64,000 bases of DNA from Candidatus Bathyarchaeota archaeon (GTDB lineage Archaea; Thermoproteota; Bathyarchaeia; 40CM-2-53-6). Below, one piece after another: positions 1-64,000 of this stretch. The notes beneath the pieces were generated by a model, which had not been told where the DNA came from, made no database searches, and saw only the letters and a program-made list of their open reading frames with translations. The stretch covers positions 112,375 to 176,374 of the forward strand of contig VBBS01000028.1 of assembly GCA_005888745.1 (NCBI GenBank). Reading direction: 5' to 3'. The number at the start of each line of letters is the position of its first letter. The stretch's first letter is position 1. Made by a program: the position numbers and the translations under genes.

Positions 1-1389
1 GAAGAGCCTCAGCGTTTTCTCCGCAAGCTTCTCGTATCGCTCGTTCCCTGTAATCCAAAACAAGCGCAGCGTGGCAGTTGCCATTGCACTGTTCTCGTCC
101 ATGGGTTTGTCCCGAGCCCGAAGTTCTCCAATATCTGCTGATTGTTCAGGAATATCGTAAAATCCTCCACCTTTTTCATCACCAAGTGTCCTAATCGAGT
201 CATCCAACAGTTTCTTCGCTGTTTCAACGTGTTTCGGGTTTCCTGTGTGTTCATATGCATCTGCGAGAGCGTGCAAGGTTAGAGCATGGTCAATCAACAA
301 TCCCTTCAAGGCGGAGACATCCGTGCCGAAATAGTGTGGCAACGCCCCCTTACTGTCAATAGTGCCTAAAACCCGCTCTATGGTTTTCAAACCGAACTTC
401 GTGTACTCGGGGTTGTTCAGAACAGCGCCGGCGAGAAAGTACGACGAGACGAAGAGAACATTGTAGTTTGTGTAGAAAGTCTTGTCGATACTGGGTGCCG
501 TGTGCTTCTTTCGCTCATCCAACCCTAGCTTGTAGTATTCCTCATTGGCATCCTGGCTACCGTAGAAACCTCCGTTTTGCAAGTCTGCAAGTTTCGATTG
601 AACGTATCGTAAAATACCTTCAGCCTTTTCTTTGAAGAACGGGTTTCCAGTAACCTGATACGCTTTGAGGTAGGTTGCAAGAAGCCGGGCGTTGTCCTCC
701 GCCATCTTCTCGAAATGGGGTATCGTCCAATCTCTCGTCGTGGAGTATCTGAAGAACCCGTCCTCGATATGATCGTAGAGTCCGCCTTTTCCCATCTTCT
801 CAAGAGTCTTGCTGACGACCGTAAACATTTCTTTCTCTCCGTGGTAGCGGTATCTTGCGAGAGCGTATTCGAGGGAGTCCGCCTGGGGAAATTTGGGTTC
901 GAAACCAAAGCCACCGTAATCGATGTCAAAATTGACCGCGACAGCTGTAGCAATATCCCTGGCAATACCCTCCGTCAGAGGGTCTGAGGTGGCCTTTGGA
1001 ATTCGAGGGGGTTCAAGTTTGCTTCGAACTTTTCCCTTGTTCTTTGCAAACATGTCGAGTACTGATCGTATGACTTCGCGTAGCTGTTCAGGTGGAATGT
1101 ACGTGCCGCCTGTGATGATCTTTCCGTCGCTGTCGAGGAACGCCGTGGTTGGCCATCCTCCCATGTTGTATCGCCGGTTGACATCAGGTCTCTTGTCCGT
1201 GTCGACTCTTATCGGGACGAACTTCTTGTTGAGGGCGTCAACTATTGCCGGATCCGAGTAAGATGTTTCGTCCATGACGTGGCACCAGTGGCACCAGGAT
1301 CCTTTGATATCGAGGAGAATGGGCTTGCCCTCAACTCGTGCCTTCTCGAAGCTCTCCTTGCTCCAATCAAGCCACTGGATTCTTCCCAA
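1..1389 (-). CDS. Thioredoxin-domain protein, YyaL/DUF255 family (partial)
   Basis: The gene reads leftward and runs off the window, so only the first approximately 463 codons are seen (family members are usually 600-700 aa). The N-terminal thioredoxin-like domain holds the family signature GSWCHWCHVMDE around residues 25-36, followed by GGWPTTAFLDSDG; the part downstream looks like the start of an alpha-barrel (six-hairpin glycosidase-like) domain with PHFEKMAEDNA. The CxxC within WCHWC suggests redox or thiol chemistry, but the family's function is not established. The start is uncertain: an in-frame TGA lies just upstream, and TTG at 1389 is the first usable start; it shortens the N-terminus compared with bacterial homologues. 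Confidence 0.85.
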   Translation of the reverse strand, partial: MGRIQWLDWSKESFEKARVEGKPILLDIKGSWCHWCHVMDETSYSDPAIVDALNKKFVPIRVDTDKRPDVNRRYNMGGWPTTAFLDSDGKIITGGTYIPPEQLREVIRSVLDMFAKNKGKVRSKLEPPRIPKATSDPLTEGIARDIATAVAVNFDIDYGGFGFEPKFPQADSLEYALARYRYHGEKEMFTVVSKTLEKMGKGGLYDHIEDGFFRYSTTRDWTIPHFEKMAEDNARLLATYLKAYQVTGNPFFKEKAEGILRYVQSKLADLQNGGFYGSQDANEEYYKLGLDERKKHTAPSIDKTFYTNYNVLFVSSYFLAGAVLNNPEYTKFGLKTIERVLGTIDSKGALPHYFGTDVSALKGLLIDHALTLHALADAYEHTGNPKHVETAKKLLDDSIRTLGDEKGGGFYDIPEQSADIGELRARDKPMDENSAMATATLRLFWITGNERYEKLAEKTLRLF

Positions 1390-1483
1390 CTTCGGTCCAA
1401 CTATTCAGGTGGCTGAGAATGATATAAGAGTCCCATTCTGGATCGGTATGCGTTGTCGCAGTCTAGAATTCGGATGGAGATAG

Positions 1484-1699
1484 TTGTCTAAGTACCGACG
1501 CGAAGAGCCCGTAACAGTTCCAAAGCATCGACATTGTCCAGTATGCGGTACCCCCACGGATCTGAAGCAGGAATATTGCAGCGACAAATGCAGAGTAGCT
1601 GGAAAGAAGATTCAGAGGACCAAGATGAGAAATATCTTCGTAATAACCGGACTGGTCTTCGTATTCTACATCGCGTTTCTGCTCTTCGTCCCCAAGTAG
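1484..1699 (+). CDS. Small zinc-ribbon membrane protein, DUF2116-like
   Basis: A 71-aa protein starting at TTG 1484, with GGAGA about 6 nt upstream. It has a treble-clef-like zinc site (CPVCGTPTDLKQEYCSDKC, residues about 19-37), a basic linker and a single C-terminal transmembrane helix (about residues 49-68). This arrangement matches the archaeal DUF2116 zinc-ribbon family. It is likely a tail-anchored protein with the zinc ribbon in the cytosol. The function is unknown. It lies back to back with the YyaL-like gene and converges on pyrD. Confidence 0.7.
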   Translation: MSKYRREEPVTVPKHRHCPVCGTPTDLKQEYCSDKCRVAGKKIQRTKMRNIFVITGLVFVFYIAFLLFVPK

Positions 1700-1708
1700 A
1701 GCCTAACT

Positions 1709-2632
1709 CTAGATATGATCGGATTTATTCGCTCGTCCCACTATCTCGCGGACCGAGCGGTACCGGTTCTCTTGAAGGAATTTTGACATTCCTGCAGTGA
1801 TCTCTCTGAACACATCAACCCCTCTATACATCACCGCTGTTCCAACTTGGACTGCTGACGCTCCCGCCATCATCATCTCAACCGCCCCTCTCCAATCGGT
1901 TATTCCTCCGACACCAATGATCGGTATTCTAACAGCTGCCTTTGCTTGGTAGACTGTTCTTACAGCGAGGGAGTGGAGAGCGGGGCCAGAGAGGCCTCCG
2001 TAGACTCCCCCGAGAATTGGAGCGGCAGCGTCAACGTCTATGGCCATCCCTAGTGCTGTGTTGATGGCCGTGAGGGCGTCAGCCCCCGCGCCTTCAGCGG
2101 CCTTGGCAATTTCTTGAATGTTAGCAACGTTAGGCGTGAGCTTGACAATGACTGGCAGCTTGACTCTGGCCTTGACGACTCGTGTTACCTCGGAAACCAT
2201 TTCCGCTCTCTGCCCGATCTCCACTCCAACCTCCCTGACGTGAGGGCAGGACACGTTCAACTCTATTGCGACAGCACCGCCTTCCTCTCCCTTGGAAGCG
2301 GCTTCTGCGAATTCTTCTGCATCGAAGCCGAAGACGCTAGCGATGACCGGAACTCCAGCCTTCGATACCGCCGCCACTTCTTCACGCATCTCATCCATTC
2401 CCGGATTCGGAATCCCAAGAGCGTTAAGGTAGCCGCCAGGAACTTCGATAAAAGACGGGTTCCGATAACCCTCCCTGCCCTTCCGGTTGAACGACTTTGT
2501 AACCACTGCCCCCGCTCCTGCTCTTGAGGCGCGGACCATGACTTCGCTCGAAACTCCCAGAATTCCGGAAGCGAGAATCGTTGGGTTGGGGAGCTTTATA
2601 CCGGCAAACTCCACCGATAGGTCAGGTTCCAA
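1709..2632 (-). CDS. pyrD: Dihydroorotate dehydrogenase, class 1B catalytic subunit
   Basis: This 307-aa FMN-dependent TIM-barrel enzyme oxidises dihydroorotate to orotate in pyrimidine synthesis. It has the N-terminal PTILASGILG and VTKSFNRKGREG phosphate/FMN region, the active-site loop NVSCPHVR with Cys near residue 128 (Cys rather than Ser marks class 1B), the VKLTPN strand, INTALGMAID, and the C-terminal FMN phosphate loop GVGGITDWRGAVEMMMAGASAV cut here as GVGGITDW and MMAGASAV. Class 1B enzymes normally pair with PyrK, an Fe-S/FAD electron-transfer subunit; none is seen nearby. Length is normal for the family. It is divergent from nop5, with 92 bp between the starts. Confidence 0.95.
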   Translation of the reverse strand: MEPDLSVEFAGIKLPNPTILASGILGVSSEVMVRASRAGAGAVVTKSFNRKGREGYRNPSFIEVPGGYLNALGIPNPGMDEMREEVAAVSKAGVPVIASVFGFDAEEFAEAASKGEEGGAVAIELNVSCPHVREVGVEIGQRAEMVSEVTRVVKARVKLPVIVKLTPNVANIQEIAKAAEGAGADALTAINTALGMAIDVDAAAPILGGVYGGLSGPALHSLAVRTVYQAKAAVRIPIIGVGGITDWRGAVEMMMAGASAVQVGTAVMYRGVDVFREITAGMSKFLQENRYRSVREIVGRANKSDHI

Positions 2633-2724
2633 ATGCTGCCGAAACAGTATACAGGTGCCACGTTAATTATCTTCGCACCACACGAGCTACGCCGGAGCGA
2701 CTGGACTGAGACCGGCGAGCGATC

Positions 2725-4035
2725 TTGAAGGCGTACCTGGTCGATTCACCGGCAGGGCTTTTCCTGCTGGAAAAGACGGGCAAGATTGCTGAGAAGGCAC
2801 TTTTTCCCCGCCATCCCAAAGATGCTGCAGTGAAACTTAACGAGGTTCGCCAGGGAATACTGCCCGCTGAATTTTCTGAATTCGCGAACCGCTTGTCCCA
2901 GATGGGCTTGGAAAAGCTCACAGTAGACAACGAATATCTTGCAAAGATCTCGCGGACCATCTTGACTTCGGAAGTCATCTTGGATGAACGGGATGAAACG
3001 ATCTCAAAGTTGCGGAACCGGCTACCCAACATGCTCGTCCGATTTAGAATCGTGGAGTCAAAGGATGATTATGAGAAACTCGTTCACGATGTGTCAATGG
3101 AGCTCGCGCAGGCATCAATTGCAGAGACCGGTACAAAGCGAGACTTGTATGCAATCCAGACAGTCAGATGCATCGAGGACCTGGACAAGGTGCTGAATCT
3201 GCTTGCGGGACGAATACGAGAATGGTACGGCTTACACTTCCCTGAATTAGACAGGCTCGTGGAAAAACATGATAGCTACATTCGGCTCGTCCAAAGCCTT
3301 GGGACACGAGATTCATTCTCCCAAGAGTCTCTTGTCGAGCTGGGGATACCTCAAGAACGATCTAGAATAATCTCGGAAGCGGCTCAGAAATCGTCGGGCG
3401 CAGACCTCCCTCAACCCGATCTGCTCTGGCTACAGGAAGTCTGCACGACGGTTCTCCAGATGTACAAGCTGAGGGAGACTGCTGAAAGGTATACGGACAA
3501 GATCATGATAGAAGTCGCGCCGAACATGACGGGAGTCCTTGGCGCGGTTCTCTCTGCTAAGATCCTTTCAATGGCGGGAGGATTAGAGAACGTGGCTAAA
3601 ATGCCGGCCAGCACAATTCAAGTGTTGGGGGCAGAAAAGGCGCTTTTCAGAACCCTAAAAACGGGGGCTCGCCCTCCAAAGCATGGGATCATATTTCAGT
3701 ACGCGGCAATCCACCAATCCCCTAGGTGGCTGAGAGGCCGGATCGCCCGCGCAGTTGCAGGGAAACTCGCTATTGCCGCTCGAATGGATGCGTTCGGCGG
3801 ATCCAACGAAGGGGACAAGATGCGAACAGCGTTAGAGAAGAAGTTGGGCGATCTCAAAGATCGTTATCAAGGACAACCACCCAAGAAGAAGCATGGTACG
3901 CAATGGCGTCCAGCCCCACAGAAAGTTCGAAGGGATCTACCTGATCGGGAGGGAAGGGGAAGAGAAACTAGGTACCCGCAGCCTGGTACCGGGAGAGACC
4001 GTCTACGGCGAGGAAATCGTCAAAGCTGGCGATGA
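2725..4035 (+). CDS. nop5: Nop5/NOP56-family C/D-box RNP core protein
   Basis: Nop5 bridges L7Ae-bound C/D guide RNA and fibrillarin for 2'-O-methylation of rRNA and tRNA. The 436-aa product has the N-terminal fibrillarin-binding domain (MKAYLVDSPAGLFLLEKTGK), a coiled-coil, and the Nop domain with the invariant ending GAEKALFRTLKTGARPPKHG and HQSPRWLRGRIARAVAGKLA. The start is TTG 2725. The last approximately 47 codons (from 3893) overlap the fibrillarin gene in another frame and encode an Arg-rich tail rather than the usual Lys-rich KKE tail, so the true C-terminus may have been extended by loss of a stop. It is the first gene of nop5-flpA-UPF0216. Confidence 0.93.
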   Translation: MKAYLVDSPAGLFLLEKTGKIAEKALFPRHPKDAAVKLNEVRQGILPAEFSEFANRLSQMGLEKLTVDNEYLAKISRTILTSEVILDERDETISKLRNRLPNMLVRFRIVESKDDYEKLVHDVSMELAQASIAETGTKRDLYAIQTVRCIEDLDKVLNLLAGRIREWYGLHFPELDRLVEKHDSYIRLVQSLGTRDSFSQESLVELGIPQERSRIISEAAQKSSGADLPQPDLLWLQEVCTTVLQMYKLRETAERYTDKIMIEVAPNMTGVLGAVLSAKILSMAGGLENVAKMPASTIQVLGAEKALFRTLKTGARPPKHGIIFQYAAIHQSPRWLRGRIARAVAGKLAIAARMDAFGGSNEGDKMRTALEKKLGDLKDRYQGQPPKKKHGTQWRPAPQKVRRDLPDREGRGRETRYPQPGTGRDRLRRGNRQSWR

Positions 4036-4585
4036 AGAGTATCGGGTCTGGGACCCGTTCCGGAGTAAACTTGCAGCTGCGATCTTGAAAGGTTTGGGCA
4101 AGATCCCTTTCGCGAAGAAGTCTAAGGTCCTTTACTTGGGAGCTGCGAGCGGGACAACTGTCAGCCACGTAAGCGATATCGTAGGGCCTCAGGGGAAAGT
4201 ATTTTGCGTGGAATTTGCGCAGAGATCCTTTAGAGACCTAGTCAATAACGTATCGAAGAACAGGATAAATACAGTGCCGATCTTCGAGGATGCCCGGTTT
4301 CCCAGTAGATATAGAAGTCTAGTCTCCGAGGTAGATTCCGTATACTGCGACATCGCACAGCCGGACCAAGCAAGAATATTGGCTGAGAACCTTGATACAT
4401 TTCTTAAACAAGGAGACGATTTTCTCATGGCGATCAAAGCACGAAGCATTGATGTAACAAAAGATCCAAACGCCATTTTTCGCAGAGAAACCGAGATTTT
4501 GAAGAAGAGGGGGTACGCGATCGAAGAGATGGTTCGATTGGACCCTTTCGAGAAAGACCATTGCATGGTTCTAGGCGGGAAATAG
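3893..4585 (+). CDS. flpA: Fibrillarin-like 2'-O-methyltransferase
   Basis: The SAM-dependent catalytic subunit of C/D-box sRNPs, 230 aa, which is the normal archaeal length. The Rossmann motif I is VLYLGAASGTTVSHVSDIVG, followed by VFCVEFAQRS, VDSVYCDIAQPDQA and the catalytic-core Lys segment FLMAIKARSIDVTKD. The C-terminal LDPFEKDHCMVLGG is typical of the family. ATG 3893 lies inside the 3' end of nop5 (143-nt overlap), so the two are probably translated from one mRNA with coupling. The GTG start of the next gene follows the stop directly. Confidence 0.95.
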   Translation: MVRNGVQPHRKFEGIYLIGREGEEKLGTRSLVPGETVYGEEIVKAGDEEYRVWDPFRSKLAAAILKGLGKIPFAKKSKVLYLGAASGTTVSHVSDIVGPQGKVFCVEFAQRSFRDLVNNVSKNRINTVPIFEDARFPSRYRSLVSEVDSVYCDIAQPDQARILAENLDTFLKQGDDFLMAIKARSIDVTKDPNAIFRRETEILKKRGYAIEEMVRLDPFEKDHCMVLGGK

Positions 4586-5044
4586 GTGGCGCCGTTTCTC
4601 CTGGATCAGGACGGATTTTTTGACGTGATGCTTCAAAACGAATTGCGAAAGCTCAACACGCATCTTCCGAAGAATAGGAAGACCATTAGCGAATTGTTGG
4701 CCGAGGACCAACCAACTGTCTCTACGGTTGGCGGAGAGAAGGTCAGTATGAAAAAGACTGAAGTTGAAGCTTTGAGCGCAAAGCTGCCCGATCTACTACG
4801 TGACAAGGTGAGGCTTCCCATTGTCTTGTTGAGGAGGAGAGAGTTAGGACCTGGCGCGTTTGTATTGTTGGGAGATGATTACGAAGAATTTGCGCTTTCC
4901 AAGGTACTAGGTGAATATGATGGAACTCTTACAGATTTTCGGCGGTCAAGAGAATCTGCTACAGTTTTTTATAAGCCGCAGGTCAGTGAGCTGATGCGTC
5001 GTTTTCACTCTCTTATCGTAGTGGGATTCGGTCTCTCCGAGTGA
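4586..5044 (+). CDS. UPF0216 (DUF61) family protein
   Basis: A 152-aa protein whose GTG start follows the fibrillarin stop without a gap, so it is translationally linked to the C/D-box RNP genes. The family core is recognisable: LPKNRKTISELLAEDQP near residues 27-43, a Lys-rich segment, then DKVRLPIVLLRRRELGPGAF. UPF0216 is an uncharacterised archaeal family. Its place behind nop5-flpA suggests a link to RNA modification or RNP assembly, but that is inference from context only. Confidence 0.75.
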   Translation: MAPFLLDQDGFFDVMLQNELRKLNTHLPKNRKTISELLAEDQPTVSTVGGEKVSMKKTEVEALSAKLPDLLRDKVRLPIVLLRRRELGPGAFVLLGDDYEEFALSKVLGEYDGTLTDFRRSRESATVFYKPQVSELMRRFHSLIVVGFGLSE

Positions 5045-5161
5045 CCGCAAACTAAACGGATTGTATGACACTCGCCGCCCGGTTGGCTAGTGACGAGACT
5101 CCACGCGACCATTGAACGCTTATGTACGGCATGGTTCCCACGTAGCTAGCCGATAGCTCTC

Positions 5162-6253
5162 TTGCTTGAGGACAGCATTGCAAAGCGTGTCGTTCACACA
5201 TGTTTGAGGGTTCACGAAGATGACATGGTCCTCATCGAGACTTGGCAGCACACGGTCGACTTAGCCAGTGAAATAGCTCTTGAGTGCTATCGGACAGGCG
5301 CAAAGCCTCTCATCACACTCAACACCGATCGGCTCTGGTGGGGAACCCTTGCTGAGATTCCTGAACAATATATGCGCAAGATCCCTCGCCACGTTCTCAG
5401 CGCTGTCGACAATGTAACCGTCTGGATTGCGCTTGGAGGCCCTGAAGACCCTTCCAAGTTCCGCGACGTACCCGCCTCAAGACTAGAGATCCTTTTCGAA
5501 GGAGACAAACCCGTCCTCGACAAGACTTTCGAGAAAAAAGTTCGGACAGCCGAACTCCTTCTAGGTCACGTTACGCAGCAACGAGCTAAAGCTTACGGCT
5601 TCGATTATGATCGTTGGTTGAAAATGACCGAAGAAGCGATCAAGGTCGACTATCCGAAGCTCGCAGAGCTCGGAAGAAAAGTAGCGTTCCGCCTAGAGAG
5701 GGGAAGCAAAGTGCACATCACATCTAGAGGAGGCACCGACGTGAGGTTCGAGATAACAAAGAGACCCATTCACGTCCAGGATGGGATCGTTGATCAAGCT
5801 GACGTAGAACGCGGACTCGTTTCAACACAATTACCTTCAGGTAAGGTTGAGGTCGCGCCGCTGGAAGAATCAGCCCGAGGAACTGTGGTTTACGATCTGC
5901 CCAGAGCCCTGAAAGGAAGGCTAATCCAAGAGCTAAGACTAGATTTCGAGAAAGGTCGGATCAAGGAATTTCATGCCAAGAAGTATGAAGAAGTTTTCCG
6001 CGAAGTCTTTGAGGCAACTCAGGGCGACAGGGACAGGATAGCCCAGTTTACCCTGGGACTAAACCCGAAAGTGGATCTCATCGGATACACTACTGACGAG
6101 CTCTCTCTAGGTACCGTGACGATTGGCGTGGGAGCGAACAAGGGCATCGGCGGCAAGAACGACAGTAGCTTCACATTCTCGGGAACCATTACGAAACCTA
6201 CGGTTGAGATTGACGGGCAAACAATAATGGTTGATGGAAGAATGACTCTCTAA
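5162..6253 (+). CDS. M29-family (thermophilic) aminopeptidase
   Basis: A 363-aa protein resembling the M29 AmpS/PepS leucyl aminopeptidases, which are dimetal exopeptidases. The family pattern includes an N-terminal alpha/beta domain (VVHTCLRVHEDDMVLIETWQ), the central GSKVHITSRGGTDVRFEI stretch that begins the catalytic domain, LPSGKVEVAPLEESARGTVV, and the C-terminal IGYTTDELSLGTVTIGVGAN with ligands typical of the family. The canonical E...H...Y...H...D set is only partly visible: the usual HxxxG histidine region is altered, so activity is likely but not certain. It is monocistronic, with start TTG 5162. Confidence 0.8.
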   Translation: MLEDSIAKRVVHTCLRVHEDDMVLIETWQHTVDLASEIALECYRTGAKPLITLNTDRLWWGTLAEIPEQYMRKIPRHVLSAVDNVTVWIALGGPEDPSKFRDVPASRLEILFEGDKPVLDKTFEKKVRTAELLLGHVTQQRAKAYGFDYDRWLKMTEEAIKVDYPKLAELGRKVAFRLERGSKVHITSRGGTDVRFEITKRPIHVQDGIVDQADVERGLVSTQLPSGKVEVAPLEESARGTVVYDLPRALKGRLIQELRLDFEKGRIKEFHAKKYEEVFREVFEATQGDRDRIAQFTLGLNPKVDLIGYTTDELSLGTVTIGVGANKGIGGKNDSSFTFSGTITKPTVEIDGQTIMVDGRMTL

Positions 6254-6266
6254 CACAAACAGTCCG

Positions 6267-6275
6267 TTTTTTAAT
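6267..6275 (+). promoter_or_regulatory. TATA-like box for hutIU
   Basis: TTTTTTAAT lies 26 bp upstream of about 6297, predicting a start site just before ATG 6307. This makes ATG 6307 a better start for hutI than the upstream GTG 6289, which would sit upstream of the predicted transcript start. Confidence 0.5.
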
Positions 6276-6306
6276 CATAGTACGACACGTGACGCGCAGA
6301 TTTCGC

Positions 6307-7554
6307 ATGGCGAAGAAACAAGTCGACGTTCTAGTACTGAATTCGAATGAGACCATAACCCTAGACTCTCCCGACACCGAGACAGGACTTGGCATAATCG
6401 ACAATGGAGGTGTTGCGATAAATCAAGGCAAGATAGTTTTGGCGGCCTCCACAGAACTGCTCGAACGAAAATTCCGATCGAGAACGATAATAGATGCTGA
6501 GGACGAAATTATTCTGCCTGGCTTCGTGGACCCTCACACTCACCTGGTCTTCGCAGGAGCTCGTGACGCCGAATTTCAGCTTAGGATAGAAGGAGTCTCG
6601 TACATGGATGTCCTTCGCAAGGGTGGAGGAATAATCGAGACTGTCAATCGCACCCGTCAAGCTAGCGCGGAGTCTTTGTTTCGATCTGGGAAACAGAGAC
6701 TCGATACTTGTCTTGAGTTCGGCTCGACTACTGTTGAGATAAAGAGTGGCTACGGGCTCAGAGACGACGAAGAGTTCAAGATTCTGAGGACGGTTGATCG
6801 TCTGAAGAAGAATCACCGGTGCCGTATCGTCCCCACGTTCATGGGCGCTCACGCGGTTCCGCCCGGAGAGGCTTCATCTGAATATGTTCTGAGTGTGATC
6901 GACGAGATGCTGCCTGGGATTGCCCGAGCGGGACTAGCCGAGTTCTGTGATGTGTTTTGCGAGCAGGGAGCGTTTGATTCGCTCGAGTCGGGCAGGATTC
7001 TTGGGAAAGCCTTGAAACTCGGTCTGAGACTCAAGATACACGCCGACCAATTCACGGATAGTGGAGGCGCTGAGATAGCGAACAAGCTCCACGCCACCAC
7101 TGCAGACCATCTGGTTCACTCCCCGGCGAAGCAGCTCGAAAAGATGGCTGAAACGAAAGTAGTCCCGGTCGTATTGCCCTCATCATCACTTAGCGCGCTA
7201 ACCGGGGAGAAGGCAGATGCTCGGAGCATGCTTACTCTCGGCCTTCCTGTGGCCTTGGGAACCGACTTCAGCCCTTCCAACTGGATGCTCGGCCAGCTGA
7301 CGGTGGCTGCCCTGGCGTCGCGAGAGCTGCGAATGACGGCTTCTGAAATAATTCGGGGAATAACGATCAACGCGGCAAGAGCCTTAGGATTGGAGAAAAA
7401 GGTCGGAAGCCTCCATGTCGGCAAAGACGCGGATCTTGTGACTTTGCGAGCACCCAGTCACAAATGGATCGGATACACATATGGTGAACGGATCGTTGAC
7501 AATGTCCTTATCGGAGGCGAATGGGTAGTGAGGGACGGCAGGAGGATTCCTTGA
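6307..7554 (+). CDS. hutI: Imidazolonepropionase
   Basis: Third step of histidine degradation: hydrolysis of 4-imidazolone-5-propionate to N-formimino-glutamate. Amidohydrolase fold with the metal-binding HxH in [13 protein letters not shown], the substrate motif [30 protein letters not shown], the metal-ligand His in KIHADQF, and the terminal Asp in GTDFSPSNW. About 415 aa, normal for the family. The start is chosen at ATG 6307 because of the TATA position; GTG 6289 is an in-frame alternative adding six residues. The stop overlaps the TTG start of hutU (TTGA). Confidence 0.95.
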
Positions 7555-9242
7555 CGCAAAAGAGACGGCCTCGATTCTCTTCAATGTTGAAACATCCGAG
7601 GAGGATCTCTGCCATAACTGGGACGAAGTTGCACTGCAAGAGCTGGCAGATAGAAGGGGCCTACCGGATGCTTCACAACGTTTTGGATCGAGAGGTCGCG
7701 AAAGACCCGGATCACTTGATCGTGTACGGCGGCACAGGACGAGCCGCTAGATCCTGGGATGCGCTTGAGGCAACGCTCGAGAGTCTGGAGAACCTCGGCG
7801 AGGATCAGACACTTCTCATTCAAAGCGGCAAGCCGGTCGCAGTGTTCAGGACTCACAGGCTGGCACCGCGAGTACTGATCGTCAACAGCATGATTGTCCC
7901 GAAGTGGGCTACATGGGACTATTTCTACGAGCTCGAGCAGAAGGGTCTCATAATGTATGGACAAATGACTGCGGGCTCATGGGCTTTCATTGGAACGCAG
8001 GGAATCCTTCAGGGCACGTACGAAACGCTCGCGGCCGTTGCTAAGGAACACTTTCACGGAACGCTCGCAGGAAGACTTGTCTTGACGGCCGGTCTTGGAG
8101 AAATGGGGGGTGCTCAGCCCTTGGCGGTGACAATGAATGATGGCGTTGCTATGGCAGTAGAGATCGACAAAAAGGCAATAGAGAAAAGAATTCGCCACGG
8201 GTACGTGCAGAGGTTCACCGATGATCTGGATGAGGCTTTAGACATAGTCCAGCAGGCAAGGCAAGATCGAGTTCCCCGTAGCGTTGCCCTCCTTGGAAAT
8301 GCTGCCGAGGTGCATCCAGAGCTTATGAGGCGTCGCATAGTTCCTGATGTTGTGACTGACCAAACTTCAGCACATGACCCTCTGAACGGCTATTATCCAG
8401 CGGGCCTTTCAAAGGAAGAGGCTGACTCCCTGCGCCGATCTGATCCGGAAGGCTATCTGAGAAGGGCGAGTCGAAGTATTCACACGCATGTAAAGACAAT
8501 GATCGCTATGTCTCGACGGGGAGCTGTGGCGTTCGAGTATGGAAACAATATTCGGCAACAGGCCTTAGACGCTGGGTTGAAGAACGCGTTTGAGTTCCCA
8601 GGATTTGTCCAGCGGTACATCAGACCAATGTTTTGCGAGGGCAGGGGGCCATTTAGATGGACTTCGTTGGCGGGGAATCCTGAAGACATTCGCAAGATCG
8701 ATGAGCTGGTTCTCTCTACCTTTCCCCAAGACAAGGGCCTCTCTAGGTGGATTCGTAAAGCTCAGAAGGAAGTGAGGTTCCAGGGGCTGCCGGCTAGAGT
8801 GTGCTGGCTCGGATTCGGAGAACGAGCAAAGTTTGGGGGACTGATAAATGAAATGGTGGCAAGTGGAGAACTTGCCGGACCCATTTGGATTGGAAGGGAC
8901 CATCTCGATTGCGGAAGCGTCGCGTCTCCGCGAAGAGAGACTGAGGGCATGCTCGACGGGAGTGATGCCATTGCTGACTGGCCGATACTGAACGCCCTTT
9001 TGAACACTGCCGCTGGCGCGACCTGGGTGAGCGTGCATCAAGGTGGCGGTGTGGGAATGGGCTATAGCATTCACGCCGGAATGTGTCTCGTCGCGGACGG
9101 CACGTCTGAAGCCGCAGGCAAGCTTGAACGGGTATTGACAACCGATCCAGGAATAGGGATCGTAAGACACGCGGACGCCGGGTATACAACTGCGAGGAAA
9201 ATAGCTCGAGAAAAGGGCATACAGATGCCCATGCTCAAGTAG
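7551..9242 (+). CDS. hutU: Urocanate hydratase (urocanase)
   Basis: Second step of histidine degradation: hydration of urocanate to imidazolonepropionate with tightly bound NAD as electrophile. About 563 aa, as usual. Signatures: [38 protein letters not shown] in the NAD fold, and the active-site Cys in [17 protein letters not shown]-terminal [15 protein letters not shown] is also conserved. TTG 7551 is chosen because GGAGG (7541-7545) sits 5 nt upstream and the start overlaps the hutI stop; ATG 7521 and ATG 7584 are alternatives. It forms a two-gene operon with hutI. Confidence 0.95.
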
Positions 9243-9265
9243 CATCTTGTCACGGTTACTTTTAC

Positions 9266-9285
9266 ACGGGTCCCAAGGGGACCGT
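9266..9285 (+). terminator. Stem-loop downstream of hutU
   Basis: An 8-bp stem with one bulged G and an AAG loop (ACGGGTCCC / GGGACCGT) lies 24 bp after the hutU stop, followed by a weak pyrimidine run. It could end or process the hutIU transcript. Archaeal termination relies mainly on T-runs, so this call is tentative. Confidence 0.3.
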
Positions 9286-9286
9286 T

Positions 9287-9447
9287 CTTGCAGCGCGACG
9301 GTGGTCGCTAAGACCCCCTATTTTCTAGAAGCCACTTCCTGTCTTGCACTGACAATGTGCGAGACGGGCGATTCAAAGGCTGAATCCGGGTTTTGACGGG
9401 AGAGCAATGGTACCAGAAATCTACAGCGACCTCCAAACGATTCACGG
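9287..9447 (+). repeat. Dispersed intergenic repeat, copy 1
   Basis: The core 9307-9375 matches 51420-51488 on the same strand at 60 of 69 positions without a gap; weaker similarity continues from about 9287 to 9447 with small indels. The nine core mismatches fall equally on all three codon positions, and a 1-nt indel lies just upstream, so protein coding is not the reason for conservation. CCTGTCT can pair with AGACGGG in both copies, and GGTC with GACC at the left edge, so a structured RNA is possible. The strand is arbitrary. Confidence 0.6.
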
Positions 9448-9553
9448 GGGGAGATAGGGGCGTGGGCGTGTTCCCCAGATCATAAATCAGGGATGAAAAA
9501 TGGGCGAATTCATCCCTCCAAGACATGGAAAGGTGGTTCGTGAACCCAGGGTC

Positions 9554-9576
9554 CGCGGGTTAAGTCCGCGTTTTTT
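9554..9576 (+). terminator. Hairpin plus T6, plus-strand terminator-like
   Basis: CGCGGG-TTAAG-TCCGCG (one G-T pair) is followed by TTTTTT. It would stop plus-strand transcripts that come from hutIU or the repeat at 9287. It lies within the last codons of the minus-strand CofE-like gene, so part of the signal may simply reflect coding sequence. Confidence 0.35.
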
Positions 9577-10339
9577 CAACCAACGGTCGAGGCATCTGGC
9601 TCATATAGAGACAATCTTTGACCGGGAGCGTCATGGAGACCACTCGCTTGCCTGCAGCGAGCTTGATCGGAGCCTCCTGAATTAACACAAACGGGACTGT
9701 CTCGCGAGTTTCCCCCATGAGCATATGCGCCGCCCCGGCGATCCCGTCCGCCAGAGATTGGAGTGTCATCCGTACCCGTCGTCCGTACAAGTCCCTCATC
9801 CCTCGAGCGTCCCTCACCGGTTGAAATCCCGAGCAAGCAATTGCCAGCCCGATTGTCCCGAGGCGCAGAGGCGTAACCCGGCTGTCGACGATAACAACGC
9901 CGATCTTCTTCCCAAGTTTCTGAATGATGGTTCTCCGAAGTGTCTCTGCGGAACGCTGTGGATTCACCGGCCACGGAATGACGCTCTCAATTGGAGCATT
10001 CTTCCGGTCAACACCCGAATTCGCTACTGCGTCCCCATTCTTGAGAGTGAGAAGAACACCGGGAACCCCACCATAAACAGCGTCAGATTCGTCGAGCACG
10101 ACCTGAGCAAACTCAGGAAGCATCTCAAACCGACCGCCGAGTCTCTTAGCCAATGCCGTGGGCTTGACCTTCGACAGAAAAACAGCGTTCCCCTCTGACA
10201 AAGAGACAACCTTGCTCGCGACCGCAATTATGTCCCCGTTCTTGACTCCCAGATTGGCAGCAGAAAGAGCTTCAACGAGTCTTGCAGTAATTGAATCACC
10301 GGGGAGAATGAGTTTGGACTTGAGTGGGTAAAGCTGCAC
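9560..10339 (-). CDS. CofE-like gamma-glutamyl ligase paralogue
   Basis: A 259-aa member of the F420-0:gamma-glutamyl ligase family (CofE adds L-glutamate to F420-0 using GTP). Conserved blocks: VKNGDIIAVASKVVSLSEG, a VVLDESDAVYGG segment, NSGVDRKNAPIESVI, GVVIVDSRVTPLRLGTIGLA and RDLYGRRVRMTLQSLADGIA. A second, more canonical copy is at 55723. This one starts 1 bp after the hutH stop, so they are very likely co-transcribed. That raises the chance that it has a different acceptor or acts in histidine or glutamate metabolism; this is inference. Substrate specificity cannot be read from the sequence. Confidence 0.85.
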   Translation of the reverse strand: MQLYPLKSKLILPGDSITARLVEALSAANLGVKNGDIIAVASKVVSLSEGNAVFLSKVKPTALAKRLGGRFEMLPEFAQVVLDESDAVYGGVPGVLLTLKNGDAVANSGVDRKNAPIESVIPWPVNPQRSAETLRRTIIQKLGKKIGVVIVDSRVTPLRLGTIGLAIACSGFQPVRDARGMRDLYGRRVRMTLQSLADGIAGAAHMLMGETRETVPFVLIQEAPIKLAAGKRVVSMTLPVKDCLYMSQMPRPLVEKTRT

Positions 10340-10340
10340 T

Positions 10341-11948
10341 CTAGTTCGCGCTCTTGACGAACTGCTTGACGATATCGCCGAATTGTCCGCTCCTGACTAG
10401 CTCGAATACTCGCTCGATGTCGTCGTGGGAAGATCTATCCTGAGTCAGAGGGTGAACCTCTTTCCGGATAGCTCGATAGACGTTCCTAGTACCTCTTCCT
10501 AGACCCGAGTCCCCTCTGAGATGAACTGCCTGAGCCGCGGTCAAGAGTTCTATTGCGACTACATACTGGCAATTCTCTAGAATACTAGTTGATTTGTGGG
10601 CGGCTCCCGGTCCCATGCTTACGAAGTCTTCGAAATTACTGGAGGTCGGGATAGAGTCGCTGCTAGCCGGATGGGCCAGTATCTTGTTCTCCGCGACCAA
10701 GGCGGTCGCCGTGTACTGAAGGGCCATCAAACCACTTGCTAGGCCGGGTTTTGATTCCTTCCCAACTAGGAAGGCTGTCAGACCGTTGTTCAAAGATGCG
10801 TCGAGCAAGGCGGATATTCTTCGCTCCGATATGTTCGCGATGGTCGAGAGACCCAAACCCATTATGTCAAGAGCCATGGAGATTGGCTGTCCGTGAAAGT
10901 TCCCTCCGGATAAGCAAGCCTGTTCATCCGGGAAAATGAGCGGGTTGTCAGTGGCCGAGTTCATCTCGATCTCAAGTGTAGATTTGACGTAATTCATCGC
11001 ATCGATCACTGGCCCCATGACTTGCGGAGCACATCGGAAGGAGTACGGGTCCTGGGGACGCCCATCCGCAGGATCATCCTCGATTATCGTCCGGCACAGC
11101 TTGCTACCTTCTACGAGCGCAAGAAGATCCGATGCAACTCGTGCTTGTCCTGGATGTCGTCTGACTCTGTGAATCCGCTCATCGAACGGGTCAATCCATC
11201 CTCTGATCGCCTCTAAAGAAAGCGCCAGAGCCGCTTCAGATGCTGAGAACATGTCATAGGAGTCCCAAAGATTGAGACAGCCTATCGAGGTCATCTGCTG
11301 CGTGCCATTGTTAAGCGCGAGGCCTTCCTTGGCTTCGAGCTCTATCGGATCCAGACCTACCCGTCGGAGAGCTTGTCTCCCCGAGACCCACTTCTCTCGA
11401 TACTCGGCCTTTCCCTCTCCCATTAGCACCAGTGCCATGTGAGACAGGGGAGAGAGATCACCGCTAGCCCCGACGGATCCTTTTTGGGGAATGTAAGGAT
11501 GAATTCGCTTGTTGAGGAGCTCAACTATGAGCTCCGGAATTCCTGGCCTGATACCGGAATTGCCTTTGATCAGGGTATTCGCTCTAAGGAGCATCATCGC
11601 CCTAACTACCTCGGGTGGATGGGCTTTGCCTACACTTGCGGCATGGCTTCGGAGAAGATTTGCTTGAAGTTGTCTGAGATCTCCGGGAGCGATTTTGAAA
11701 TTGGAAAGTGCACCAAATCCTGTATTGACGCCGTAGACTACTTGATCCTCTCGGAGTAGCTTTTCAAGAACTGCTCTGCCCCTTATTGTTCTCTGTAGTG
11801 CCTTCTTGTCTATTCTAACCGTGTCGTTGCTTCGCGCCACGGACACTAGCTCTTTCAGCGTCAGGTTTGATCCGTCTATGCTGACTTCGACCAATCTTCC
11901 ACGAGAATCCGGCACAATGAGATTTGGGAGATAAGGTTGGCTGTTCAC
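10341..11948 (-). CDS. hutH: Histidine ammonia-lyase
   Basis: First step of histidine degradation: elimination of ammonia to give urocanate. The 535-aa protein carries the Ala-Ser-Gly that cyclises to the MIO prosthetic group in GSVGASGDLSPLSHMALVL (near residue 162), the catalytic-Tyr region YGVNTGFGALSN, and the conserved NGTQQMTS and SSNFEDFVSMGPGA-type segments. The start is GTG 11948. It is transcribed convergently to hutIU and in one unit with the CofE-like gene. No HutG, HutF or FtcD that would complete the route to glutamate is in the window. Confidence 0.95.
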   Translation of the reverse strand: MNSQPYLPNLIVPDSRGRLVEVSIDGSNLTLKELVSVARSNDTVRIDKKALQRTIRGRAVLEKLLREDQVVYGVNTGFGALSNFKIAPGDLRQLQANLLRSHAASVGKAHPPEVVRAMMLLRANTLIKGNSGIRPGIPELIVELLNKRIHPYIPQKGSVGASGDLSPLSHMALVLMGEGKAEYREKWVSGRQALRRVGLDPIELEAKEGLALNNGTQQMTSIGCLNLWDSYDMFSASEAALALSLEAIRGWIDPFDERIHRVRRHPGQARVASDLLALVEGSKLCRTIIEDDPADGRPQDPYSFRCAPQVMGPVIDAMNYVKSTLEIEMNSATDNPLIFPDEQACLSGGNFHGQPISMALDIMGLGLSTIANISERRISALLDASLNNGLTAFLVGKESKPGLASGLMALQYTATALVAENKILAHPASSDSIPTSSNFEDFVSMGPGAAHKSTSILENCQYVVAIELLTAAQAVHLRGDSGLGRGTRNVYRAIRKEVHPLTQDRSSHDDIERVFELVRSGQFGDIVKQFVKSAN

Positions 11949-12100
11949 TTATGCAACCTCTTCCTCTCAAATTGGTGATCGTTTCTGGTAACTACTTCCT
12001 AAGTTCTGGGCGTAGAAAGGTCCTCCGGAATCATGCTTCGTGGACCAATTGGGGTTGGCGTATAACGCTGATATTCTTCCCCGAAACCTCGGGCCTGACC

Positions 12101-13345
12101 TTGAGTCTGGTAAAAGACCCCAAACTTGCCCCTTCCGGCAAAGTGAAGATGGCATGGGCTCGAGAACACATGCCCGTGCTCGCAAAAATAACAAAGAGAC
12201 TAATCGCCCGTAAGAGCTTCGAGGGGTACAAAATAGGAACCTGCCTTCACCTTGAAGCAAAGACCGCTGTCCTAGCAGAATCCATACACCGAGCCGGTGC
12301 AGACGTAGCAATAACCGGTAGCAACCCTCTTTCGACTCAAGACGACGTTGCAGCGGCGCTATCCGAAACGGGAGTTCACGTGTACGCTTGGCACGGAGTG
12401 AGCGAGAAAGAACACAAACAAAACTTGAATCGGGTTCTAGACCTGCCACCAGACATTCTAATCGACGATGGTGCCGAACTCTCAATTCTTGCACACTTGA
12501 AAGGCGGAAGCCGTTTGCACAGGATCATTGGCGCTTGCGAAGAAACCACAACCGGCGTGATGCGGCTCAGAGCGATGGAACAGCAAGGAAAACTAAGATT
12601 CCCAGTGATTGCCGTCAACGACGCTCTCACCAAATATCTATTCGACAGTCAGTACGGAACCGGCCAATCTGGGCTCGAAGGCATAATGCGGGCAACAAAT
12701 CTACTGCTCGCAGGTCGTAATGTCGTAGTAGCAGGGTACGGCTGGGTTGGAAGAGGAGTAGCGGAACGCGCGCGTGGAATGGGGTCAAGGGTCACCGTGA
12801 CTGAGGTGAACCCAGTTAGAGCGCTAGAGGCGTTGATGGAAGGATTCGATGTCATGCCAATGGCCGATGCGGCCGAGAAAGGTGACTTGTTCATAACCGC
12901 GACCGGAGACACCGACGTCATAACCGCCTCCCATATGCTCAGAATGAAGGACCAAGCGATCCTCTGCAACGTCGGCCACTACAACGTTGAGGTGAGTGTC
13001 AGAGACCTTGAGAAGGTTGCAGTAAAGCGCAAGAGGGTACGCCCCGACGTTGTCGAGTATACCCTAGGGAACAAGAAAAGGCTCTACCTGCTTTCTGAAG
13101 GGCGCCTTGTCAACCTGGCTGCCGCCGATGGGCACCCGGCCGAAGTGATGGACATGAGTTTCGCCGATCAAGCTTTATCGGCGGAATATCTAACCCAGAA
13201 CAAGGGCAAGTTACCAGCTAAGGTTGTCAAAGTACCCGAAATCCTCGATTTCGAGGTCGCTAGTCAGAGACTCGAAGCCTTCGGGCGCAAAATTGACACT
13301 CTATCCCGATTGCAGCAAAAGTACCTCAGATCTTGGCATGGTTAG
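12101..13345 (+). CDS. ahcY: S-adenosylhomocysteine hydrolase
   Basis: Splits SAH into adenosine and homocysteine, removing the product inhibitor of methyltransferases (several are encoded in this window). Motifs: KDPKLAPSGKVKMAWAREHM at the N-terminus, ITGSNPLSTQDDVAAAL, DDGAELS, the NAD-binding GYGWVGRG (usually GYGWCGRG), and HPAEVMDMSFADQAL. The open frame extends upstream to 11924, but TTG 12101 gives 414 aa, the usual archaeal length, and begins at the conserved N-terminus; a TATAA at 12061 fits that start. The upstream part would overlap hutH. Confidence 0.92.
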   Translation: MSLVKDPKLAPSGKVKMAWAREHMPVLAKITKRLIARKSFEGYKIGTCLHLEAKTAVLAESIHRAGADVAITGSNPLSTQDDVAAALSETGVHVYAWHGVSEKEHKQNLNRVLDLPPDILIDDGAELSILAHLKGGSRLHRIIGACEETTTGVMRLRAMEQQGKLRFPVIAVNDALTKYLFDSQYGTGQSGLEGIMRATNLLLAGRNVVVAGYGWVGRGVAERARGMGSRVTVTEVNPVRALEALMEGFDVMPMADAAEKGDLFITATGDTDVITASHMLRMKDQAILCNVGHYNVEVSVRDLEKVAVKRKRVRPDVVEYTLGNKKRLYLLSEGRLVNLAAADGHPAEVMDMSFADQALSAEYLTQNKGKLPAKVVKVPEILDFEVASQRLEAFGRKIDTLSRLQQKYLRSWHG

Positions 13346-13351
13346 CTTCCT

Positions 13352-13401
13352 CTGCACAGTACAACGCACAAGTCTGCACAGCAGTGTCCCGCTCTGCATA
13401 G
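13352..13401. repeat. Three short direct repeats CTGCA(C/T)AG
   Basis: CTGCACAG at 13352, CTGCACAG at 13374 and CTGCATAG at 13394, spaced 22 and 20 bp, about two helical turns. They lie between ahcY and the ABC transporter. They may be a protein-binding array; chance cannot be excluded for an 8-mer. Confidence 0.3.
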
Positions 13402-13509
13402 GCGCGTTTTGCACTGCTCCGAGTCAAACCTCTGCCACTTACAGCTCGTTTCTTTCCTTAGAACCGATAACAAGGCGACGGGGAGAGTTCAGGACATTAA
13501 CCCTCTAAG

Positions 13510-13523
13510 CGCGAAATTTCGCG
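13510..13523. promoter_or_regulatory. Perfect 14-bp palindrome upstream of ABC transporter
   Basis: CGCGAAATTTCGCG is a perfect inverted repeat located about 15 bp before a TATA-like CTAATTAG (13539-13546). Its position near the BRE region of the transporter promoter suggests an operator site. No cognate regulator is adjacent. Confidence 0.45.
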
Positions 13524-13584
13524 TGTAGGACGTCCAAACCTAATTAGTTCTCAGAAGGGACTTTGTCGCTCCCGGTGTATCTAG

Positions 13585-14394
13585 CTGCGATTCTGGCCAT
13601 TCAGTCCCAAAGTCTTCCATCGAGTCCGGGACACCAGCCGGAGCAAAACCCGACTGCCACCCTGGCTGATCACACTCATCGCCATCTTCTCTCTTTGGGA
13701 GGCAGTAGCTCTATCGGGCCTAGTCTCTAGCGATCAACTTCCACCTCTTCACAGCGTTCTTCTCACACTAATCCAGCTCGGAGGAACACCATTCTTCCTC
13801 GTTCGCGTCAGCCAAAGCTTCGTCAACGTAGCGGCGGGAGTTTCTCTTGCCCTGGTGGTGGTCATGCCCCTAGCATTGCTAGTAGGTCTGAGAAACCAAT
13901 TGGACGAGGCAATAACCCCGATCATTATGTTGGTAGGCGCGTTGCCGGACCTGGCGATACTGACTCTCCTAGTTACCGTGATCGGTCGAGGTAACGTAGC
14001 GGCAGTATCCATCTCCGCCTTCAGCGCTTTTTTTCCGATCTACTTCACAATTAGGCAGGGAGTCAAGGAGATTCCGTTAGACTACTTCCACGTTGCTTCT
14101 GTGTTCAAAGCGGGGAGACTCGACACTTTCTCGAAAATCGTGCTTCCCTCGATCTTTCCGAACTTCCTAACCGGACTAAGATTGTCCTTCGAGTTCAGCT
14201 GGAATGTGCTTCTTGCGGTGGAGATCATCGCTAGCGTCGCGGGGGTCGGAAGTTTCATCTCCAGCAGTATTCAGGGGTCAGCGCACTCAATGACTTATGG
14301 CCTCGCGGCAATCATGACGGTAGGGCTTCTAACTATCCTTCTCGATCGAGCATTTTTCGAAAGGCTCGAACAACGAATCAAGAGGTGGCGGTAG
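13585..14394 (+). CDS. ABC transporter permease, NitT/TauT/SsuC type
   Basis: Transmembrane subunit of a nitrate/sulfonate/taurine/pyrimidine-type importer. It has hydrophobic segments from about 13660 onward (WLITLIAIFSLWEAVALSG, VAAGVSLALVVVMPLALLVG) and the EAA-like loop that contacts the ATPase, around VKEIPLDYFHVASVFKAG, then FTGL/ILAVEIIASVAGVGSF-type sequence. Odd point: no ATG, GTG or TTG occurs in frame between the TAG at 13582 and GTG 13855, although the typical permease N-terminus with its first helix is clearly encoded there. Either a rare start codon is used (CTG 13585 is the first codon after the stop) or the 5' end is damaged. The left boundary is therefore approximate. Confidence 0.75.
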   Translation: MRFWPFSPKVFHRVRDTSRSKTRLPPWLITLIAIFSLWEAVALSGLVSSDQLPPLHSVLLTLIQLGGTPFFLVRVSQSFVNVAAGVSLALVVVMPLALLVGLRNQLDEAITPIIMLVGALPDLAILTLLVTVIGRGNVAAVSISAFSAFFPIYFTIRQGVKEIPLDYFHVASVFKAGRLDTFSKIVLPSIFPNFLTGLRLSFEFSWNVLLAVEIIASVAGVGSFISSSIQGSAHSMTYGLAAIMTVGLLTILLDRAFFERLEQRIKRWR

Positions 14395-15221
14395 AAAACT
14401 CGATGCAGGTTGAATTCTCGAATGTCACAAAAGTGTACTCTGAACCCCCACATACCGTGACCGCGCTGAACGACATCTCTTTCCAAATCAAAGAGGGAGA
14501 ATTTGTCTGCATCGTGGGACCGAGCGGTTGCGGGAAATCCACTCTTTTGCGAATGATTGCAGGACTAGATCGGCCGTCCTCCGGGGAAATCCGTTTCAGG
14601 GGCGACCTCCTTACCGCTCCTCACCCCAAGATCAGCATGGTCTTTCAGAGCTTCGCCCTACTTCCTTGGCGAACGGTCCTAGACAACGTCGCCTTTGGCC
14701 TAGAGGTCCAGAATATCTCGAAACGCGAGAGGGAGAATACGGCTAGAGAGCTGCTCGGAATGGTGGGTCTCAAAGATAGCGAGAAACTCTATCCGAAACA
14801 GCTGTCCGGGGGGATGAAGCAACGGGTCGGTATAGCAAGGGCCCTTGCCATCGACCCCGAAGTTGTCTTAATGGACGAGGCCTTCAGCGCTATCGACGAG
14901 TTCACCGCAGAGGCGCTCAGGGAAGAGGTTGCAGAGATTCATGCCGAGACGCAGAAGACATTTCTTCTAGTCACACACAACCTTCCTGAAGCAATCGAAC
15001 TGGCCGATAGGATCCTGGTTCTCTCTGCTCGTCCCGCCAAAATCAAGAGCATAGTGCCAATCGAGCTGCTTCGGCCAAGAACACCTACCGCTACGGATTT
15101 CGTTAGCATTCACAAAGACATCTTTTCTTTGTTGCAATCCGAGCTGGAGGCCAGTATAATGCGACACCGGCTGAGCGGCCTCAAGGAGTTTCAGAGACTG
15201 CGAAACATGGAGGATCGCTAG
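14385..15221 (+). CDS. ABC transporter ATP-binding protein, TauB/SsuB type
   Basis: ATPase subunit paired with the preceding permease (10-bp overlap). Walker A GPSGCGKST, Q-loop MVFQSFALLPW, signature LSGGMKQR, Walker B VVLMDEAFSAID and the switch His in LLVTHN are all intact, so it should hydrolyse ATP. The 278 aa are normal for the family. The FQ(S)FALLPWRTVLDNV sequence is typical of the nitrate/sulfonate group. GTG 14385 is used as start; ATG 14403 is an alternative. No solute-binding protein gene adjoins, so the substrate cannot be named. Confidence 0.9.
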   Translation: MAVENSMQVEFSNVTKVYSEPPHTVTALNDISFQIKEGEFVCIVGPSGCGKSTLLRMIAGLDRPSSGEIRFRGDLLTAPHPKISMVFQSFALLPWRTVLDNVAFGLEVQNISKRERENTARELLGMVGLKDSEKLYPKQLSGGMKQRVGIARALAIDPEVVLMDEAFSAIDEFTAEALREEVAEIHAETQKTFLLVTHNLPEAIELADRILVLSARPAKIKSIVPIELLRPRTPTATDFVSIHKDIFSLLQSELEASIMRHRLSGLKEFQRLRNMEDR

Positions 15222-15223
15222 TC

Positions 15224-15796
15224 ATGCAGTTCAAACTCGTAGTTCTTGGGCTGGCCTTGTTAGTAGTCGGCCTAGTTACCTATGCTTTAATCCCGGCCGT
15301 GCACACGACTCCCGTTGTTAACGATCAGAACGTTTGGGTTCAAAACGGATTCCCTGTTCAGGCACGTAGTCTAGTGGAACAGCCAAAGAACATTACCGCA
15401 TTTTCAGGCATGACCAATGAATTGCGTGCCAATGTGACGGTTTCGGAGCCTGGTGTAGGGGCTCCTACTATCCGTTTCGAACTCTTAGCCATGAACAACT
15501 CTCTAACATGTTCTCCCTCGTCCAGTCCCCCAACCGTTCTCGTGGACCAAACGGTGGTGAATGAGTCGTTCAATATTCCACTCAAAGCAACAGGGACTTA
15601 CTGCTTCGTATTCGACAACCAGGGTTCTCAATCATCGAAAACCGTTGACATCTCAGCCCGAGTCTTGGGAAGTACGGAGAAGGTCTTGATAGCTAGGGAT
15701 GGAAACGCGAATGCTGCAGGTCTCGGGCTAGGAGCCCTTGGTCTCGTTGTTGTTATCTACGGGTACTCCAGAAAGACCATTATTCCCTGGGAATGA
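15224..15796 (+). CDS. Membrane-anchored extracellular protein, GOLD-like
   Basis: A 190-aa protein with an N-terminal membrane segment (LVVLGLALLVVGLVTYALIP), an extracellular beta-rich region and a C-terminal membrane helix (AAGLGLGALGLVVVIYGYS). The stretch GTYCFVFDNQGSQSSKTVDI resembles the end of the GOLD (emp24-like) fold. Two Cys (residues near 97 and 127) could form a disulfide outside the cell. It starts 2 bp after the ABC ATPase stop and its last 69 bp overlap, tail to tail, the M6 protease gene. The function is unknown. Confidence 0.7.
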   Translation: MQFKLVVLGLALLVVGLVTYALIPAVHTTPVVNDQNVWVQNGFPVQARSLVEQPKNITAFSGMTNELRANVTVSEPGVGAPTIRFELLAMNNSLTCSPSSSPPTVLVDQTVVNESFNIPLKATGTYCFVFDNQGSQSSKTVDISARVLGSTEKVLIARDGNANAAGLGLGALGLVVVIYGYSRKTIIPWE

Positions 15797-17482
15797 CCCT
15801 TTGGGATACGACGGATTGCCCACTTGAGTCACGCCCTGTTCAGGCGGTTGATAAGTCGTTGAACCCTGGGCTTTAACAAGGGCCAGATGGCGTCTTCGAT
15901 GAAGCGTTATCACGAGGACAACGACTCCAAGGATTGTCGCTGCCGTAATAGCAGTAGCGAACGAGGGCTCAATTACAACTCGATAACTCGCGGTGAGTAC
16001 ACTGTCTTTGACAATTGAGACCCATCGAGGGTTCGACGTGCTTCCGTCGTCCCATGAGGCAAAGCTGTCCGTGAGTCCTAGTTGAATTGTGTTGGATCCG
16101 ATCGACACTGGAATTTGCGGTTGTATGAAAATGGTGTGGGGACCATATCGCACCGGGAGCCTCAACTGGTTTGATGCGTCCGAAGTCCAGTTGGCACCGT
16201 CAATAGTGATGCTAACGCCCTGCGACGGAGTGTTGATTTGCAAAAGAAGCTTTGGAGCGTTTGTTCGGTCAACTAGAACCGAATAGGAAGTTGGGCTGGT
16301 CGTTGTCATGATAACTTTTACGAAGTTCGCCTGGTCTGAGAACGTGTTATCACTAATGCAGGGCGAAATGCATGGTCCGAAGGGCGCGTCGCTAAGGTCT
16401 CCGCCTGGATGCGCGTCTATGAGGCGGACGCTCCCATGCCCCCCGGCGATACTCTCGTTTATCTTGTAGATTAGAATGCCTGCTCCTGGATAATCTGAGG
16501 GAAAGGGTAGGTACTGATCATACGTGCCGATCTTTGCTCTCATCTCCACGAGGTAGTAGGTAAGGGAGCCATCCTTGTTGGCGGCAATAGGGATCTTAAC
16601 GGATTGGTTGCCGGTGGTCGGGGATTCTAAGTTCTTCAAGGTGATGTTGGCACTTTGACCTGGTTGAACGACTGCGACTCTTGAGCTTGGAACAAAGCCC
16701 AGTTGTATCTTCGACCAGATCGAATGGTGAGATGGATACGTGCCGGGTTTAGGCTGGAGCGGGTTTCCAGTGTTCGGATTCCATTCTCCCAAAGCCATTA
16801 TGTCCCAATAGCCCAAAAAGTTATTCGACGGGTCGATTTGACCGGTCAAATCGTAAAGGTCGGGAAGTCCCAGGAGGTGGCCTGACTCATGACAGAAAAC
16901 CCCTGTCGAGTCAGATTCGGCAACCACGGATGTAGAAATCCTGTATGATATCAATGGGGCCGGATTGAAAACATAACCTGGAATCGTGAAGGAATGAATG
17001 TCAGCAGTTACATGGGTCATCGCTTCATCGTTGCCTGAGTGGACTACGATTGCAAACTTGTAGCTAGCGAGGTCGACTCCAGCGTTGTATGCTGCTTGTA
17101 GCGAGTCGAATACTAGTTGGCTGTCACTCGATACAGTATCTGCCCCGTAGTACGTCATTGAGTTCGGCAAGGTGTACCATGTAGAAGTGGCCGTTGGCGT
17201 CATGCCAGCTTGAAATGAAACTGTTCCGTACGAGTCTTCGTTGTAATAGTTGTTCAAGTTCGAGAGCATCGTCAGAATCTGGGTGGGAGAAGTGCCGTTT
17301 CCTTTGTCGGGAAACTGAACCGCAATTACGATGGTTCGTTGAGGGCCATTCACCGCTGCAAGGGGTAAATGATTCGGGACGAGTCCGGCATTCCTCTCTT
17401 CATGATGAACATTCATGGAGCCTGCTGAGAAGGATAGAATTATCAGTGCCAGAATTGTGCTCGTTGTGGAGCGGAGTACCAT
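15728..17482 (-). CDS. Secreted M6-family zinc metalloprotease, membrane-anchored
   Basis: A 584-aa protein with an N-terminal signal peptide, the zinc site HESGHLLGLPDLYD near residue 198 (HExxHxxGxxD, a metzincin-like pattern typical of immune inhibitor A/M6 peptidases), a following GYWDIMALGEWN segment, beta-domains and a C-terminal membrane helix (AITAATILGVVVLVITLHRR) with a cytosolic tail. It probably degrades extracellular protein at the cell surface. A heterotroph that also degrades histidine would benefit, but the link is inference. Its tail overlaps the convergent GOLD-like gene by 69 bp. Confidence 0.88.
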   Translation of the reverse strand: MVLRSTTSTILALIILSFSAGSMNVHHEERNAGLVPNHLPLAAVNGPQRTIVIAVQFPDKGNGTSPTQILTMLSNLNNYYNEDSYGTVSFQAGMTPTATSTWYTLPNSMTYYGADTVSSDSQLVFDSLQAAYNAGVDLASYKFAIVVHSGNDEAMTHVTADIHSFTIPGYVFNPAPLISYRISTSVVAESDSTGVFCHESGHLLGLPDLYDLTGQIDPSNNFLGYWDIMALGEWNPNTGNPLQPKPGTYPSHHSIWSKIQLGFVPSSRVAVVQPGQSANITLKNLESPTTGNQSVKIPIAANKDGSLTYYLVEMRAKIGTYDQYLPFPSDYPGAGILIYKINESIAGGHGSVRLIDAHPGGDLSDAPFGPCISPCISDNTFSDQANFVKVIMTTTSPTSYSVLVDRTNAPKLLLQINTPSQGVSITIDGANWTSDASNQLRLPVRYGPHTIFIQPQIPVSIGSNTIQLGLTDSFASWDDGSTSNPRWVSIVKDSVLTASYRVVIEPSFATAITAATILGVVVLVITLHRRRHLALVKAQGSTTYQPPEQGVTQVGNPSYPKGSFPGNNGLSGVPVDNNNETKGS

Positions 17483-17741
17483 CTGTGGTCCTTCGAGAAG
17501 CTATGAGTGAACCGGGTTGGTCTCTAGCGCCAAAAACAGACTGTAACCAGGTGATTACTCTTCGAGTTTCAGAAGGATTGAAGAAACTGCTCGCCCGTGT
17601 CGTGGGATGGAAGAGTCGCATTTTGCCTTTGGCTAGGGATTTAATCAGCTCGCCTCACAAACCCCTGTTCAACGTAGTCTTAAATACCGTGTTGGCTGAG
17701 AAAAGTCTCTTCACATATCGAGTGTTTCCGAGGGTCTTCTA

Positions 17742-19325
17742 ATGAGTCACAGTAAGGTTGGAATCGTTGGTTACGGGGTTTACATTCCCCGAGAAAGGAT
17801 TGAGACTGCGAAAATTGTTAGGGAACGAGAGAAGAAGCGGGGGAAAGAACTTGAAAAGGTTCTGGACAAGGTCAGACACGGACTTCTTTTACGTGAAAAA
17901 GCTGTAGCAGGCCACACCGAAGACACAATGACCATCGCCACCGAGGCGGCGGAGAATGCAATCCGAATGGCCGGGATTTCCCCGGGGGAGATCGGGAGCG
18001 TTACTGCTGGTTCAGAGTCGAAGCCGTATGCGGTAGGAACGATTGCGCGTCACGTCGCGTCTTTCGTCGGTGTCGGAGAAAACGTATTCATTGCTGATCT
18101 CGAAGGTGCGTGCAATTCCGGAATGCAGGGTGTGGGGTTCATTGACGCTGAGATTCGTAGCGGGCGAATAAAATACGGTCTCGCCATTGGGTCGGACGTT
18201 GCTCAGGCTGAACGTGGAGACCCTCTGGAATACTCGGCTGGAGCGGGTGCTGGAGCTTTTGTCTTAGGAAAGAGTGATGTTATCGCGAGTATCGAGGACA
18301 TTGCCCCCTATTCAAGCCTCTTCATGGACTTTTGGAGACGTGAGGAATCCGCTGTTCCCAAGCACTTCGGCAGGACAACTGTTGAGGCATACAAATCACA
18401 TATCATCGGTGCGATCGCCAACCTGTTCCGCAAGCATCCCGATCTCTCCTTATCAGACTTTGACTGGATAACATTTCACCAGCCATCTGGGTATCTTCCG
18501 ATGAAGACGTGTAATGCGCTAACACAGGACGTAATCCCGTATGTTACCGATTCATCTATCTCTGAACGGATGAGACTCACCGAGCAGGATATTGAGAGGA
18601 AGATCAAGCCTTGGCTCAGAGTGCTGGACACTGGAAATACGTACGCTGCCTCCACAATGATCTCCCTTGCCTCACTTTTCGACAAAGCAAGGCCGGGTGA
18701 CCAGGTTCTGGCTGTGTCCTACGGCTCGGGAGCTTATTCAAACGCAACTTGGTTTGAGGTACAGGATGGAATCGAAGATAAGAGAGGACGAGCTCCCACC
18801 GTGATGGATTATGTCGAGCGAAAATCTGAGATCAGAATAGACACTTATCATGATCTGATTCGCGAACGACTGTCAAGAATTAAGCGAAGATTGGAGATCC
18901 CACGACTGGTCGGCGAGATTCAACCGGTCAACGGAAGCTACTTCTCACTCTCTCTTTGCAAAGGCTGTAGCAGAATCTATTATCCCGCAAGAGAGACCTG
19001 TCTTGCGTCCGACTGTCTAGGACCGATGGAGAAGAAACGGTTTCCACGATTTGCGAGGCTAAAGAATGTGGCAAAGCTTCCCTTCAAGAAGAGGTGGACT
19101 TCAAACTTCCAACTCCTCGAGGATGACAAGGTGCTGTTCGTCGACGCGGACGTTGCTGATTTGAAACCAGGAGTTCGATTGGAAGGTGTCATCAGAAGGC
19201 TAGACTATGAGGGGAAGGACGGACTCATCCTCTATGGAATCGCTTATCGACCGGTATTTCGGGAAGCCGTTGCGGTGGTCTCCAAGCCGAAGGCGGTTGT
19301 CGTCGCACAAACCCAGTACGCCTAA
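17742..19325 (+). CDS. HMG-CoA synthase fused to a DUF35 (zinc ribbon/OB) domain
   Basis: Residues 1-360 are archaeal HMG-CoA synthase (acetoacetyl-CoA + acetyl-CoA to HMG-CoA, for isoprenoids): catalytic Cys in EGACNSGMQG near residue 123 and catalytic His in TFHQPSGYLPMK near residue 246. From about residue 390 a second domain begins with a zinc-ribbon knuckle (CKGC near residue 406 and a CLASDC partner) and an OB-fold-like stretch ending in GLILYGIAYRPVF, which matches DUF35. In archaea DUF35 is usually a separate protein bridging thiolase and HMG-CoA synthase. At 527 aa the protein is about 170 aa longer than a simple synthase. GAGGG lies 8 nt upstream of ATG, and CTTAAATAC (17678) is a likely TATA box. 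Confidence 0.93.
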   Translation: MSHSKVGIVGYGVYIPRERIETAKIVREREKKRGKELEKVLDKVRHGLLLREKAVAGHTEDTMTIATEAAENAIRMAGISPGEIGSVTAGSESKPYAVGTIARHVASFVGVGENVFIADLEGACNSGMQGVGFIDAEIRSGRIKYGLAIGSDVAQAERGDPLEYSAGAGAGAFVLGKSDVIASIEDIAPYSSLFMDFWRREESAVPKHFGRTTVEAYKSHIIGAIANLFRKHPDLSLSDFDWITFHQPSGYLPMKTCNALTQDVIPYVTDSSISERMRLTEQDIERKIKPWLRVLDTGNTYAASTMISLASLFDKARPGDQVLAVSYGSGAYSNATWFEVQDGIEDKRGRAPTVMDYVERKSEIRIDTYHDLIRERLSRIKRRLEIPRLVGEIQPVNGSYFSLSLCKGCSRIYYPARETCLASDCLGPMEKKRFPRFARLKNVAKLPFKKRWTSNFQLLEDDKVLFVDADVADLKPGVRLEGVIRRLDYEGKDGLILYGIAYRPVFREAVAVVSKPKAVVVAQTQYA

Positions 19326-19375
19326 ACTCATCCTAAACTGCACTAGCCTGAGCACTGAACTCGACGAGATGCGTC

Positions 19376-20536
19376 ATGAGCTTAGCTCTGACGAAGCAGG
19401 AGGTGAGCTTCCAGCGCAGAGTGAAGGCGTTTGCGCAAAAACACCTGAAACCATTGGCAGCTAAGATAGAAGCCGAGGAGTATTTTCCCAGGGAGTTCCT
19501 TCGCTCCCTCGGGAGAAACAGGTTTCTAGGAGCTCCTTTTTCGAGATCCGATGGGGGTCTCGGCCTAGGCTGGGTTTGCGAGACGATTGTAGCCGAAGAG
19601 GTTTCCGCCGTCAGTGCTGCCGCGGAAATGGCTAGACTAGCTTCTGCGGCGCTCTATTCAGCGCCGCTTGCATATTTCGGAAACAAGGTCCAGAAGAAGG
19701 ATTTCCTCCGCCCGGTCCTTTCAGGAGATAAGGTTGGCGCTCTTGCTCTTACCGAACCTGAGGCTGGGTCCGACGCAGGTTCCATCAAGACCCGTGCAAG
19801 GCGCGACGGCCGAGACTTCGTTCTTGACGGAGAAAAGCGATTCATAACTAACGGGGGTGTTGCGGACTATCTCTTTCTGTTCGCAGTTACTGATCCTGGT
19901 AGATCTCCTCGGTCCCGGATTAGCGCATTTGTGGTTCCGCGGAGTTCAAGGGGTCTCGAGGTCGTGAAGGCATACGGTCTTCTCGGAATGAGAGGCGCCA
20001 ATGTCGTCCATCTACGGTTGCGCCGGGTCGGTGTCCCACGAGAGAATCTGGTGGGCCGTCTGAACCATGGTTTCCCAATCATCTTGGATGAGTTGGACCG
20101 GGAACGTCCCGCTGTGGCTGCTGGAATGATGGGGATCGCTCGCTCCTCCTTTGAGGCTGCTGTGAACTACTCGTCGAAGAGAGAACAGTTTGGCCGTCCA
20201 ATTCGTCATTTTGAGGGGGTGAGCTTCAAGATAGCTGACATGGCTGTCAAGCTTGAGGCTTCCCGTCTCCTCATTCTTCATGCTGCCCGAGTTCTCGACC
20301 GAGGAGAGCCTGCAAGAAGGGAAGGCGCAGTCGCTAAGTTGTACGCGACGGAATCTGCCTTCGAGGTGGCGCACGAGTCTTTGCAGGTCCATGGAGGCAT
20401 AGGCTATACCAAGGAATTGCCGGTGGAGCGTTACTTCAGGGATGCACGGTTTATGATGATTGGAGGAGGTACAAGCGAGATCATGAGGTACATCATACAA
20501 AGAGAGGTGTACAAGGAAATGAGTCGACCTTCCTGA
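19376..20536 (+). CDS. Acyl-CoA dehydrogenase
   Basis: A 386-aa FAD enzyme for alpha,beta-dehydrogenation of an acyl-CoA. Family motifs: ALTEPEAGSDAGSIKT, GEKRFITNGGVADY, the C-terminal helix bundle with QVHGGIGYTKELPVERYFRDA, and IGGGTSEIMRYII. The Glu of the common YEGTSE motif is Gly here, as in isovaleryl/long-chain-type enzymes, where the base lies in an earlier helix; the Glu of RERPAVAAGMMG near residue 238 is a candidate. The substrate is unknown. It follows the HMG-CoA synthase by 50 bp on the same strand, so branched-chain acyl-CoA metabolism is possible. Confidence 0.92.
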   Translation: MSLALTKQEVSFQRRVKAFAQKHLKPLAAKIEAEEYFPREFLRSLGRNRFLGAPFSRSDGGLGLGWVCETIVAEEVSAVSAAAEMARLASAALYSAPLAYFGNKVQKKDFLRPVLSGDKVGALALTEPEAGSDAGSIKTRARRDGRDFVLDGEKRFITNGGVADYLFLFAVTDPGRSPRSRISAFVVPRSSRGLEVVKAYGLLGMRGANVVHLRLRRVGVPRENLVGRLNHGFPIILDELDRERPAVAAGMMGIARSSFEAAVNYSSKREQFGRPIRHFEGVSFKIADMAVKLEASRLLILHAARVLDRGEPARREGAVAKLYATESAFEVAHESLQVHGGIGYTKELPVERYFRDARFMMIGGGTSEIMRYIIQREVYKEMSRPS

Positions 20537-20619
20537 TGTTACCGGCCGCTTTTGCTTGAAGTTACGCGAGACTTTAGTCGATTTCATGTTGAAGGCCAAT
20601 CGTTAAAGGCCTCGCTTGT

Positions 20620-20811
20620 ATGTCTACTGTTGAGATAGAGAATTATCGATGGAAGTGCGAGAACTTTCTAAAGGGGTATTGTCCGGGTAAGGACTGTGAT
20701 GTTTGCGCGAAGATAACGAATCGGCTCCTGCTCAAGGGGCTGGTCAAGATCACTCACGCGGACGAGGTCTTGAAACCAGTTCAGACTGCACCGCCGACCA
20801 GTCACGCCTGA
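20620..20811 (+). CDS. Small cysteine-containing protein, unknown
   Basis: A 63-aa product with four Cys in a compact pattern (WKCENFLKGYCPGKDCDVCA, spacing C-x7-C-x4-C-x2-C) suited to one zinc or Fe-S site, followed by a short amphipathic segment. I do not recognise the family. It stands alone between the acyl-CoA dehydrogenase and a small membrane protein. Short length makes the call uncertain. Confidence 0.5.
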   Translation: MSTVEIENYRWKCENFLKGYCPGKDCDVCAKITNRLLLKGLVKITHADEVLKPVQTAPPTSHA

Positions 20812-20912
20812 TGGTTTCCCTGCAAGATTCCAGAAAGTCTCTCAGAGTAGGATATACTTTTCAATAAACAGATACCTATCGCGGCAGTTTGCGCCTTTCA
20901 TTCTGAGGTAGG

Positions 20913-20918
20913 TTTATA
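20913..20918 (+). promoter_or_regulatory. TATA box followed by possible leaderless mini-ORF
   Basis: TTTATA centred at 20916 predicts transcription from about 20942, exactly where ATG opens a 21-codon ORF (20942-21007, MSAKSCPLMRPHLSRVVLEGS). Its TGA lies 1 nt before TTG 21009, in frame with the small membrane protein downstream. The mini-ORF could be a regulatory upstream ORF or just leader sequence. Confidence 0.35.
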
Positions 20919-21041
20919 CCGCAAGTTTCGCATTATAGCGTATGAGCGCCAAATCCTGTCCACTCATGCGTCCACACCTCTCTCGTGTCGTGTTAGAGGG
21001 CTCCTGAATTGGTCGACATCCACTATTTCATTTTCATAATG

Positions 21042-21230
21042 AACGTGGACTCTGCAATCGCGTCGGCGATAGCAGGTATCGTCGTTTTCGCTTTGACTTA
21101 CGTAGGGCTCAAACTGATCTACCGGATGTGGAGAAGGAATCTCAAGTGTCCACACTGCGGAGAGGCCTACCATGGTCATCAGGTTTCTCCCCCTGTGGAG
21201 AAGGCTCTGCCTAACGCCCTTTGGACGTAG
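21042..21230 (+). CDS. Small membrane protein with C-terminal zinc knuckle
   Basis: About 62 aa from ATG 21042 (TTG 21009 would add 11 residues). One transmembrane helix (IASAIAGIVVFALTYVGLKLIY) is followed by basic residues and a CPHCGEAYHGH metal-binding motif, predicted cytosolic by the positive-inside rule. The function is unknown; it resembles the zinc-ribbon membrane protein at 1484 in design, though in the opposite domain order. Confidence 0.5.
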   Translation, partial: NVDSAIASAIAGIVVFALTYVGLKLIYRMWRRNLKCPHCGEAYHGHQVSPPVEKALPNALWT

Positions 21231-21247
21231 AGTCCGCTTCTGCTCTT

Positions 21248-22450
21248 CTAGACTGTCAGTTTTTCCAGACTGCGTGGATATTCAGTTATGAAGTCCAGTC
21301 CATTTTCGGTCACCGTGATTGTGTCAGAATGTCGGAACCCGCCGAGGCCGGGAATGTAGAGTCCTGGCTCGCACGAAAATACCATTCCGGTCCTCATGAC
21401 CGTCGTCTCTCCTGGGTCGAGCCAGGGTGGCTCGTGGCCATCGATCCCAAGGCCGTGGCCCACATGGTGGCGAAGACCGCCCGCCAGACCGGCCGCCTCA
21501 ACGGGCCTTCGCGCTGCCGCGTCGACCCTGGAACAAGCAATCCCGGGCCTGAATGCCCTTAGTGCGGCGTTTTGAGCCTTCAGCATGGTCTCGAAGTATC
21601 TCTTCTCTTTCGGCCCAGCTTTCCCAACCATGACCGTCCGTTCGAGCTCGCTTGTATATCCTCCGACTTCGACACCGGCTTCAGTAACTAACACATCTCC
21701 TTTCCGAATCCTCCGCTTGGAGAAGACGGCGTGTGGCACAGCAGACCCCGGTCCAACTTGTCCCCGACAGCCTACAACTACAGGTGAGAGACCCCACTTT
21801 AGCTGCTGATATCTAGCGCCAAGTTTTTTCATCATTCTTGTCAACGCCTCGTAGCTCGCCTTTAGTCCGATTATCGCATCATGCGCTCCTGGAGCGATGC
21901 TTTCCATTAGAAGATCGTGAGCCTTCTCAGCCCATCGAGCACTCTCTTTCAACAGGAGTATTTCCTGCCTCGATTTTACCCACCTAAGATTGTCAACTAG
22001 ATCTCTACCATCGACCATCTTGGTCTGATGGAGCAAGTCTCGCAGGGAAGGGCCTCGGTAACCCCAACCTCCGGCTGCCCCGTCAACGGAGTCCGTCGCG
22101 ATTTTCGATCCTGCCAATCCTTTTCGGGTCAATACATCGACAAAGTGTCGAATTGGGTGTGTATTGCCAGGATAATCCGGATAGCTGGAGAACTCTTCTA
22201 TGAGAGGGCAGTCCTGTTTCGCATGATCCTCCTCCAGATGGGGGCCCATCATGAAGATGGCGTCTTCTTGCGGGATGACTAGAGCTAGGGGTCGCTCCGT
22301 GGAAATGTGGCTAAATCCTGTAGCGTAGAGTATCCGGGTGGGATTCGTTAGATAGAGTGCGGTGCACCTCGAATTCTTTAATAGATCTCGAATTTTCTCG
22401 ATCCTGGATTTGTGCTCTGCCTGGCTGATGACCAATTCGCCTGAAAGCAT
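21248..22450 (-). CDS. M24-family (creatinase/Xaa-Pro peptidase) homologue with altered metal site
   Basis: A 400-aa protein with the N-terminal creatinase domain (YLTNPTRILYATGFSH) and a C-terminal pita-bread domain. Normal dimetal ligands D-D-H-E-E are changed: the first two Asp positions read TEAGVEVGGYTSELERT (Glu, Glu), His is kept in HHVGHGLGIDGHE, Glu is kept in FSCEPGLY, and the last Glu position reads GFRHSDT (no Glu before D). This resembles the divergent group containing creatinase or ectoine-hydrolase-like enzymes that do not use two metals. A hydrolase of a small C-N substrate is possible; a classical prolidase is less likely. Confidence 0.85.
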   Translation of the reverse strand: MLSGELVISQAEHKSRIEKIRDLLKNSRCTALYLTNPTRILYATGFSHISTERPLALVIPQEDAIFMMGPHLEEDHAKQDCPLIEEFSSYPDYPGNTHPIRHFVDVLTRKGLAGSKIATDSVDGAAGGWGYRGPSLRDLLHQTKMVDGRDLVDNLRWVKSRQEILLLKESARWAEKAHDLLMESIAPGAHDAIIGLKASYEALTRMMKKLGARYQQLKWGLSPVVVGCRGQVGPGSAVPHAVFSKRRIRKGDVLVTEAGVEVGGYTSELERTVMVGKAGPKEKRYFETMLKAQNAALRAFRPGIACSRVDAAARRPVEAAGLAGGLRHHVGHGLGIDGHEPPWLDPGETTVMRTGMVFSCEPGLYIPGLGGFRHSDTITVTENGLDFITEYPRSLEKLTV

Positions 22451-22546
22451 GCAATTGAATCGTGGTGATTAGCGGTTAAGACTTAGGTCCTGGTCTATCA
22501 ATCTCTGTCGTTCATGGCATCGGAAAGGTTGAACTGGATTCCTAGC

Positions 22547-22563
22547 AAAAAAAAGGAAAAAAA
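22547..22563 (-). terminator. T-rich terminator of heat-shock operon
   Basis: On the minus strand this reads TTTTTTTCCTTTTTTTT, 23 nt after the hsp20 stop. T-tracts of this kind are the typical archaeal intrinsic termination signal. Confidence 0.6.
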
Positions 22564-22585
22564 GGGTGGTGGGAGTACTTCCACA

Positions 22586-23173
22586 TTAGTCGATAGCTAT
22601 CTGCTTGGCCTTTGCCCCGGTTTTTTTCCTAGTCAGCAGTAGTTCTAGGACGCCGTTCTTGTAGGAGGCTTTTGACGTGTCAGGATCTACTTCGACCGGA
22701 AGTTCCAGCTCTTTGTAGTAGCGCCGTTTGTCCGTGTCCACTCTCAGTGTCAGTTTTTGTCCGTCGCATTCGAGGGTAATGTCTGGCTTTTCGACGCCTG
22801 GGAGCTCAGCTACGACTTTCACTGTGTCGGGGTTGACTATTGTGTCTACGAGAGGCTCTCGATCTTCTTTTACGTCGAGTCGCGGTTTAACTGCGCCTGA
22901 TGGTCCTCCTTTCAGGGAGGGTTTGACGTTGCCGAACTCTCTGATTACTGGTTTGCCGTCGGGACCCATGCTGAACGAGTAGCCGTAGACGAATGGACCC
23001 ATTTCTCTCACGGTGCCACCGTCAGGAAGCTTTCGCTCTCTGATGAGATCCTTTGGAAGCTCCAGGTCCTTGAACATCGACTCGAAGTCCTGCTCTAGTT
23101 CGTCAAAGAGGTTGGCTGTGGGAAATCGCCATCGACGACGTAGCCAATTGGAAAAGAATTCGTCTTCACTCAA
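22586..23173 (-). CDS. hsp20: Small heat-shock protein, Hsp20/alpha-crystallin
   Basis: A 195-aa ATP-independent chaperone. The C-terminal alpha-crystallin domain includes VVAELPGVEKPDITLECDGQ, LRVDTDKRRYYKELELP and the ASYKNGVLELLLTRK segment; the N-terminal arm holds a conserved archaeal FFSNWLRRRW-type stretch. An IxI tail is represented weakly by QIAID. The TTG start at 23173 follows a perfect 8-nt Shine-Dalgarno GGAGGTGA (23181-23188) inside the end of the upstream regulator gene, showing that the two are one operon. Confidence 0.93.
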   Translation of the reverse strand: MSEDEFFSNWLRRRWRFPTANLFDELEQDFESMFKDLELPKDLIRERKLPDGGTVREMGPFVYGYSFSMGPDGKPVIREFGNVKPSLKGGPSGAVKPRLDVKEDREPLVDTIVNPDTVKVVAELPGVEKPDITLECDGQKLTLRVDTDKRRYYKELELPVEVDPDTSKASYKNGVLELLLTRKKTGAKAKQIAID

Positions 23174-23929
23174 TCATTTTTCACCTCCCCTAGTTCTTGA
23201 TTCACCAAGGGTCTTCCGAGTCTTTTCTAGGAATGTGATGAATTCCGCGAGAATCGTCTTTCCGAATTGGCTCAATTCGTATGCTCCTTCAATATTCTCA
23301 TCGAGGAGACCTGCATCGGAAAGGGCGGAGATGTTGTGGTAGACAAGCTTTGGATTTATTCTAGTCCGATAGTCTCTTTTCGCGCCCGACCTTTCGAGTA
23401 GTGGTGCTAGCATTCTCATTCTAGTTTCATTTCCCAAGAGCTCTATCAGGCCAAGGGTTTCCCGGAACGTTTCCTGGAATGTATCGCCGAACCAGCCGAG
23501 CACTTCAATCGTAGCCTTGCCTCTCTCGATGGCCATGCGCACCGGTTCCGTTAGGGTAGGCTGATCCAAATCTCTTGGTAGAAGAATTATGGCGTTGGTG
23601 TTCTGAGATTTGTTGATTGTTTCGATGAATTTTGCGAGGGGCTCGTCTATTCCTGCGGTCTGACAAAACACTGCCGTCAGGGTTTCGTTCTTGACGCCAC
23701 ATACGTCGACAATTATAGTTCTGGAATGGTCGTTCGGCGTTAGTTTCGCGTCCAGGTATGTGTCCATTTCCTGGGAAATCAGATGTCTTGCGGCGTGAAA
23801 TCGTTCGAATTGTTTGAGTTCATTATTTCCCGCTGGAGTTTGGTGCTTGCGAGCGAAGGTATTGTACTCTAGAATGTCTTGTGGCGAGACGCGTTGCGTT
23901 TCTACTGACTGGGTTAGTTGTAGTTTCAT
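23174..23929 (-). CDS. Winged-helix transcription regulator, likely of hsp20 operon
   Basis: A 251-aa protein. Residues about 155-245 form an ArsR-like winged helix (LGLIELLGNETRMRMLAPLL, then KLVYHNISALSDAGLLDEN as recognition helix). The N-terminal half is an alpha/beta region I do not recognise; it includes hydrophobic strands such as RTIIVDVCGV and NAIILLPRDL that may be a sensor domain. It is directly upstream of hsp20, and the promoter bears two matching inverted repeats, so autoregulation and control of the heat-shock gene is a strong inference. It is not obviously Phr, the known Pyrococcus heat-shock regulator. Confidence 0.75.
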   Translation of the reverse strand: MKLQLTQSVETQRVSPQDILEYNTFARKHQTPAGNNELKQFERFHAARHLISQEMDTYLDAKLTPNDHSRTIIVDVCGVKNETLTAVFCQTAGIDEPLAKFIETINKSQNTNAIILLPRDLDQPTLTEPVRMAIERGKATIEVLGWFGDTFQETFRETLGLIELLGNETRMRMLAPLLERSGAKRDYRTRINPKLVYHNISALSDAGLLDENIEGAYELSQFGKTILAEFITFLEKTRKTLGESRTRGGEK

Positions 23930-23945
23930 GGTCAGACCCTTATTC

Positions 23946-23992
23946 GTTACTATAGGTAACAGAATTGGCCTATAAATGTTACCTCTAGTAAC
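23946..23992 (-). promoter_or_regulatory. Operator pair GTTAC-N5-GTAAC around the TATA box
   Basis: Two perfect inverted repeats, GTTAC-TATAG-GTAAC (23946-23960) and GTTAC-CTCTA-GTAAC (23978-23992), start 32 bp apart (three helical turns). Between them lies a minus-strand TATA box (TTTATAG, 23970-23976). The predicted start site falls at about 23947, inside the first repeat. A third half-site, GGTAAC, is at 24005. Binding would block both TATA access and the start site. Confidence 0.75.
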
Positions 23993-24009
23993 ATTGAAGG
24001 TCTAGGTAA

Positions 24010-24582
24010 CTAGTAAACTGACACCCTGCTAACTCCGGGAATCTTGAGGAGTACCGGAATGGCCTTTCCCGGGATGACCCTGTCTCCTATTAGAGTAAGC
24101 TTGGGGTCGGGATTCAGTTCAGGGTCGTCGACCAATGCTTGTCTAATGCTTATTCCATGTTCGGCTAGGACCTTCGACGCGTTCGCAAGAATCCCGACCT
24201 TGTTCGGATTGTCGGCTGTTATCTCGACAACTCCTAACCCCAATTGCTTGGCTGTGGCCCGGAGCGATGGTCCTCCTGATTCCAGCTTCGAAAAAACCGT
24301 CCTGATCTTTCTGTCATGGTCCATCGCTCGAATGGTTTGGTTCACGGTCCGGCGATCGACTCCGACTGCTCGAGCTACTTTGAGAGTTGGGACTTCAATT
24401 TCATTGACGAAAATCCTGTTGCCTCTAACGGAGAGTCCATTCTTGAGCATGAACTCTGCGACTTGCAACCGTTCAGGATGAGTCTCAAAGAGAACCTGGA
24501 TTCTCTTCCACATCAAAATCCCTGAAGGGGTTTGTTCTTGAAGAACCTTAAAGGGTTGCATTAGGAACTCATTAACCATATT
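24010..24582 (-). CDS. HTH/ACT-domain regulator of amino acid metabolism
   Basis: About 190 aa from ATG 24582. An N-terminal helix-turn-helix (VPTLKVARAVGVDRRTVNQTI) is followed by a C-terminal ACT domain (GLGVVEITADNPNKVGILAN, then EHGISIRQALVDDPEL and IPGVSRVSVY), the layout of the archaeal COG2150 group. ACT domains bind amino acids or other small ligands. The open frame extends to 24753, but that part looks non-coding and overlaps the opposite zincin gene. A ligand linked to the hut genes would be speculation. Confidence 0.82.
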   Translation of the reverse strand, partial: NMVNEFLMQPFKVLQEQTPSGILMWKRIQVLFETHPERLQVAEFMLKNGLSVRGNRIFVNEIEVPTLKVARAVGVDRRTVNQTIRAMDHDRKIRTVFSKLESGGPSLRATAKQLGLGVVEITADNPNKVGILANASKVLAEHGISIRQALVDDPELNPDPKLTLIGDRVIPGKAIPVLLKIPGVSRVSVY

Positions 24583-24624
24583 GGAGCTAAAACGCGGAGT
24601 TGCGGTAGTTGCGACAGTGGTTGA

Positions 24625-25023
24625 TTGGGGCTGAGCCGGCCGCAGTCGGGGCCAAGGATTCAGTTTGAAGAGGCCGAGTTCCAGGGAAACATTGTACGTC
24701 TCATCGCGATAGAAAGGAAGCCTGAGGAGGCGCTCGACGCTCTTTGCGTCCATTATCGAGTAGAGAGGCCTGTCCTACGGATTGGTCTACCTAGAGGGGA
24801 GAAGAAGGCGCTCGGGTGCTATGTGCATAGAGAACGGACCATCTACATATCGAGCGAAGATTATCTGTTTGATCCGTACGTATTGATCCATGAATTTTAT
24901 CATCACTTAAGATATGCCGGGGGGAAACACAGAGGGACTGAGAGACACGCGCGTGACTTCGCTCTTTCATTTCTCAGGAGTGCCCAACGTATGGCTACGG
25001 GTCGTTCTGGTGGGTTGAGTTAG
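24625..25023 (+). CDS. Small zincin-like metallopeptidase
   Basis: A 132-aa protein with HEFYHHLRY (HExxH) near residue 90, followed 14 residues later by a possible third ligand Glu in GTERHARDFA. Short, cytosolic, without a signal peptide; it resembles SprT/IrrE-type mini-zincins, although I cannot assign it to either. TTG 24625 is the start used; internal starts are possible. The stop overlaps the stop of endA by 4 bp. Confidence 0.65.
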   Translation: MGLSRPQSGPRIQFEEAEFQGNIVRLIAIERKPEEALDALCVHYRVERPVLRIGLPRGEKKALGCYVHRERTIYISSEDYLFDPYVLIHEFYHHLRYAGGKHRGTERHARDFALSFLRSAQRMATGRSGGLS

Positions 25024-25589
25024 GCTTTGAACCAGCTAAAAACGAGGTATCTGATTTCGTTCTGCTTTGTGTCTGGAATCGCGATAATGAATTGCTTCCT
25101 GACGGTTGTTGCTAGCCGTCCTGCCCGCACTACCTCGAAGGGCCCCATGATGGACTCGGGATCTTCGACCGAAACGATGAAGGGGGCATGATCTATCCCA
25201 GGTCCGTGCTCGTACACTGCGAAGTCAGCTCCGAATTTTATTCCGGGTGTGACAATGTACCCCTTGTTTCTCAGATCCTTGTAGACTTGGTACGCTTGGC
25301 TGAATCCACGATAGGTCCCCCTAGCTTCTCTCAGTAGGACTGATCTACGAACCGTCTCTTTGGTTCTTCCATCAATTACGGAGATCCTCTGATGCTCCAG
25401 AAGGTATAGTCCTTCCATGAGGTCAAGAAGGAGTGGTACGTCGAAGTCTTGGTCTGGCTTGGGTTTTGGTATTCCTACCGGTTTTCCAAAGAAGCCGGAG
25501 CGGTAAATGTCGAGCCCGTTTTTGGGGTCCCATACTATCAGCCGGGTTCCGATAAGCTCGGCTTCGCCTTGAACCGTCGCGGGTTTCAT
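25020..25589 (-). CDS. endA: tRNA-splicing endonuclease
   Basis: Cuts bulge-helix-bulge motifs in pre-tRNA and other RNAs. The 189-aa protein has the C-terminal nuclease domain with the catalytic triad Tyr (ADFAVYEHG, about residue 126), His (DHAPFIV, about 135) and Lys (VRKQFIIAI, about 164), and YRGFSQAYQVYKDLRNKGY before them. The length fits the compact subunit of the alpha4 or alpha2beta2 forms. The alpha2beta2 enzyme has broader specificity and is associated with introns at non-canonical sites, which is relevant to the tRNA-Lys gene at 43.2 kb; a second subunit gene is not in the window. Confidence 0.92.
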   Translation of the reverse strand: MKPATVQGEAELIGTRLIVWDPKNGLDIYRSGFFGKPVGIPKPKPDQDFDVPLLLDLMEGLYLLEHQRISVIDGRTKETVRRSVLLREARGTYRGFSQAYQVYKDLRNKGYIVTPGIKFGADFAVYEHGPGIDHAPFIVSVEDPESIMGPFEVVRAGRLATTVRKQFIIAIPDTKQNEIRYLVFSWFKA

Positions 25590-25596
25590 GATTCCT

Positions 25597-26259
25597 CTAG
25601 GCCGTCAGTGCAATTATCCGGATCAGGTCTACAACATCCACGCCTAGGTCGGCCATATTTTCCATGTGAGCACTAAGGTCTCGTACGAGTAGCAGCGTTC
25701 GCAGTGGAATCTTGTCGTCTAGAACCTCGAGGTCGAGAGCTCGATAGGCCATGTCTACTTTCTTCTCTGTTTCCTCGACGCCTCTGGAGAGATCAATGGC
25801 CTTTGTTGGGTTGAAGCCCAGTGACATTACCGTCTCTCTTATCTTCGACATTTCTTCAAGGACTAGGGCATTCATTTCTGCCAGCCTCTTTGTGTATTTC
25901 TTGTCGATTTTCCAATTCCGGTCAATGACAGCAGATAGTCGATACCCAATACCCTGAGCGTAGTCGGCCACCTCGCCTATCTTGAAAATTAGTCTGATGA
26001 AGTCTTCTCGGTTGCTGAGGAGCGTACCGAACGATGCGACTTCTTCTAGGAGTTTCTTTTTGGTCCCTTCGAAGTCCCCTAGAATCTTTAGCATGTTTTG
26101 GTAGTGTTCCTTCGCTTCCTTGGCTTTGCCATCCGAGACGTTGTCGGTCATGAGTGCTAGTTCGCGGGTTATGTCTACGACGTTCCTAGTTTGTTCTCTG
26201 CATATGTCGAGTATTCTCCGTCGTATGTTTGCTTCGGTTTCGACTGGAAAGGTCATCAA
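25597..26259 (-). CDS. PhoU-like (DUF47) protein
   Basis: A 220-aa all-helical protein with the DUF47/PhoU pattern: VDITRELALMTDNVSDG, then IFKIGEVADYAQGIGYRLSA and a second half with VRDLSAHMENMADLGVDVVD, whose acidic residues could bind metal clusters. Such proteins often accompany PitA phosphate transporters, but none is next to it. It starts upstream of endA (7-bp gap) on the same strand and may be co-transcribed. A role in phosphate control is inferred from the family. Confidence 0.8.
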   Translation of the reverse strand: MMTFPVETEANIRRRILDICREQTRNVVDITRELALMTDNVSDGKAKEAKEHYQNMLKILGDFEGTKKKLLEEVASFGTLLSNREDFIRLIFKIGEVADYAQGIGYRLSAVIDRNWKIDKKYTKRLAEMNALVLEEMSKIRETVMSLGFNPTKAIDLSRGVEETEKKVDMAYRALDLEVLDDKIPLRTLLLVRDLSAHMENMADLGVDVVDLIRIIALTA

Positions 26260-26323
26260 AGAACACCGTCTCGCAATGTGATGCTATCCTTGCCATAAAA
26301 AACTAGCAGCGGTCTGGTTAGGC

Positions 26324-28051
26324 TCACTTTGGAGTGTTGAAACCTTCCTTCACTATCGTGTGGATTGTCGATGCTAGCGTTCCAACGGGGGTTCTCCTTT
26401 GGATCCAGCTATCTCGATCTCGGACAGTGACAGTATCATCCTTGAGCGTGTCATAGTCTATCGTTATTCCCAGAGGTACCCCCGCTTCATCGGCTCTGGC
26501 GTATCTCCTCCCGATAGACCCTGCTTCATCATACTCCACTCTCAACCCTTCAGCGATGAGGGTTTCATAGACATCCGTAGCACGCTTTTGCAACCCATCC
26601 TTGTTTACCAACGGGAAGACAGAGGCTTGGATGGGGGCAAGGTTGAACGGGAGACCGAGGATCAGCCTATCTTCTTTCATCGTCAGGTTGTATTCGAGGG
26701 TCGTGTAGAGAAGGCGTTCCACCCCGAAGCTTGGCTCGATTACGTGAGGTAGGAAACGGGTCCCAGTTTCCTTCACATCATCCTCAACCACGTCGAAACA
26801 GTCGGGAGGAACATTGTATGACCCGATTTTCAAGGGTAGTCCAGCTTTCTTGGCCGTGAGAAGTTTTTCGGGATCGTCTTTGGATATTAGGTCGGCGATT
26901 CTTCCGGTCTGTTCTTGAAAGATTTTTCTGAGGTTTTGGTGGTTTGGCTTTATTGACTTGATTTTTCGGAGCCGAGGGGTCGAGTAGGGCTTGAAGACTC
27001 GCAGGTCTTCCCCGGTCGCTTCCATATGTTTTCGAAGGTCATAGTCTGTTCTATACGCGAAACCCGCGACCTCGGTCCAGCCCCAGCGGTCCAGTTCAAT
27101 TTCATGGTCGAATGTTTGGGCTGAGTAGTGAGCCCTTTCGGTCGGGAGTTTTTCGAAGAATCTCTGATGTCGCCCATCGACCCCGAGTTGAGTCAGGAAC
27201 CTTTTCGAGAGGGCCATAAAGTACGCGGCCCAGGGTGCTTTGATGACTTGTCTCTTGACGGCTTCGCCTGTCTTGATCTTGGTCGCATCTTCTGTGCCTT
27301 TGCTTCTCGTTTCTTCTGTAACAATCGATAACTCTTCAGATATGACCTCGTCGAGATATGGGCAATCGGGCTCTGCCGGGTCGAAGAAGAGTTCGAAATC
27401 CATTATCGTGAACTCTCGCAGTCGTATCGGACCCTGCCTAGGTGATATTTCGTTGCGAAGGACGGTTCCCACTTGGGCTATTCCGATCGGAAACTTTTCC
27501 CTCATAGTCTCGAGGATTCGGTGGAAGTTGACGAAAATGCCCTGGGCAGCTTCCGGGCGGCCGTAAGCAGGGTCTTCGCCGTACGGACCTATGCTAGTTT
27601 TGAACATTGTCATGAAGTATTGTGGGGGTCCTAGTTCTCCGCCACACTCGGGACATTTCACGTGTCTTTCCTTCAGGAGGGCGCCGAGTTGCTCGAGACT
27701 CATTCCTTCAGTTTCGAGACCGGTAGCTTCCTTAACCAGCTGGTCTGCTCTGAATCTTCTCTTGCAGTTACTGCACTCCGTCATGGGGTCTTTGAAGTTC
27801 TCAACGTGACCTGAGGCCTCTAACACCTTGTGAGGAGTAATTATTGGGGTAGACACCTCGACAAATCTATGCCGTTGAAGGAAGAATTGTCGCCATGTAT
27901 CCTCGATCTGTCGCTTCAATCCGACGCCTAGGGGCCCTAGGTCCAGGAATCCGCTGAGGCCTCCGTAGATTTCGAATGAGCCCCAGAAGAATCCTCTTCG
28001 CCGAGCTGTCTCGGACAATAGCTTGTGTTTGTCCTTGATCTGTTGCTGCAA
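26324..28051 (-). CDS. glyS: Glycyl-tRNA synthetase, alpha2 type
   Basis: Class II synthetase charging tRNA-Gly. Motifs: RRGFFWGSFEIYGGLSGFLD, motif 2 around VLRNEISPRQGPIRLREFTI, the glycine-recognising region, motif 3 near EPSFGVERLLYTTLE, and the C-terminal anticodon domain (LIAEGLRVEYDEAGSIGRRY). TTG 28051 is preferred: it starts just before the conserved N-terminus and gives about 575 aa. ATG 28201 is in frame but would overlap the rpoP gene and add about 50 low-complexity residues. A CxxC...CxxC zinc knuckle (CSNCKRRF, CPECGGEL) lies in the insertion. Confidence 0.92.
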   Translation of the reverse strand: MQQQIKDKHKLLSETARRRGFFWGSFEIYGGLSGFLDLGPLGVGLKRQIEDTWRQFFLQRHRFVEVSTPIITPHKVLEASGHVENFKDPMTECSNCKRRFRADQLVKEATGLETEGMSLEQLGALLKERHVKCPECGGELGPPQYFMTMFKTSIGPYGEDPAYGRPEAAQGIFVNFHRILETMREKFPIGIAQVGTVLRNEISPRQGPIRLREFTIMDFELFFDPAEPDCPYLDEVISEELSIVTEETRSKGTEDATKIKTGEAVKRQVIKAPWAAYFMALSKRFLTQLGVDGRHQRFFEKLPTERAHYSAQTFDHEIELDRWGWTEVAGFAYRTDYDLRKHMEATGEDLRVFKPYSTPRLRKIKSIKPNHQNLRKIFQEQTGRIADLISKDDPEKLLTAKKAGLPLKIGSYNVPPDCFDVVEDDVKETGTRFLPHVIEPSFGVERLLYTTLEYNLTMKEDRLILGLPFNLAPIQASVFPLVNKDGLQKRATDVYETLIAEGLRVEYDEAGSIGRRYARADEAGVPLGITIDYDTLKDDTVTVRDRDSWIQRRTPVGTLASTIHTIVKEGFNTPK

Positions 28052-28128
28052 GGGTTCCCTGCTCAGAGTTCGAGCAGAGGAGAGTATTTGCGGTTTATCC
28101 GCTTTCGGAACGGAATCGGTTGGCCTTG

Positions 28129-28350
28129 TTATCGGGCCTTCACATGCTTCACGATCGGGGGTCTTACCTTTCGAAGTATCCGATACCCGCAGAAGGGGCA
28201 TTTGATTTCGGGCGTCATCGCGAGCTGGTCAGCTGTTAATTTTGATCCGCAGTTGATGCATTCGTAAATTAGCCCGCCGGGGTTTCGTTCTCGCGGTGGA
28301 GCTTCCGGTGGGACCGATTCTCCTATTGGCTCTTCAGGACCGGACTCCAT
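28129..28350 (-). CDS. rpoP: RNA polymerase subunit Rpo12 (RpoP)
   Basis: A 73-aa homologue of eukaryotic Rpb12. The C-terminal 45 residues hold the zinc ribbon YECINCGSKL and CPFCGYRILRKVRPP, a pattern diagnostic for this subunit; the N-terminal 27 residues are an acidic, Pro-rich extension. It lies upstream of glyS on the same strand with 77 bp between the rpoP stop and the preferred glyS start. Confidence 0.92.
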   Translation of the reverse strand: MESGPEEPIGESVPPEAPPRERNPGGLIYECINCGSKLTADQLAMTPEIKCPFCGYRILRKVRPPIVKHVKAR

Positions 28351-28386
28351 AGTTCTAGACCAAGAAGTCTGGGAAGGGTACTGGGT

Positions 28387-31047
28387 TTAAGTTAAGGATT
28401 TCGAGGTTGAGGTTCCAGGGTTTGGTTTTGTAGGTTTTCCCCCGGCTGATTTGTCCTTCGCGGGAGATTCGGGCACTCTCTCTGGTTTCTTCCGGAACAG
28501 GAAGAATAGGAGTATGACGATAGCGGCAGCCAGTCCGATGATCGCAGGTATGATCACTTGGAGGCTGCTTTGTAACACAGACACTTGAAGCGTGCCGGTG
28601 ATCAGCGGAGCGCCATATTCTGGAGAGAAGAATGTTAGAGAATACACTCCCACTTTAGGTGGGGCGTTGAAATTGAAAGGTACATCTTTGGACGTACCAT
28701 GCGAGATGAGGATTCCGGATTGAGTTTGGACGACCCCGCTCCCTTCGACGTTCAAGCTGATCGTAATAGTCATGTCGATGATGGTTGAGTTACTTGTCAA
28801 GTGGAGGATTAGAGTCAGGTGTTGGTTCTGGGTCGCCGTAGGAATATTGGGGATCTTCGACTGAAGGATTGTCGATTCTTGTGTCGACTTGTCTTGGACC
28901 GTGATTGCTAGACCATTAGAGTCTCTTCCCAATGTTAAGAAGGTCAGCTTGCTTGCGCCGAGTGTCTTGCCGGAACTAATAATTGCCGAAAAAGCTCCGG
29001 TTGATGTAGAGGTGAAGTTTCCGGAGGCTAAGAGCCTTCCAGGGAGAGGGGGGTTGACTAGAACATAGGCGTAGGCAGGAGAGTCAAGGCTGTTCTTGCA
29101 CGATGGAACGCAGGGGGATGATGCTGACACAGGCTCGCTTTTGACGGTTATTCTGAACAGACCGGCGTGTTGTCGGAGGCTGGTCACCGGGGGATTGCCA
29201 GGTGGGAGCATGGTGAAAACGCTGTTGCCTGTGCCAGTAACGATTATCTGAATGCCGCCAGGAGTGAATGTTGCATTCAGCCTGTAGATGTAGGCGGGTT
29301 GAATGGTGAATGTGTCAGCCCCAGATGGCACCGCAATAGTGGCGTTTGAGCCGTGAGATACGCCGCTAACCCATTCATGGTCAATCGTCAGGGTGGCATT
29401 CATAGCGAGAGTTCTTGTCGGATTGACGAGGGTGAACATCATTATCAGTTGTCCTCCGGAGGTGAACACTCCGTTGAGCAATGTAATATTGGAAACGTAG
29501 ATTCCGGTAGCACTCGTCACTGAGGGAGTGGACAATGGCGCAGCCCCGGACCCGCTGTCAACCGCAAAGACATATCCGTCCACGTTTGCTGCTGGCGAGG
29601 TGTTGGACGCGTAAGTTAGGGTGCCGCCTGTCGTCAAGCGTTGATTGCTTCCAGAGTATGAGAATCCGGTGATTCCAAGCTGTTCAAGGGTGAACGACGT
29701 GGAGTTGAACCCATAATCGTAACCATTAATGAAAGTGCTATTCACGGTCCATAAGCCCAGCAACGAGGTGTCTTGGGGAAGAGGTCTCGTGAAGTTTTCG
29801 AGAGAGATCCCCTTCCTGATATTAGTAAATGTCTGAGTAAGCCTAACAGCCCCGGTCTTGTTGGCTGAAACTATGTTCGATCCTGTGACATTGACGCCTT
29901 GACGAAGATTGACCTTAACCTGGAGGAGGTCACCGGGACCCCAGTAAATGCTAGCGACCCCACCTAACGTGGTCTGGACCCGAGCCTCGGCATTTACAGA
30001 GTTGGCGGTTATGACGATATTTGCTCGAGCCTCCCCGCTAGTCATGTTGAGCGCGACAAAATGAGAATCGGTGCAGAAGAAGGAGGCTGGACAATTGCCT
30101 TGGGCTATTGGAGCGGGTGGGGCGCCGAGGGGGAATATGGGCGTCCCGTTCTGGCTAATACTAATGCCAGTGTAGGAGTTCGGATAGTAATAGGCTATGA
30201 TCATCTGTGTCCAATTGTGCGTCATGTTGCTGTTTGCCGTGTTAGGCTTGTGATACGTGACGTTAGCAAAGTATCTTAGCGTTTGATCGGCATCATGGAT
30301 CACTCTGGCATGAGTGGGGTCAGTTGGGTCTAGTTTCATAGAATGCGAGAATGAGTTTATTGGGGTAGCGTCGGCAGCGACGACTGCAATATTGCTAACT
30401 CTGACGCTCAGTCCCTTACCAGATGAGGTCGAGTTGAAATGGAAGGTGAGAGTTAGGTTGAACCCAATGAACCTCGAAACGTCAAAGCACTCGTCAGTTG
30501 GGGTGCATCCGACGGGAGGACTTCCGGTGGTGATCGATGGAGGCCCCCCAGTAATGGTTGTTTGGTCGATCTTCGTGGAGCTGAAAACGGGAGGTTTGCT
30601 GGTTTCGTTATAGACGAAGTAGCTGGCCCTTGTTCCATTGCCCAAGGTGCCTCTCCAATCGAACCTAAGGTAAGTGGTCGAGGAAACGTTTCCGTGCGGT
30701 ATGTTCACCTTTGCCCATGTAACATTCTGATTGGCAAGAGTCCCGCTTGGGATCGCGACGTTGAATCCCGTTCCCGGTACAGGAGCCCCTGACTGTGTAT
30801 TGGTGAAGTTACCATCAAACCATGTTGGAGTCCCGCCGATTGAGGAGGCGGTCCCTTGGGTATACAGGTCGAACTGTACCCGACTTGCGTTGAAAGCCAC
30901 GAGAGTCCCGTTAGGATCCTGGCCTATTATGAGCGGGGAGGTTTGTCTTTGGTGAGCGGGGAGTTCATGGGTTGATGGAAATGTTTGGGGAATGACGGGC
31001 ATTAGAGAGAGAATTATGAGCACTGCGCATAAGACCCCCCGAATCAA
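28387..31047 (-). CDS. Large cell-surface protein, single C-terminal anchor
   Basis: An 886-aa protein with a signal peptide (VLCAVLIILSLMPVIP), a long Ser/Thr/Asn-rich beta-type ectodomain with many N-glycosylation sequons (NxS/T), a C-terminal membrane helix (VIIPAIIGLAAAIVILLFFLF) and a Lys/Pro-rich cytosolic tail. Three Cys pairs are spaced within CPxxxC-like loops (TPTDEC, CPASFFC, CVPSC). I do not recognise a named domain. It could be an adhesin or S-layer-associated protein. TATA-like TTAAATAG at 31087-31095 precedes it. Confidence 0.75.
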   Translation of the reverse strand: MIRGVLCAVLIILSLMPVIPQTFPSTHELPAHQRQTSPLIIGQDPNGTLVAFNASRVQFDLYTQGTASSIGGTPTWFDGNFTNTQSGAPVPGTGFNVAIPSGTLANQNVTWAKVNIPHGNVSSTTYLRFDWRGTLGNGTRASYFVYNETSKPPVFSSTKIDQTTITGGPPSITTGSPPVGCTPTDECFDVSRFIGFNLTLTFHFNSTSSGKGLSVRVSNIAVVAADATPINSFSHSMKLDPTDPTHARVIHDADQTLRYFANVTYHKPNTANSNMTHNWTQMIIAYYYPNSYTGISISQNGTPIFPLGAPPAPIAQGNCPASFFCTDSHFVALNMTSGEARANIVITANSVNAEARVQTTLGGVASIYWGPGDLLQVKVNLRQGVNVTGSNIVSANKTGAVRLTQTFTNIRKGISLENFTRPLPQDTSLLGLWTVNSTFINGYDYGFNSTSFTLEQLGITGFSYSGSNQRLTTGGTLTYASNTSPAANVDGYVFAVDSGSGAAPLSTPSVTSATGIYVSNITLLNGVFTSGGQLIMMFTLVNPTRTLAMNATLTIDHEWVSGVSHGSNATIAVPSGADTFTIQPAYIYRLNATFTPGGIQIIVTGTGNSVFTMLPPGNPPVTSLRQHAGLFRITVKSEPVSASSPCVPSCKNSLDSPAYAYVLVNPPLPGRLLASGNFTSTSTGAFSAIISSGKTLGASKLTFLTLGRDSNGLAITVQDKSTQESTILQSKIPNIPTATQNQHLTLILHLTSNSTIIDMTITISLNVEGSGVVQTQSGILISHGTSKDVPFNFNAPPKVGVYSLTFFSPEYGAPLITGTLQVSVLQSSLQVIIPAIIGLAAAIVILLFFLFRKKPERVPESPAKDKSAGGKPTKPNPGTSTSKSLT

Positions 31048-31346
31048 GACGTTTCACGTTGTAAAACGCCGACTGCCGGACTGATTCTATTTAACCTTTG
31101 TAAGTTGAACGCCTCGAATTCGTCTGGACGCACATCAGTTTGTATTTCTAAACGGTGTGTTAGCGCGCTTTGAAGTTGATAATGGAAAATCTGATAATTG
31201 CACTGCTGAGTCTGTCAAAGGTCATCGGGAGAAGGTCGAGCAGTCGATTACCGTTTACTTCCAGCTCTGGCAAATATGGCTCGAGGCTTGCATTGGTTTT
31301 GTTTGAAAGCGATGCCGTTCGAGTTGGAACTGTGAACAGACGCCTC
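31048..31346. other. Gene-free interval between surface protein and LSm
   Basis: Apart from the promoter of the surface protein (about 31087), I see no convincing gene here. A 67-codon plus-strand frame (31170-31373) lacks recognisable features and overlaps the LSm gene. A short ncRNA cannot be excluded. Confidence 0.4.
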
Positions 31347-31577
31347 TCAACGTTTAGGTGGCGGAGACACTAGGACCACATTGTCGCCCCGGACGATGAT
31401 GGTGCCAAGTTTCTTGGTCGACTCAGCATTAGTGACGTCCTCAGCATCTTCCAAGACCAGGTTCATGTGCTGGTCGAAGCTGTAGAGTCTTCCTCGCACA
31501 GTTCGTCCGCCTTTAAGCTGGACAAGTACGACTTTGTTCAGGCTCTCTTCGAAGATCTTCGCGGCAACTTCAGACAT
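31347..31577 (-). CDS. Sm-like archaeal protein (LSm)
   Basis: A 76-aa Sm-fold RNA chaperone that forms a heptameric ring binding U-rich RNA. Sm1 is visible as VLVQLKGGRTVRGRLYSFDQ with HMNLVLEDAED, and Sm2 as GTIIVRGDNVVLVSPP. The length is typical. It is divergent from the PUA-domain gene, and both appear to use the same TATA-like element at 31621-31629. Confidence 0.93.
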   Translation of the reverse strand: MSEVAAKIFEESLNKVVLVQLKGGRTVRGRLYSFDQHMNLVLEDAEDVTNAESTKKLGTIIVRGDNVVLVSPPPKR

Positions 31578-31620
31578 TCACTGTTCAACCGGAGAGTTGA
31601 GGTTGTCGGGCGAAGGTACT

Positions 31621-31629
31621 CTTTTAAAG
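31621..31629. promoter_or_regulatory. Shared TATA-like element between LSm and PUA gene
   Basis: CTTTTAAAG is nearly self-complementary. On the plus strand it predicts a start near 31652, 7 nt before TTG 31659; on the minus strand near 31599, 22 nt before the LSm ATG. It could serve both genes. Confidence 0.45.
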
Positions 31630-31658
31630 ATTGTCTCATTCTGAATCCTGAAAATGTC

Positions 31659-32162
31659 TTGACAGTTAGGACGATACTCAAGGATCGAGATTCAAAGCCG
31701 CTGATTGAAGAACTGCGAGGACTTCCCAACCAACAACATCTCACACATAAGGCCAGAGTAGAGATTGAGACTGTCAAAGATTCGGATATTGTATTTGTCG
31801 ACGGAGTGGCCGTTGCGTTCAGACGGAAAGGTGAGCTCGCACCCGTGCTAACCAATACTTCCGCCCTCGACGGGCTGCCACGGATCATCGTCGACATGGG
31901 TGCCGTCCCGCATGTAGTCGGAGGTGCTGACATTATGGCTCCGGGGATAAGGAGGGTCACCGGAGAGTTTGCGGAAAAACAGCTCCTTGCGGTCATAGAC
32001 GAAAAACATGGCAAATATCTTGCGGTGGGAAAAGCACTCACGGGATCGGGACCCCTGGCCGCAGCAAAGAAGGGTAAGGTTGTCGAAAACATTCACTACG
32101 TTGGAGACCTGATCTGGGACGTGATAAGGCCGAAGGGTCCGGCCTCGCCAAGCTCCAATTGA
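31659..32162 (+). CDS. PUA-domain RNA-binding protein (MCT-1/COG2016 type)
   Basis: About 167 aa from TTG 31659. The N-terminal half is the pre-PUA domain seen in MCT-1 and related proteins, and the C-terminal half is a PUA domain (PRIIVDMGAVPHVVGGADIM, APGIRRVTG, KYLAVGKALTGS). Eukaryotic MCT-1 acts with DENR in translation; the archaeal role is unknown, with tRNA or ribosome binding likely. An in-frame GTG at 31467 would overlap LSm; the TATA position and family length favour 31659. Confidence 0.85.
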   Translation: MTVRTILKDRDSKPLIEELRGLPNQQHLTHKARVEIETVKDSDIVFVDGVAVAFRRKGELAPVLTNTSALDGLPRIIVDMGAVPHVVGGADIMAPGIRRVTGEFAEKQLLAVIDEKHGKYLAVGKALTGSGPLAAAKKGKVVENIHYVGDLIWDVIRPKGPASPSSN

Positions 32163-32189
32163 GGATTTGGATCGAAAAAAGTCAGGGAA

Positions 32190-32221
32190 ATGTTTAAAGT
32201 CGAACCGGGTTGACGCCCGGT
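32190..32221 (+). promoter_or_regulatory. sepF promoter with inverted repeat at start site
   Basis: A TATA-like ATGTTTAAAG ends at about 32199. It is followed by a perfect inverted repeat ACCGGG-TTGACG-CCCGGT (32204-32221), which would overlap the predicted start site near 32221. It may be an operator or a 5' RNA hairpin. ATG of sepF lies 34 nt further. Confidence 0.45.
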
Positions 32222-32255
32222 GTTAAGCTCTCGGAGCATAGTCTGATCTTCCCCC

Positions 32256-32582
32256 ATGCAGCATTCGTCGATCTATGTGAAGGCCCTTCCTCTTCAGGAA
32301 CTGGATGATGTTGAGACAATAAAGGGCGAGGTCAGGATAGGCAATATTCTCATCGTACGAATCACGCCGCTGGCGAGGAAGAGCGTTGAGGAGACAAAAC
32401 TTGCGATCACCGAATTGACAGACTACACTAAATCTTTAGGCGGGGATATAGCTCGCCTAGGGGAGGAGCGTATCGTCATTACCCCGGCGGGCGTGAAGGT
32501 ATGGAGAAAAGAGGCCGCCTCTTCGGAAGGAGCAATCCCTGCGGCTCCGATTCAGACCGAAGCTGTTCCAGGCACTCGCTGA
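32256..32582 (+). CDS. sepF: SepF-like cell-division protein
   Basis: A 108-aa protein of the archaeal SepF family, the membrane anchor of FtsZ in archaea that divide with FtsZ. The core is YVKALPLQELDDVETIKGEV, GNILIVRITPLARKS, then a helix and the C-terminal strand RIVITPAGVKVWR. The usual N-terminal amphipathic membrane helix seems very short here (MQHSSIYVK), so membrane binding may differ. A Pro/Ala-rich tail follows. Its presence suggests FtsZ-based division. Confidence 0.85.
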   Translation: MQHSSIYVKALPLQELDDVETIKGEVRIGNILIVRITPLARKSVEETKLAITELTDYTKSLGGDIARLGEERIVITPAGVKVWRKEAASSEGAIPAAPIQTEAVPGTR

Positions 32583-32592
32583 AACCAGCGTA

Positions 32593-34512
32593 CTATCGGA
32601 GCCTAATTGATTCCAGGACGTCGGGAACGACTGTTTTGATTCCAAATATGCGGTTGACGTTCTGAGCGAACAGGTCAGATTTCCTTCTCTCGCCGTGGTT
32701 GACTATGATCTTGGTTGGCTTGGGAGTCATTCTCTTGATGAACCCTAAGAGCTGGTTTCTGTCCGAGTGGCCGGAAAATCCTTCAATGGATTCTACTCTC
32801 ATGTTCACTTTCACCATTTCCATTTTGCCGTCGTGGGCATAGAGAGAGACTTCTTTCAGGCCATTCTTGATCCTGTTTCCTAACGTACCATCGACCTGGT
32901 AGCTCACGTACGCAAGTGTATTCCTCGGGTCGGGCGCAAGGTGTCGGAAGTAGTCTATCGCGGGTCCGCCTTCGAGCATTCCTGATGTGGCGATAATTAC
33001 GCATGGACCGCCGGCGATAATTTCCTCTCTATCGCTCGGATGAGTTACCGGATGGAAGTATTCCGACTGGAACGGGTTGATGTCTTTGTGGAGGATCTGT
33101 TCTTTGATCTCGCGGACTAGGTATTCGGGGAAGGCTGTGTGGATCGCGGTTGCCTCATTGACCATTCCCTCGATGTAGATTGGGAGTTCTCTCAGGGCGC
33201 CGTTTTTCATGTACGCGTCTAGTACGAGCATGATTTCTTGGGCTCGCCCAACAGCAGGGACTGGTATCAGCACTTTCCCTCCCTTTTCGACCGTGTCGTT
33301 AACGATGCTGACAAGCTTGCCTTCCACTCCTTCTCGGTCGGGCATGATGTCGTCAGGACCCCCATAGGTGCTTTCGATGATGAGTGTTTCAGCTCTCGGG
33401 AACAATGCTGTTGCGGGATCGAGCATCATTGTTCGTCCGAACTTGAAGTCAGCGCTGTAAACGATGTTATGGAGGCCTTCACCGATATGTAGATGCACCA
33501 TTGAGCTTCCTAAGATGTGCCCCGCATTGTGAAATGTGAGTTTTATGTCCGGAGCCACATCCGTAACCACGTTGTAACGTAGAGGTATCGTGTGCGTTAC
33601 AACTTCTCTAACGTCTTTTTGGTCGTAGGGCGAGTGTTCGCCTTCCCTACTATGAACGTCGAGGTAGTCAAGCTGGTGAAGTGTCATCAGGGTCTGCGTG
33701 GGTTCTGAGCAGTAGACCGGTCCGTCGTAGCCGTATTTGTAGAGGAACGGGAGTATTCCACAATGGTCGAGGTGGGCGTGAGATATGACAACTGCGTCGA
33801 GCTTTTCGAGGTCAAACTCGTCAGTATCAAATCGAGGATAGGCCGAAGTAGGGTCCTGCGCTCCTGGGTTTATTCCGCTGTCGAGGAGAATACTGCTGGA
33901 TCCTGCTTGAATGAGCATGGCAGCTCGTCCGACCTCGTGAAAAGCTCCTAGGGTTACAAGTCGGACATAGCCTGCCTTGCTGAAGGTGGGCCGAAAGATT
34001 CTCTCGCCGACGTCCCGGAGGATTCTGCTGCGTTCTTCGCTCTCGGTGTGAAGGATGTGCCGGGTGCTCGAAATGATCTTGGAGTGAAGCGGGGGGGCTC
34101 GAAGTATTCGTGGCCGCCATCTGGTCTCCTTTACGACTTGTTGCAGAACTGCCGCTTCCTTTCCTATTGCCACTCCGGGTTTGGTTGCCTCAACCACAAC
34201 CTCGCCAAGGCTAGGGTCGAAGTTAATCGAGGAGATGTCCGCCTCCGATGGAATGATTTTGCGAATGTAGGCTTCAGCTTCCCGTTCCGGGAGGCGTATG
34301 GACTGGTCAGATCTGATGACGATTCTCTTGTGAAGTAAGTTTACTATCTCAGTGACAACATAACTCTGCTCGGCTAACAGTCCGACGTTCTTTACGTAGA
34401 TCGCGAGCCTCGGTCCTTCGAATTCTATCCTGGTTATCTCAGCGTCTTTCGGCATATGTTCTACGATCGTCTCTCGTATCTTGGCGTGCGCGTCGTTGTA
34501 GGTTCTAGTCAA
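32593..34512 (-). CDS. fttA: Transcription termination factor FttA (aCPSF1), beta-CASP ribonuclease
   Basis: A 639-aa protein with two N-terminal KH-like RNA-binding domains (residues about 1-140), a metallo-beta-lactamase domain with HAHLDHCG near residue 246, HNAGHILGSSMVHLHIG and the beta-CASP insertion, and C-terminal GFSGHSDRNQLLGFI and NHGERRKSDLFAQNV. It cleaves nascent RNA at U-rich sites and terminates transcription in archaea. All zinc ligands appear intact. It converges with sepF (10-bp gap). Confidence 0.95.
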   Translation of the reverse strand: MTRTYNDAHAKIRETIVEHMPKDAEITRIEFEGPRLAIYVKNVGLLAEQSYVVTEIVNLLHKRIVIRSDQSIRLPEREAEAYIRKIIPSEADISSINFDPSLGEVVVEATKPGVAIGKEAAVLQQVVKETRWRPRILRAPPLHSKIISSTRHILHTESEERSRILRDVGERIFRPTFSKAGYVRLVTLGAFHEVGRAAMLIQAGSSSILLDSGINPGAQDPTSAYPRFDTDEFDLEKLDAVVISHAHLDHCGILPFLYKYGYDGPVYCSEPTQTLMTLHQLDYLDVHSREGEHSPYDQKDVREVVTHTIPLRYNVVTDVAPDIKLTFHNAGHILGSSMVHLHIGEGLHNIVYSADFKFGRTMMLDPATALFPRAETLIIESTYGGPDDIMPDREGVEGKLVSIVNDTVEKGGKVLIPVPAVGRAQEIMLVLDAYMKNGALRELPIYIEGMVNEATAIHTAFPEYLVREIKEQILHKDINPFQSEYFHPVTHPSDREEIIAGGPCVIIATSGMLEGGPAIDYFRHLAPDPRNTLAYVSYQVDGTLGNRIKNGLKEVSLYAHDGKMEMVKVNMRVESIEGFSGHSDRNQLLGFIKRMTPKPTKIIVNHGERRKSDLFAQNVNRIFGIKTVVPDVLESIRLR

Positions 34513-34556
34513 TTTTCTCTACGACTGTGATATCTGTGGAACGTTGAAAGAAGGGA

Positions 34557-35156
34557 TCAGGCGTGGAGGATGTGCTTCTTCTCGTCCTCTGAGAGCTCCC
34601 TGTATCCTTCCTTCGTGATTAGGGCTACGTCGAAACTGTCGCCGCTTGCCGAGTCCCTCTTCATGGCCGAGTCGATTGCTCTAACGACTATTGGAACGGA
34701 CTCCTTCACATTCATCGAGTCCTTCCACTCTGATTCAAGAACACCGTATGCGACGGGAGATCCGGACCCAGTTGAGACGTATTTTTCCTCCATCATGCTT
34801 CCGAGAGGGTCGAGCGCGTAAATGTGTCCTCCGCTGTCGTCGACTCCGCCGATGAGAGCTTGGACCCCGAGCGGGTAGTACCTGGCCCCGAACAGGATGT
34901 TGGAAACTAGCCTTGCTGCGGAGTTTACTGGGATCGGCCTCGCGAGGTCGAGCCTGTACAGTGAAGAGTTCGCTCTGAGCATTTCTACCAACGCTTGGGC
35001 GTCTCCTACTGTTCCCGCAATGGTCATTGCTAGATGGTGATCGATTCGATAGACTTTCTTTGCGTGTTTATGGGCGACAAAGGATCCCATGGTCGCTCTC
35101 GTGTCCGTCGTAAGGACAACTCCGTCTTTGCAAACAACGCCAATCGTAGTAGTCAA
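34557..35156 (-). CDS. psmB: Proteasome beta subunit, catalytic
   Basis: A 199-aa 20S core subunit. The catalytic Thr1 begins TTTIGVV immediately after the initiator residue, followed by Asp17 (TTDTRATMG) and Lys33 (HKHAKKVY), so it should be active. The propeptide is only one residue, with TTG 35156 as start; maturation would need only methionine removal. The frame is open further upstream but has no usable start codon. It pairs with the second beta paralogue at 49215, which seems to lack Thr1. Confidence 0.94.
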   Translation of the reverse strand: MTTTIGVVCKDGVVLTTDTRATMGSFVAHKHAKKVYRIDHHLAMTIAGTVGDAQALVEMLRANSSLYRLDLARPIPVNSAARLVSNILFGARYYPLGVQALIGGVDDSGGHIYALDPLGSMMEEKYVSTGSGSPVAYGVLESEWKDSMNVKESVPIVVRAIDSAMKRDSASGDSFDVALITKEGYRELSEDEKKHILHA

Positions 35157-35372
35157 TTCAAAACGCCCACTCTTGGTAATCTTGGGTTTTCCAACTTGCC
35201 GTGTGTCCAGTTGTTCTTATGATAGATCATACTTTCCGAGAAACGGAAAGAGTTGATGCTGAACCGGTTTCTGATGGCTTAAAAACGTTTTCAGCGATGA
35301 TTGGGGGTCCAGCCAAGCTGGCGACGTTCACTCGATCATTCCTGTTCGCCCCGACAGTCCCAGACACTCCTG

Positions 35373-36242
35373 TTAATGATTAGACGTGTCAATGATAGGA
35401 AGGAGATGGTCTTGTCCGAGTCTTACTGTTCCCTGTTTATTGGGGTATTTTCGTGGGCCTAGAGTTATGTTGGTAAATCCTATTCGCCGAAGTTCTTTCT
35501 CAGCTTGCTTCATCACGCCGTCCTGATGAAATAGGGGTAGCTCTTCTTGGGATACTTCGATCGCTGCAGCTGTTCCATGATGCCTGACCCTAATGTCTCG
35601 GGCACCACTCAAACGTTTGACAATAGATTCTGCTTCTCCGACCTGAGATAACTTTTGAACGGTGATCTCCTCGCCGTGAGGTATCCGGGACGAGAGACAC
35701 GGCATGGCTGGTTTGTCCCACACTTCAAGCCCGAGAAGTCGAGCGGTCTGTCGCACCTCTTTCTTGGACAAGCCGGCTTCTGCCAAGGGACTTCTTACAC
35801 CAACCTCCCGAGCGGCAAGAAGCCCCGGCCTAGTGTCACCGAGATCGTCGAGTTGGGTGCCATCAAGAACCGCTTCAAAACCGGACGTGTCGGCTTGACG
35901 TCGCAATTCACGATAGAGCGTGTCCTTGCAGTAGTAGCATCTGTTAGAGGGATTCGCTTTGTAGCTTGCATTGTGCACCTCATCGGTTGTCACAATAATG
36001 TGCCGGATGCCGATTTGCCTCGCAGTTTTCTGCGCGATTTCCATTTCCCCAGGTGCGAGAGATTCGGAGAGGGCAGTCACTGCGACAACGCGATCCCCTA
36101 ATGCCCTCCGTGCGAGCGCAGCGACGAGAGAGCTGTCCACTCCTGCGGATAAGGCAATGACAGCCCCGTCGAATTGGCTAATAATATGAACAACCTTTTC
36201 GATCTTCACCTGCAAATCGGTAGTCGCAGGGCTAGGCAACAT
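35373..36242 (-). CDS. larE: LarE-type ATP-dependent sulfur transferase
   Basis: A 289-aa PP-loop enzyme. LarE supplies sulfur for the nickel-pincer nucleotide cofactor. Motifs: PP-loop ALSAGVDSS (usually SGGVDSS), NPSNRCYYCK, and the sacrificial-cysteine region AMPCLSSRIPHGEEI. The start at ATG 36242 lies about 2 nt from the predicted start site of a TATA element shared with larB. LarB is divergent next to it. LarC and a racemase are not in the window, so the cofactor's final user is unknown. Confidence 0.88.
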   Translation of the reverse strand: MLPSPATTDLQVKIEKVVHIISQFDGAVIALSAGVDSSLVAALARRALGDRVVAVTALSESLAPGEMEIAQKTARQIGIRHIIVTTDEVHNASYKANPSNRCYYCKDTLYRELRRQADTSGFEAVLDGTQLDDLGDTRPGLLAAREVGVRSPLAEAGLSKKEVRQTARLLGLEVWDKPAMPCLSSRIPHGEEITVQKLSQVGEAESIVKRLSGARDIRVRHHGTAAAIEVSQEELPLFHQDGVMKQAEKELRRIGFTNITLGPRKYPNKQGTVRLGQDHLLPIIDTSNH

Positions 36243-36265
36243 ATTCAAGACACTCCCTTGTGGCA

Positions 36266-36273
36266 ACTTAAAC
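36266..36273. promoter_or_regulatory. Bidirectional TATA-like element, larE/larB
   Basis: ACTTAAAC (plus) / GTTTAAGT (minus). Measured 26 bp from its centre, the predicted start sites are about 36296 (+) and 36244 (-), next to GTG 36294 of larB and ATG 36242 of larE. Both genes would then be leaderless. Confidence 0.5.
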
Positions 36274-36293
36274 AGTTTACGCGCAAAAAGAAA

Positions 36294-37073
36294 GTGCCCG
36301 ACTTGTCCTCACTTGAGAAATTTGAGCGGAGTCGAAAACGTTTCGAGAGAAAGGATAGACTTCTTGCTATTGCAAGCTTGTCTCGGTTTGCGAAACTTGA
36401 CATTGGCCGCGAAAAACGCAAAGGACTTCCTGAGGTTATCCTCGCCGAGGGCAAGCTCGCCACCGATGTGGCGAAGATTACCCAGGCGATGCTAAAACGG
36501 ACTGGTCGTGCCGTTGTAAGTCGTTTGACAGGTTCCCAGGTCAAGGCTGTTAGATCTATCATCGGAAAAGAGGCTAAGATTGAATACTTTTCACGCTCTC
36601 GAATGATGGTTGTAAAGTCGCACAGCTACACGCCTCGGCAAAGTGGAGGGAGAGTGGGGATATTGACCGCGGGGACCTCTGACATTCCGGTAGCTGAGGA
36701 GGCGGAGGTCATCGCTCGCGAGATGGGTTGCGAGACTAGATCCTTCTTTGATGTGGGAGTAGCCGGGATTCATCGCTTGTTCGAGCCCGTCCGCGATCTT
36801 CTCAAATGGGAGGCCGATGTCATCCTTGTGGTTGCGGGTCGTGAAGGGGCGCTCCCTACAGTCGTCGCGGGGATTGTGGATGTCCCGGTCATAGGAGTCC
36901 CCACATCTAGAAGCTACGGGTTTGGAGAAAGAGGGCTCTCTGCCCTGGCCGCTATGCTTCAATCATGTTCTCTAGGAATGGCTGTGGTCAATATCGACGG
37001 AGGAGTTGGTGCGGGAGCGGTCGCCGCACTGGTCGCAAACCGTGTTGGCGAATACCGGACTAGGGTGGCCTAG
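36294..37073 (+). CDS. larB: LarB-type carboxylase/hydrolase (PurE-like)
   Basis: A 259-aa protein. LarB carboxylates nicotinic acid adenine dinucleotide at C5 and hydrolyses it, the first step of nickel-pincer cofactor synthesis. Signatures: FAKLDIGREKRKGLPEVILA at the start of the conserved part, then the PurE-like domain RVGILTAGTSDIPVAEEAEV, DVGVAGIHRL, VVAGREGALPTVVAG and PTSRSYGFGERGLSAL. GTG 36294 fits the TATA position; the frame is open to 36174, but this would overlap larE. Confidence 0.88.
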   Translation: MPDLSSLEKFERSRKRFERKDRLLAIASLSRFAKLDIGREKRKGLPEVILAEGKLATDVAKITQAMLKRTGRAVVSRLTGSQVKAVRSIIGKEAKIEYFSRSRMMVVKSHSYTPRQSGGRVGILTAGTSDIPVAEEAEVIAREMGCETRSFFDVGVAGIHRLFEPVRDLLKWEADVILVVAGREGALPTVVAGIVDVPVIGVPTSRSYGFGERGLSALAAMLQSCSLGMAVVNIDGGVGAGAVAALVANRVGEYRTRVA

Positions 37074-37099
37074 CGCCCGCACTCAGGAGTAGCAGAGCC

Positions 37100-38137
37100 T
37101 TGGGTGTTGATCTTGGGGACATAATTTCTCGATCCAAGATCTCGCTTGACGAGTTTGCAGGAAAAACCTTCGCGGTCGATGCCTACAACATCCTCTACCA
37201 GTTTCTCGCGATAATTCGAGGGCCCACTGGAGAGCCCTTGATGGACCGGCAGAGTAGAGTTACCAGCCACTTGAGCGGGCTTCTTTACCGAACTACGAAC
37301 TTGGCAGAGAGAGGCATCAGACTCGCGTATGTTTTCGACGGGAAACCCCCTAGTCTCAAAGACACAGAGATCAAGCGAAGGCAGGTCATCAAAGTCGAGG
37401 CCACAACAAGATACGAATCCGCTCTCTCAACTGGTAAGTTTGAGGAGGCGAAGCGGTACGCTCAGGCAACTTCCAGTCTTAAGGATTTGATGATTGATGA
37501 TGCTCACAGACTTCTCCGGTACCTAGGCGTTCCTGTTGTCCAAGCTCCATCTGAAGGAGAAGCCCAAGCGGCCTACATGGCAGCTCGCGGGGATGTTTGG
37601 GCCGCAGTCAGCCAGGATTACGATTCTCTTCTTTTCGGGGCCCGGAGGCTTGTCCGGAATCTAGCAATCAGCGGAAAAAGAAAGCTACCCATGCGGGAGG
37701 CCTACGTGCAGGTAGACCCGGAACTAGTAGACTTAGCATCAACCTTGCAAGCTCTCCAGCTTTCCCGAGAACAGCTTGTGGATTTGGGGATTCTGATTGG
37801 AACAGATTTCAATCCGGACGGCTTCAGGGGCATAGGGCCCAAGACGGCGCTGAAGCTTGTCAAGGAGCATGGAAGGATCGAGAGAATTGCCGAAACGAAC
37901 AAGGAAGTGGTTCCCCCGCCCGAGTTGGACAGGATTAGGGAGATATTTCTGAAGCCCGCCGTCACCTCAAACTACACTTTGGAGTGGCGTAGATCCGATG
38001 TTGAATCTCTTGTGCGGTTCCTCTGCGGAGAGAGAGATTTCAACGAGGAAAGAGTCCGCACAGCCGTGGAGAGAGCGAGGATTGCGATGGTCAAAGAGAG
38101 TGGTAAGAAGACGCTTGAGTCATTCTTTGGCAGTTAA
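37100..38137 (+). CDS. fen: Flap endonuclease 1
   Basis: A 345-aa structure-specific nuclease that removes 5' flaps in replication and repair. The N domain shows VDAYNILYQF and YVFDGKPPSLK; the I domain shows APSEGEAQAAYMAARGDVWA, SQDYDSLLFGARRLVRNLA and GTDFNPDGFRGIGPKTALKL (H3TH). The C-terminus KKTLESFFGS is a PCNA-interacting (PIP) box. All catalytic acidic residues that I can place are kept. It starts at TTG 37100, 27 bp behind larB, and overlaps the end of the PCMT region by 4 bp. Confidence 0.95.
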   Translation: MGVDLGDIISRSKISLDEFAGKTFAVDAYNILYQFLAIIRGPTGEPLMDRQSRVTSHLSGLLYRTTNLAERGIRLAYVFDGKPPSLKDTEIKRRQVIKVEATTRYESALSTGKFEEAKRYAQATSSLKDLMIDDAHRLLRYLGVPVVQAPSEGEAQAAYMAARGDVWAAVSQDYDSLLFGARRLVRNLAISGKRKLPMREAYVQVDPELVDLASTLQALQLSREQLVDLGILIGTDFNPDGFRGIGPKTALKLVKEHGRIERIAETNKEVVPPPELDRIREIFLKPAVTSNYTLEWRRSDVESLVRFLCGERDFNEERVRTAVERARIAMVKESGKKTLESFFGS

Positions 38138-38814
38138 TCGCTGAAGCCGTATCTTCCGATGAGGGGGACGAATGCGACTCCCCCTAGGAATTTCCGGTCC
38201 AAGGTTCCATCAGGCTTCTTGCGGACCCGGATGAGTTCTTGCGGGAACATTTTTCCACCGACTGGAACAACAAGGACTCCGTCTGGCTTCAATTGTTCCA
38301 GCAAAGTCGGCGGAATCTTGGGGGCTGCAGCTGTGACGAGTATTCTGTCGTATAGGGCTCTCTCAGCGTAACCTAAGGACCCATCGCCTTGAACCAGTGT
38401 GACCCGTTTAGCATATCCCGCTCGATCCAAGTTGCTTCTCGCGATCTCGACCAGTTTGTCAACATATTCGATCGCGAAAACATGTCCCTCTTCGCCGACA
38501 ATTTCCGCAATGGTGGCAGCATGGTATCCACTTCCAGCACCCACTTCGAGCACCTTCATTCCATGTCGAAGCTCCAACGCCTCGTCCATTATGGCCACCA
38601 TGTAACGCCCGGCCGGTCAGCCGAGTGGCGCACTGATCGTCTGGCCATGCTCCGTTGGCAGTGGGGTATCGTTGTACGCGTACTGTCGCATATGGGTAGA
38701 CACGAACAGTTCTCTCGGAACCTTTCTCATAGCATCGATGACCTCGGGGGTTTTGAGGAGTCCTTCTGCAATTAGGGCCTGGACCATTCTCTCTCTTTCA
38801 ATTGCGAAATTCAC
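38134..38814 (-). pseudogene. pcm: Protein-L-isoaspartate O-methyltransferase, split by in-frame insertion
   Basis: Two frames encode the two parts of PCMT: 38617-38814 (ending PLPTEHGQTISAPLG) and 38134-38601 (starting MVAIMDEALELRHG with motif I VLEVGAGSGYHAATI). They are in the same frame, separated by 24 nt where the family has one codon; the extra 21 nt carry a TGA. Removing exactly 38604-38624 restores the canonical SAPHMVAIM junction. Nothing else is damaged. It could be a recent pseudogene, a two-piece enzyme made by re-initiation at ATG 38601 (16 nt after the stop), or a spliced insertion. The normal role is repair of isoaspartyl residues with SAM. Confidence 0.75.
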
Positions 38815-38890
38815 GGACCTTGCCTAAACCTCCTGGCAGTAATCTGTAGCTGAGCATATTAGACTCCTACGGTTGACGGCATACGTCTCG

Positions 38891-39310
38891 ATGAATTTCA
38901 AGTTCTACGCACGCGGCCATCCAGCTGTCTCATCAACCCATCCGACGACCTTGGAACTCACAAGGGACACTGATCTTGGCAAAAACGGAGATTGCATCGT
39001 TGCGGCGGGATGTTCCGTAGGATTGGTAGATTTGCCTGAACCTATGAAAAACGCTCTCTCCAGTGGGGCCTGTAGAGCGCGCCTGACTCTTACGGTCGGC
39101 ATCCATCAATTCGTGGTCGAGGGTCGAGGTGCCCATGGGTTAACGCTCTCCCATCCATCGGACATCGTGGTCAGGAAAAGCGGTTTCATATCTGACAGGA
39201 CCCTGATGGTGCACGCAGATCGGGCGGCAGCGGATATTCCGCGGTCATTCGTGGAATTGCTTCAAGACCCTAACCGGAAAGTGTTGGTCGAACTAGTCAC
39301 GGAGATCTAA
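38891..39310 (+). CDS. DUF371 family protein
   Basis: About 139 aa from ATG 38891, which sits about 8 nt after the start site predicted by ATATTA at 38856; TTG 38873 is an alternative. The archaeal DUF371 pattern is clear: FYARGHPAVSSTHPTTLELT near the N-terminus, then GDCIVAAGCSVGLVDLP, and HGLTLSHPSDIVVRKSGFIS. The function is unknown. It converges with trm5 (4-bp overlap). Confidence 0.8.
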   Translation: MNFKFYARGHPAVSSTHPTTLELTRDTDLGKNGDCIVAAGCSVGLVDLPEPMKNALSSGACRARLTLTVGIHQFVVEGRGAHGLTLSHPSDIVVRKSGFISDRTLMVHADRAAADIPRSFVELLQDPNRKVLVELVTEI

Positions 39311-40407
39311 GCTGGCCCAATTTTCGCGTCTAGGCCAATCTGCCACTTCATCGGAGCGACTCCTCGTACTTTGCGTGTCGCCATGATTTTTTCGAGCTTC
39401 CAAACTGAATTAGCCATGGCACCTGCCAATTCTTTCCTAGCCTTTGACTCGCTGTCTGCGCCCTCTGCGAATGTGTAGTAGTGAATCATTCCTCCATCGC
39501 GTGCAAGCGCTTCAGATGCGGGTTCGAGAAACTCCCTTGCCTGAGAGGGGTGGTTCATTATTACTCGAGTGGCTATCCCTTCGAGGTTGTTTTTGACGAC
39601 GACTCGTGCGTCGCCGGACCACACCTTTATCCTGTCTTGGACCTTGTTCATTCTCGCGTTTTCTTCGATCAGCTTGGCGGCTTCGGGGTTGGCATCGATG
39701 GCGTGGATTCGTACGTCGTTCAATCTTTTCGCTATTAGTATTGAGAAGGGTCCAACGCCAGCGAACATGTCTACCACGCATTCTCCTGGCCGGACTTGTT
39801 CGGCCACTCTCCCATGCTCCCCCGATAGACGTGGGGAGAAGAAGGCTTTCGCGATGTCGATCTTGAGTCGACACCCCAACTCCTTGTGAATTGTCTGGGT
39901 TCGATTGACACCTAGAACGTGGTGAAGAGGCCTCAATCGCCTGTTGTCGGTCACTGGTCCAGCTTTTGAGTAGACCGACTTGACGTTCTTGTGCACTTTC
40001 ATCAGCGCTTCGGCGATGTCCTTTTCGAACGGTTCTGCTTTGGGAGAGAGTTCTATGATAGCGATGTCGCCGATCACATCGAACGAGTTCGAAACAAGTG
40101 GAATGATGCTCGAGGGGAGCTGTTGCGCTAGAACTTTGCCTAGCGAACCAACGGTTTCTGATCTAAGCCGAAATTCTTCGCGCAGTAGACTCTGTTGTCC
40201 TAGGACGCTTTCAAGCAGTTCTTGTTCTTGTGGTTTCGGTGCTCGAGATAGTGGCACATGCAGTTGATCGTCTAACGCTTGAGGTGTGAGTTTTCTGTTT
40301 AGTAGTCTCAGCTTCGCGAGGAGTTGGATCGCTTTCTCTCCTTGTTTCTTTGGGACACTTAGAGAGATGCTCTCCTGGAGGAGGTCGGAATCTGGGTTGC
40401 GAATCAA
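39307..40407 (-). CDS. trm5: tRNA (guanine37-N1)-methyltransferase Trm5
   Basis: A 366-aa class I methyltransferase that makes m1G37 next to the anticodon. The central part shows HHVLGVNRTQTIHKELGCRL cut to 20 residues, then DIAKAFFSPRLSGEH, SAM motif I VVDMFAGVGPFSILIAK, DANPEAAKLIEEN and the active-site-region RVIMNHPSQAREFL (NHP in place of the common NLP). The C-terminus holds ATRKVRGVAPMKWQIGLD. A less likely alternative is the wyosine enzyme Taw2-like branch. Confidence 0.9.
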   Translation of the reverse strand: MIRNPDSDLLQESISLSVPKKQGEKAIQLLAKLRLLNRKLTPQALDDQLHVPLSRAPKPQEQELLESVLGQQSLLREEFRLRSETVGSLGKVLAQQLPSSIIPLVSNSFDVIGDIAIIELSPKAEPFEKDIAEALMKVHKNVKSVYSKAGPVTDNRRLRPLHHVLGVNRTQTIHKELGCRLKIDIAKAFFSPRLSGEHGRVAEQVRPGECVVDMFAGVGPFSILIAKRLNDVRIHAIDANPEAAKLIEENARMNKVQDRIKVWSGDARVVVKNNLEGIATRVIMNHPSQAREFLEPASEALARDGGMIHYYTFAEGADSESKARKELAGAMANSVWKLEKIMATRKVRGVAPMKWQIGLDAKIGPA

Positions 40408-40423
40408 CTGTGGGACTCGGCAT

Positions 40424-40936
40424 TTATCCTCTGCTGGTTCGTGTCTTGAGGCGCTTTAGAAAATCCAGATCTGCCAGTGCAACCTCGGCGGATAATCGCA
40501 CGTCCTCATCAGGGTCTTGTAGTCTGAGGATCAATCCTGAGCGGGCCGTCTCTTCTCCGATGGAACCCAGAGCCACAGCCGATTCATGTCTTACGAGTAC
40601 GCTTTCGTCGTTTCCCATGGCGTCTAGGAGGGCGGGCACTGCTGACTTGAACTCCAGTTGGCCGAGTGCAAATGCTACCTCGTGTCTGACGAGCGGGCTA
40701 GGATCCTGTTTCAGTGTCTCGCAGAGCGCAGGGACTGCCCTTTCATCTTTCATATCCGCGAGCATGCAGACCGCGTGTATTCGGAGAAGCAAGCTTGGTC
40801 TGCCGTCGAGGACTATTCTGAAGAAGTCAATGTCTCCTTTCGAGAACGCCCATTCCATCCTTTCGAGGGTCTCAAAGTCTTTGGAGTAATCCGGACCAGC
40901 TTTTGCGGGCTCGTCCTTTGCAATTGCCTTCAACAC
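40424..40936 (-). CDS. HEAT-repeat protein resembling half of deoxyhypusine hydroxylase
   Basis: A 170-aa protein with four to five HEAT-like repeats. Two consecutive repeats contain His-Glu pairs: SPLVRHEVAFALGQLEFKSA near residue 85 and SVLVRHESAVALGSIGEE near residue 118. This HE-x(5)-LGQ / HE-x(5)-LGxIG pattern closely resembles the diiron-binding repeats of eukaryotic DOHH, which has four HE motifs in two symmetric halves. A dimer could supply four. Alternatively it belongs to the broad PBS-lyase HEAT group without metal. It lies upstream of trm5 on the same strand (16-bp gap). Confidence 0.75.
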   Translation of the reverse strand: MLKAIAKDEPAKAGPDYSKDFETLERMEWAFSKGDIDFFRIVLDGRPSLLLRIHAVCMLADMKDERAVPALCETLKQDPSPLVRHEVAFALGQLEFKSAVPALLDAMGNDESVLVRHESAVALGSIGEETARSGLILRLQDPDEDVRLSAEVALADLDFLKRLKTRTSRG

Positions 40937-41042
40937 AATCTCAACATCGTAGGCTCCGGGAAGTGGTCACGACTAGTTGATGGTGAAGGTTGGCACAATC
41001 TGGTAATCACTAGGCAGGCAGACGAGCCGGACACGGATTATT

Positions 41043-41186
41043 TTAGCTCGATGCTGTAGTCTTGTCATTAGCTTCGCCGCTCATAGCGCGCTCGTAGCAC
41101 TTAGGACAATAGGGCCCATCGTACTGTCCGTGTTTGGAACATGAGGGTCGCCTTTGCTCTTCCTCGACAGATTTTCGAAGTTTCAC
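41043..41186 (-). CDS. Small zinc-finger protein (47 aa), putative
   Basis: A GTG-initiated frame reads VKLRKSVEEEQRRPSCSKHG and continues QYDGPYCPKCYERAMSGE to a TAA at 41043. The C-x2-H ... C-x2-C arrangement could bind one zinc. I do not recognise a family. It is short, and codon content alone does not prove it; it fills an otherwise empty gap between the HEAT and ankyrin genes. Confidence 0.4.
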   Translation of the reverse strand: MKLRKSVEEEQRRPSCSKHGQYDGPYCPKCYERAMSGEANDKTTASS

Positions 41187-41257
41187 CTGACTAGCCTCCC
41201 CTCTGACGTGAGGCGCTGGACCACGATTCTGCGCATTGGTTGAGACTGTGGGTTTGA

Positions 41258-41845
41258 CTATTCTTTGGCGCCGTGGTTCTTGAGGAGTTGGACAATCATT
41301 TCCTGTCCTCTATCGACAGCCACCGAAAGCGGAGTTTTTCCCTGAAAATTCTTCGCATTCAAGTCTGGGCTTGCGTTTTCGACCAGCCAGACGACCAGGT
41401 CATAGTAACCCCGTGTAACTGTGTTTTGGAGAGCCAAAGATGATCCTGTCTTTGCCCCGTTTTGGAACAGATACTGGACTAGTTCGAGATCGCCACTCCA
41501 TGCAGCATGGGTCAGAAGCGGAATGCCGTGTGCTCCCGTCGAGTTGATACTATCAGGATTGTCTCTAATTCTTCTCTCAACTTCTTCTTTGCGTCCAAGC
41601 ATTGCCGCAGTGCAAATTTCGAGAGGCGCTCCCTTTTCAAGAAGGTATTCTGCCACAGTAACGCTGCCCACTTGAGCGGCGCCTTGGATCGCGGTCTCGC
41701 GGTCGCTCTCAGTCCAAGCGTAGGCCACGTTGAGCAAGTCCGGTTTCTCTGCAAGCATTTTCCTTACCTTCTCTAGGTTTCCGTGGCCGGCGATTACGAA
41801 CTCACGGACTAGGTCGGTTGAGAGAGGCATATTCGTCGTTTGCAC
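41258..41845 (-). CDS. Ankyrin-repeat protein
   Basis: A 195-aa protein consisting of ankyrin repeats: SDRETAIQGAAQVGSVTVAE, GIPLLTHAAWSGDLELVQYL, a degenerate repeat around residue 140, and GKTPLSVAVDRGQEMIVQLL near the C-terminus. The first 40 residues form a cap. It is cytosolic and likely a protein-binding scaffold. The partner is unknown. Its 5' end lies about 100 bp from the 15-bp tRNA-derived repeat at 41942. Confidence 0.85.
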   Translation of the reverse strand: MQTTNMPLSTDLVREFVIAGHGNLEKVRKMLAEKPDLLNVAYAWTESDRETAIQGAAQVGSVTVAEYLLEKGAPLEICTAAMLGRKEEVERRIRDNPDSINSTGAHGIPLLTHAAWSGDLELVQYLFQNGAKTGSSLALQNTVTRGYYDLVVWLVENASPDLNAKNFQGKTPLSVAVDRGQEMIVQLLKNHGAKE

Positions 41846-41941
41846 AAGGATAGGTCTGTCTTCGCGAGCTATAACCGTTCGGAGAGGAATCTTTGTGAGA
41901 ACTGCTTCGCTATGTCGGGGAAGTAGTGGAGGAAGGTGCGG

Positions 41942-41956
41942 TGGCGGGCCCGGAGG
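41942..41956. repeat. 15-bp copy of tRNA-Lys 3' end (att-like)
   Basis: Exact match to 43194-43208. It is not part of a second tRNA: no TTCAAAT T-loop or acceptor 5' strand accompanies it on the minus strand. Confidence 0.65.
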
Positions 41957-42290
41957 ACTCCAGTGTATATTATGGGGAGGATTCTTACCGACTTTCCATT
42001 GTCGTCAGCAGAACGCAGTTTGTCGGATCATTTCCCGGAACTTTCCAGTATAACTAATGCTAGCGTCTAATACCGGAAATTGAGTCACTTAATCCGAAGT
42101 ATCTTATGGAACCCTTAGCGCCCGTACCCAGTAGGAACCTCCTGTGTTCTCCTTGTCATTTCAATACTTCCCGTAGCGGTAGGGTCGCCTCCTATACCAT
42201 GTCTTCAGGAGCACTTTCACCTCACTGTTCACTGTAAAGCATAGCGATTCTTTACCGTGCAACAAATCAGAGGGACTTGCCCCAGTAATT

Positions 42291-43133
42291 TTGAATCAAA
42301 GGCGAGGACAAAGGTGGCGGAGCCTAGAGTCTAGAACTCAGCTCTATCATCTTGTTCATGAAATGCGAAAATCCGGTTTATCCTACAGACGAATGCAAGC
42401 GAAGATTTTCGAGGAGACCGGAACCAATCTATCTAGAAGTTCCATCAGTTATTGGTTGACGGGTACGCATCACCCATCTGGCTCGCTCAATCGATTCGAC
42501 GCAAAACCCTGCCCAGAGCTCTCCTATGTGATTGGCGTGGCTCTGAGCGATGGCAACGTCAATACGTACGAATACGATAGACAGATAATGCTGAGCGTGA
42601 CCGACAGAGATTTCGCGGACGAATTCAGCCAATGCCTGGCAAAAGTCCTCGGCAGAAGAACAGCTTACAAGGTAAGATGGAGCGAGAAAAGGGCCCGTTG
42701 GATCGTTCAGGGCTGCAGCGTACTACTATACAATTTTCTCTCCTCAAACCTATCGCATCTGAGAAAGTGGATCGAACATTGTGACAGATGCAAATCTGTC
42801 TTTCTCAGAGCGTTCTACGATGGTGAAGGAAGCATAAGCGGTCATAATCTCACGGTCTATAATACTGAAAGAGACTTATTGGTTTACGTTCGGTGCCTGC
42901 TAGATAGCTTCGACATCGAGACTTTGCCTTTGAGTGTGATGACACGAGCCGGGACGAGGCTTACAGATCCCAAGACAGGAAAAACTTATTTCAGAAAAGA
43001 CGATTGCTTCCGCTTCAGTATTAGAACTCGAAGCCTGCTGACATTCAGTCAATCGATAGGGTTCACCATCAAAAGGAAACAAACAAGGCTTAGCCAAGCG
43101 TGTCTCGAGATCAAGCAAAGATCCCCTCTTTGA
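42291..43133 (+). CDS. HTH + LAGLIDADG endonuclease-like protein
   Basis: A 280-aa protein. The N-terminal part (residues about 15-62) contains an HTH-like segment (EMRKSGLSYRRMQAKIFEET and LSRSSISYWLTG). Two LAGLIDADG-type helices follow: YVIGVALSDGNV near residue 80 and FLRAFYDGEGSIS near residue 180, each with the acidic residue (D, E) expected of an active monomeric double-motif endonuclease. It is free-standing, on the opposite strand to and 60 bp from the intron-bearing tRNA-Lys gene. The start TTG 42291 is uncertain. It may cleave an intron-less allele of a tRNA or the att region; this is inference. Confidence 0.8.
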   Translation: MNQRRGQRWRSLESRTQLYHLVHEMRKSGLSYRRMQAKIFEETGTNLSRSSISYWLTGTHHPSGSLNRFDAKPCPELSYVIGVALSDGNVNTYEYDRQIMLSVTDRDFADEFSQCLAKVLGRRTAYKVRWSEKRARWIVQGCSVLLYNFLSSNLSHLRKWIEHCDRCKSVFLRAFYDGEGSISGHNLTVYNTERDLLVYVRCLLDSFDIETLPLSVMTRAGTRLTDPKTGKTYFRKDDCFRFSIRTRSLLTFSQSIGFTIKRKQTRLSQACLEIKQRSPL

Positions 43134-43193
43134 GTCGACAGGACCTCCCTCGTTGAGGCGGGGTCATGAGCGGGCGGTTCCGCTATGATTTTA

Positions 43194-43345
43194 TGGCGGG
43201 CCCGGAGGGATTTGAACCCTCGACCATTCCCCGAACGAGTCGCATGGACCCGTCCTTCAGGTTAAGAGCTTCAGCCTTGGAGTCTGCTGCTCTACCTGGC
43301 TGAGCTGCCCGACTAGACCAGCACGCGTGTCCGGTTTACGGGCCC
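43194..43345 (-). tRNA. tRNA-Lys (anticodon CTT), apparently three introns, CCA encoded
   Basis: Acceptor strands GGGCCCG (43339-43345) and CGGGCCC pair perfectly; discriminator G and CCA follow. T arm: GAGGG-TTCAAAT-CCCTC. D arm: GCTC-AGCCAGGTA-GAGC. The anticodon loop CTCTTAA gives CUU. The gene is 152 nt, 75 more than the 77-nt mature form. Best-fitting introns: 31 nt after position 8/9 (43306-43336), 14 nt between 30 and 31 (43270-43283) and 30 nt in the variable region (within 43225-43256). The spliced anticodon stem GCAGG/CCTGA has four pairs plus a G27-A43 mismatch. Exact splice sites are ambiguous by 1-3 nt, and I could not confirm bulge-helix-bulge motifs by eye. Confidence 0.85.
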
Positions 43346-43575
43346 ACGAACCCGCCGAAGGCTCGGTCCCGGCCGAATTTCTAATAAGGATTACCGTTTT
43401 CTGAAGGAAATCGACTCGAAATTCGATAAATGTGGGATGGTCTTTTCTAGAGCTCAACTCTAGCCTCTGATGATTGTCGCGTTCATCTCAGCTCGCTGAG
43501 AGAATGGTTCGTGTCCCTGTCCCGCTTCCGTTTCGGTAACACAAGCCTTCCCGGACACCCATCTGCAGCGGCTTC

Positions 43576-45648
43576 GTGGAAGATGCTGCAGGGGGTAAGA
43601 ATTTCTTGAGACCTTACGTCATAATCCTACTTCTATTGCTTGCAACCCCCTTCGTATTTGTCGCGCAAGTTCATGGAGTCGCCCCATACTCTCTTGGAAT
43701 CAACCCATCCAACATAAGCTTGGGGAATACTGTCACGATAACGATGACGATCTCCGGCGGTTCGCGAAACACTGCATACGGCGTTACACTTGGAGTTCAG
43801 AAGCCGAATGGCACCGGTTTGGCGGTCGCTAACCAGGTCATATCCACCGATAACAGGGGGGCGGGAGTTTTGTCGATTCAATACCCGAACGCAGGTTCAT
43901 GGACCGCGCTAAACGGAACTGTCGCCACCAATGTGGGTGGAGTCTACAACGTCGCGGTCAATCAGACTTCGCCGACAAATATCGGAACGGTGGCAACCGG
44001 GCAGTTCACTGTGATATCACAGATGAGCGTGGTCGTGTCTCAACCTACTTCAGGGACTATCGTGCAGAGAGGGCAGAGTCTAACGATCAGTGTGGCGGTT
44101 GCGAACTCTCTTGGAGCAGTGAGTGGAGCTACCGTGACGGCTGACACTCCCTCGAATGGACAACTTGTGCTTCCTCAGGTCAGCTCGACTAACGGGGTTT
44201 ACTCGATAGTCTACCAGATTCCGATGAACGATCCCCTTGGTTCGTGGACGATAATAGTCGAGGCGAGAGACTCCAGCGGAAACTCGGGGACGAGTCTACC
44301 AGTTACAGTCAGTGTTGCAAAGAGCGACTTGTTTGTGGACGCCATGGTCACTTATAATTCGAAGGGTGTTCCTTCTACAAGTTTTTCGAGTGGTGACAGT
44401 CTCTATCCTTACTTTCGAATAAAATATTCAGGCTCTAGCGGCGCGTTTCTTGCATCCGGGCAATACGTGGTCTCCGTCAAGAATCCGTCAGGGGTCACCG
44501 TTGCAAACCTGACAGCGGTCTATGATGCGAACCGTCTAGGATTCTACACTCCAACCGGGTATTCCGTCTCGACTTTCGACCCGGGTGGTCCCTGGACTGT
44601 TGGAGTCGATGCTAACAGTCTCAACGATGGTTTTGGTAACACTGGACCAGACATCGCCACCTCGATCAGAGTCGATATAGTCACTTCTCCCTTAGGGTAC
44701 CTCCCGTTTGTGATCGGTGGTGTCGTGGCTCTTCTCGGGGGAATCGTTGTGTTGAAACGGTACGATACGTCTCTTGCTGGTTTCGAGCATCTCGAACAGA
44801 TGATTGGCGGTCCGATTCCTCGTGGGTCGAGTCTTTTGCTGCTCGGTGATCCAGGCAGTGGTAAGACTGTATTGTCCTATGAGTTGTTGCATGATGAGCT
44901 TGAGGCTGGAAGACCCTGTGCCTTGTTGTCGTATGATGCGTTTCCCGAGGACGTTCAGGCTCGAATGGGCGAGTTCGGTTGGGACATTATCTCGCATCTC
45001 CGCAAGGGGCGATTGAAGATAATTGACTGTTATTCTGGGCTGGCGGGACAGGGTGAGGGTGCTCTGAGAGATCCGTCGGATCTTACAGAGTTGAACATCC
45101 AGGTCACCTCGTTCATAACCAAGGCGAAGAATGTTCCTGTGACTCTCATTCTCGATTCTTTGACGCCTATTTTTAACGGGGTTGAAGGGAAGCAGGCGAT
45201 CAATTTCTTGCAGACAGTGGGCGCGAAGGTGAAGAAGACTGGTGGCTTGTTTATTCTTACGGCCTCGAGGGGGGCTGTGCCTGAGGATTCTATCGCGAAG
45301 ATCAAGAGCATTGTGGACGGGGTTATCGAGCTTACTTTGGTCAGGTCGGGAAGAAAGGGGGTGAGGTTCTTGTCGGTTTTGAAAATGGAACGGCGACGGA
45401 TCGCGTCTGAGAGGGTTACGTTTGAGATAGAGAGAGGCCGTGGACTGGTCTTCCGAGTCTCTCGATTCGGAATTCTCCGGAAAAAGATAGCCCAGTTAAA
45501 GGATCGAACTCCGATCCTCTCAGCAAGAAAAGAGGCTCCAAGCGTTGCGGCGCCTGCGAAGGTCGAAGTCAAGCGTACGGACGAAAGAGGGAGGGATGGT
45601 AAGAGCGCCGAATCTTCGCCTAAGCCTGCTGGCCCGAAACAACGCTAG
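43576..45648 (+). CDS. Transmembrane KaiC/RecA-like ATPase with extracellular domain
   Basis: A 690-aa fusion. A signal/membrane segment (YVIILLLLLATPFVFVAQVH, about residues 14-33) is followed by about 335 extracellular residues with Ig/macroglobulin-like beta repeats (VVVSQPTSGTIVQRGQSLTI, then TIIVEARDSSGNSG), a membrane helix near residues 372-393 (FVIGGVVALLGGIVVLKRYD), and a cytosolic RecA-superfamily domain of KaiC type: Walker A GDPGSGKT near residue 420 and Walker B VTLILDSLTP near 523. A basic Ser/Pro/Lys tail ends the protein. It may be a sensor or a surface-structure ATPase. Start GTG 43576. DphB follows, but probably has its own promoter. Confidence 0.85.
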   Translation: MEDAAGGKNFLRPYVIILLLLLATPFVFVAQVHGVAPYSLGINPSNISLGNTVTITMTISGGSRNTAYGVTLGVQKPNGTGLAVANQVISTDNRGAGVLSIQYPNAGSWTALNGTVATNVGGVYNVAVNQTSPTNIGTVATGQFTVISQMSVVVSQPTSGTIVQRGQSLTISVAVANSLGAVSGATVTADTPSNGQLVLPQVSSTNGVYSIVYQIPMNDPLGSWTIIVEARDSSGNSGTSLPVTVSVAKSDLFVDAMVTYNSKGVPSTSFSSGDSLYPYFRIKYSGSSGAFLASGQYVVSVKNPSGVTVANLTAVYDANRLGFYTPTGYSVSTFDPGGPWTVGVDANSLNDGFGNTGPDIATSIRVDIVTSPLGYLPFVIGGVVALLGGIVVLKRYDTSLAGFEHLEQMIGGPIPRGSSLLLLGDPGSGKTVLSYELLHDELEAGRPCALLSYDAFPEDVQARMGEFGWDIISHLRKGRLKIIDCYSGLAGQGEGALRDPSDLTELNIQVTSFITKAKNVPVTLILDSLTPIFNGVEGKQAINFLQTVGAKVKKTGGLFILTASRGAVPEDSIAKIKSIVDGVIELTLVRSGRKGVRFLSVLKMERRRIASERVTFEIERGRGLVFRVSRFGILRKKIAQLKDRTPILSARKEAPSVAAPAKVEVKRTDERGRDGKSAESSPKPAGPKQR

Positions 45649-45697
45649 CCCGGCGAAAAAACGACCTTTTAGCAAACCTGCCCATTCTTCTGCGGTC

Positions 45698-46474
45698 ATG
45701 AGTGTTACGTTTGTCGGGCTGGGCTTGACTGGTGAGAATGGACTTACTGTGCAAGGTCTGGAGGAGGCTCGGAAGGCTGATGCTGTGTTCGCAGAATTCT
45801 ATACGAACCTGATGCCCAAGGTCGATGTTAGGAAGCTCGAGGATCTTCTGGGAAAGAAAGTTGTCGTGTTGAGTCGTGTTCAGCTTGAGGATGAGGGGGG
45901 AAAACAGATTGTTGAGGCTGCTCTGGGCAAGAGAGTTGTCTTCCTAGTTCCTGGAGACCCGATGATTGCTACGACCCACATTTCTGTTAGACTTGAGTTG
46001 GCTAGAAGAGGGATTCCTTCAACGATTGTACATGGTCCGTCGATAACTTCGGCCGTCTGCGGGGCCACGGGTCTTCAGAGCTACAAGTTCGGAAAATCGG
46101 TCACTCTCCCTCACGAACCTGGTGTTCCTGGCTCGGTGCTGGACACTCTGCGTGATAACGGCAAGAGAGGATTGCATACGCTGATACTTCTCGATGTCAG
46201 ACCCGAACAGTCAAAACAGCTGACGATAGATGAGGCGGCTGCTAAGCTGGTGGTCGCGGATCCCGGACTTCAATCTTCGTTGGGCGTTGGGGTTGCGCGG
46301 ATTGGATCAGACGACCAGTTCGTGCTTTCTCGAAGGCTTGAAACGCTTCGGCACCAAGAGTTTGGGAAGGTCCCTCATTCCCTTGTCGTCCCGGGAAGGC
46401 TACATTTCATGGAGGCCGAATCTTTGAAAGCATTTTGCGGAGCGAGCGATGAGGACTTGGAGGCGTTGAGATGA
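45698..46474 (+). CDS. dphB: Diphthine synthase
   Basis: A 258-aa tetrapyrrole-methylase-fold enzyme adding methyl groups to the diphthamide intermediate on elongation factor 2. Motifs: SVTFVGLGLTGENGLTVQGL, AVFAEFYTNL, LVPGDPMIATTHISVRLELA, HGPSITSAVCGATGLQSYKF and TLILLDVRPE. ATG 45698 is chosen because CTTTTAG at 45666-45672 predicts a start about 2 nt upstream, so the mRNA would be leaderless; the frame is open back to 45545, overlapping the KaiC-like gene. Its TGA overlaps ATG of the next gene (ATGA). Confidence 0.94.
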   Translation: MSVTFVGLGLTGENGLTVQGLEEARKADAVFAEFYTNLMPKVDVRKLEDLLGKKVVVLSRVQLEDEGGKQIVEAALGKRVVFLVPGDPMIATTHISVRLELARRGIPSTIVHGPSITSAVCGATGLQSYKFGKSVTLPHEPGVPGSVLDTLRDNGKRGLHTLILLDVRPEQSKQLTIDEAAAKLVVADPGLQSSLGVGVARIGSDDQFVLSRRLETLRHQEFGKVPHSLVVPGRLHFMEAESLKAFCGASDEDLEALR

Positions 46475-46728
46475 GGGAGCGGTCAGGCGAGAGGGCTGCG
46501 AAGTATCTGGAGACGACCTCTCAGTCCCTGAGAATATTGAAGAAAAAAAAGAGCTATGCTCCTGTTCCTTCGTCACGATTGGATCACATGCTAGAACTCG
46601 CCCGAGGCTACACACAAGACGCGAAGCATTACCTCGACAAGAGGAAACCCGTTACTGCGCTGGCGTGCATCGCTTATGCTGAGGGTCTTCTTGACGCGCT
46701 AAAATTTCTGGGGTTGGCAGAGTTCTAG
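46471..46728 (+). CDS. DUF357 family protein
   Basis: An 85-aa all-helical protein with the DUF357 pattern: Y-LETTSQSLRILK, then LDHMLELARGYTQDAKHYLD and TALACIAYAEGLLDALKFLG. It overlaps dphB by 4 bp, a common neighbour in archaea. The function is unknown; the fold resembles helical hairpins found in small archaeal scaffolds. Coupled translation with dphB is likely. Confidence 0.85.
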   Translation: MRERSGERAAKYLETTSQSLRILKKKKSYAPVPSSRLDHMLELARGYTQDAKHYLDKRKPVTALACIAYAEGLLDALKFLGLAEF

Positions 46729-46766
46729 CGAGAGCGGATTTGTTCGGGTAACACTGCCCTGATATC

Positions 46767-47318
46767 ATGGGCCAGGGCTATTATCGTCGAGATTCATCTG
46801 TCTCAGGCTCGTTCAGCCAGGAGGGGCAGAGGCGGTTCTTCCACAAGACGTGTGAGGACAGAGCCGAGCACCTGACCAGATGGAAGGAGGAGGCTGCTTG
46901 GGCTTTCCGAGCCACTCGGCTAACAATCTCCGAATGGGACGCGTGCAGTCCCAGGAAGCATGTCGGGGTTTGGCAGTCGATATTCATCGCTCGGAGAGAC
47001 GAGGATGTGTGGTGCCCGGATTGCGGTCTCAAGATCGCGAGACATGAGACGATTGCTTGTCCGACCTGTGGCGGTCGAATCATAATAACCAATTCTGAGA
47101 CTACGAAGATGGTGTTCACTCATCGAGAGGCTCTCTACAAGCTTCAAGTGCACTGTACGGAGAGGGGAGACGACTCGTTCGTCTATGCTATCATAAGCGG
47201 GTACACGCCTGTTACAATCACTTCGAAGAAGGGCGAAGCACCGGAGGCTTCGTCGAAACAAGCGATGATGTTGAAGTACGAGCCGAAAGGGGATCCCAAG
47301 CGCGGCTTGACCGTTTAG
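46767..47318 (+). CDS. Zinc-ribbon protein, unknown
   Basis: A 183-aa soluble protein. The middle holds a paired-knuckle zinc ribbon (WCPDCGLKIARHETIACPTC, residues about 90-108). The N-terminal half is rich in charged and aromatic residues (HLTRWKEEAAWAFRATRLTI). It has no recognised family. It is 38 bp behind DUF357 on the same strand, so it may belong to the dphB operon. A role with RNA or ribosome is only a guess. Confidence 0.6.
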   Translation: MGQGYYRRDSSVSGSFSQEGQRRFFHKTCEDRAEHLTRWKEEAAWAFRATRLTISEWDACSPRKHVGVWQSIFIARRDEDVWCPDCGLKIARHETIACPTCGGRIIITNSETTKMVFTHREALYKLQVHCTERGDDSFVYAIISGYTPVTITSKKGEAPEASSKQAMMLKYEPKGDPKRGLTV

Positions 47319-47377
47319 CCGAACTCGGCAGGAAGCGTTCTTATTCCTTCAGCTAACACGTTCCTTTCGCTCTGAGC

Positions 47378-47827
47378 TTGCCAAGAAGGACTGTGCTAGC
47401 CACTGGTGTCTTCGATCTTCTACATCTAGGACATCTCAGATTCCTTGAAGAATCAAAGAAAAGAGGAGGTCCGCACTCCAAGCTCGTTGTCGTGGTCGCC
47501 CGCGACAAGACCGTGCGTCGCAGGAAAGGAAGAGGGCCGGTTGTCCCTGAGGATCAGCGCAGGGAGCTCGTTGCAGCTCTCCGAGTGGTCGATCGAGCGA
47601 TTCTTGGAAGAGAAGAAATGGATCTCCTAGGCATCCTCAAAGAGATCAGGCCTGACATTGTCTGTGTCGGCTACGACCAGGGCGAGATAAGATGGGCTGT
47701 AACACGGCTTGCCAGGAAAGAAGGGCTAGTGGTCCGCGTTGTTCGGATACGAAGGTTTGGGCCTATTGGCTTTAACAGTAGTTCGAAGCTAAAGAGCAGG
47801 ATCGCGAAAGCGTTGTCAGTCAATTAG
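47378..47827 (+). CDS. ribL: FAD synthetase RibL-type cytidylyltransferase-like
   Basis: A 149-aa nucleotidyltransferase that joins FMN and ATP to FAD in archaea. The HxGH motif appears in TGVFDLLHLGHLRFLEE, the metal/phosphate loop as VARDKTVRRRKGRGPVVPED, and the C-terminal ISSTxI-like segment is represented by FNSSSKLKSRI. It overlaps ribK tail to tail by 4 bp; together they convert riboflavin to FAD. Start TTG 47378. Confidence 0.88.
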   Translation: MPRRTVLATGVFDLLHLGHLRFLEESKKRGGPHSKLVVVVARDKTVRRRKGRGPVVPEDQRRELVAALRVVDRAILGREEMDLLGILKEIRPDIVCVGYDQGEIRWAVTRLARKEGLVVRVVRIRRFGPIGFNSSSKLKSRIAKALSVN

Positions 47828-48495
47828 GGATTTATCGGTACTCGGACATGTACCTTCTCTCCGTCAACGAGTTTGAACTGCTTTCTCAGTGAGATGGGAG
47901 CAATTAGTTCGACAACGTCTTCGCCATAGTGGGCTCGGATGGGGAGGACGATTGCGCACTTGACCTTGTCGTTGACCACGGCTCTGAAGCATTTTGCTGG
48001 ACCGTAGGTTCGTTTTTCGTTCGCGAATCCTTCAATGTATACGAACGGGTACGTGTCTAGGACTTTGCGATCGTTGAGGTCTTCCTTGCTGACTCTGAGG
48101 TTCAGGGTGCCGGGAAAAGGGTCGAATCCTAGTTTGGATATGAACTGTTTCCGGTAGCCGTCGAGGCTCATGTAGTATGAGCCCTCTGAGAGACCGGTGA
48201 ATACAGCTCCCGTGATCAGGAGATCTTTCTTGGGTGCTTCGAAGACTCGTTTCAGGTTGAGGTACATGTCGGACAGCTCTCTTAGTCCTTCTCCGGTGAT
48301 CCTGACCTTCTGGTCTCGACCATCCCGACTTCTCTCGATCAAGCCTATCTTTTCCATCTCAATGAGACGTCGAGAGGCTGTTTGTTGAGAGCCTCCGATT
48401 CCTTTGGCGACATCTGACGTGCTTCTAACGACTTCTTTTGCAGTTGCACCTAGTTCGGAGAGCTTGTAGAGAATTAGGAGATGAGATGGCTTCAA
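47824..48495 (-). CDS. ribK: CTP-dependent riboflavin kinase with N-terminal HTH
   Basis: A 223-aa protein. Residues 1-85 form a winged helix (VAKGIGGSQQTASRRLIEME, KIGLIERSRDGRDQKVRIT), and residues about 95-220 the archaeal riboflavin kinase (VFTGLSEGSYYMSLDGYRKQ, LGFDPFPGTLNLRVS, and VVELIAPISLRKQFKLVDGE). This matches the RbkR-type bifunctional regulator/kinase, in which the HTH part represses riboflavin genes. Which genes it controls here is not visible. It is convergent with ribL. Confidence 0.92.
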   Translation of the reverse strand: MKPSHLLILYKLSELGATAKEVVRSTSDVAKGIGGSQQTASRRLIEMEKIGLIERSRDGRDQKVRITGEGLRELSDMYLNLKRVFEAPKKDLLITGAVFTGLSEGSYYMSLDGYRKQFISKLGFDPFPGTLNLRVSKEDLNDRKVLDTYPFVYIEGFANEKRTYGPAKCFRAVVNDKVKCAIVLPIRAHYGEDVVELIAPISLRKQFKLVDGEKVHVRVPINP

Positions 48496-48532
48496 TTCTG
48501 GATTCGTCTTCTCATGGAATGGGCGGGGACAA

Positions 48533-49162
48533 TTAGCGATCTTCTATCTTTTTTCCGAGACGATCGAGGGCCTGTTCAAGTGAGAATCGCCTGACTTCAG
48601 TGACTACATCGCCTCGTGTTGTCTCAATGATTCGTCTCGCGGCGTCCATCTTGACCCTGAACGTAGGCACGATTGAAGTATGCTCTAGGGTTTGGAGATC
48701 ATCGTATACTCCTTCCATTGCATCCAAGAGCTTCTCCGCCTTTCCGACATCTCCTTTCCGCAGAGAGTTCAGTGCCATTCTTCGAAATTCCCCAACTGCG
48801 TCTAGTAAACCGAGCACATAGCTTCGGTGATCAGCGCCTGATTCGGCGATCGATACGATTCCATCGCCCTGCGCGATCTTCCGGAGTGTGATAGCTTCTA
48901 CGTATTCTTGGAACGCGACTATGACTCCGTTGGAGCCTCGAAGCTCTGGAGCATCAGCGGACAGTTTTTCGATCTCTTGAAGGGTTTTCTCGGCTTGTTC
49001 AAGTGTCGAGTTCGCTGTTTTCAGGTTTCCTCTGTGAATCTCGAGGATTGAGGATGACGCCATTCTCGTGGCAGCTCTGGACAGGTCGAGGATTCTTTCC
49101 CGCGCGCGATCGAATTGTGAGAGATTCTTCTGGATTGCGGTCATGTCTTTCTTTGTTAGCAT
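48533..49162 (-). CDS. Translin-family RNA/DNA-binding protein
   Basis: A 209-aa all-helical protein similar to archaeal translin (COG2178). The conserved C-terminal half reads HRSYVLGLLDAVGEFRRMAL, KGDVGKAEKLLDAMEGVYDD and FRVKMDAARRIIETTRGDVV. Translin oligomers bind RNA and single-stranded DNA, and with TRAX they are RNases; the acidic residues of the TRAX site are not obvious here, so binding rather than cleavage is expected. It lies between ribK and the second proteasome beta gene on the same strand. Confidence 0.82.
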   Translation of the reverse strand: MLTKKDMTAIQKNLSQFDRARERILDLSRAATRMASSSILEIHRGNLKTANSTLEQAEKTLQEIEKLSADAPELRGSNGVIVAFQEYVEAITLRKIAQGDGIVSIAESGADHRSYVLGLLDAVGEFRRMALNSLRKGDVGKAEKLLDAMEGVYDDLQTLEHTSIVPTFRVKMDAARRIIETTRGDVVTEVRRFSLEQALDRLGKKIEDR

Positions 49163-49214
49163 GTTCCGAGCTTCTGCTCCGCTCGACTATCGTGGTATTA
49201 TAACAGGGTTCTCG

Positions 49215-49835
49215 TTAATCGGATCTTGTCTTAACCAAACTGTGGGATTCTTCTTTTATCCCACCGTCGGTTATAACGAGCAGATCGACCCCGTCTCCGC
49301 TCGAAATGTCCCGAGCTAGAGCGGACCTTATAGCTCGTAGGATGAGTGGGCGAGCCTCGTCAACCGATAGTCCTTCTCTGTATTCTGATTCTAGAACTCC
49401 CATCGCGACTTCAGCCCCGGTGCCGACTGCGGCGAACTTGTCTTCGAGTACCGATCCGATTGGGTCCATTACGAATAGGCTTGGAGAGCCATTGTCTACG
49501 CCGGCGATTATGGTCTGGGCGAGATAGGGAGAGAAGCGTCTTGCGGATAGCAGATTCGCCATCAGTTTGGCAGCGTTCTTCACTGTTCCAGCTCGTCCTC
49601 TCTCGTATTCGAAGATGTTCATGTAAGCAAGGGCTTCGCGGGATAGAACTTGCATATCTCCTATTATTCCGGCGCAGCCAACTCCAATCTTGTCTGTGAT
49701 CTTGAAGACTTTCTTGGCTACTTTGCTCATGACGAATGTTCCGTAAGCGTACCTTCGTTCGGAGCCTAGAATGGCTCCTTCTTTGCATACAAGTCCGACA
49801 GTTGTCGCTCCAGGCATGTAGATGTCTTCGCCCAT
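49215..49835 (-). CDS. Proteasome beta subunit paralogue, likely non-catalytic
   Basis: A 206-aa 20S subunit. Aligned to active subunits by the VG at positions 4-5, the expected Thr1 position is Ala in YMPGATTVGLV, while Glu17 (GSERRYAYG) and Lys33 (SKVAKKVF) are kept. Without Thr1 it should be structural or need a different processing site (Thr2). Paired catalytic and inactive beta subunits are known from several Crenarchaeota. The propeptide would be about 9 residues. TATA box CTTTATAG lies 33-41 nt upstream of the ATG. Confidence 0.92.
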   Translation of the reverse strand: MGEDIYMPGATTVGLVCKEGAILGSERRYAYGTFVMSKVAKKVFKITDKIGVGCAGIIGDMQVLSREALAYMNIFEYERGRAGTVKNAAKLMANLLSARRFSPYLAQTIIAGVDNGSPSLFVMDPIGSVLEDKFAAVGTGAEVAMGVLESEYREGLSVDEARPLILRAIRSALARDISSGDGVDLLVITDGGIKEESHSLVKTRSD

Positions 49836-49867
49836 AATCGCGTCAGCGTTCGACCCTTTGCCGTTTT

Positions 49868-49876
49868 GCTATAAAG
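49868..49876 (-). promoter_or_regulatory. TATA box for proteasome beta paralogue
   Basis: On the minus strand CTTTATAGC, close to the archaeal consensus; the predicted start site at about 49846 leaves an 11-nt leader before ATG 49835. Confidence 0.55.
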
Positions 49877-50446
49877 ACTTCCTTTAGTGATTTCGCTCTC
49901 TTTCCAATCGTTTTCCCGCATAAGATTTGGGGTCCGAGCCATGCCGAATATGCGGTAGCTCGCCCTGGAATTCCCGTTAGAAATCCTGTCCGAAGCCGGC
50001 TTTCCTTTAGTTCTGCTAGGAAAAGGTCCACCCCTAGTGTTTCTGCGTCAGGATACGTATGGATTTCAGATCAGCTGTTAGGTTTAGACGGCTGAAACCT
50101 CAGCGTTCGAGAAGAGAATCATGGAGCAGTACGAAGCCGTCTGCAGGGTTGGCAATCTGTATCGGACTACAAAGACGGGTTTGAAACGCTGTTGATACGT
50201 GGCCGCCGGCTGGGGAAGGGAGGTAGGGATGGCAGAGATCAAGTCGCGAAGACCCTGTGGTGCCTGCGTGACTTCCAGATCTACCTCTTCCGGTCTCCAA
50301 GGGTTGTGGGCGAGGAACTGCGAGTTGCGATAAGAGGTGAGCCCAAGATTGGGAGGCTGCTTGCAGGGTCCGGCAGGCCGAAAAATGCCATGTCGTATTG
50401 TCAAACGATAGGTCGAAAGGTACCTGCAGGATTACCGTGGTATTTG
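49877..50446. other. Stretch without a convincing gene
   Basis: Several frames of 60-175 codons occur on both strands between the proteasome and SRPBCC genes, but none has a recognisable domain, a promoter or plausible composition (many are Arg/Ser/Pro-rich shadows). A 25-codon plus-strand frame from about 50132 has natural-looking composition but is too short to support. A decayed gene or ncRNA is possible. Confidence 0.4.
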
Positions 50447-50986
50447 TTAGCGGGTTTCGACGGGCACGTGGTCGCGTATTGCCGGTGTGCGGTGTCCGAG
50501 CCAGCCTGGAACGTAGGGTTTCCTCCAGTCGATAGGACCGGAGGTGAATCTCTGTTGCATTCTCGCGAGGTCGAGGTTCCACGCGTGGGCGAAGAACTCG
50601 TATGCTTCGTCCCATTCTTCGCCCCATTGCCAGCCGGAATGTTCGATGCGGACCTTGGTTAGGGCTTCAACTCTTTCGAGGTAAATATCGACTTTTGTCT
50701 TTTGTCTTCGGATGTTTGGGAACTGGGGTGGAGCCTTCCACTCCACTGATAGCGTCCTCAATTGTTCGAGTCTGAGTATTTTGCAGCCTTCTGTTCCTCT
50801 GAAGCCTAGTGGTGCTTCGGGGTCGAAGAATATCTCGTAGGGGCCGTTGTCTTCGAGCTTGATGTTGGCTTTCGGGGCGAGGAAACTCGTTACTCCCTCG
50901 TTGGTCGTCCAGACTGTCCAGACCTCCGTGATCAGCGCTGAGGTGATGGCTTCCTTTCGAAGTATCTTTTGATCCACGGAGTTCAC
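50447..50986 (-). CDS. SRPBCC/AHSA1-family protein
   Basis: A 179-aa START-like ligand-binding protein. The AHSA1 pattern is visible: VWTVWTTNEGVTSFLAPKAN at the N-terminus, GPYEIFFDPEAPLG, ILRLEQLRTLSVEWKAPPQF and a C-terminal helix with EWDEAYEFFAHAWNLDLARM. Such proteins bind hydrophobic ligands or activate Hsp90 in eukaryotes; the bacterial and archaeal ones are mostly uncharacterised. The last 20 residues are unusual and may be an extension. Monocistronic. Confidence 0.83.
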   Translation of the reverse strand: MNSVDQKILRKEAITSALITEVWTVWTTNEGVTSFLAPKANIKLEDNGPYEIFFDPEAPLGFRGTEGCKILRLEQLRTLSVEWKAPPQFPNIRRQKTKVDIYLERVEALTKVRIEHSGWQWGEEWDEAYEFFAHAWNLDLARMQQRFTSGPIDWRKPYVPGWLGHRTPAIRDHVPVETR

Positions 50987-51085
50987 CGTTCTTGTCTTGA
51001 AGGAATTTCGGGTCTACTGGAATGATTTAGCCTTGTGGTCGGGTGATCGAAAAACCCATCTTCTAATCGTTGAAGTCGTCTGTCT

Positions 51086-51346
51086 ATGCGGGAGCATCCT
51101 TTGAAGGCAATCCTCTCGAGGATCATTCATGGTGGAGATGATCCTTCGCACTTCGAGCTGGCGTACGTTCACCGTGGCGCGGCGGACGATCAGATGGTCA
51201 TCAAGGTCTCGGATATAGCCAGTTTGGGTAAGGGCTCGTTCCTACTGCGGGATGGCGAGACTCAGATCCCGTTTCACAGGGTCTTGCACGTTCTGGATTC
51301 CAGGAAGACCTTGTTGTGGAGGAAGAGACAAAGAGAGACAGGCTGA
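51086..51346 (+). CDS. MJ1316/DUF504-domain protein
   Basis: An 86-aa protein of the UPF0248/DUF504 family, the MJ1316-type domain proposed to recognise RNA cyclic-phosphate ends. Pattern: KAILSRIIHGGDDPSHFELA, YVHRGAADDQMVIKVSDIAS and IPFHRVLHVLDSRKTLLWRK. RNA-repair involvement is inferred from the domain's frequent fusion to RNA-processing enzymes. The dispersed repeat copy 2 follows it. Confidence 0.83.
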   Translation: MREHPLKAILSRIIHGGDDPSHFELAYVHRGAADDQMVIKVSDIASLGKGSFLLRDGETQIPFHRVLHVLDSRKTLLWRKRQRETG

Positions 51347-51398
51347 CGGCGTGTCCTTCAAGCAGGTTAGTTTTGGCGTCCTGTCCGGACTCGTCTCT

Positions 51399-51563
51399 CT
51401 TGCGGCGCGAGGGTCGGTAGCTAAGACCCCCTATTTTCTGGAAACCATTTCCTGTCTGGCAGTGATAATGGGTGAGACGGGCGGTTCAGGGGGCAATCTA
51501 GGCTTTGTTGGCAGGGAAAGAGACGGGAAATCTAGAGCTGTTTCCGAACGATTTTTGACGGAT
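51399..51563 (+). repeat. Dispersed intergenic repeat, copy 2
   Basis: Partner of 9287-9447. The best-conserved part is 51420-51488 (60 of 69 identical). The left edge contains GGGTC...GACCC, able to form a hairpin whose loop absorbs the 1-nt indel relative to copy 1. A 115-codon frame spans it, but the substitution pattern between copies does not support coding. It lies between two plus-strand genes. Confidence 0.6.
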
Positions 51564-51612
51564 TTACTAGCGGGTTCGCAGACTCGAGATCAGGGCTGAT
51601 AATCGGCGATTT

Positions 51613-51629
51613 ATCCAGGTAGCCTGGAT
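51613..51629 (+). promoter_or_regulatory. Hairpin just upstream of a GTG start
   Basis: ATCCAGG-TAG-CCTGGAT is a perfect 7-bp inverted repeat ending 2 nt before GTG 51632. In RNA it would form a short-loop stem near the start codon; as DNA it could be an operator. Confidence 0.4.
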
Positions 51630-51631
51630 CA

Positions 51632-52168
51632 GTGAGCGCTTTCTCACAAGAAGATAATGGGAGAATTGTGAAGGTTCCAATTCCTCATCTAACCTTTTTT
51701 AGTAGAATCGGAATATCCAGCGTTCTAAGCTTGCCTCGGAAAGAAACCCTCGATCTTTCCATGATAGCAGATCGCGTCTATCCGCAGACATGGTCTCTCT
51801 TCCAAGCGCTCAGAACACGGATGCGACAGTTGAAAGGCGTATCGATGAAAGTTCTCTATGAGAAACACAGCAGCGAATCCACTCCAGCATTCTTCTACGA
51901 AGGCCGTCAACTCTTCCATCTCCACCTGAGAGGAGCCGAGATGAGCGCGACCTTCCATACCGACTTCAAGTCGAGGGTCCGTCTCACTGAAAACCAAGGG
52001 ATCGACTGGCGCCTGCGTGATGAGATCAGGAAACGGACCTGGGCAGGCTTTGCCTTCCAGTCCTCAAAGGATCTGGGACCCTTCATGGAACTCGTCAAGG
52101 CAAAATATCAGATCATCGCCGAAGAGGCCGGTGGCAAACCGCATGAGGAACGACCGATCGCTTTCTAA
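51632..52168 (+). CDS. Conserved-looking protein of unknown function
   Basis: A 178-aa soluble protein. The C-terminal half (MKVLYEKHSSESTPAFFYEG, LFHLHLRGAEMSATFHTDFK, then FMELVKAKYQIIAEEAG) has the alternating beta/alpha pattern of YjbR/DUF1801/DUF3788-like domains, but the similarity is too weak to name. The GTG start follows an inverted repeat closely. No operon partners. Confidence 0.6.
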   Translation: MSAFSQEDNGRIVKVPIPHLTFFSRIGISSVLSLPRKETLDLSMIADRVYPQTWSLFQALRTRMRQLKGVSMKVLYEKHSSESTPAFFYEGRQLFHLHLRGAEMSATFHTDFKSRVRLTENQGIDWRLRDEIRKRTWAGFAFQSSKDLGPFMELVKAKYQIIAEEAGGKPHEERPIAF

Positions 52169-52243
52169 AGGGCCTAGGAACACAAACCCGTGCCGAGCCC
52201 TTTTTGCCGGGCTGTGAATAGAGTAGCCATGGCGTGCTAGGCT

Positions 52244-52828
52244 TTGCCCAACCCAGACCTGAGTTCAAACCTTCTCCATCTCAAAGACGAGCTGGCATCA
52301 ATTCATCGATCTGGCGACGGCGACCAGGTGGAAGCCGTGGTGGCCATTCTCCTCTGGGACGAGCCTGGAAAAGGGCTGCAGACCCTCTTGGTACAGAGGG
52401 CGGAGAGAGAGGGCGACCCGTGGTCGGGACAGATCGGGCTCCCTGGCGGTCGAGTCAAGCGAAGCGTCGAATCGCCTCGGACCGCCCTTCATCGAGAGGT
52501 CGAGGAAGAGGTTGGGTTTAAACTAGAAGAAGTTGGTGTAGAACTAGGCAGCCTCTCAGTAGGTCATCCTATGCAACGGATGGAAATGAGGGTTCAGCCA
52601 TGGGTCTATGGCTTGAGGGTCAAGCCTAGGGTCAATATCAGCTCGGAGATTGCTGGTTCTTTCTGGGTGAACCTATCAGAGCTGCCGCCAAAGATGAAAA
52701 TGAGCGAAATTATGATCAGAAACGAGCCTAGGAGCGTGGAGTCCTTTGTGGTCGAAGGAAAGATCGTCTGGGGTTTTACATATCGGGTCCTGACTGAGCT
52801 GCTTCCGATTCTAGAAGCTTCATTCTAA
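52244..52828 (+). CDS. Nudix hydrolase, CoA-pyrophosphatase-like
   Basis: A 194-aa protein with the Nudix box GLPGGRVKRSVESPRTALHR followed by EVEEEVGF; the REVEEEVG core carries the metal-binding glutamates. The preceding LLVQRAEREGDPWSGQIGLP resembles the WSGQ(V/M)AFPGG segment of NudL/YeaB CoA pyrophosphatases, so cleavage of CoA or a related dinucleotide is a reasonable guess. Start TTG 52244. Its stop overlaps the stop of the convergent thiolation gene by 4 bp. Confidence 0.85.
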   Translation: MPNPDLSSNLLHLKDELASIHRSGDGDQVEAVVAILLWDEPGKGLQTLLVQRAEREGDPWSGQIGLPGGRVKRSVESPRTALHREVEEEVGFKLEEVGVELGSLSVGHPMQRMEMRVQPWVYGLRVKPRVNISSEIAGSFWVNLSELPPKMKMSEIMIRNEPRSVESFVVEGKIVWGFTYRVLTELLPILEASF

Positions 52829-53772
52829 GCAGGAATTTCAGGGATAACCGAGCTTATGCCCTGCATCTTGCACGCCTCACAAATTTCGAATGACGTTGGT
52901 TCTCCGCAAGACTTGCAAGGTTGCAAATGAGATGCTGCGAGATTTGGTTCGGCGAGGGTTCGAAGTCGGAGCATCGCTCGGTAGGCGGAGAAGGTCACAC
53001 CCGGATGAGCCAGTTCCAGTTTGTTCAGAACTGTCCGAAGCTCATTCCTCAAAGCTTCGGTCATGTAGGGACACGAGGCGCTTTGAAACTGGAGGTCCTC
53101 GGCATAGCCGTACATGACAATCTCTCTCTCAGGAATCTCACATAGCGGTTTAACTCGAGTTAGGAAGAGTCCGCGGGGATCTTTGAGAACAGGGCTGAAC
53201 CTGACGAACCGTTCGGCATCGCCTTGAAACAGGTTCAGCATGTAGGTCTGCACAATGTCATCGAGGTTGTGGGCTGTCGCAATCTTGTTTGCTCCAACCT
53301 TCTTCGCAGCGAGGTTGATGGCTTTTCTGCGAAAAACACCGCAATAGGAACAGGCGGTCATCCTCTCTTGCTTGTTCTTCAGAAAATCGTCCAAACCATA
53401 CCCATAGAGGTCCTCGAATGAAACGACCTCATGCTCGACTCGGAGGTCTCTGCAATATTTTGTCGCAATGTCAACGGCCTCTTCTCGGTAACCAGCGATA
53501 CCCTCATCGACGGTGACCGCGGTAATACGGGTTCGGGGAAATCGCTTCCAGAGCTTGTGAAGGATCATAAGGAGTGTCAGGCTGTCCTTTCCTCCTGAAA
53601 CTGCTACTGCAACATGGTCGTCGGGGCTGAACATGTCCCACTGGCTGATGGTTCTTCGAACTTTCCGTTCCAATGACTCTCTTAAGCAACTCTTGCATAG
53701 AGTCTTACCCTCGTACTCTCGTCGAAAATAGCCGGGATTGCGGTTGCACACTGTGCAGGATCTGAGATCCAT
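52825..53772 (-). CDS. tRNA 2-thiolation enzyme, TtuA/Ncs6 family
   Basis: A 315-aa PP-loop ATPase that thiolates tRNA uridine (U34 or U54). Ordered motifs: N-terminal zinc finger (CTVCNRNPGYFRREYEG, CKSC), PP-loop AVAVSGGKDSLTLL, ACSYCGVFRRKAIN and TAHNLDDIVQ, the SASCPY cysteine, and C-terminal zinc finger (CKSCGEPTSFEICEAC). The Cys pattern fits the Fe-S-dependent TtuA/NcsA group, which uses a ubiquitin-like sulfur donor. Choice between U34 and U54 cannot be made from sequence alone. Confidence 0.9.
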   Translation of the reverse strand: MDLRSCTVCNRNPGYFRREYEGKTLCKSCLRESLERKVRRTISQWDMFSPDDHVAVAVSGGKDSLTLLMILHKLWKRFPRTRITAVTVDEGIAGYREEAVDIATKYCRDLRVEHEVVSFEDLYGYGLDDFLKNKQERMTACSYCGVFRRKAINLAAKKVGANKIATAHNLDDIVQTYMLNLFQGDAERFVRFSPVLKDPRGLFLTRVKPLCEIPEREIVMYGYAEDLQFQSASCPYMTEALRNELRTVLNKLELAHPGVTFSAYRAMLRLRTLAEPNLAASHLQPCKSCGEPTSFEICEACKMQGISSVIPEIPA

Positions 53773-53778
53773 CGGATT

Positions 53779-54933
53779 CTATCTCGGAAATATTGTACCG
53801 AACAAGATGTAAGAAAGAATAATGTTCGAACTCAAGAGACCGAGAGAAATGACGCTAGCAACGATCCGCACGTTCTTAGTGCTCTTCAGACCCAGAACCC
53901 CTAACACAGTATCCAAGTAGCGATCCCCGTCAAACGGAAAGAGAGGCAGCATATTGACCAAAGCGACTCCAAGTAGAATTAGCTGCATCCAGCTAAACGC
54001 GGTGAGCAGTTGATACGATGAGTAGACCGGTAGAAATTGGTATCTGAGAGGAACATAGTTCGCAGTTATGATTCCAAGTATTGCTCTGCTGGAGTTGGTT
54101 TCAGATTTCCCAGTCACCACTGGGAGCGTCTGTGAATTGCTTAGATGAACCGTGACAGTCGAGCCGGGGGTGAGAGTTGACAGGTATGATCCTAGGTGTT
54201 GAGCATCGGGGGTGGCATTGTTATTGACTTGAGTTATGACGGACCACTGCGGCAAACCCGCATTCTGTGCCGGGCTTCCGTTTGTGAACCCGGTTACAAG
54301 AATACCGGCGGGTGCTGGCTGATAGAGGGCGACGAGAAGAACCAGGACAAGTGCCCAGGTAGCGACGTTGGTGAATGATCCGGCGGCAAAGACTCTCAGC
54401 TTGGTCCGCGCTTTGCGTTTTGCAAGGTTCTCTTCATCGATCTCAACGAATCCGCCGGGGAGGAATACGGCCATGAAAACACCTGAGGACTTTATGGGAA
54501 CCTTGTCAAGTACGCTGGCTATTCCGTGGGCCATTTCGTGGGGAATTAGAAGTACGGCTATCGCTAGAACGATGTATGGAAAAATGTCCCAGCCGATTGT
54601 TAGACCGGGGAGGGGAATTATCAGAAGAGTCGGTCCAGCGCCTGAACTGTGTCTGAACAACCCGACGGCGTTGTTCATGAAACTGTAGACGACGAATACT
54701 AGGAGACCGATGCCCATCGCTGCACCGATGTCGAAGAATGCCAGCCACCCTCTCCGAAATCGGCCACCTATCCTCTCTAGCCAGCTGTTGAAAGCTACGG
54801 TTTTCAGCATGAGGTAGTAGGGCTTGGCTATGATTCCGTGTTTGTCGGCCTTCAAGCGCACTGCCAGAGCGTAAATGGCGACCCAAACGGTGAGGTAGAA
54901 GAGTAACGGAATGTACGGGTCGAGTAGGCTCAA
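53779..54933 (-). CDS. M50-family site-2 metalloprotease with PDZ-like domain
   Basis: A 384-aa polytopic membrane protease. The zinc site HEMAHGIASV lies near residue 131, and the second ligand motif LFPFDGDRYLD near the C-terminus, both in membrane segments. A PDZ-like domain (FTNGSPAQNAGLPQWSVITQ) lies between them. It may perform regulated intramembrane proteolysis. It is 6 bp downstream of nothing obvious on its strand; the thiolation gene follows 6 bp behind, so these two may be co-transcribed. Confidence 0.92.
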   Translation of the reverse strand: MSLLDPYIPLLFYLTVWVAIYALAVRLKADKHGIIAKPYYLMLKTVAFNSWLERIGGRFRRGWLAFFDIGAAMGIGLLVFVVYSFMNNAVGLFRHSSGAGPTLLIIPLPGLTIGWDIFPYIVLAIAVLLIPHEMAHGIASVLDKVPIKSSGVFMAVFLPGGFVEIDEENLAKRKARTKLRVFAAGSFTNVATWALVLVLLVALYQPAPAGILVTGFTNGSPAQNAGLPQWSVITQVNNNATPDAQHLGSYLSTLTPGSTVTVHLSNSQTLPVVTGKSETNSSRAILGIITANYVPLRYQFLPVYSSYQLLTAFSWMQLILLGVALVNMLPLFPFDGDRYLDTVLGVLGLKSTKNVRIVASVISLGLLSSNIILSYILFGTIFPR

Positions 54934-54994
54934 GAAGCTCTTCTCTTAGTTCAGGGAATTAGGCTCGACTCAAGCGGGTTTCATATTACCTTTT

Positions 54995-55726
54995 TCAGCT
55001 TCTAGTTCGAAGTGTTCTTCTCAAAGCTGGGTCCGAGTCAACACGCGCCTGAAGGACTTCTTCGAAGGATTCTCCATCACGGACTGGAATCCTGAGATAC
55101 ATTCCTGTTCTACCAATGGTGTCCCTGCGTGTCAAGACCCTTACTCGCTCCATGACAATTGCAACGCTCACCCCCAAGAGTCGCGCGATTTCACTTTCTC
55201 TGCCGACGACAGGAGACTCGAAGTGTCCCTCCGGCGTCGGTTCGATCAAAATCAGTCTCTTGGTGCAACCCGGGCTTCGAATCTTGTCTTTCAACTCGGG
55301 GAGTGTGACCTTTCCTCCGAATGCGTAGAACTCCAGTTCTAGTGAGCGGAAGGGTGTCAGCGGGACAGTGACCGAGGTTGTCTGTTCGGCGTCCAGTTGG
55401 ATGTGCGCTTTAGGGGAGTGAGATGGGGTTGCTTGGGCGATTTCTCTTGAGAATATTGTAAAGCCGGCGTTTTCTAGAGCGGCTTCTACGATTTGGGTGT
55501 TGACATTGAAGGGGATCAATACGTCTACGTCGCTCTTGTCGTCCACGTCTCCCCTGGCGACGCTGCCGTGCGTTAGAGCAGTCTGTGACCATCCTGCGAG
55601 AGCGTTGATGACATGGACAGCTCTGTCTCTCAGTGAGTCCAGTCTTGTCCAGTGAGACGCAGGATAGACGACTAGGACCTTGTCAGAGGTTCTGCTCGGC
55701 TTTGGACCCGAGCCCCGTCTCTTCAC
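54995..55726 (-). CDS. Nucleotidyltransferase with HTH-like tail
   Basis: A 243-aa protein of the archaeal COG2413 type. The catalytic motif TALTHGSVARGDVDDKSDVD (GS-x(n)-DxD) near residues 50-69 is typical of polymerase-beta-like nucleotidyltransferases. The C-terminal part contains an HTH-like GRESEIARLLGVSVAIVMER. The target is unknown. It overlaps cofE by 4 bp on the same strand, so they form an operon. Confidence 0.8.
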   Translation of the reverse strand: MKRRGSGPKPSRTSDKVLVVYPASHWTRLDSLRDRAVHVINALAGWSQTALTHGSVARGDVDDKSDVDVLIPFNVNTQIVEAALENAGFTIFSREIAQATPSHSPKAHIQLDAEQTTSVTVPLTPFRSLELEFYAFGGKVTLPELKDKIRSPGCTKRLILIEPTPEGHFESPVVGRESEIARLLGVSVAIVMERVRVLTRRDTIGRTGMYLRIPVRDGESFEEVLQARVDSDPALRRTLRTRS

Positions 55727-56496
55727 AATGTTCCCTTGAACAGGTCTTCGCTGGCGGGTCCAGTGAGGTCAGAACTCTTCGCTTTGTCTTGGAATCGAAC
55801 TCTTTTCAATCCGCGGACAATGGCCGCTGGAATTGCTTCTCTTCCTTGTCCCATGACGAGCTCAGCTGCACCAGCTACTTCGTCCGCTAATGCTACGTTC
55901 TTGAATTTTAGTTGATACCCGAAAAGGTCTCTTTGGCCCCGATAGTCAGCATGAGGTTTGAGGCCTGCAATTCCGATAGTTTCCTCAACCTGTCCCAGTC
56001 TGAACGGTCGGCTATGGGTGTCAGTTATTATGACTCCTATAGTCTTTCCCGTGAGCCGTCGTATTCTGTTTCTGATCTTCCTAGCGGAAGCATCTGGGCG
56101 GGTGGGAAGTAGTGTATAGTTCTGGTCACCTCTCACGTTCGACTTATCCACGCCAGCGTTGAGACATGTCCAGCCGTGTTTTGTTGTGACTATCAAGGCC
56201 ATTTTGTCAGCTCTAAGAATTCTCTTGGAGTCATTGAGGACTATCTGAACGAACTCGGGTTTTCGTCCCGTCTTTCGAGCAAGGATCAAGGCCTTCCTTG
56301 ACGGGTGGACAGAGCCAAGGTTAACGAGCCTGCCTTCTGCCTTCGAAACGGCCTTCTGACCTACGACAAGTATGTCTTTTCCTCGGATTCCCCATCCAAC
56401 TTTGCGGGCGCTCTCAACTATCAACAGTGGCAAGTCGTCGCCTGGTTTGATTAGAGGAAGTCCGCTCAGGGGAAGTATCTGCACGGCTGCGGCCAT
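55723..56496 (-). CDS. cofE: F420-0:gamma-glutamyl ligase
   Basis: Adds glutamate to F420-0 with GTP, the last stage of coenzyme F420 synthesis. About 257 aa from ATG 56496 (the frame extends 34 codons upstream without conserved sequence). Motifs: LSGLPLIKPGDDLPLLIVES, GIRGKDILVVGQKAVSKAEG, NAGVDKSNVRGDQNYTLLP, GVIITDTHSRPFRLGQVEET and YRGQRDLFGYQLKFKNVALA, with DEVAGAAELVMGQ. This copy is closer to the canonical enzyme than the paralogue at 9560. F420 presence is implied. Confidence 0.88.
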   Translation of the reverse strand: MAAAVQILPLSGLPLIKPGDDLPLLIVESARKVGWGIRGKDILVVGQKAVSKAEGRLVNLGSVHPSRKALILARKTGRKPEFVQIVLNDSKRILRADKMALIVTTKHGWTCLNAGVDKSNVRGDQNYTLLPTRPDASARKIRNRIRRLTGKTIGVIITDTHSRPFRLGQVEETIGIAGLKPHADYRGQRDLFGYQLKFKNVALADEVAGAAELVMGQGREAIPAAIVRGLKRVRFQDKAKSSDLTGPASEDLFKGTL

Positions 56497-56717
56497 ACGA
56501 GCGGGCTTGTTGTATGAGGTATACAAACTCGATTTTAGGAGGGAATTACGTTTCTTGTCGTGCCGATAGGAAAGCATGTTTATATTCTGAAGTGTCATCT
56601 TTTCTATCGTCAGGTTGACTGGCCGGAGATCGTCCGGTGGCCGTTAGTAACGACTGCTGCTTTCTCCCGTAGCAACCGAACGAACGGAAGAAACGATGAA
56701 CGGAGGTGGAAGATGCT

Positions 56718-56957
56718 ATGGGTTATGAAAGGAGAGGCTATGGCGGTGGTGGCGGTGCGAACAGATTCGGACCGAAACCGGTCGAAGAAGGCAAAGAATA
56801 CGATGTCGACATCAAGGAGATCAGTCGCCGCGGTGAAGGAATCGCGCGCGTCGAAGGTCTTGTTGTCTTCGTACCAAACACCAAACCCGGAGATCATATC
56901 AAGATAAAGATCACACGGGTTTCGAACCGCTTCGCTTCAGGCGAAGTCATCCAATAA
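56718..56957 (+). CDS. TRAM-domain protein
   Basis: A 79-aa protein: a Gly/Arg-rich N-terminus (MGYERRGYGGGGGANRFGPK) and a TRAM domain (YDVDIKEISRRGEGIARVEG, FVPNTKPGDHIKIKITRVSN). Small stand-alone TRAM proteins act as RNA chaperones in archaea, with cold-shock-protein-like roles. ATG 56718 is chosen because a strong Shine-Dalgarno GGAGGTG (56702-56708) is 9 nt upstream; GTG 56706 lies inside that site. Confidence 0.9.
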   Translation: MGYERRGYGGGGGANRFGPKPVEEGKEYDVDIKEISRRGEGIARVEGLVVFVPNTKPGDHIKIKITRVSNRFASGEVIQ

Positions 56958-57065
56958 GGATGCCCGATAAGAGGTAGGGAGAAACCATGTTTCTCCCAAA
57001 TCCCCCATTTCTGATTTCTACGAAAGCCTAAAGGCTCGATCGTCTGTCAAAGAAACGAGTTTCCT

Positions 57066-57770
57066 ATGACGGAAGGGAAGCCGGGCCGCAAGCGTTGGAG
57101 CGACATCCGATCCTTCATAGATAGACGACCATGGTCTTTCCTATCCTGGTCGGCCGGGCTGACCGCGCTTGCTTTCATCGTATTCTACGGGCTGCAGGCA
57201 ACAACGAACCCCCAGGTGGGAATACAGTTCGTCCAGTCAGAATGGCCTGATCCCTCGATCTTTCCCTACTTCTATGCCAAGCCCATAACATGGTTCGCTT
57301 ACTTCAGTTTCGTATACTGGGCTGCGGGCCTCGAATCGAACAAGGAACATTTTCTCCAGCTTTCTCCGAGAGTCCGAAACATGATCTTCCTCGGCACCGC
57401 TCTGGTTGCGTTCGCCTCGTTCTACGAGATTTTCTACAACTTCATGGTCTGGCTGGCTCTCGAGGTTCTGACGACTAATTGCTTGCCCTTCCCGTGCAAC
57501 CCCGATAGAGTGGCAAGCATTTTCGACCTCAAGAGCCCTCTCAATCTGGTTTTTGCGACGAAGATTGTTACGACAGCCTTCGGCTTGTCTATGTACTCAC
57601 TATGGTTCCTTCACCGCGTGGACGTGGAGACGGAAAGGCGAAATCGGACCACTACGACTGTCGATAGCGGTGTGAAGGCGCCTGTGGCTATCCCGTCAGG
57701 GAAACATATAGAAATCGAGGCTGGCCTCGCTGCCCAGCAACCGATAGACCCAACTATAGACAAGACTTGA
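57066..57770 (+). CDS. Polytopic membrane protein at head of lipid operon, unknown
   Basis: A 234-aa protein with four predicted membrane helices (SFLSWSAGLTALAFIVFYGL; ITWFAYFSFVYWAAGL; MIFLGTALVAFASFYEIFYN; LVFATKIVTTAFGLSMYSLW) and a soluble C-terminal tail. A Cys pair (TNCLPFPCNP) lies in an external loop. No named family is recognised. Its TGA overlaps the TTG start of the geranylgeranyl reductase gene (TTGA), which ties it to the ether-lipid genes. Confidence 0.7.
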   Translation: MTEGKPGRKRWSDIRSFIDRRPWSFLSWSAGLTALAFIVFYGLQATTNPQVGIQFVQSEWPDPSIFPYFYAKPITWFAYFSFVYWAAGLESNKEHFLQLSPRVRNMIFLGTALVAFASFYEIFYNFMVWLALEVLTTNCLPFPCNPDRVASIFDLKSPLNLVFATKIVTTAFGLSMYSLWFLHRVDVETERRNRTTTTVDSGVKAPVAIPSGKHIEIEAGLAAQQPIDPTIDKT

Positions 57771-58960
57771 GTCAATGTTCTAGGAAAAATGGATCTTTGG
57801 AATCCTATGATGTAGCCGTTATCGGAGCTGGTCCCGCAGGGGTAATGGCTGCTTGGAAAGCAGCGGAGTCACACGCGAGGACCGTTCTGATAGAGCGAGA
57901 ACCCTCTCCGGGAAAGAAGGTTTGCGCCGAGGGAGTTCTCGCCGATGCTCTTGTGGACGCGGAGCTCAAGCCTTCGAGCGAGTTTGTATCGAACTACATA
58001 TCCGGCGCTGTCCTCTATGCCCCCGATGAACAGAAGAAAGTCAACGTGGGGGGCGAAGGCTACATTCTTGACAAGCCTGCTTTTCTTCGAGTCCTAGCTG
58101 ACCGCGCTGAGAAGGCGGGGTCTGAAACAAGATTCGAGACGTCCGTGGAAAATGTCGAGCGAAAAGACGGGTTAGTCGAAATACGGACGAAGAAGGGTGG
58201 AGAGTCCAGCTTGGTTAGAGCGAGGATTGTCATAGGATGCGATGGCACTGGATCGGTCCTGGCAAGACGATTTTTCCCCCGAAAGAACTACCAAGCGATT
58301 ACGGCCTTACAATATTCGATGACAGATTGTGTTGTGGAGGATGAGTCAAAGCTCGAAATTTACGTTGGGCATGAAAAGGCGCCGGCTGGGTACATCTGGA
58401 TGTTCCCGAAGGGAAAAGGTGATGCAAATGTCGGGATTGGCGTGAAAGGGGCTGGAGCGAAAGTGCTTCTCGACAGGTTCATCGAGAACCACCCGCGAGT
58501 CTTTGGATCTGCTAAGATAGAGCGGACCCTTGCCGCCCCCGTTCCAGTTGGAGGAGAGGCTGAGAGCTGCGTCGCCGACAACATGATGCTATGCGGCGAC
58601 GCTGCAAGCCAAGTCATACCGCTTACCGGAGCGGGCATACACACTGGTTTAGTGGCGGGAAAGATTGCAGGCGAAGAAGCGGCGATCTCGGCTCTCAAGG
58701 GGAACGTGTCTGCGGAGAATTTGCAACGCTACAGAGATAGATTTGACAAGTTGTGGGGAGAGCGAATATCCAACAGTTTGAGAGCCTTGGATTCGTTCGA
58801 AAGATTCTCTGATAATGAGCTGAATATCATAACTGGACTCTTGGAGGGACAGGATCTGGTTGAGATGGCGAACGGTTTCAGTCCTACGAAGGCAGTGGCG
58901 CTGATGGCGCGACACCCGCTTCTAGCGTTGAAGGTCGCCTATCAACTATTGACAGGATAG
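57767..58960 (+). CDS. Geranylgeranyl reductase (archaeal lipid saturation)
   Basis: A 397-aa FAD enzyme that reduces the geranylgeranyl chains of (di)geranylgeranylglycerophospholipids. Motifs: the FAD fold VAVIGAGPAGVMAAWKAAES, the Cys of the active-site loop in GKKVCAEGVLAD, YIWMFPKGKGDANVGIG (the YxWxFPKG signature) and CGDAASQVIPLTGAGIHTGL. The order of residues is normal for the family. It is followed 12 bp later by GGGP synthase. Confidence 0.93.
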   Translation: MSQCSRKNGSLESYDVAVIGAGPAGVMAAWKAAESHARTVLIEREPSPGKKVCAEGVLADALVDAELKPSSEFVSNYISGAVLYAPDEQKKVNVGGEGYILDKPAFLRVLADRAEKAGSETRFETSVENVERKDGLVEIRTKKGGESSLVRARIVIGCDGTGSVLARRFFPRKNYQAITALQYSMTDCVVEDESKLEIYVGHEKAPAGYIWMFPKGKGDANVGIGVKGAGAKVLLDRFIENHPRVFGSAKIERTLAAPVPVGGEAESCVADNMMLCGDAASQVIPLTGAGIHTGLVAGKIAGEEAAISALKGNVSAENLQRYRDRFDKLWGERISNSLRALDSFERFSDNELNIITGLLEGQDLVEMANGFSPTKAVALMARHPLLALKVAYQLLTG

Positions 58961-58972
58961 AGAAGGGGAAAA

Positions 58973-59713
58973 ATGGGACCCGTAGAAGCTTCTCTCCTTT
59001 CAGCGATCAAGGAACGAGGCTGCATTCACCTATCATTGATCGACCCTGAGAAGTTTACAGGACGACTATCGAGGTCACTGGAAGATCTCGAAAGTTGGGG
59101 CACTGCCGCGATAATGGTTGGAGGCTCAACTGTCAGGTCGGTTGATCAACTCGACGGGGCTGTGAAGAAGATTAAGGAGTTAACCGATCTCCCGGTTATT
59201 CTCTTTCCGAATGGGCCGGCTGGCGTGAGCCGTTTTGCTGATGCGATATTTTTCATGTCTCTCCTCAACTCTTCCTCGCCTCGATTCCTAATACGTGCCC
59301 AGTCCAAAGGTGCGCCGACGGTCAAGCGGTTCAAGCTAGAACCCATTCCGCTTGGATACTTGGTAGTTGGAGACTCTAAGACTGCTGTAAGCTCTATTGG
59401 AAGAGCGGACAGAATCTCGTATTCTAAGCCGGACTTAGCTGCTGCCTACGCTCTTGCCGCACAGTATCTCGGGATGCGATTCGTCTACCTTGAAGCAGGA
59501 AGTGGAGCTGAACACCCGGTAGAAACGGGCATGGTCGAAAAGGTCTCGTCTGACCTGGACATTCCCGTAATTGTCGGAGGTGGTATCCGAACGCCAGACC
59601 AGGCACGCGCCTTGGCGAAATCTGGAGCTTCGGCAATTGTGACGGGAACCCTGCTCGAGCAACAAGGACCCGGACCTGTGAAGAGTATCGTTTCCGCGAT
59701 GAGACGCAGCTAG
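58973..59713 (+). CDS. Geranylgeranylglyceryl phosphate synthase
   Basis: Joins sn-glycerol-1-phosphate and geranylgeranyl diphosphate, the first ether bond of archaeal membrane lipids. A 246-aa TIM barrel with CIHLSLIDPEKFTG, AIMVGGSTVRS, FPNGPAGVSRFADAIFFMSL, FVYLEAGSGAEHPV and VGGGIRTPDQARALAKSGAS. These phosphate- and prenyl-binding elements are all kept. It is group II-like by length. Third gene of the lipid operon. Confidence 0.95.
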   Translation: MGPVEASLLSAIKERGCIHLSLIDPEKFTGRLSRSLEDLESWGTAAIMVGGSTVRSVDQLDGAVKKIKELTDLPVILFPNGPAGVSRFADAIFFMSLLNSSSPRFLIRAQSKGAPTVKRFKLEPIPLGYLVVGDSKTAVSSIGRADRISYSKPDLAAAYALAAQYLGMRFVYLEAGSGAEHPVETGMVEKVSSDLDIPVIVGGGIRTPDQARALAKSGASAIVTGTLLEQQGPGPVKSIVSAMRRS

Positions 59714-59723
59714 TGGATACGTC

Positions 59724-61553
59724 GTGGCTCAAGAGGCGACGGGGGGAGTCGGTGGTACTGTTGGCGCGTTCAATTTCATCCGAAGAGTAGGCTTCCCATC
59801 GACCCCCGAGGTCCTCTCCGTCTTCGTAACTATCTCAGTGCTTGCCTCGGTTCTCGCACTTCCTCTAGCCGGAGTTGGTTTCCAGGCGGCGATTCTCTTT
59901 CCATTGATTTTGATCGTAATTCCAATCCTTGTTGCGGAGGCATTGAACTCGGCAGCAATTCTGCGTGGAGACAAGGTTCTTAACTTTCGAAGGCTTCTTG
60001 GAATGGAACTCCTATCCTGGTTTTTGCTCATAGTAGCCCTACCTCTGGCAGCCTTCGCGGGAACGTTCCTTTCTAACTCGACAGTTTGGGCCTATGGATT
60101 CTTCACAGTATTGGTCTTCTCTATGCCCCTACGATTTCTCTCGATCGGTTCGATCTCATCCATGAATTCTTGGAGGAAACTCTTGGCATCCGCGTTTCCA
60201 CCGATTCTCACGATCGTCTTCTTCTCGATCTTTGGGTCGAGCATTGGCCTGTCAAATGCCGGTGATCCGATGATTCGAGGAATTACCGCCTTTGCAGTAG
60301 GGCTGATTCTTTCAGCCGTCGGTGTGTCAGGGATCGTTCGAAATGTAGAGCGTGCCGGTATCCCTGAGGTTCGAGACTCCCCTCTAACACTGTTCAGAGT
60401 GTTCCTTCAACACTGGCTGAAGTCTGATCCTGAGCCTTTGGAAAAGCGACTTGGGACGTTGGGAACAGAGGGAACGATTGAGGGCTCGATTCTAGGCTTT
60501 TCTGGCATGAAAGGAGCAGTCGGTTGTGTCGTAGTATCGAACTTCCATCCGGGACCTTATCGTGACCTTGGAAGCGCGGGGCTTCCCTTCCGCCTAAAGG
60601 CGTCTATCGAAGGATCGAAGGGGGGGATTGCCCAGGTACCGCACGGGATCTCGAATCATCAATTGAACATCGTTTCTCACGCGGACGTGCAGCGAGTCAT
60701 AGACCGGGCCTTGGAGGAATATCCTGCTGCGCCTCAAATTCATGAGTCCAGCGCCATGGTCAGGTCCAGCGTAGCAGACGCTAAGGTGTCCGGTCAGGTC
60801 TTCGGAAATGTTGCTTTTCTCACGTTGACTCTGTCCCCCACCGACATGGAGGATTTGCCTTCAGAGGTCGCCCGTGAGATTGAGCGGGAAGCGCAGACCC
60901 GGGGCTTGAAAGCCATCATCGCAGATGCTCACAATAGTCTGTCGAATCAAACCTCAATAACCTCTGAACAGGCACGAAAGCTCGTTGAGGCCTCAGTCAA
61001 AGTGCTGGACCAGCTGGCTCTCGCCCGAAAATCCCCCTTCAAAACAGGGTCTGCTGCAGACCCTCTAGAAGAGTTCCGGCTCGAAGACGGGATAGGCCCA
61101 GGCGGGCTCTCCTCGCTAGTAGTCCGGAACGGAAACCAGATTGTTGCCTATCTGACCATAGACGGGAATAATATGCATACAGGAGTTAGAGAGGCAATAC
61201 TAGAAGACCTTGAAACGATCGGAGTATCCGATGGCGAGATAATGACAACAGATACGCACTTGGTAACGGGGCTCGTGAGGTCTACTCTTGGGTACTATCC
61301 GATTGGCGCTCATCTAGACGTTGGATTGTTGAAAAAGAAAGTAAGGGAGACAGTTCAGCACGCGATATCGTCGATGGAGGAGTCCACCGCAGGGTTCTCG
61401 AAATTCTCGATCGAAGTACGAGTCCTTGGGTCAGAAACGTTCCAGACCATAACGAGTTTTGTAGGCCGCATTGCAAGACGTATCGGACGTCAGTTCTTCC
61501 GGCTTGAAGCCCTAACTCTAGTGGCGACCCTGATTATTCTGTTCTTTCCGTGA
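59724..61553 (+). CDS. DUF2070 membrane protein, metal-hydrolase-like C-terminal domain
   Basis: A 609-aa protein: about seven N-terminal membrane helices (residues about 30-215) and a soluble domain of about 370 aa with conserved His/Asp clusters (VVSNFHPGPYRDLGSAGLP, NIVSHADVQRV, IIADAHNSLSNQ, TIDGNNMHTG, TTDTHLVTG), and one C-terminal helix. The HPGPxR and D-x-H(N) pattern suggests a metal-dependent hydrolase, an inference. DUF2070 is archaeal and uncharacterised. It lies 10 bp after GGGP synthase and overlaps the G1P dehydrogenase gene by 4 bp, so a membrane-lipid role is likely. Confidence 0.85.
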   Translation: MAQEATGGVGGTVGAFNFIRRVGFPSTPEVLSVFVTISVLASVLALPLAGVGFQAAILFPLILIVIPILVAEALNSAAILRGDKVLNFRRLLGMELLSWFLLIVALPLAAFAGTFLSNSTVWAYGFFTVLVFSMPLRFLSIGSISSMNSWRKLLASAFPPILTIVFFSIFGSSIGLSNAGDPMIRGITAFAVGLILSAVGVSGIVRNVERAGIPEVRDSPLTLFRVFLQHWLKSDPEPLEKRLGTLGTEGTIEGSILGFSGMKGAVGCVVVSNFHPGPYRDLGSAGLPFRLKASIEGSKGGIAQVPHGISNHQLNIVSHADVQRVIDRALEEYPAAPQIHESSAMVRSSVADAKVSGQVFGNVAFLTLTLSPTDMEDLPSEVAREIEREAQTRGLKAIIADAHNSLSNQTSITSEQARKLVEASVKVLDQLALARKSPFKTGSAADPLEEFRLEDGIGPGGLSSLVVRNGNQIVAYLTIDGNNMHTGVREAILEDLETIGVSDGEIMTTDTHLVTGLVRSTLGYYPIGAHLDVGLLKKKVRETVQHAISSMEESTAGFSKFSIEVRVLGSETFQTITSFVGRIARRIGRQFFRLEALTLVATLIILFFP

Positions 61554-62620
61554 TTGCCATGGAAGTTGACGAATCCCTACACTACATGCAGCTTCCACGA
61601 GAGGTTATCGTGGGTAAGAATGTTCTCGGCCGAGTTGGAGAGGTTTGCGCACGACTAGGCTTCAACGGTAACGCGCTCGTAGTTTCAGGGCCGATAACTT
61701 ATCCCCTTGCAGGCGAGCCTGTGGCGAAATCAGTTACAAAGGCAGGGTTGAAGGTCGACCACGTCATCGTCAAAGAATCAACCGAACAAGTTGCCAGTCA
61801 TGTCGTAGAAACGATCAAGAAAGCTAAGGCCTCACTGGTTCTTGGCGTTGGCGGAGGGAAGGATATCGATCTGGCGAAGCTCGCCTCTGCCAAGTCGAAG
61901 GTTCCTTTCATGAGCGTTCCCACAGCAGCTAGCCACGATGGAATCGCGAGTCCTTATGCTTCGATCAAAGGTGGCTCAAGGCCTTATTCGGTTAGAGCGC
62001 AAGCGCCTGTAGCGATTCTCACGGATGTCGGTGTCATCGCAGATTCACCCTACAACTTGTTAGCTGCTGGTTGTGCCGACATTGTTGCCAAGTTCACAGC
62101 CGTTAAGGACTGGCAACTCGCACACAAACTGAAGAACGAGTACTACGGTGACTACGCGGCCAACCTTGCTATGATGAGTGCTGAACTTGTTACGAAGAAC
62201 GCCAGGGAGATTCTAAAGCGAAACGTCGAAGGCGTCCGAACCGTAGTGGAGGCACTCATAAGCTGCGGCGTGGCAATGAGCATAGCAGGAAGCTCCCGAC
62301 CATGCAGTGGATCCGAGCACTTGTTCAGTCATGCCCTCGACATTGTGGCCGGCGAAACAAGCCTTCATGGCGAGAGAACTGGTGTTGGCGCAGTCTTGTG
62401 CGCTTACCTCCAAGGAGGCAATTGGGAATCGATTCGAGCGTTTCTGAAAGAGATTGGAGCTCCTTCGACTGCTGAGGAGCTGAACGTTTCCCCTGATCAG
62501 GTGGTGAGGGCCCTTACGATGGCGCATAGTCTGCGGCCCGAACGATACACAATCCTCGGAGAGACCGGAGTGGCGGAGGCCGCTGCGGAGAAGGTCGCCC
62601 GGACGACGGGCGTTATTTGA
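61550..62620 (+). CDS. egsA: sn-Glycerol-1-phosphate dehydrogenase
   Basis: Reduces dihydroxyacetone phosphate to sn-glycerol-1-phosphate, the backbone of archaeal lipids. A 356-aa zinc enzyme: YMQLPREVIVGKNVLGRVGE, VLGVGGGKDIDLAKLASAKS, SVPTAASHDGIASPYASIKG, and zinc-ligand His in SEHLFSHALD and SLHGERTGVGAVL. GTG 61550 overlaps the DUF2070 stop; ATG 61559 is a close alternative. Its product is the direct substrate for the GGGP synthase two genes upstream. Confidence 0.95.
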   Translation: MIAMEVDESLHYMQLPREVIVGKNVLGRVGEVCARLGFNGNALVVSGPITYPLAGEPVAKSVTKAGLKVDHVIVKESTEQVASHVVETIKKAKASLVLGVGGGKDIDLAKLASAKSKVPFMSVPTAASHDGIASPYASIKGGSRPYSVRAQAPVAILTDVGVIADSPYNLLAAGCADIVAKFTAVKDWQLAHKLKNEYYGDYAANLAMMSAELVTKNAREILKRNVEGVRTVVEALISCGVAMSIAGSSRPCSGSEHLFSHALDIVAGETSLHGERTGVGAVLCAYLQGGNWESIRAFLKEIGAPSTAEELNVSPDQVVRALTMAHSLRPERYTILGETGVAEAAAEKVARTTGVI

Positions 62621-62626
62621 TAGGAC

Positions 62627-63595
62627 ATGAAGGCTTCTGCTCGAGCCTACGCGATTCAGGGGCTCGTGAAATACCACGGTCTGCGGAACGAGAGGCTGCG
62701 GTTACCATTCCACGACAGCATATCAGTCTGCATGAAAGCACTTCCAACAGTGACGACGGTCGCCTTCAACCCAGAGTTGACGGATGACCTTATCCGGATA
62801 AACGGGAAGTCGCCTTCCCGCAAAGAACAGGCCAGAGTTTTGGCGGTCGTTAACCATCTCCGACAGTTGTCTCGTTTCGGGTCCAAGAAAGCAAGAATCG
62901 AATCCAGGAACCCCGACGTCAAAGGGAAGGGACTGGGCTTCTCCGCCTCAGGTTTTGCTGCACTAGGACTTGCAACGGCAAGAGCGTTGGATCTCGATAC
63001 CAAGACACCTGAGTTGTCAGAGGTTGTTAGACTGGGGGCTGGTTCCGCATCTCGAAGCGTAGCCGGGGGCTTCTCCATCTGGTACGCGAACAGAAACGGT
63101 CGGTCTTATGCAGAGGAGCTTGCCTCTGCCAGCTCAATCAAACTAAGAACGATAATCGTTCCGATAGAGTCAGAGGTCAAAACAGACAGAGCTCACGCTG
63201 ACGCTGTTAAGTCTCCGTTTTTCAAGCCTAGGCTGGCTTACCTTCGAGGTATTCTTCCACGGATGAAACGGGCTATCTCACGAAGGGACGTAGAGTCGAT
63301 CGGACGGTTAGCCGAGGAAGATACACTCAACCTGCATGCAGTCACGATGACCGGTAAGGAGGGACTGGTTCTTTTCAATCCACTCTCTATCGAAATCATG
63401 AGAGAGGTACGAAGACTCCGAACCGAAGAGGACATTCCAGCCTGGTTCTCCCTGGATACTGGTCCATCGGTTTTCGTGAACACCACACGAGACGCTGCCC
63501 AGTCAGTTCGACGAAACATCAGCAAACTCGCAAACTCGCTCTTAGTCTCGGACCCAGGCGGACCCGCCGAGATTATCGACAAGCACCTTTTCTAA
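62627..63595 (+). CDS. Mevalonate-pathway decarboxylase (MVD/phosphomevalonate type)
   Basis: A 322-aa GHMP-family protein. Residues: AIQGLVKYHGLRNERLRLPF at the N-terminus, the phosphate loop GLGFSASGFAALGLATARAL, LGAGSASRSVAGGFSIWYAN, and the C-terminal SLDTGPSVFVNTTRDA. It decarboxylates a phosphorylated mevalonate toward isopentenyl phosphate/diphosphate. Whether it takes mevalonate 5-diphosphate or 5-phosphate cannot be decided by eye; the catalytic Asp and the ATP-binding pattern are kept. Last of the isoprenoid-ether lipid cluster. Confidence 0.9.
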   Translation: MKASARAYAIQGLVKYHGLRNERLRLPFHDSISVCMKALPTVTTVAFNPELTDDLIRINGKSPSRKEQARVLAVVNHLRQLSRFGSKKARIESRNPDVKGKGLGFSASGFAALGLATARALDLDTKTPELSEVVRLGAGSASRSVAGGFSIWYANRNGRSYAEELASASSIKLRTIIVPIESEVKTDRAHADAVKSPFFKPRLAYLRGILPRMKRAISRRDVESIGRLAEEDTLNLHAVTMTGKEGLVLFNPLSIEIMREVRRLRTEEDIPAWFSLDTGPSVFVNTTRDAAQSVRRNISKLANSLLVSDPGGPAEIIDKHLF

Positions 63596-63635
63596 CACCT
63601 CGATCGGTTTGGGTTCTCAAGAACTGGACACTCGA

Positions 63636-64000
63636 ATGTCATCGCAGAAAGGATCAGCTGCTGGACCGACAGATGCTAAGGTTCTAGCTCCGCTTCCAAA
63701 CGCCGACAAGTATTCCCAGATCGTAACCCGGTTCGCCCCGAATCCCGACTTTGTGCTCCATATCGGATCTCTTCGTGCTGTGTTTCTCTCTCATGACTAT
63801 GCAAGGATGTACAAGGGCAAATTCATCCTCCGGTTTGAAGATACGGACCCTCGACTGAAGAAGTCGGTTCTCGAATATTATGGACAGATCGAGAAAGACG
63901 TGAAGTGGCTGGGGTGCCAGTGGGACGAGGAATACATCATGAGCGACAGAGTCCCAATCTATTATGAGTACGCAGAGAAAGCGCTTGGCCATGGGTTCGC
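63636..64000 (+). CDS. gltX: Glutamyl-tRNA synthetase (partial, N-terminus)
   Basis: Runs off the right edge; 121 codons are seen. The class I core starts near residue 32: TRFAPNPDFVLHIGSLRAVF (the HIGH motif reads HIGS), then HDYARMYKGKFILRFEDTDP and KKSVLEYYGQIEKDVKWLG, as in archaeal/eukaryotic-type GluRS. The N-terminus before the core is only about 30 residues, shorter than the approximately 90 common in archaeal enzymes; TTG 63609 would add 9 more. It follows the decarboxylase by 40 bp. Confidence 0.88.
   Translation, partial: MSSQKGSAAGPTDAKVLAPLPNADKYSQIVTRFAPNPDFVLHIGSLRAVFLSHDYARMYKGKFILRFEDTDPRLKKSVLEYYGQIEKDVKWLGCQWDEEYIMSDRVPIYYEYAEKALGHGF

Follow-up and report, generated by a model that had tools for sequence, protein, structure and literature searches.

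tRNA genes are classic landing sites of integrase-bearing elements. In archaea, tyrosine-recombinase elements of the SSV, SNJ2 and pTN3 types restore an uninterrupted tRNA, with the att site in the 3' part of the tRNA or, for pTN3-like elements, in its 5' half, according to the accessible portion of PMC8371274; the element described here differs in having no recombinase gene and in consisting of about 1.2 kb with one endonuclease gene. A similar layout is found in fungal mitochondria, where endonuclease mORFs are located in Glomus atp6, cox2, nad3 and atp9 and in Allomyces atp6: in the part of that account available to us (PMC3630166), a LAGLIDADG or GIY-YIG gene lies at the 3' end of the host gene, the native end is displaced downstream, and the inserted end keeps the host gene whole. 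Those hosts are mitochondrial protein genes with long inserted ends unlike the native ones (PMC3630166, same part), whereas here the hosts are archaeal chromosomal tRNA genes, the end is identical over 15 bp and the gene is opposite in strand to the tRNA. The phage T4 enzyme SegB is likewise a free-standing homing endonuclease among tRNA genes and has a tRNA intergenic region as its target, but it is a phage enzyme of the GIY-YIG family, and tRNA-end repeats are not described in the accessible part of the report (PMC2988022). Finally, I-DmoI and the monomeric LAGLIDADG enzymes have fold and motif acids in common with our protein, although I-DmoI is intron-encoded (title of structure 1b24) and our protein is free-standing with an added N-terminal helical part. 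We found no account of archaeal endonuclease-only elements framed by tRNA ends in the literature searched, a search that lay largely outside subscription journals.

We analysed a stretch of 64,000 nucleotides from a Candidatus Bathyarchaeota archaeon, hereafter the window. The last 15 nt of its tRNA-Lys(CUU) gene, TGGCGGGCCCGGAGG, are found at 41942-41956 and at 43194-43208 with a spacing of 1,252 bp (Table 1), as an earlier sequence-only reading had claimed, and a genome-wide search for further copies, which that reading had advised, gave no other exact copy in the 2.2-Mb assembly and four further places with one mismatch. The layout is att-like, with identical 15-bp repeats and an intact tRNA as in tyrosine-recombinase elements. 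It would also suit the mORF type, in which the element supplies the host gene end; at tRNA-Lys both ends are identical, so the origin of each is indistinguishable. The claim that the enclosed DNA holds one gene and no recombinase stood as well: an integrase gene is absent from 41942-43208, and besides the LAGLIDADG gene only two ORFs of at least 60 aa lie wholly within the unit, both antisense inside that gene and with no Pfam match over cut-off.

Table 1 Features of the tRNA-Lys(CUU) locus (window positions)
Feature	Position	Strand	Basis
Distal 15-mer, repeating the tRNA-Lys 3' end; displaced old tRNA end or target duplication	41942..41956	-	Exact repeat; single in the empty site of G001
Left non-coding part of the element, 334 bp	41957..42290	.	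Little sequence conserved among relatives
Gene for a double-motif LAGLIDADG protein with predicted HTH, 280 aa	42291..43133	+	Pfam, predicted structure, alignment
Right non-coding end of the element, short, 60 bp	43134..43193	.	
Proximal 15-mer, forming the 3' end (with CCA) of the intact tRNA-Lys	43194..43208	-	
tRNA-Lys(CUU), target gene, still intact	43194..43345	-	Joined exons fold; orthologues in 16 relatives
tRNA intron 3, about 29 nt	43228..43256	-	Spliced fold; relatives
tRNA intron 2, about 14 nt	43270..43283	-	Spliced fold; relatives
tRNA intron 1, about 31 nt, ends placed to within 1-2 nt	43306..43336	-	Spliced fold; also in element-free relatives

Such a repeat is rarely obtained with shuffled sequence: two or more places with at most two mismatches to the 15-mer were present in 1 of 100 shuffles of the window, and a repeat of this length within 700 bp before the gene was present in 0 of 500 dinucleotide shuffles. 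As a control we used 30 tRNA candidates of the window's genome, the 3' end being placeable in 16 and not in 14. The longest downstream repeat of the tRNA 3' end (within about 1.5 kb) was 6-9 bp in 15 of these 16 tRNAs, three of which (L075, L076 and L083) themselves adjoin an endonuclease relative, and 15 bp was reached at tRNA-Lys only. When the left non-coding part was searched for a conserved RNA in an alignment of 12 copies, little conservation was found beyond same-target copies; a CACTTTCA-like motif was seen there. Rfam matches were located only inside the tRNA, all below gathering scores.

The locus was anchored in 17 relatives of the genus by the KaiC-like gene to the right of the tRNA (43576-45648). 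The tRNA-Lys end was visible in 16 of them, the contig of the 17th being cut, and none of the 16 had an endonuclease match beside tRNA-Lys in the flank available. Fourteen longer flanking stretches were compared with the window: the left flank aligned to 41883 or beyond in eight, five shared parts of it at lower identity, and in one the contig ends. Positions 1-5898 of the G001 stretch (L103) correspond to 36078-41956 of the window with 86.5% identity, and positions 5884-6107 to 43194-43417 with 94.6% identity. These two alignments overlap by exactly the 15-mer, which is single-copy there, and the endonuclease gene is absent. In seven other stretches the left flank aligned to 41883-41905 and was followed by the tRNA without the endonuclease gene, with about 40-70 bp in between in six of them. 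The sequence-only reading had named, as support for mobility, an empty site in which the 15-mer is single and the gene missing and, as a refutation, the gene's presence here with diverged flanks in all relatives; G001 has one 15-mer, no gene and both flanks aligned, which supports mobility, and the gene lies beside tRNA-Lys in 0 of 16 relatives. Because G001 shows the empty site, we regard it as confirmed at the level of sequence comparison that a 1,252-bp one-gene unit entered beside the 3' end of tRNA-Lys(CUU). The closest relative by the anchor gene, G016 (85%), has no element at its tRNA-Lys; therefore, the simplest history would be a gain in the window's genome, the alternative being loss from all other relatives. 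In G006 (L102 6767-7510, G006:C14), a different gene, for an FkbM-type methyltransferase (PF05050), separates tRNA-Lys from the conserved left flank, and we noticed no tRNA repeat there.

Pfam LAGLIDADG_3 (PF14528) matches the 280-aa protein in two stretches, and its predicted structure (mean pLDDT 84.9) has three N-terminal helices followed by a two-motif LAGLIDADG fold. The nearest structure in Foldseek was I-DmoI (1b24; E 1.6e-8, TM 0.66 on target). In a profile alignment, D87 and E179 correspond to D21 and E117 of I-DmoI, which we take to be the catalytic acids, and both are invariant in the 8 open copies of the family described below. Thus, by motifs and acids, the protein is a double-motif LAGLIDADG homing endonuclease with putative cleavage activity. 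It had been described earlier as an HTH plus double-motif LAGLIDADG protein: the double motif is borne out by the two PF14528 stretches, whereas Pfam names no HTH in the 280-aa protein and our reading of the N-terminal part as a predicted HTH comes from the model. Among the 14 copies of the family, 8 are open and 6 broken (with some doubt about where the G016 C60 copy starts), a mixture that fits a gain-decay cycle. In three pairs of open Arg-UCG copies, dN/dS was 0.18-0.28 at a dS of 0.5-1.0. The G000 (the window's genome) and G016 copies at one tRNA are 45-75% identical in 20-aa windows up to residue 120 and 95-100% identical thereafter, with a tail of 33%; we read this mosaic as a recombination boundary inside the endonuclease gene. 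In L028 1414-2364 (G000:C49), the endonuclease frame enters the antisense of the tRNA end, so that the tRNA gene encodes the last residues of the protein.

Thirteen places with at least 40% identity, the window's included, were found in 61 genomes, and L015 was added by a separate scan, giving 14 copies; the 13 copies other than the window's have 40-62% identity. The earlier reading had recommended a search for paralogues beside other tRNAs, and indeed 13 of the 14 copies lie directly downstream of an opposite-strand tRNA whose 3' end faces the gene end, with the T-loop 24-138 bp past the gene match. In the 14th (G011), two extra copies of the tRNA-Arg(UCG) end precede the intact tRNA, that is, tandem repeat units, which were seen at two tRNAs. 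The targets are Lys(CUU), Lys(UUU) and Arg(UCG), to which reading by eye adds Arg(CCG), a Cys-like tRNA and another tRNA of the GGGCCCG type; some of the isotypes read by eye are named differently by ARAGORN. A tRNA-end repeat of 10-15 bp is present in 6 of the 14 copies, about 310-415 bp before the gene. Shuffling covered five of these six (L016, L018, L020, L021 and L022), with a repeat as good in 0-5 of 500 shuffles; the sixth is L198. L030 is borderline (9 bp, 24 of 500 shuffles), and 7 of the 14 copies have no clear tRNA-end repeat. Measured from repeat to repeat, the units at other tRNAs are 1,064-1,264 bp long (967 bp for the most divergent one); in six repeat-bearing relatives, 284-401 bp precede the gene match and 52-82 bp follow it. 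At Arg(UCG) and Arg(CCG), the left copy can be followed by eye into the T-arm, with decayed similarity.

The C49-type tRNA is occupied in G000 and G016 and is without a protein match in all 8 other genomes examined. Occupied and empty versions of one site among relatives, as expected of a homing element, are thus found at tRNA-Lys (empty in G001) and at this tRNA, as judged from the alignments. In the tree, the three target groups with at least two rows each form one group, with support of 93/93 to 100/100. Such grouping by tRNA target agrees with proteins that mostly spread between copies of the same target, or descend vertically, and jump only rarely; at the Arg-UCG and C49 sites it may be plain vertical descent. 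The tRNA counts leave out the long-frame matches in G016:C11, G005:C18, G050, G179, G189 and G218, which are possibly inteins, and also G048 (L025). G019 (L247) has no tRNA T-arm directly downstream. A second, partly degenerate copy of tRNA-Arg(CCG) was noticed 3.9 kb beyond the occupied one in L180 4666-4792 (G004:C50).

More divergent relatives were also found at tRNAs, with 9 of 9 loci of groups B, D and E adjoining one, group D on the 5' side. In 3 of 3 genomes, group B (about 30% identity) adjoins the 3' end of another tRNA; two of these loci have repeats of 11-12 bp, and the third has none. In 5 of 5 genomes, the group D gene is upstream of a same-strand tRNA. Two of these have a displaced copy of the tRNA 5' end on the side of the gene away from the tRNA, matching at 17 and 14 of 19 positions (equalled in 0 and 3 of 200 shuffles, respectively); the other three lack such a copy. 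In group E (G005, 1 of 1), a copy of the Arg(UCG) 3' end matching at 33 of 35 bp lies 967 bp from the tRNA, and a single 296-aa ORF lies between the repeats, leaving 25 and 16 bp beside the gene. The LAGLIDADG_3 and HTH Pfam matches of this ORF (E 5e-4 and 1e-4) are below the curated cut-offs, and one further match, within an 851-aa frame, was found in 256 genomes of the class. Unlike most loci, which were found through gene similarity, the group E gene was reached via the repeat; because it was found in this way and not from protein similarity, it provides independent support. Group C (L033, L034, L044, L024 and L244, in five genomes) is at a tRNA in 0 of 5 loci and stands before a protein gene; by eye, the DNA that follows is one zinc-ribbon/OB-type gene in four genomes.

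The target tRNA had been said to hold three introns, and indeed ARAGORN draws a full tRNA-Lys(ctt) once these are removed, whereas it finds no tRNA in the unedited window. All three introns are present in 15 of 15 fully readable relatives, none of which has the endonuclease gene beside the tRNA; their presence was read by eye against the spliced fold, and the tRNA-Lys of the 16th relative is masked. The earlier suggestion that the endonuclease spread the introns is therefore not supported here: since the element-free readable relatives have introns, introns and element are unlinked at tRNA-Lys. Collaborative homing of tRNA introns and the neighbouring endonuclease had looked attractive because most neighbouring tRNAs have introns (by eye), and it was dropped for tRNA-Lys on the same count of intron-bearing, gene-free relatives. 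The picture at tRNA-Arg(UCG) is mixed: the tRNA is intronless beside a broken gene in G014 (L195 5281-5357, G014:C104; the occupied relatives are intron-bearing), intronless with no match in G006 and G010, and intron-bearing without an endonuclease match in G001, G009 and G012. With the Rfam tRNA model, only 13 tRNAs of G000 were found at E ≤ 1e-3, and a threshold of E ≤ 10 gave 43 candidates; this low yield is probably due to many intron-bearing tRNA genes, some with introns outside the anticodon loop.

Two repeat-framed stretches have no match to the endonuclease groups: L198 6091-8390 (G011:C58) and L188 1601-3400 (G016:C45). L198 6653-8391 holds a methyltransferase gene (PF01596) and a GNAT acetyltransferase gene (PF00583) and runs from an element-type left end to the intact tRNA-Arg(UCG); this content is possibly cargo or a later insertion. 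L188 1693-3346 lies between two copies of the Arg(CCG) tRNA-end word.

The explanation we prefer, and hold to be probable by a modest measure, is a one-gene homing element with a tRNA gene end as its host site, where the putative endonuclease would cut and the tRNA end would be restored on entry. The endonuclease is the best mobility candidate because no other gene is present either in the window's unit or in the framed unit that diverges most. It would cut an unoccupied tRNA gene in its T-arm/acceptor part, and the broken end with the tRNA body would pair with an occupied tRNA gene and copy the tRNA end and the element. Copying would stop in the distal tRNA-end copy, which would pair with the other broken end, leaving a whole tRNA and the old end pushed aside as the distal repeat. 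Since T-arm/acceptor sequence is common to tRNAs, rare jumps to other tRNA genes might be permitted. The mosaic G000/G016 pair fits recombination between copies. Direct repeats are not known as a usual trace of homing. The tRNA-Lys end is unchanged after insertion and the same as the empty ones, and therefore a site wholly inside the tRNA should still be cut; either the site lies beyond the tRNA, or occupied tRNAs are still targets, or another enzyme does the joining. The tandem repeat units found at two tRNAs hint at the second of these possibilities. More tentatively, and with somewhat less confidence than doubt, we propose that HTH-LAGLIDADG proteins alone may suffice to enter and re-form tRNA ends (3' ends in groups A, B and E, 5' ends in group D).

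The main rival, unlikely in our view although to be taken seriously, is a passenger cassette that entered via a tyrosine recombinase acting in trans, the repeats being att sites and the endonuclease cargo. Tandem arrays also occur with archaeal tyrosine-recombinase integrases. Most of our loci were located by gene search, so that "always with the gene" is partly built in, and repeat-framed stretches without an endonuclease match exist; therefore, a recombinase moving various cargo is still a conceivable agent. Archaeal integrases also leave an intact tRNA, and att sites no longer than the acceptor end (SNJ2) and pTN3-like sites in the 5' half have been described (PMC8371274, accessible part). 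PF00589 matches were found in 17 of 18 genomes of the genus. Against this rival, only a single PF00589 match (a 202-aa frame, 28.1 bits) was found in the window's genome, where four of the five endonuclease relatives adjoin tRNAs; G001 has none, and group E has just 25 and 16 bp beside its gene. Frames of 202-234 aa with similar scores are present in six relatives, and we infer that the window's frame is a housekeeping Xer-type protein. The single weak match makes this rival less likely, although a recombinase could possibly be lost or unassembled in the window's genome, which is 93% complete.

It is improbable that the endonuclease break was followed by end joining of element DNA, which would give a transposon-like target duplication and not homologous copying. 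Repeat lengths that differ among tRNAs (9 to 35 bp) and the clean duplication of 15 bp at tRNA-Lys, for which a matching empty site exists, would agree with it, but the mosaic protein pair points to recombination, and LAGLIDADG enzymes are known to leave 4-nt overhangs. Still less credible is a larger integrative element decayed to its endonuclease gene. This was one of two options of the sequence-only reading, the other being that the endonuclease itself drives insertion; the latter fits better, since the near-equal unit sizes around the same gene at other tRNAs would demand an unexpected convergence by decay, even though two further genes do lie between repeats at one tRNA side (L198 6653-8391). 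A chance repeat beside an old, vertically kept gene has a negligible probability: groups B and D each occur at one tRNA kind only, as under vertical descent, but the empty site of G001 with exactly one 15-mer refutes this for the tRNA-Lys locus, in line with 0 of 500 shuffles and with control tRNAs at 6-9 bp.

In the present case, an integrase-type scar (an intact tRNA with a displaced fragment) frames a unit whose sole gene is an endonuclease. If the cutting is true, this would be a second, recombinase-free route to the occupation of tRNA genes, would connect archaeal chromosomes with the mORFs that replace gene ends in fungal mitochondria, and would provide endonucleases aimed at conserved tRNA ends; how an occupied tRNA escapes re-cutting would then be a testable question. 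If HTH-LAGLIDADG proteins suffice, they would define a class of integrative elements with one gene and no recombinase, for which tRNA genes serve the same purpose as they do for viruses and plasmids. In the genomes searched, this kind of element is confined to one archaeal family and one MAG titled Thaumarchaeota. When 256 genomes of the class were searched with a profile of the eight open copies, 13 had a match at E ≤ 1e-10: ten belong to the window's own family, and in the other three the match lies in a frame of at least 900 aa. A contig scan with six peptides of one protein, which detects close relatives only, gave one relative (L015), and a scan of viral contigs gave one weak match, L257, with 28% identity.
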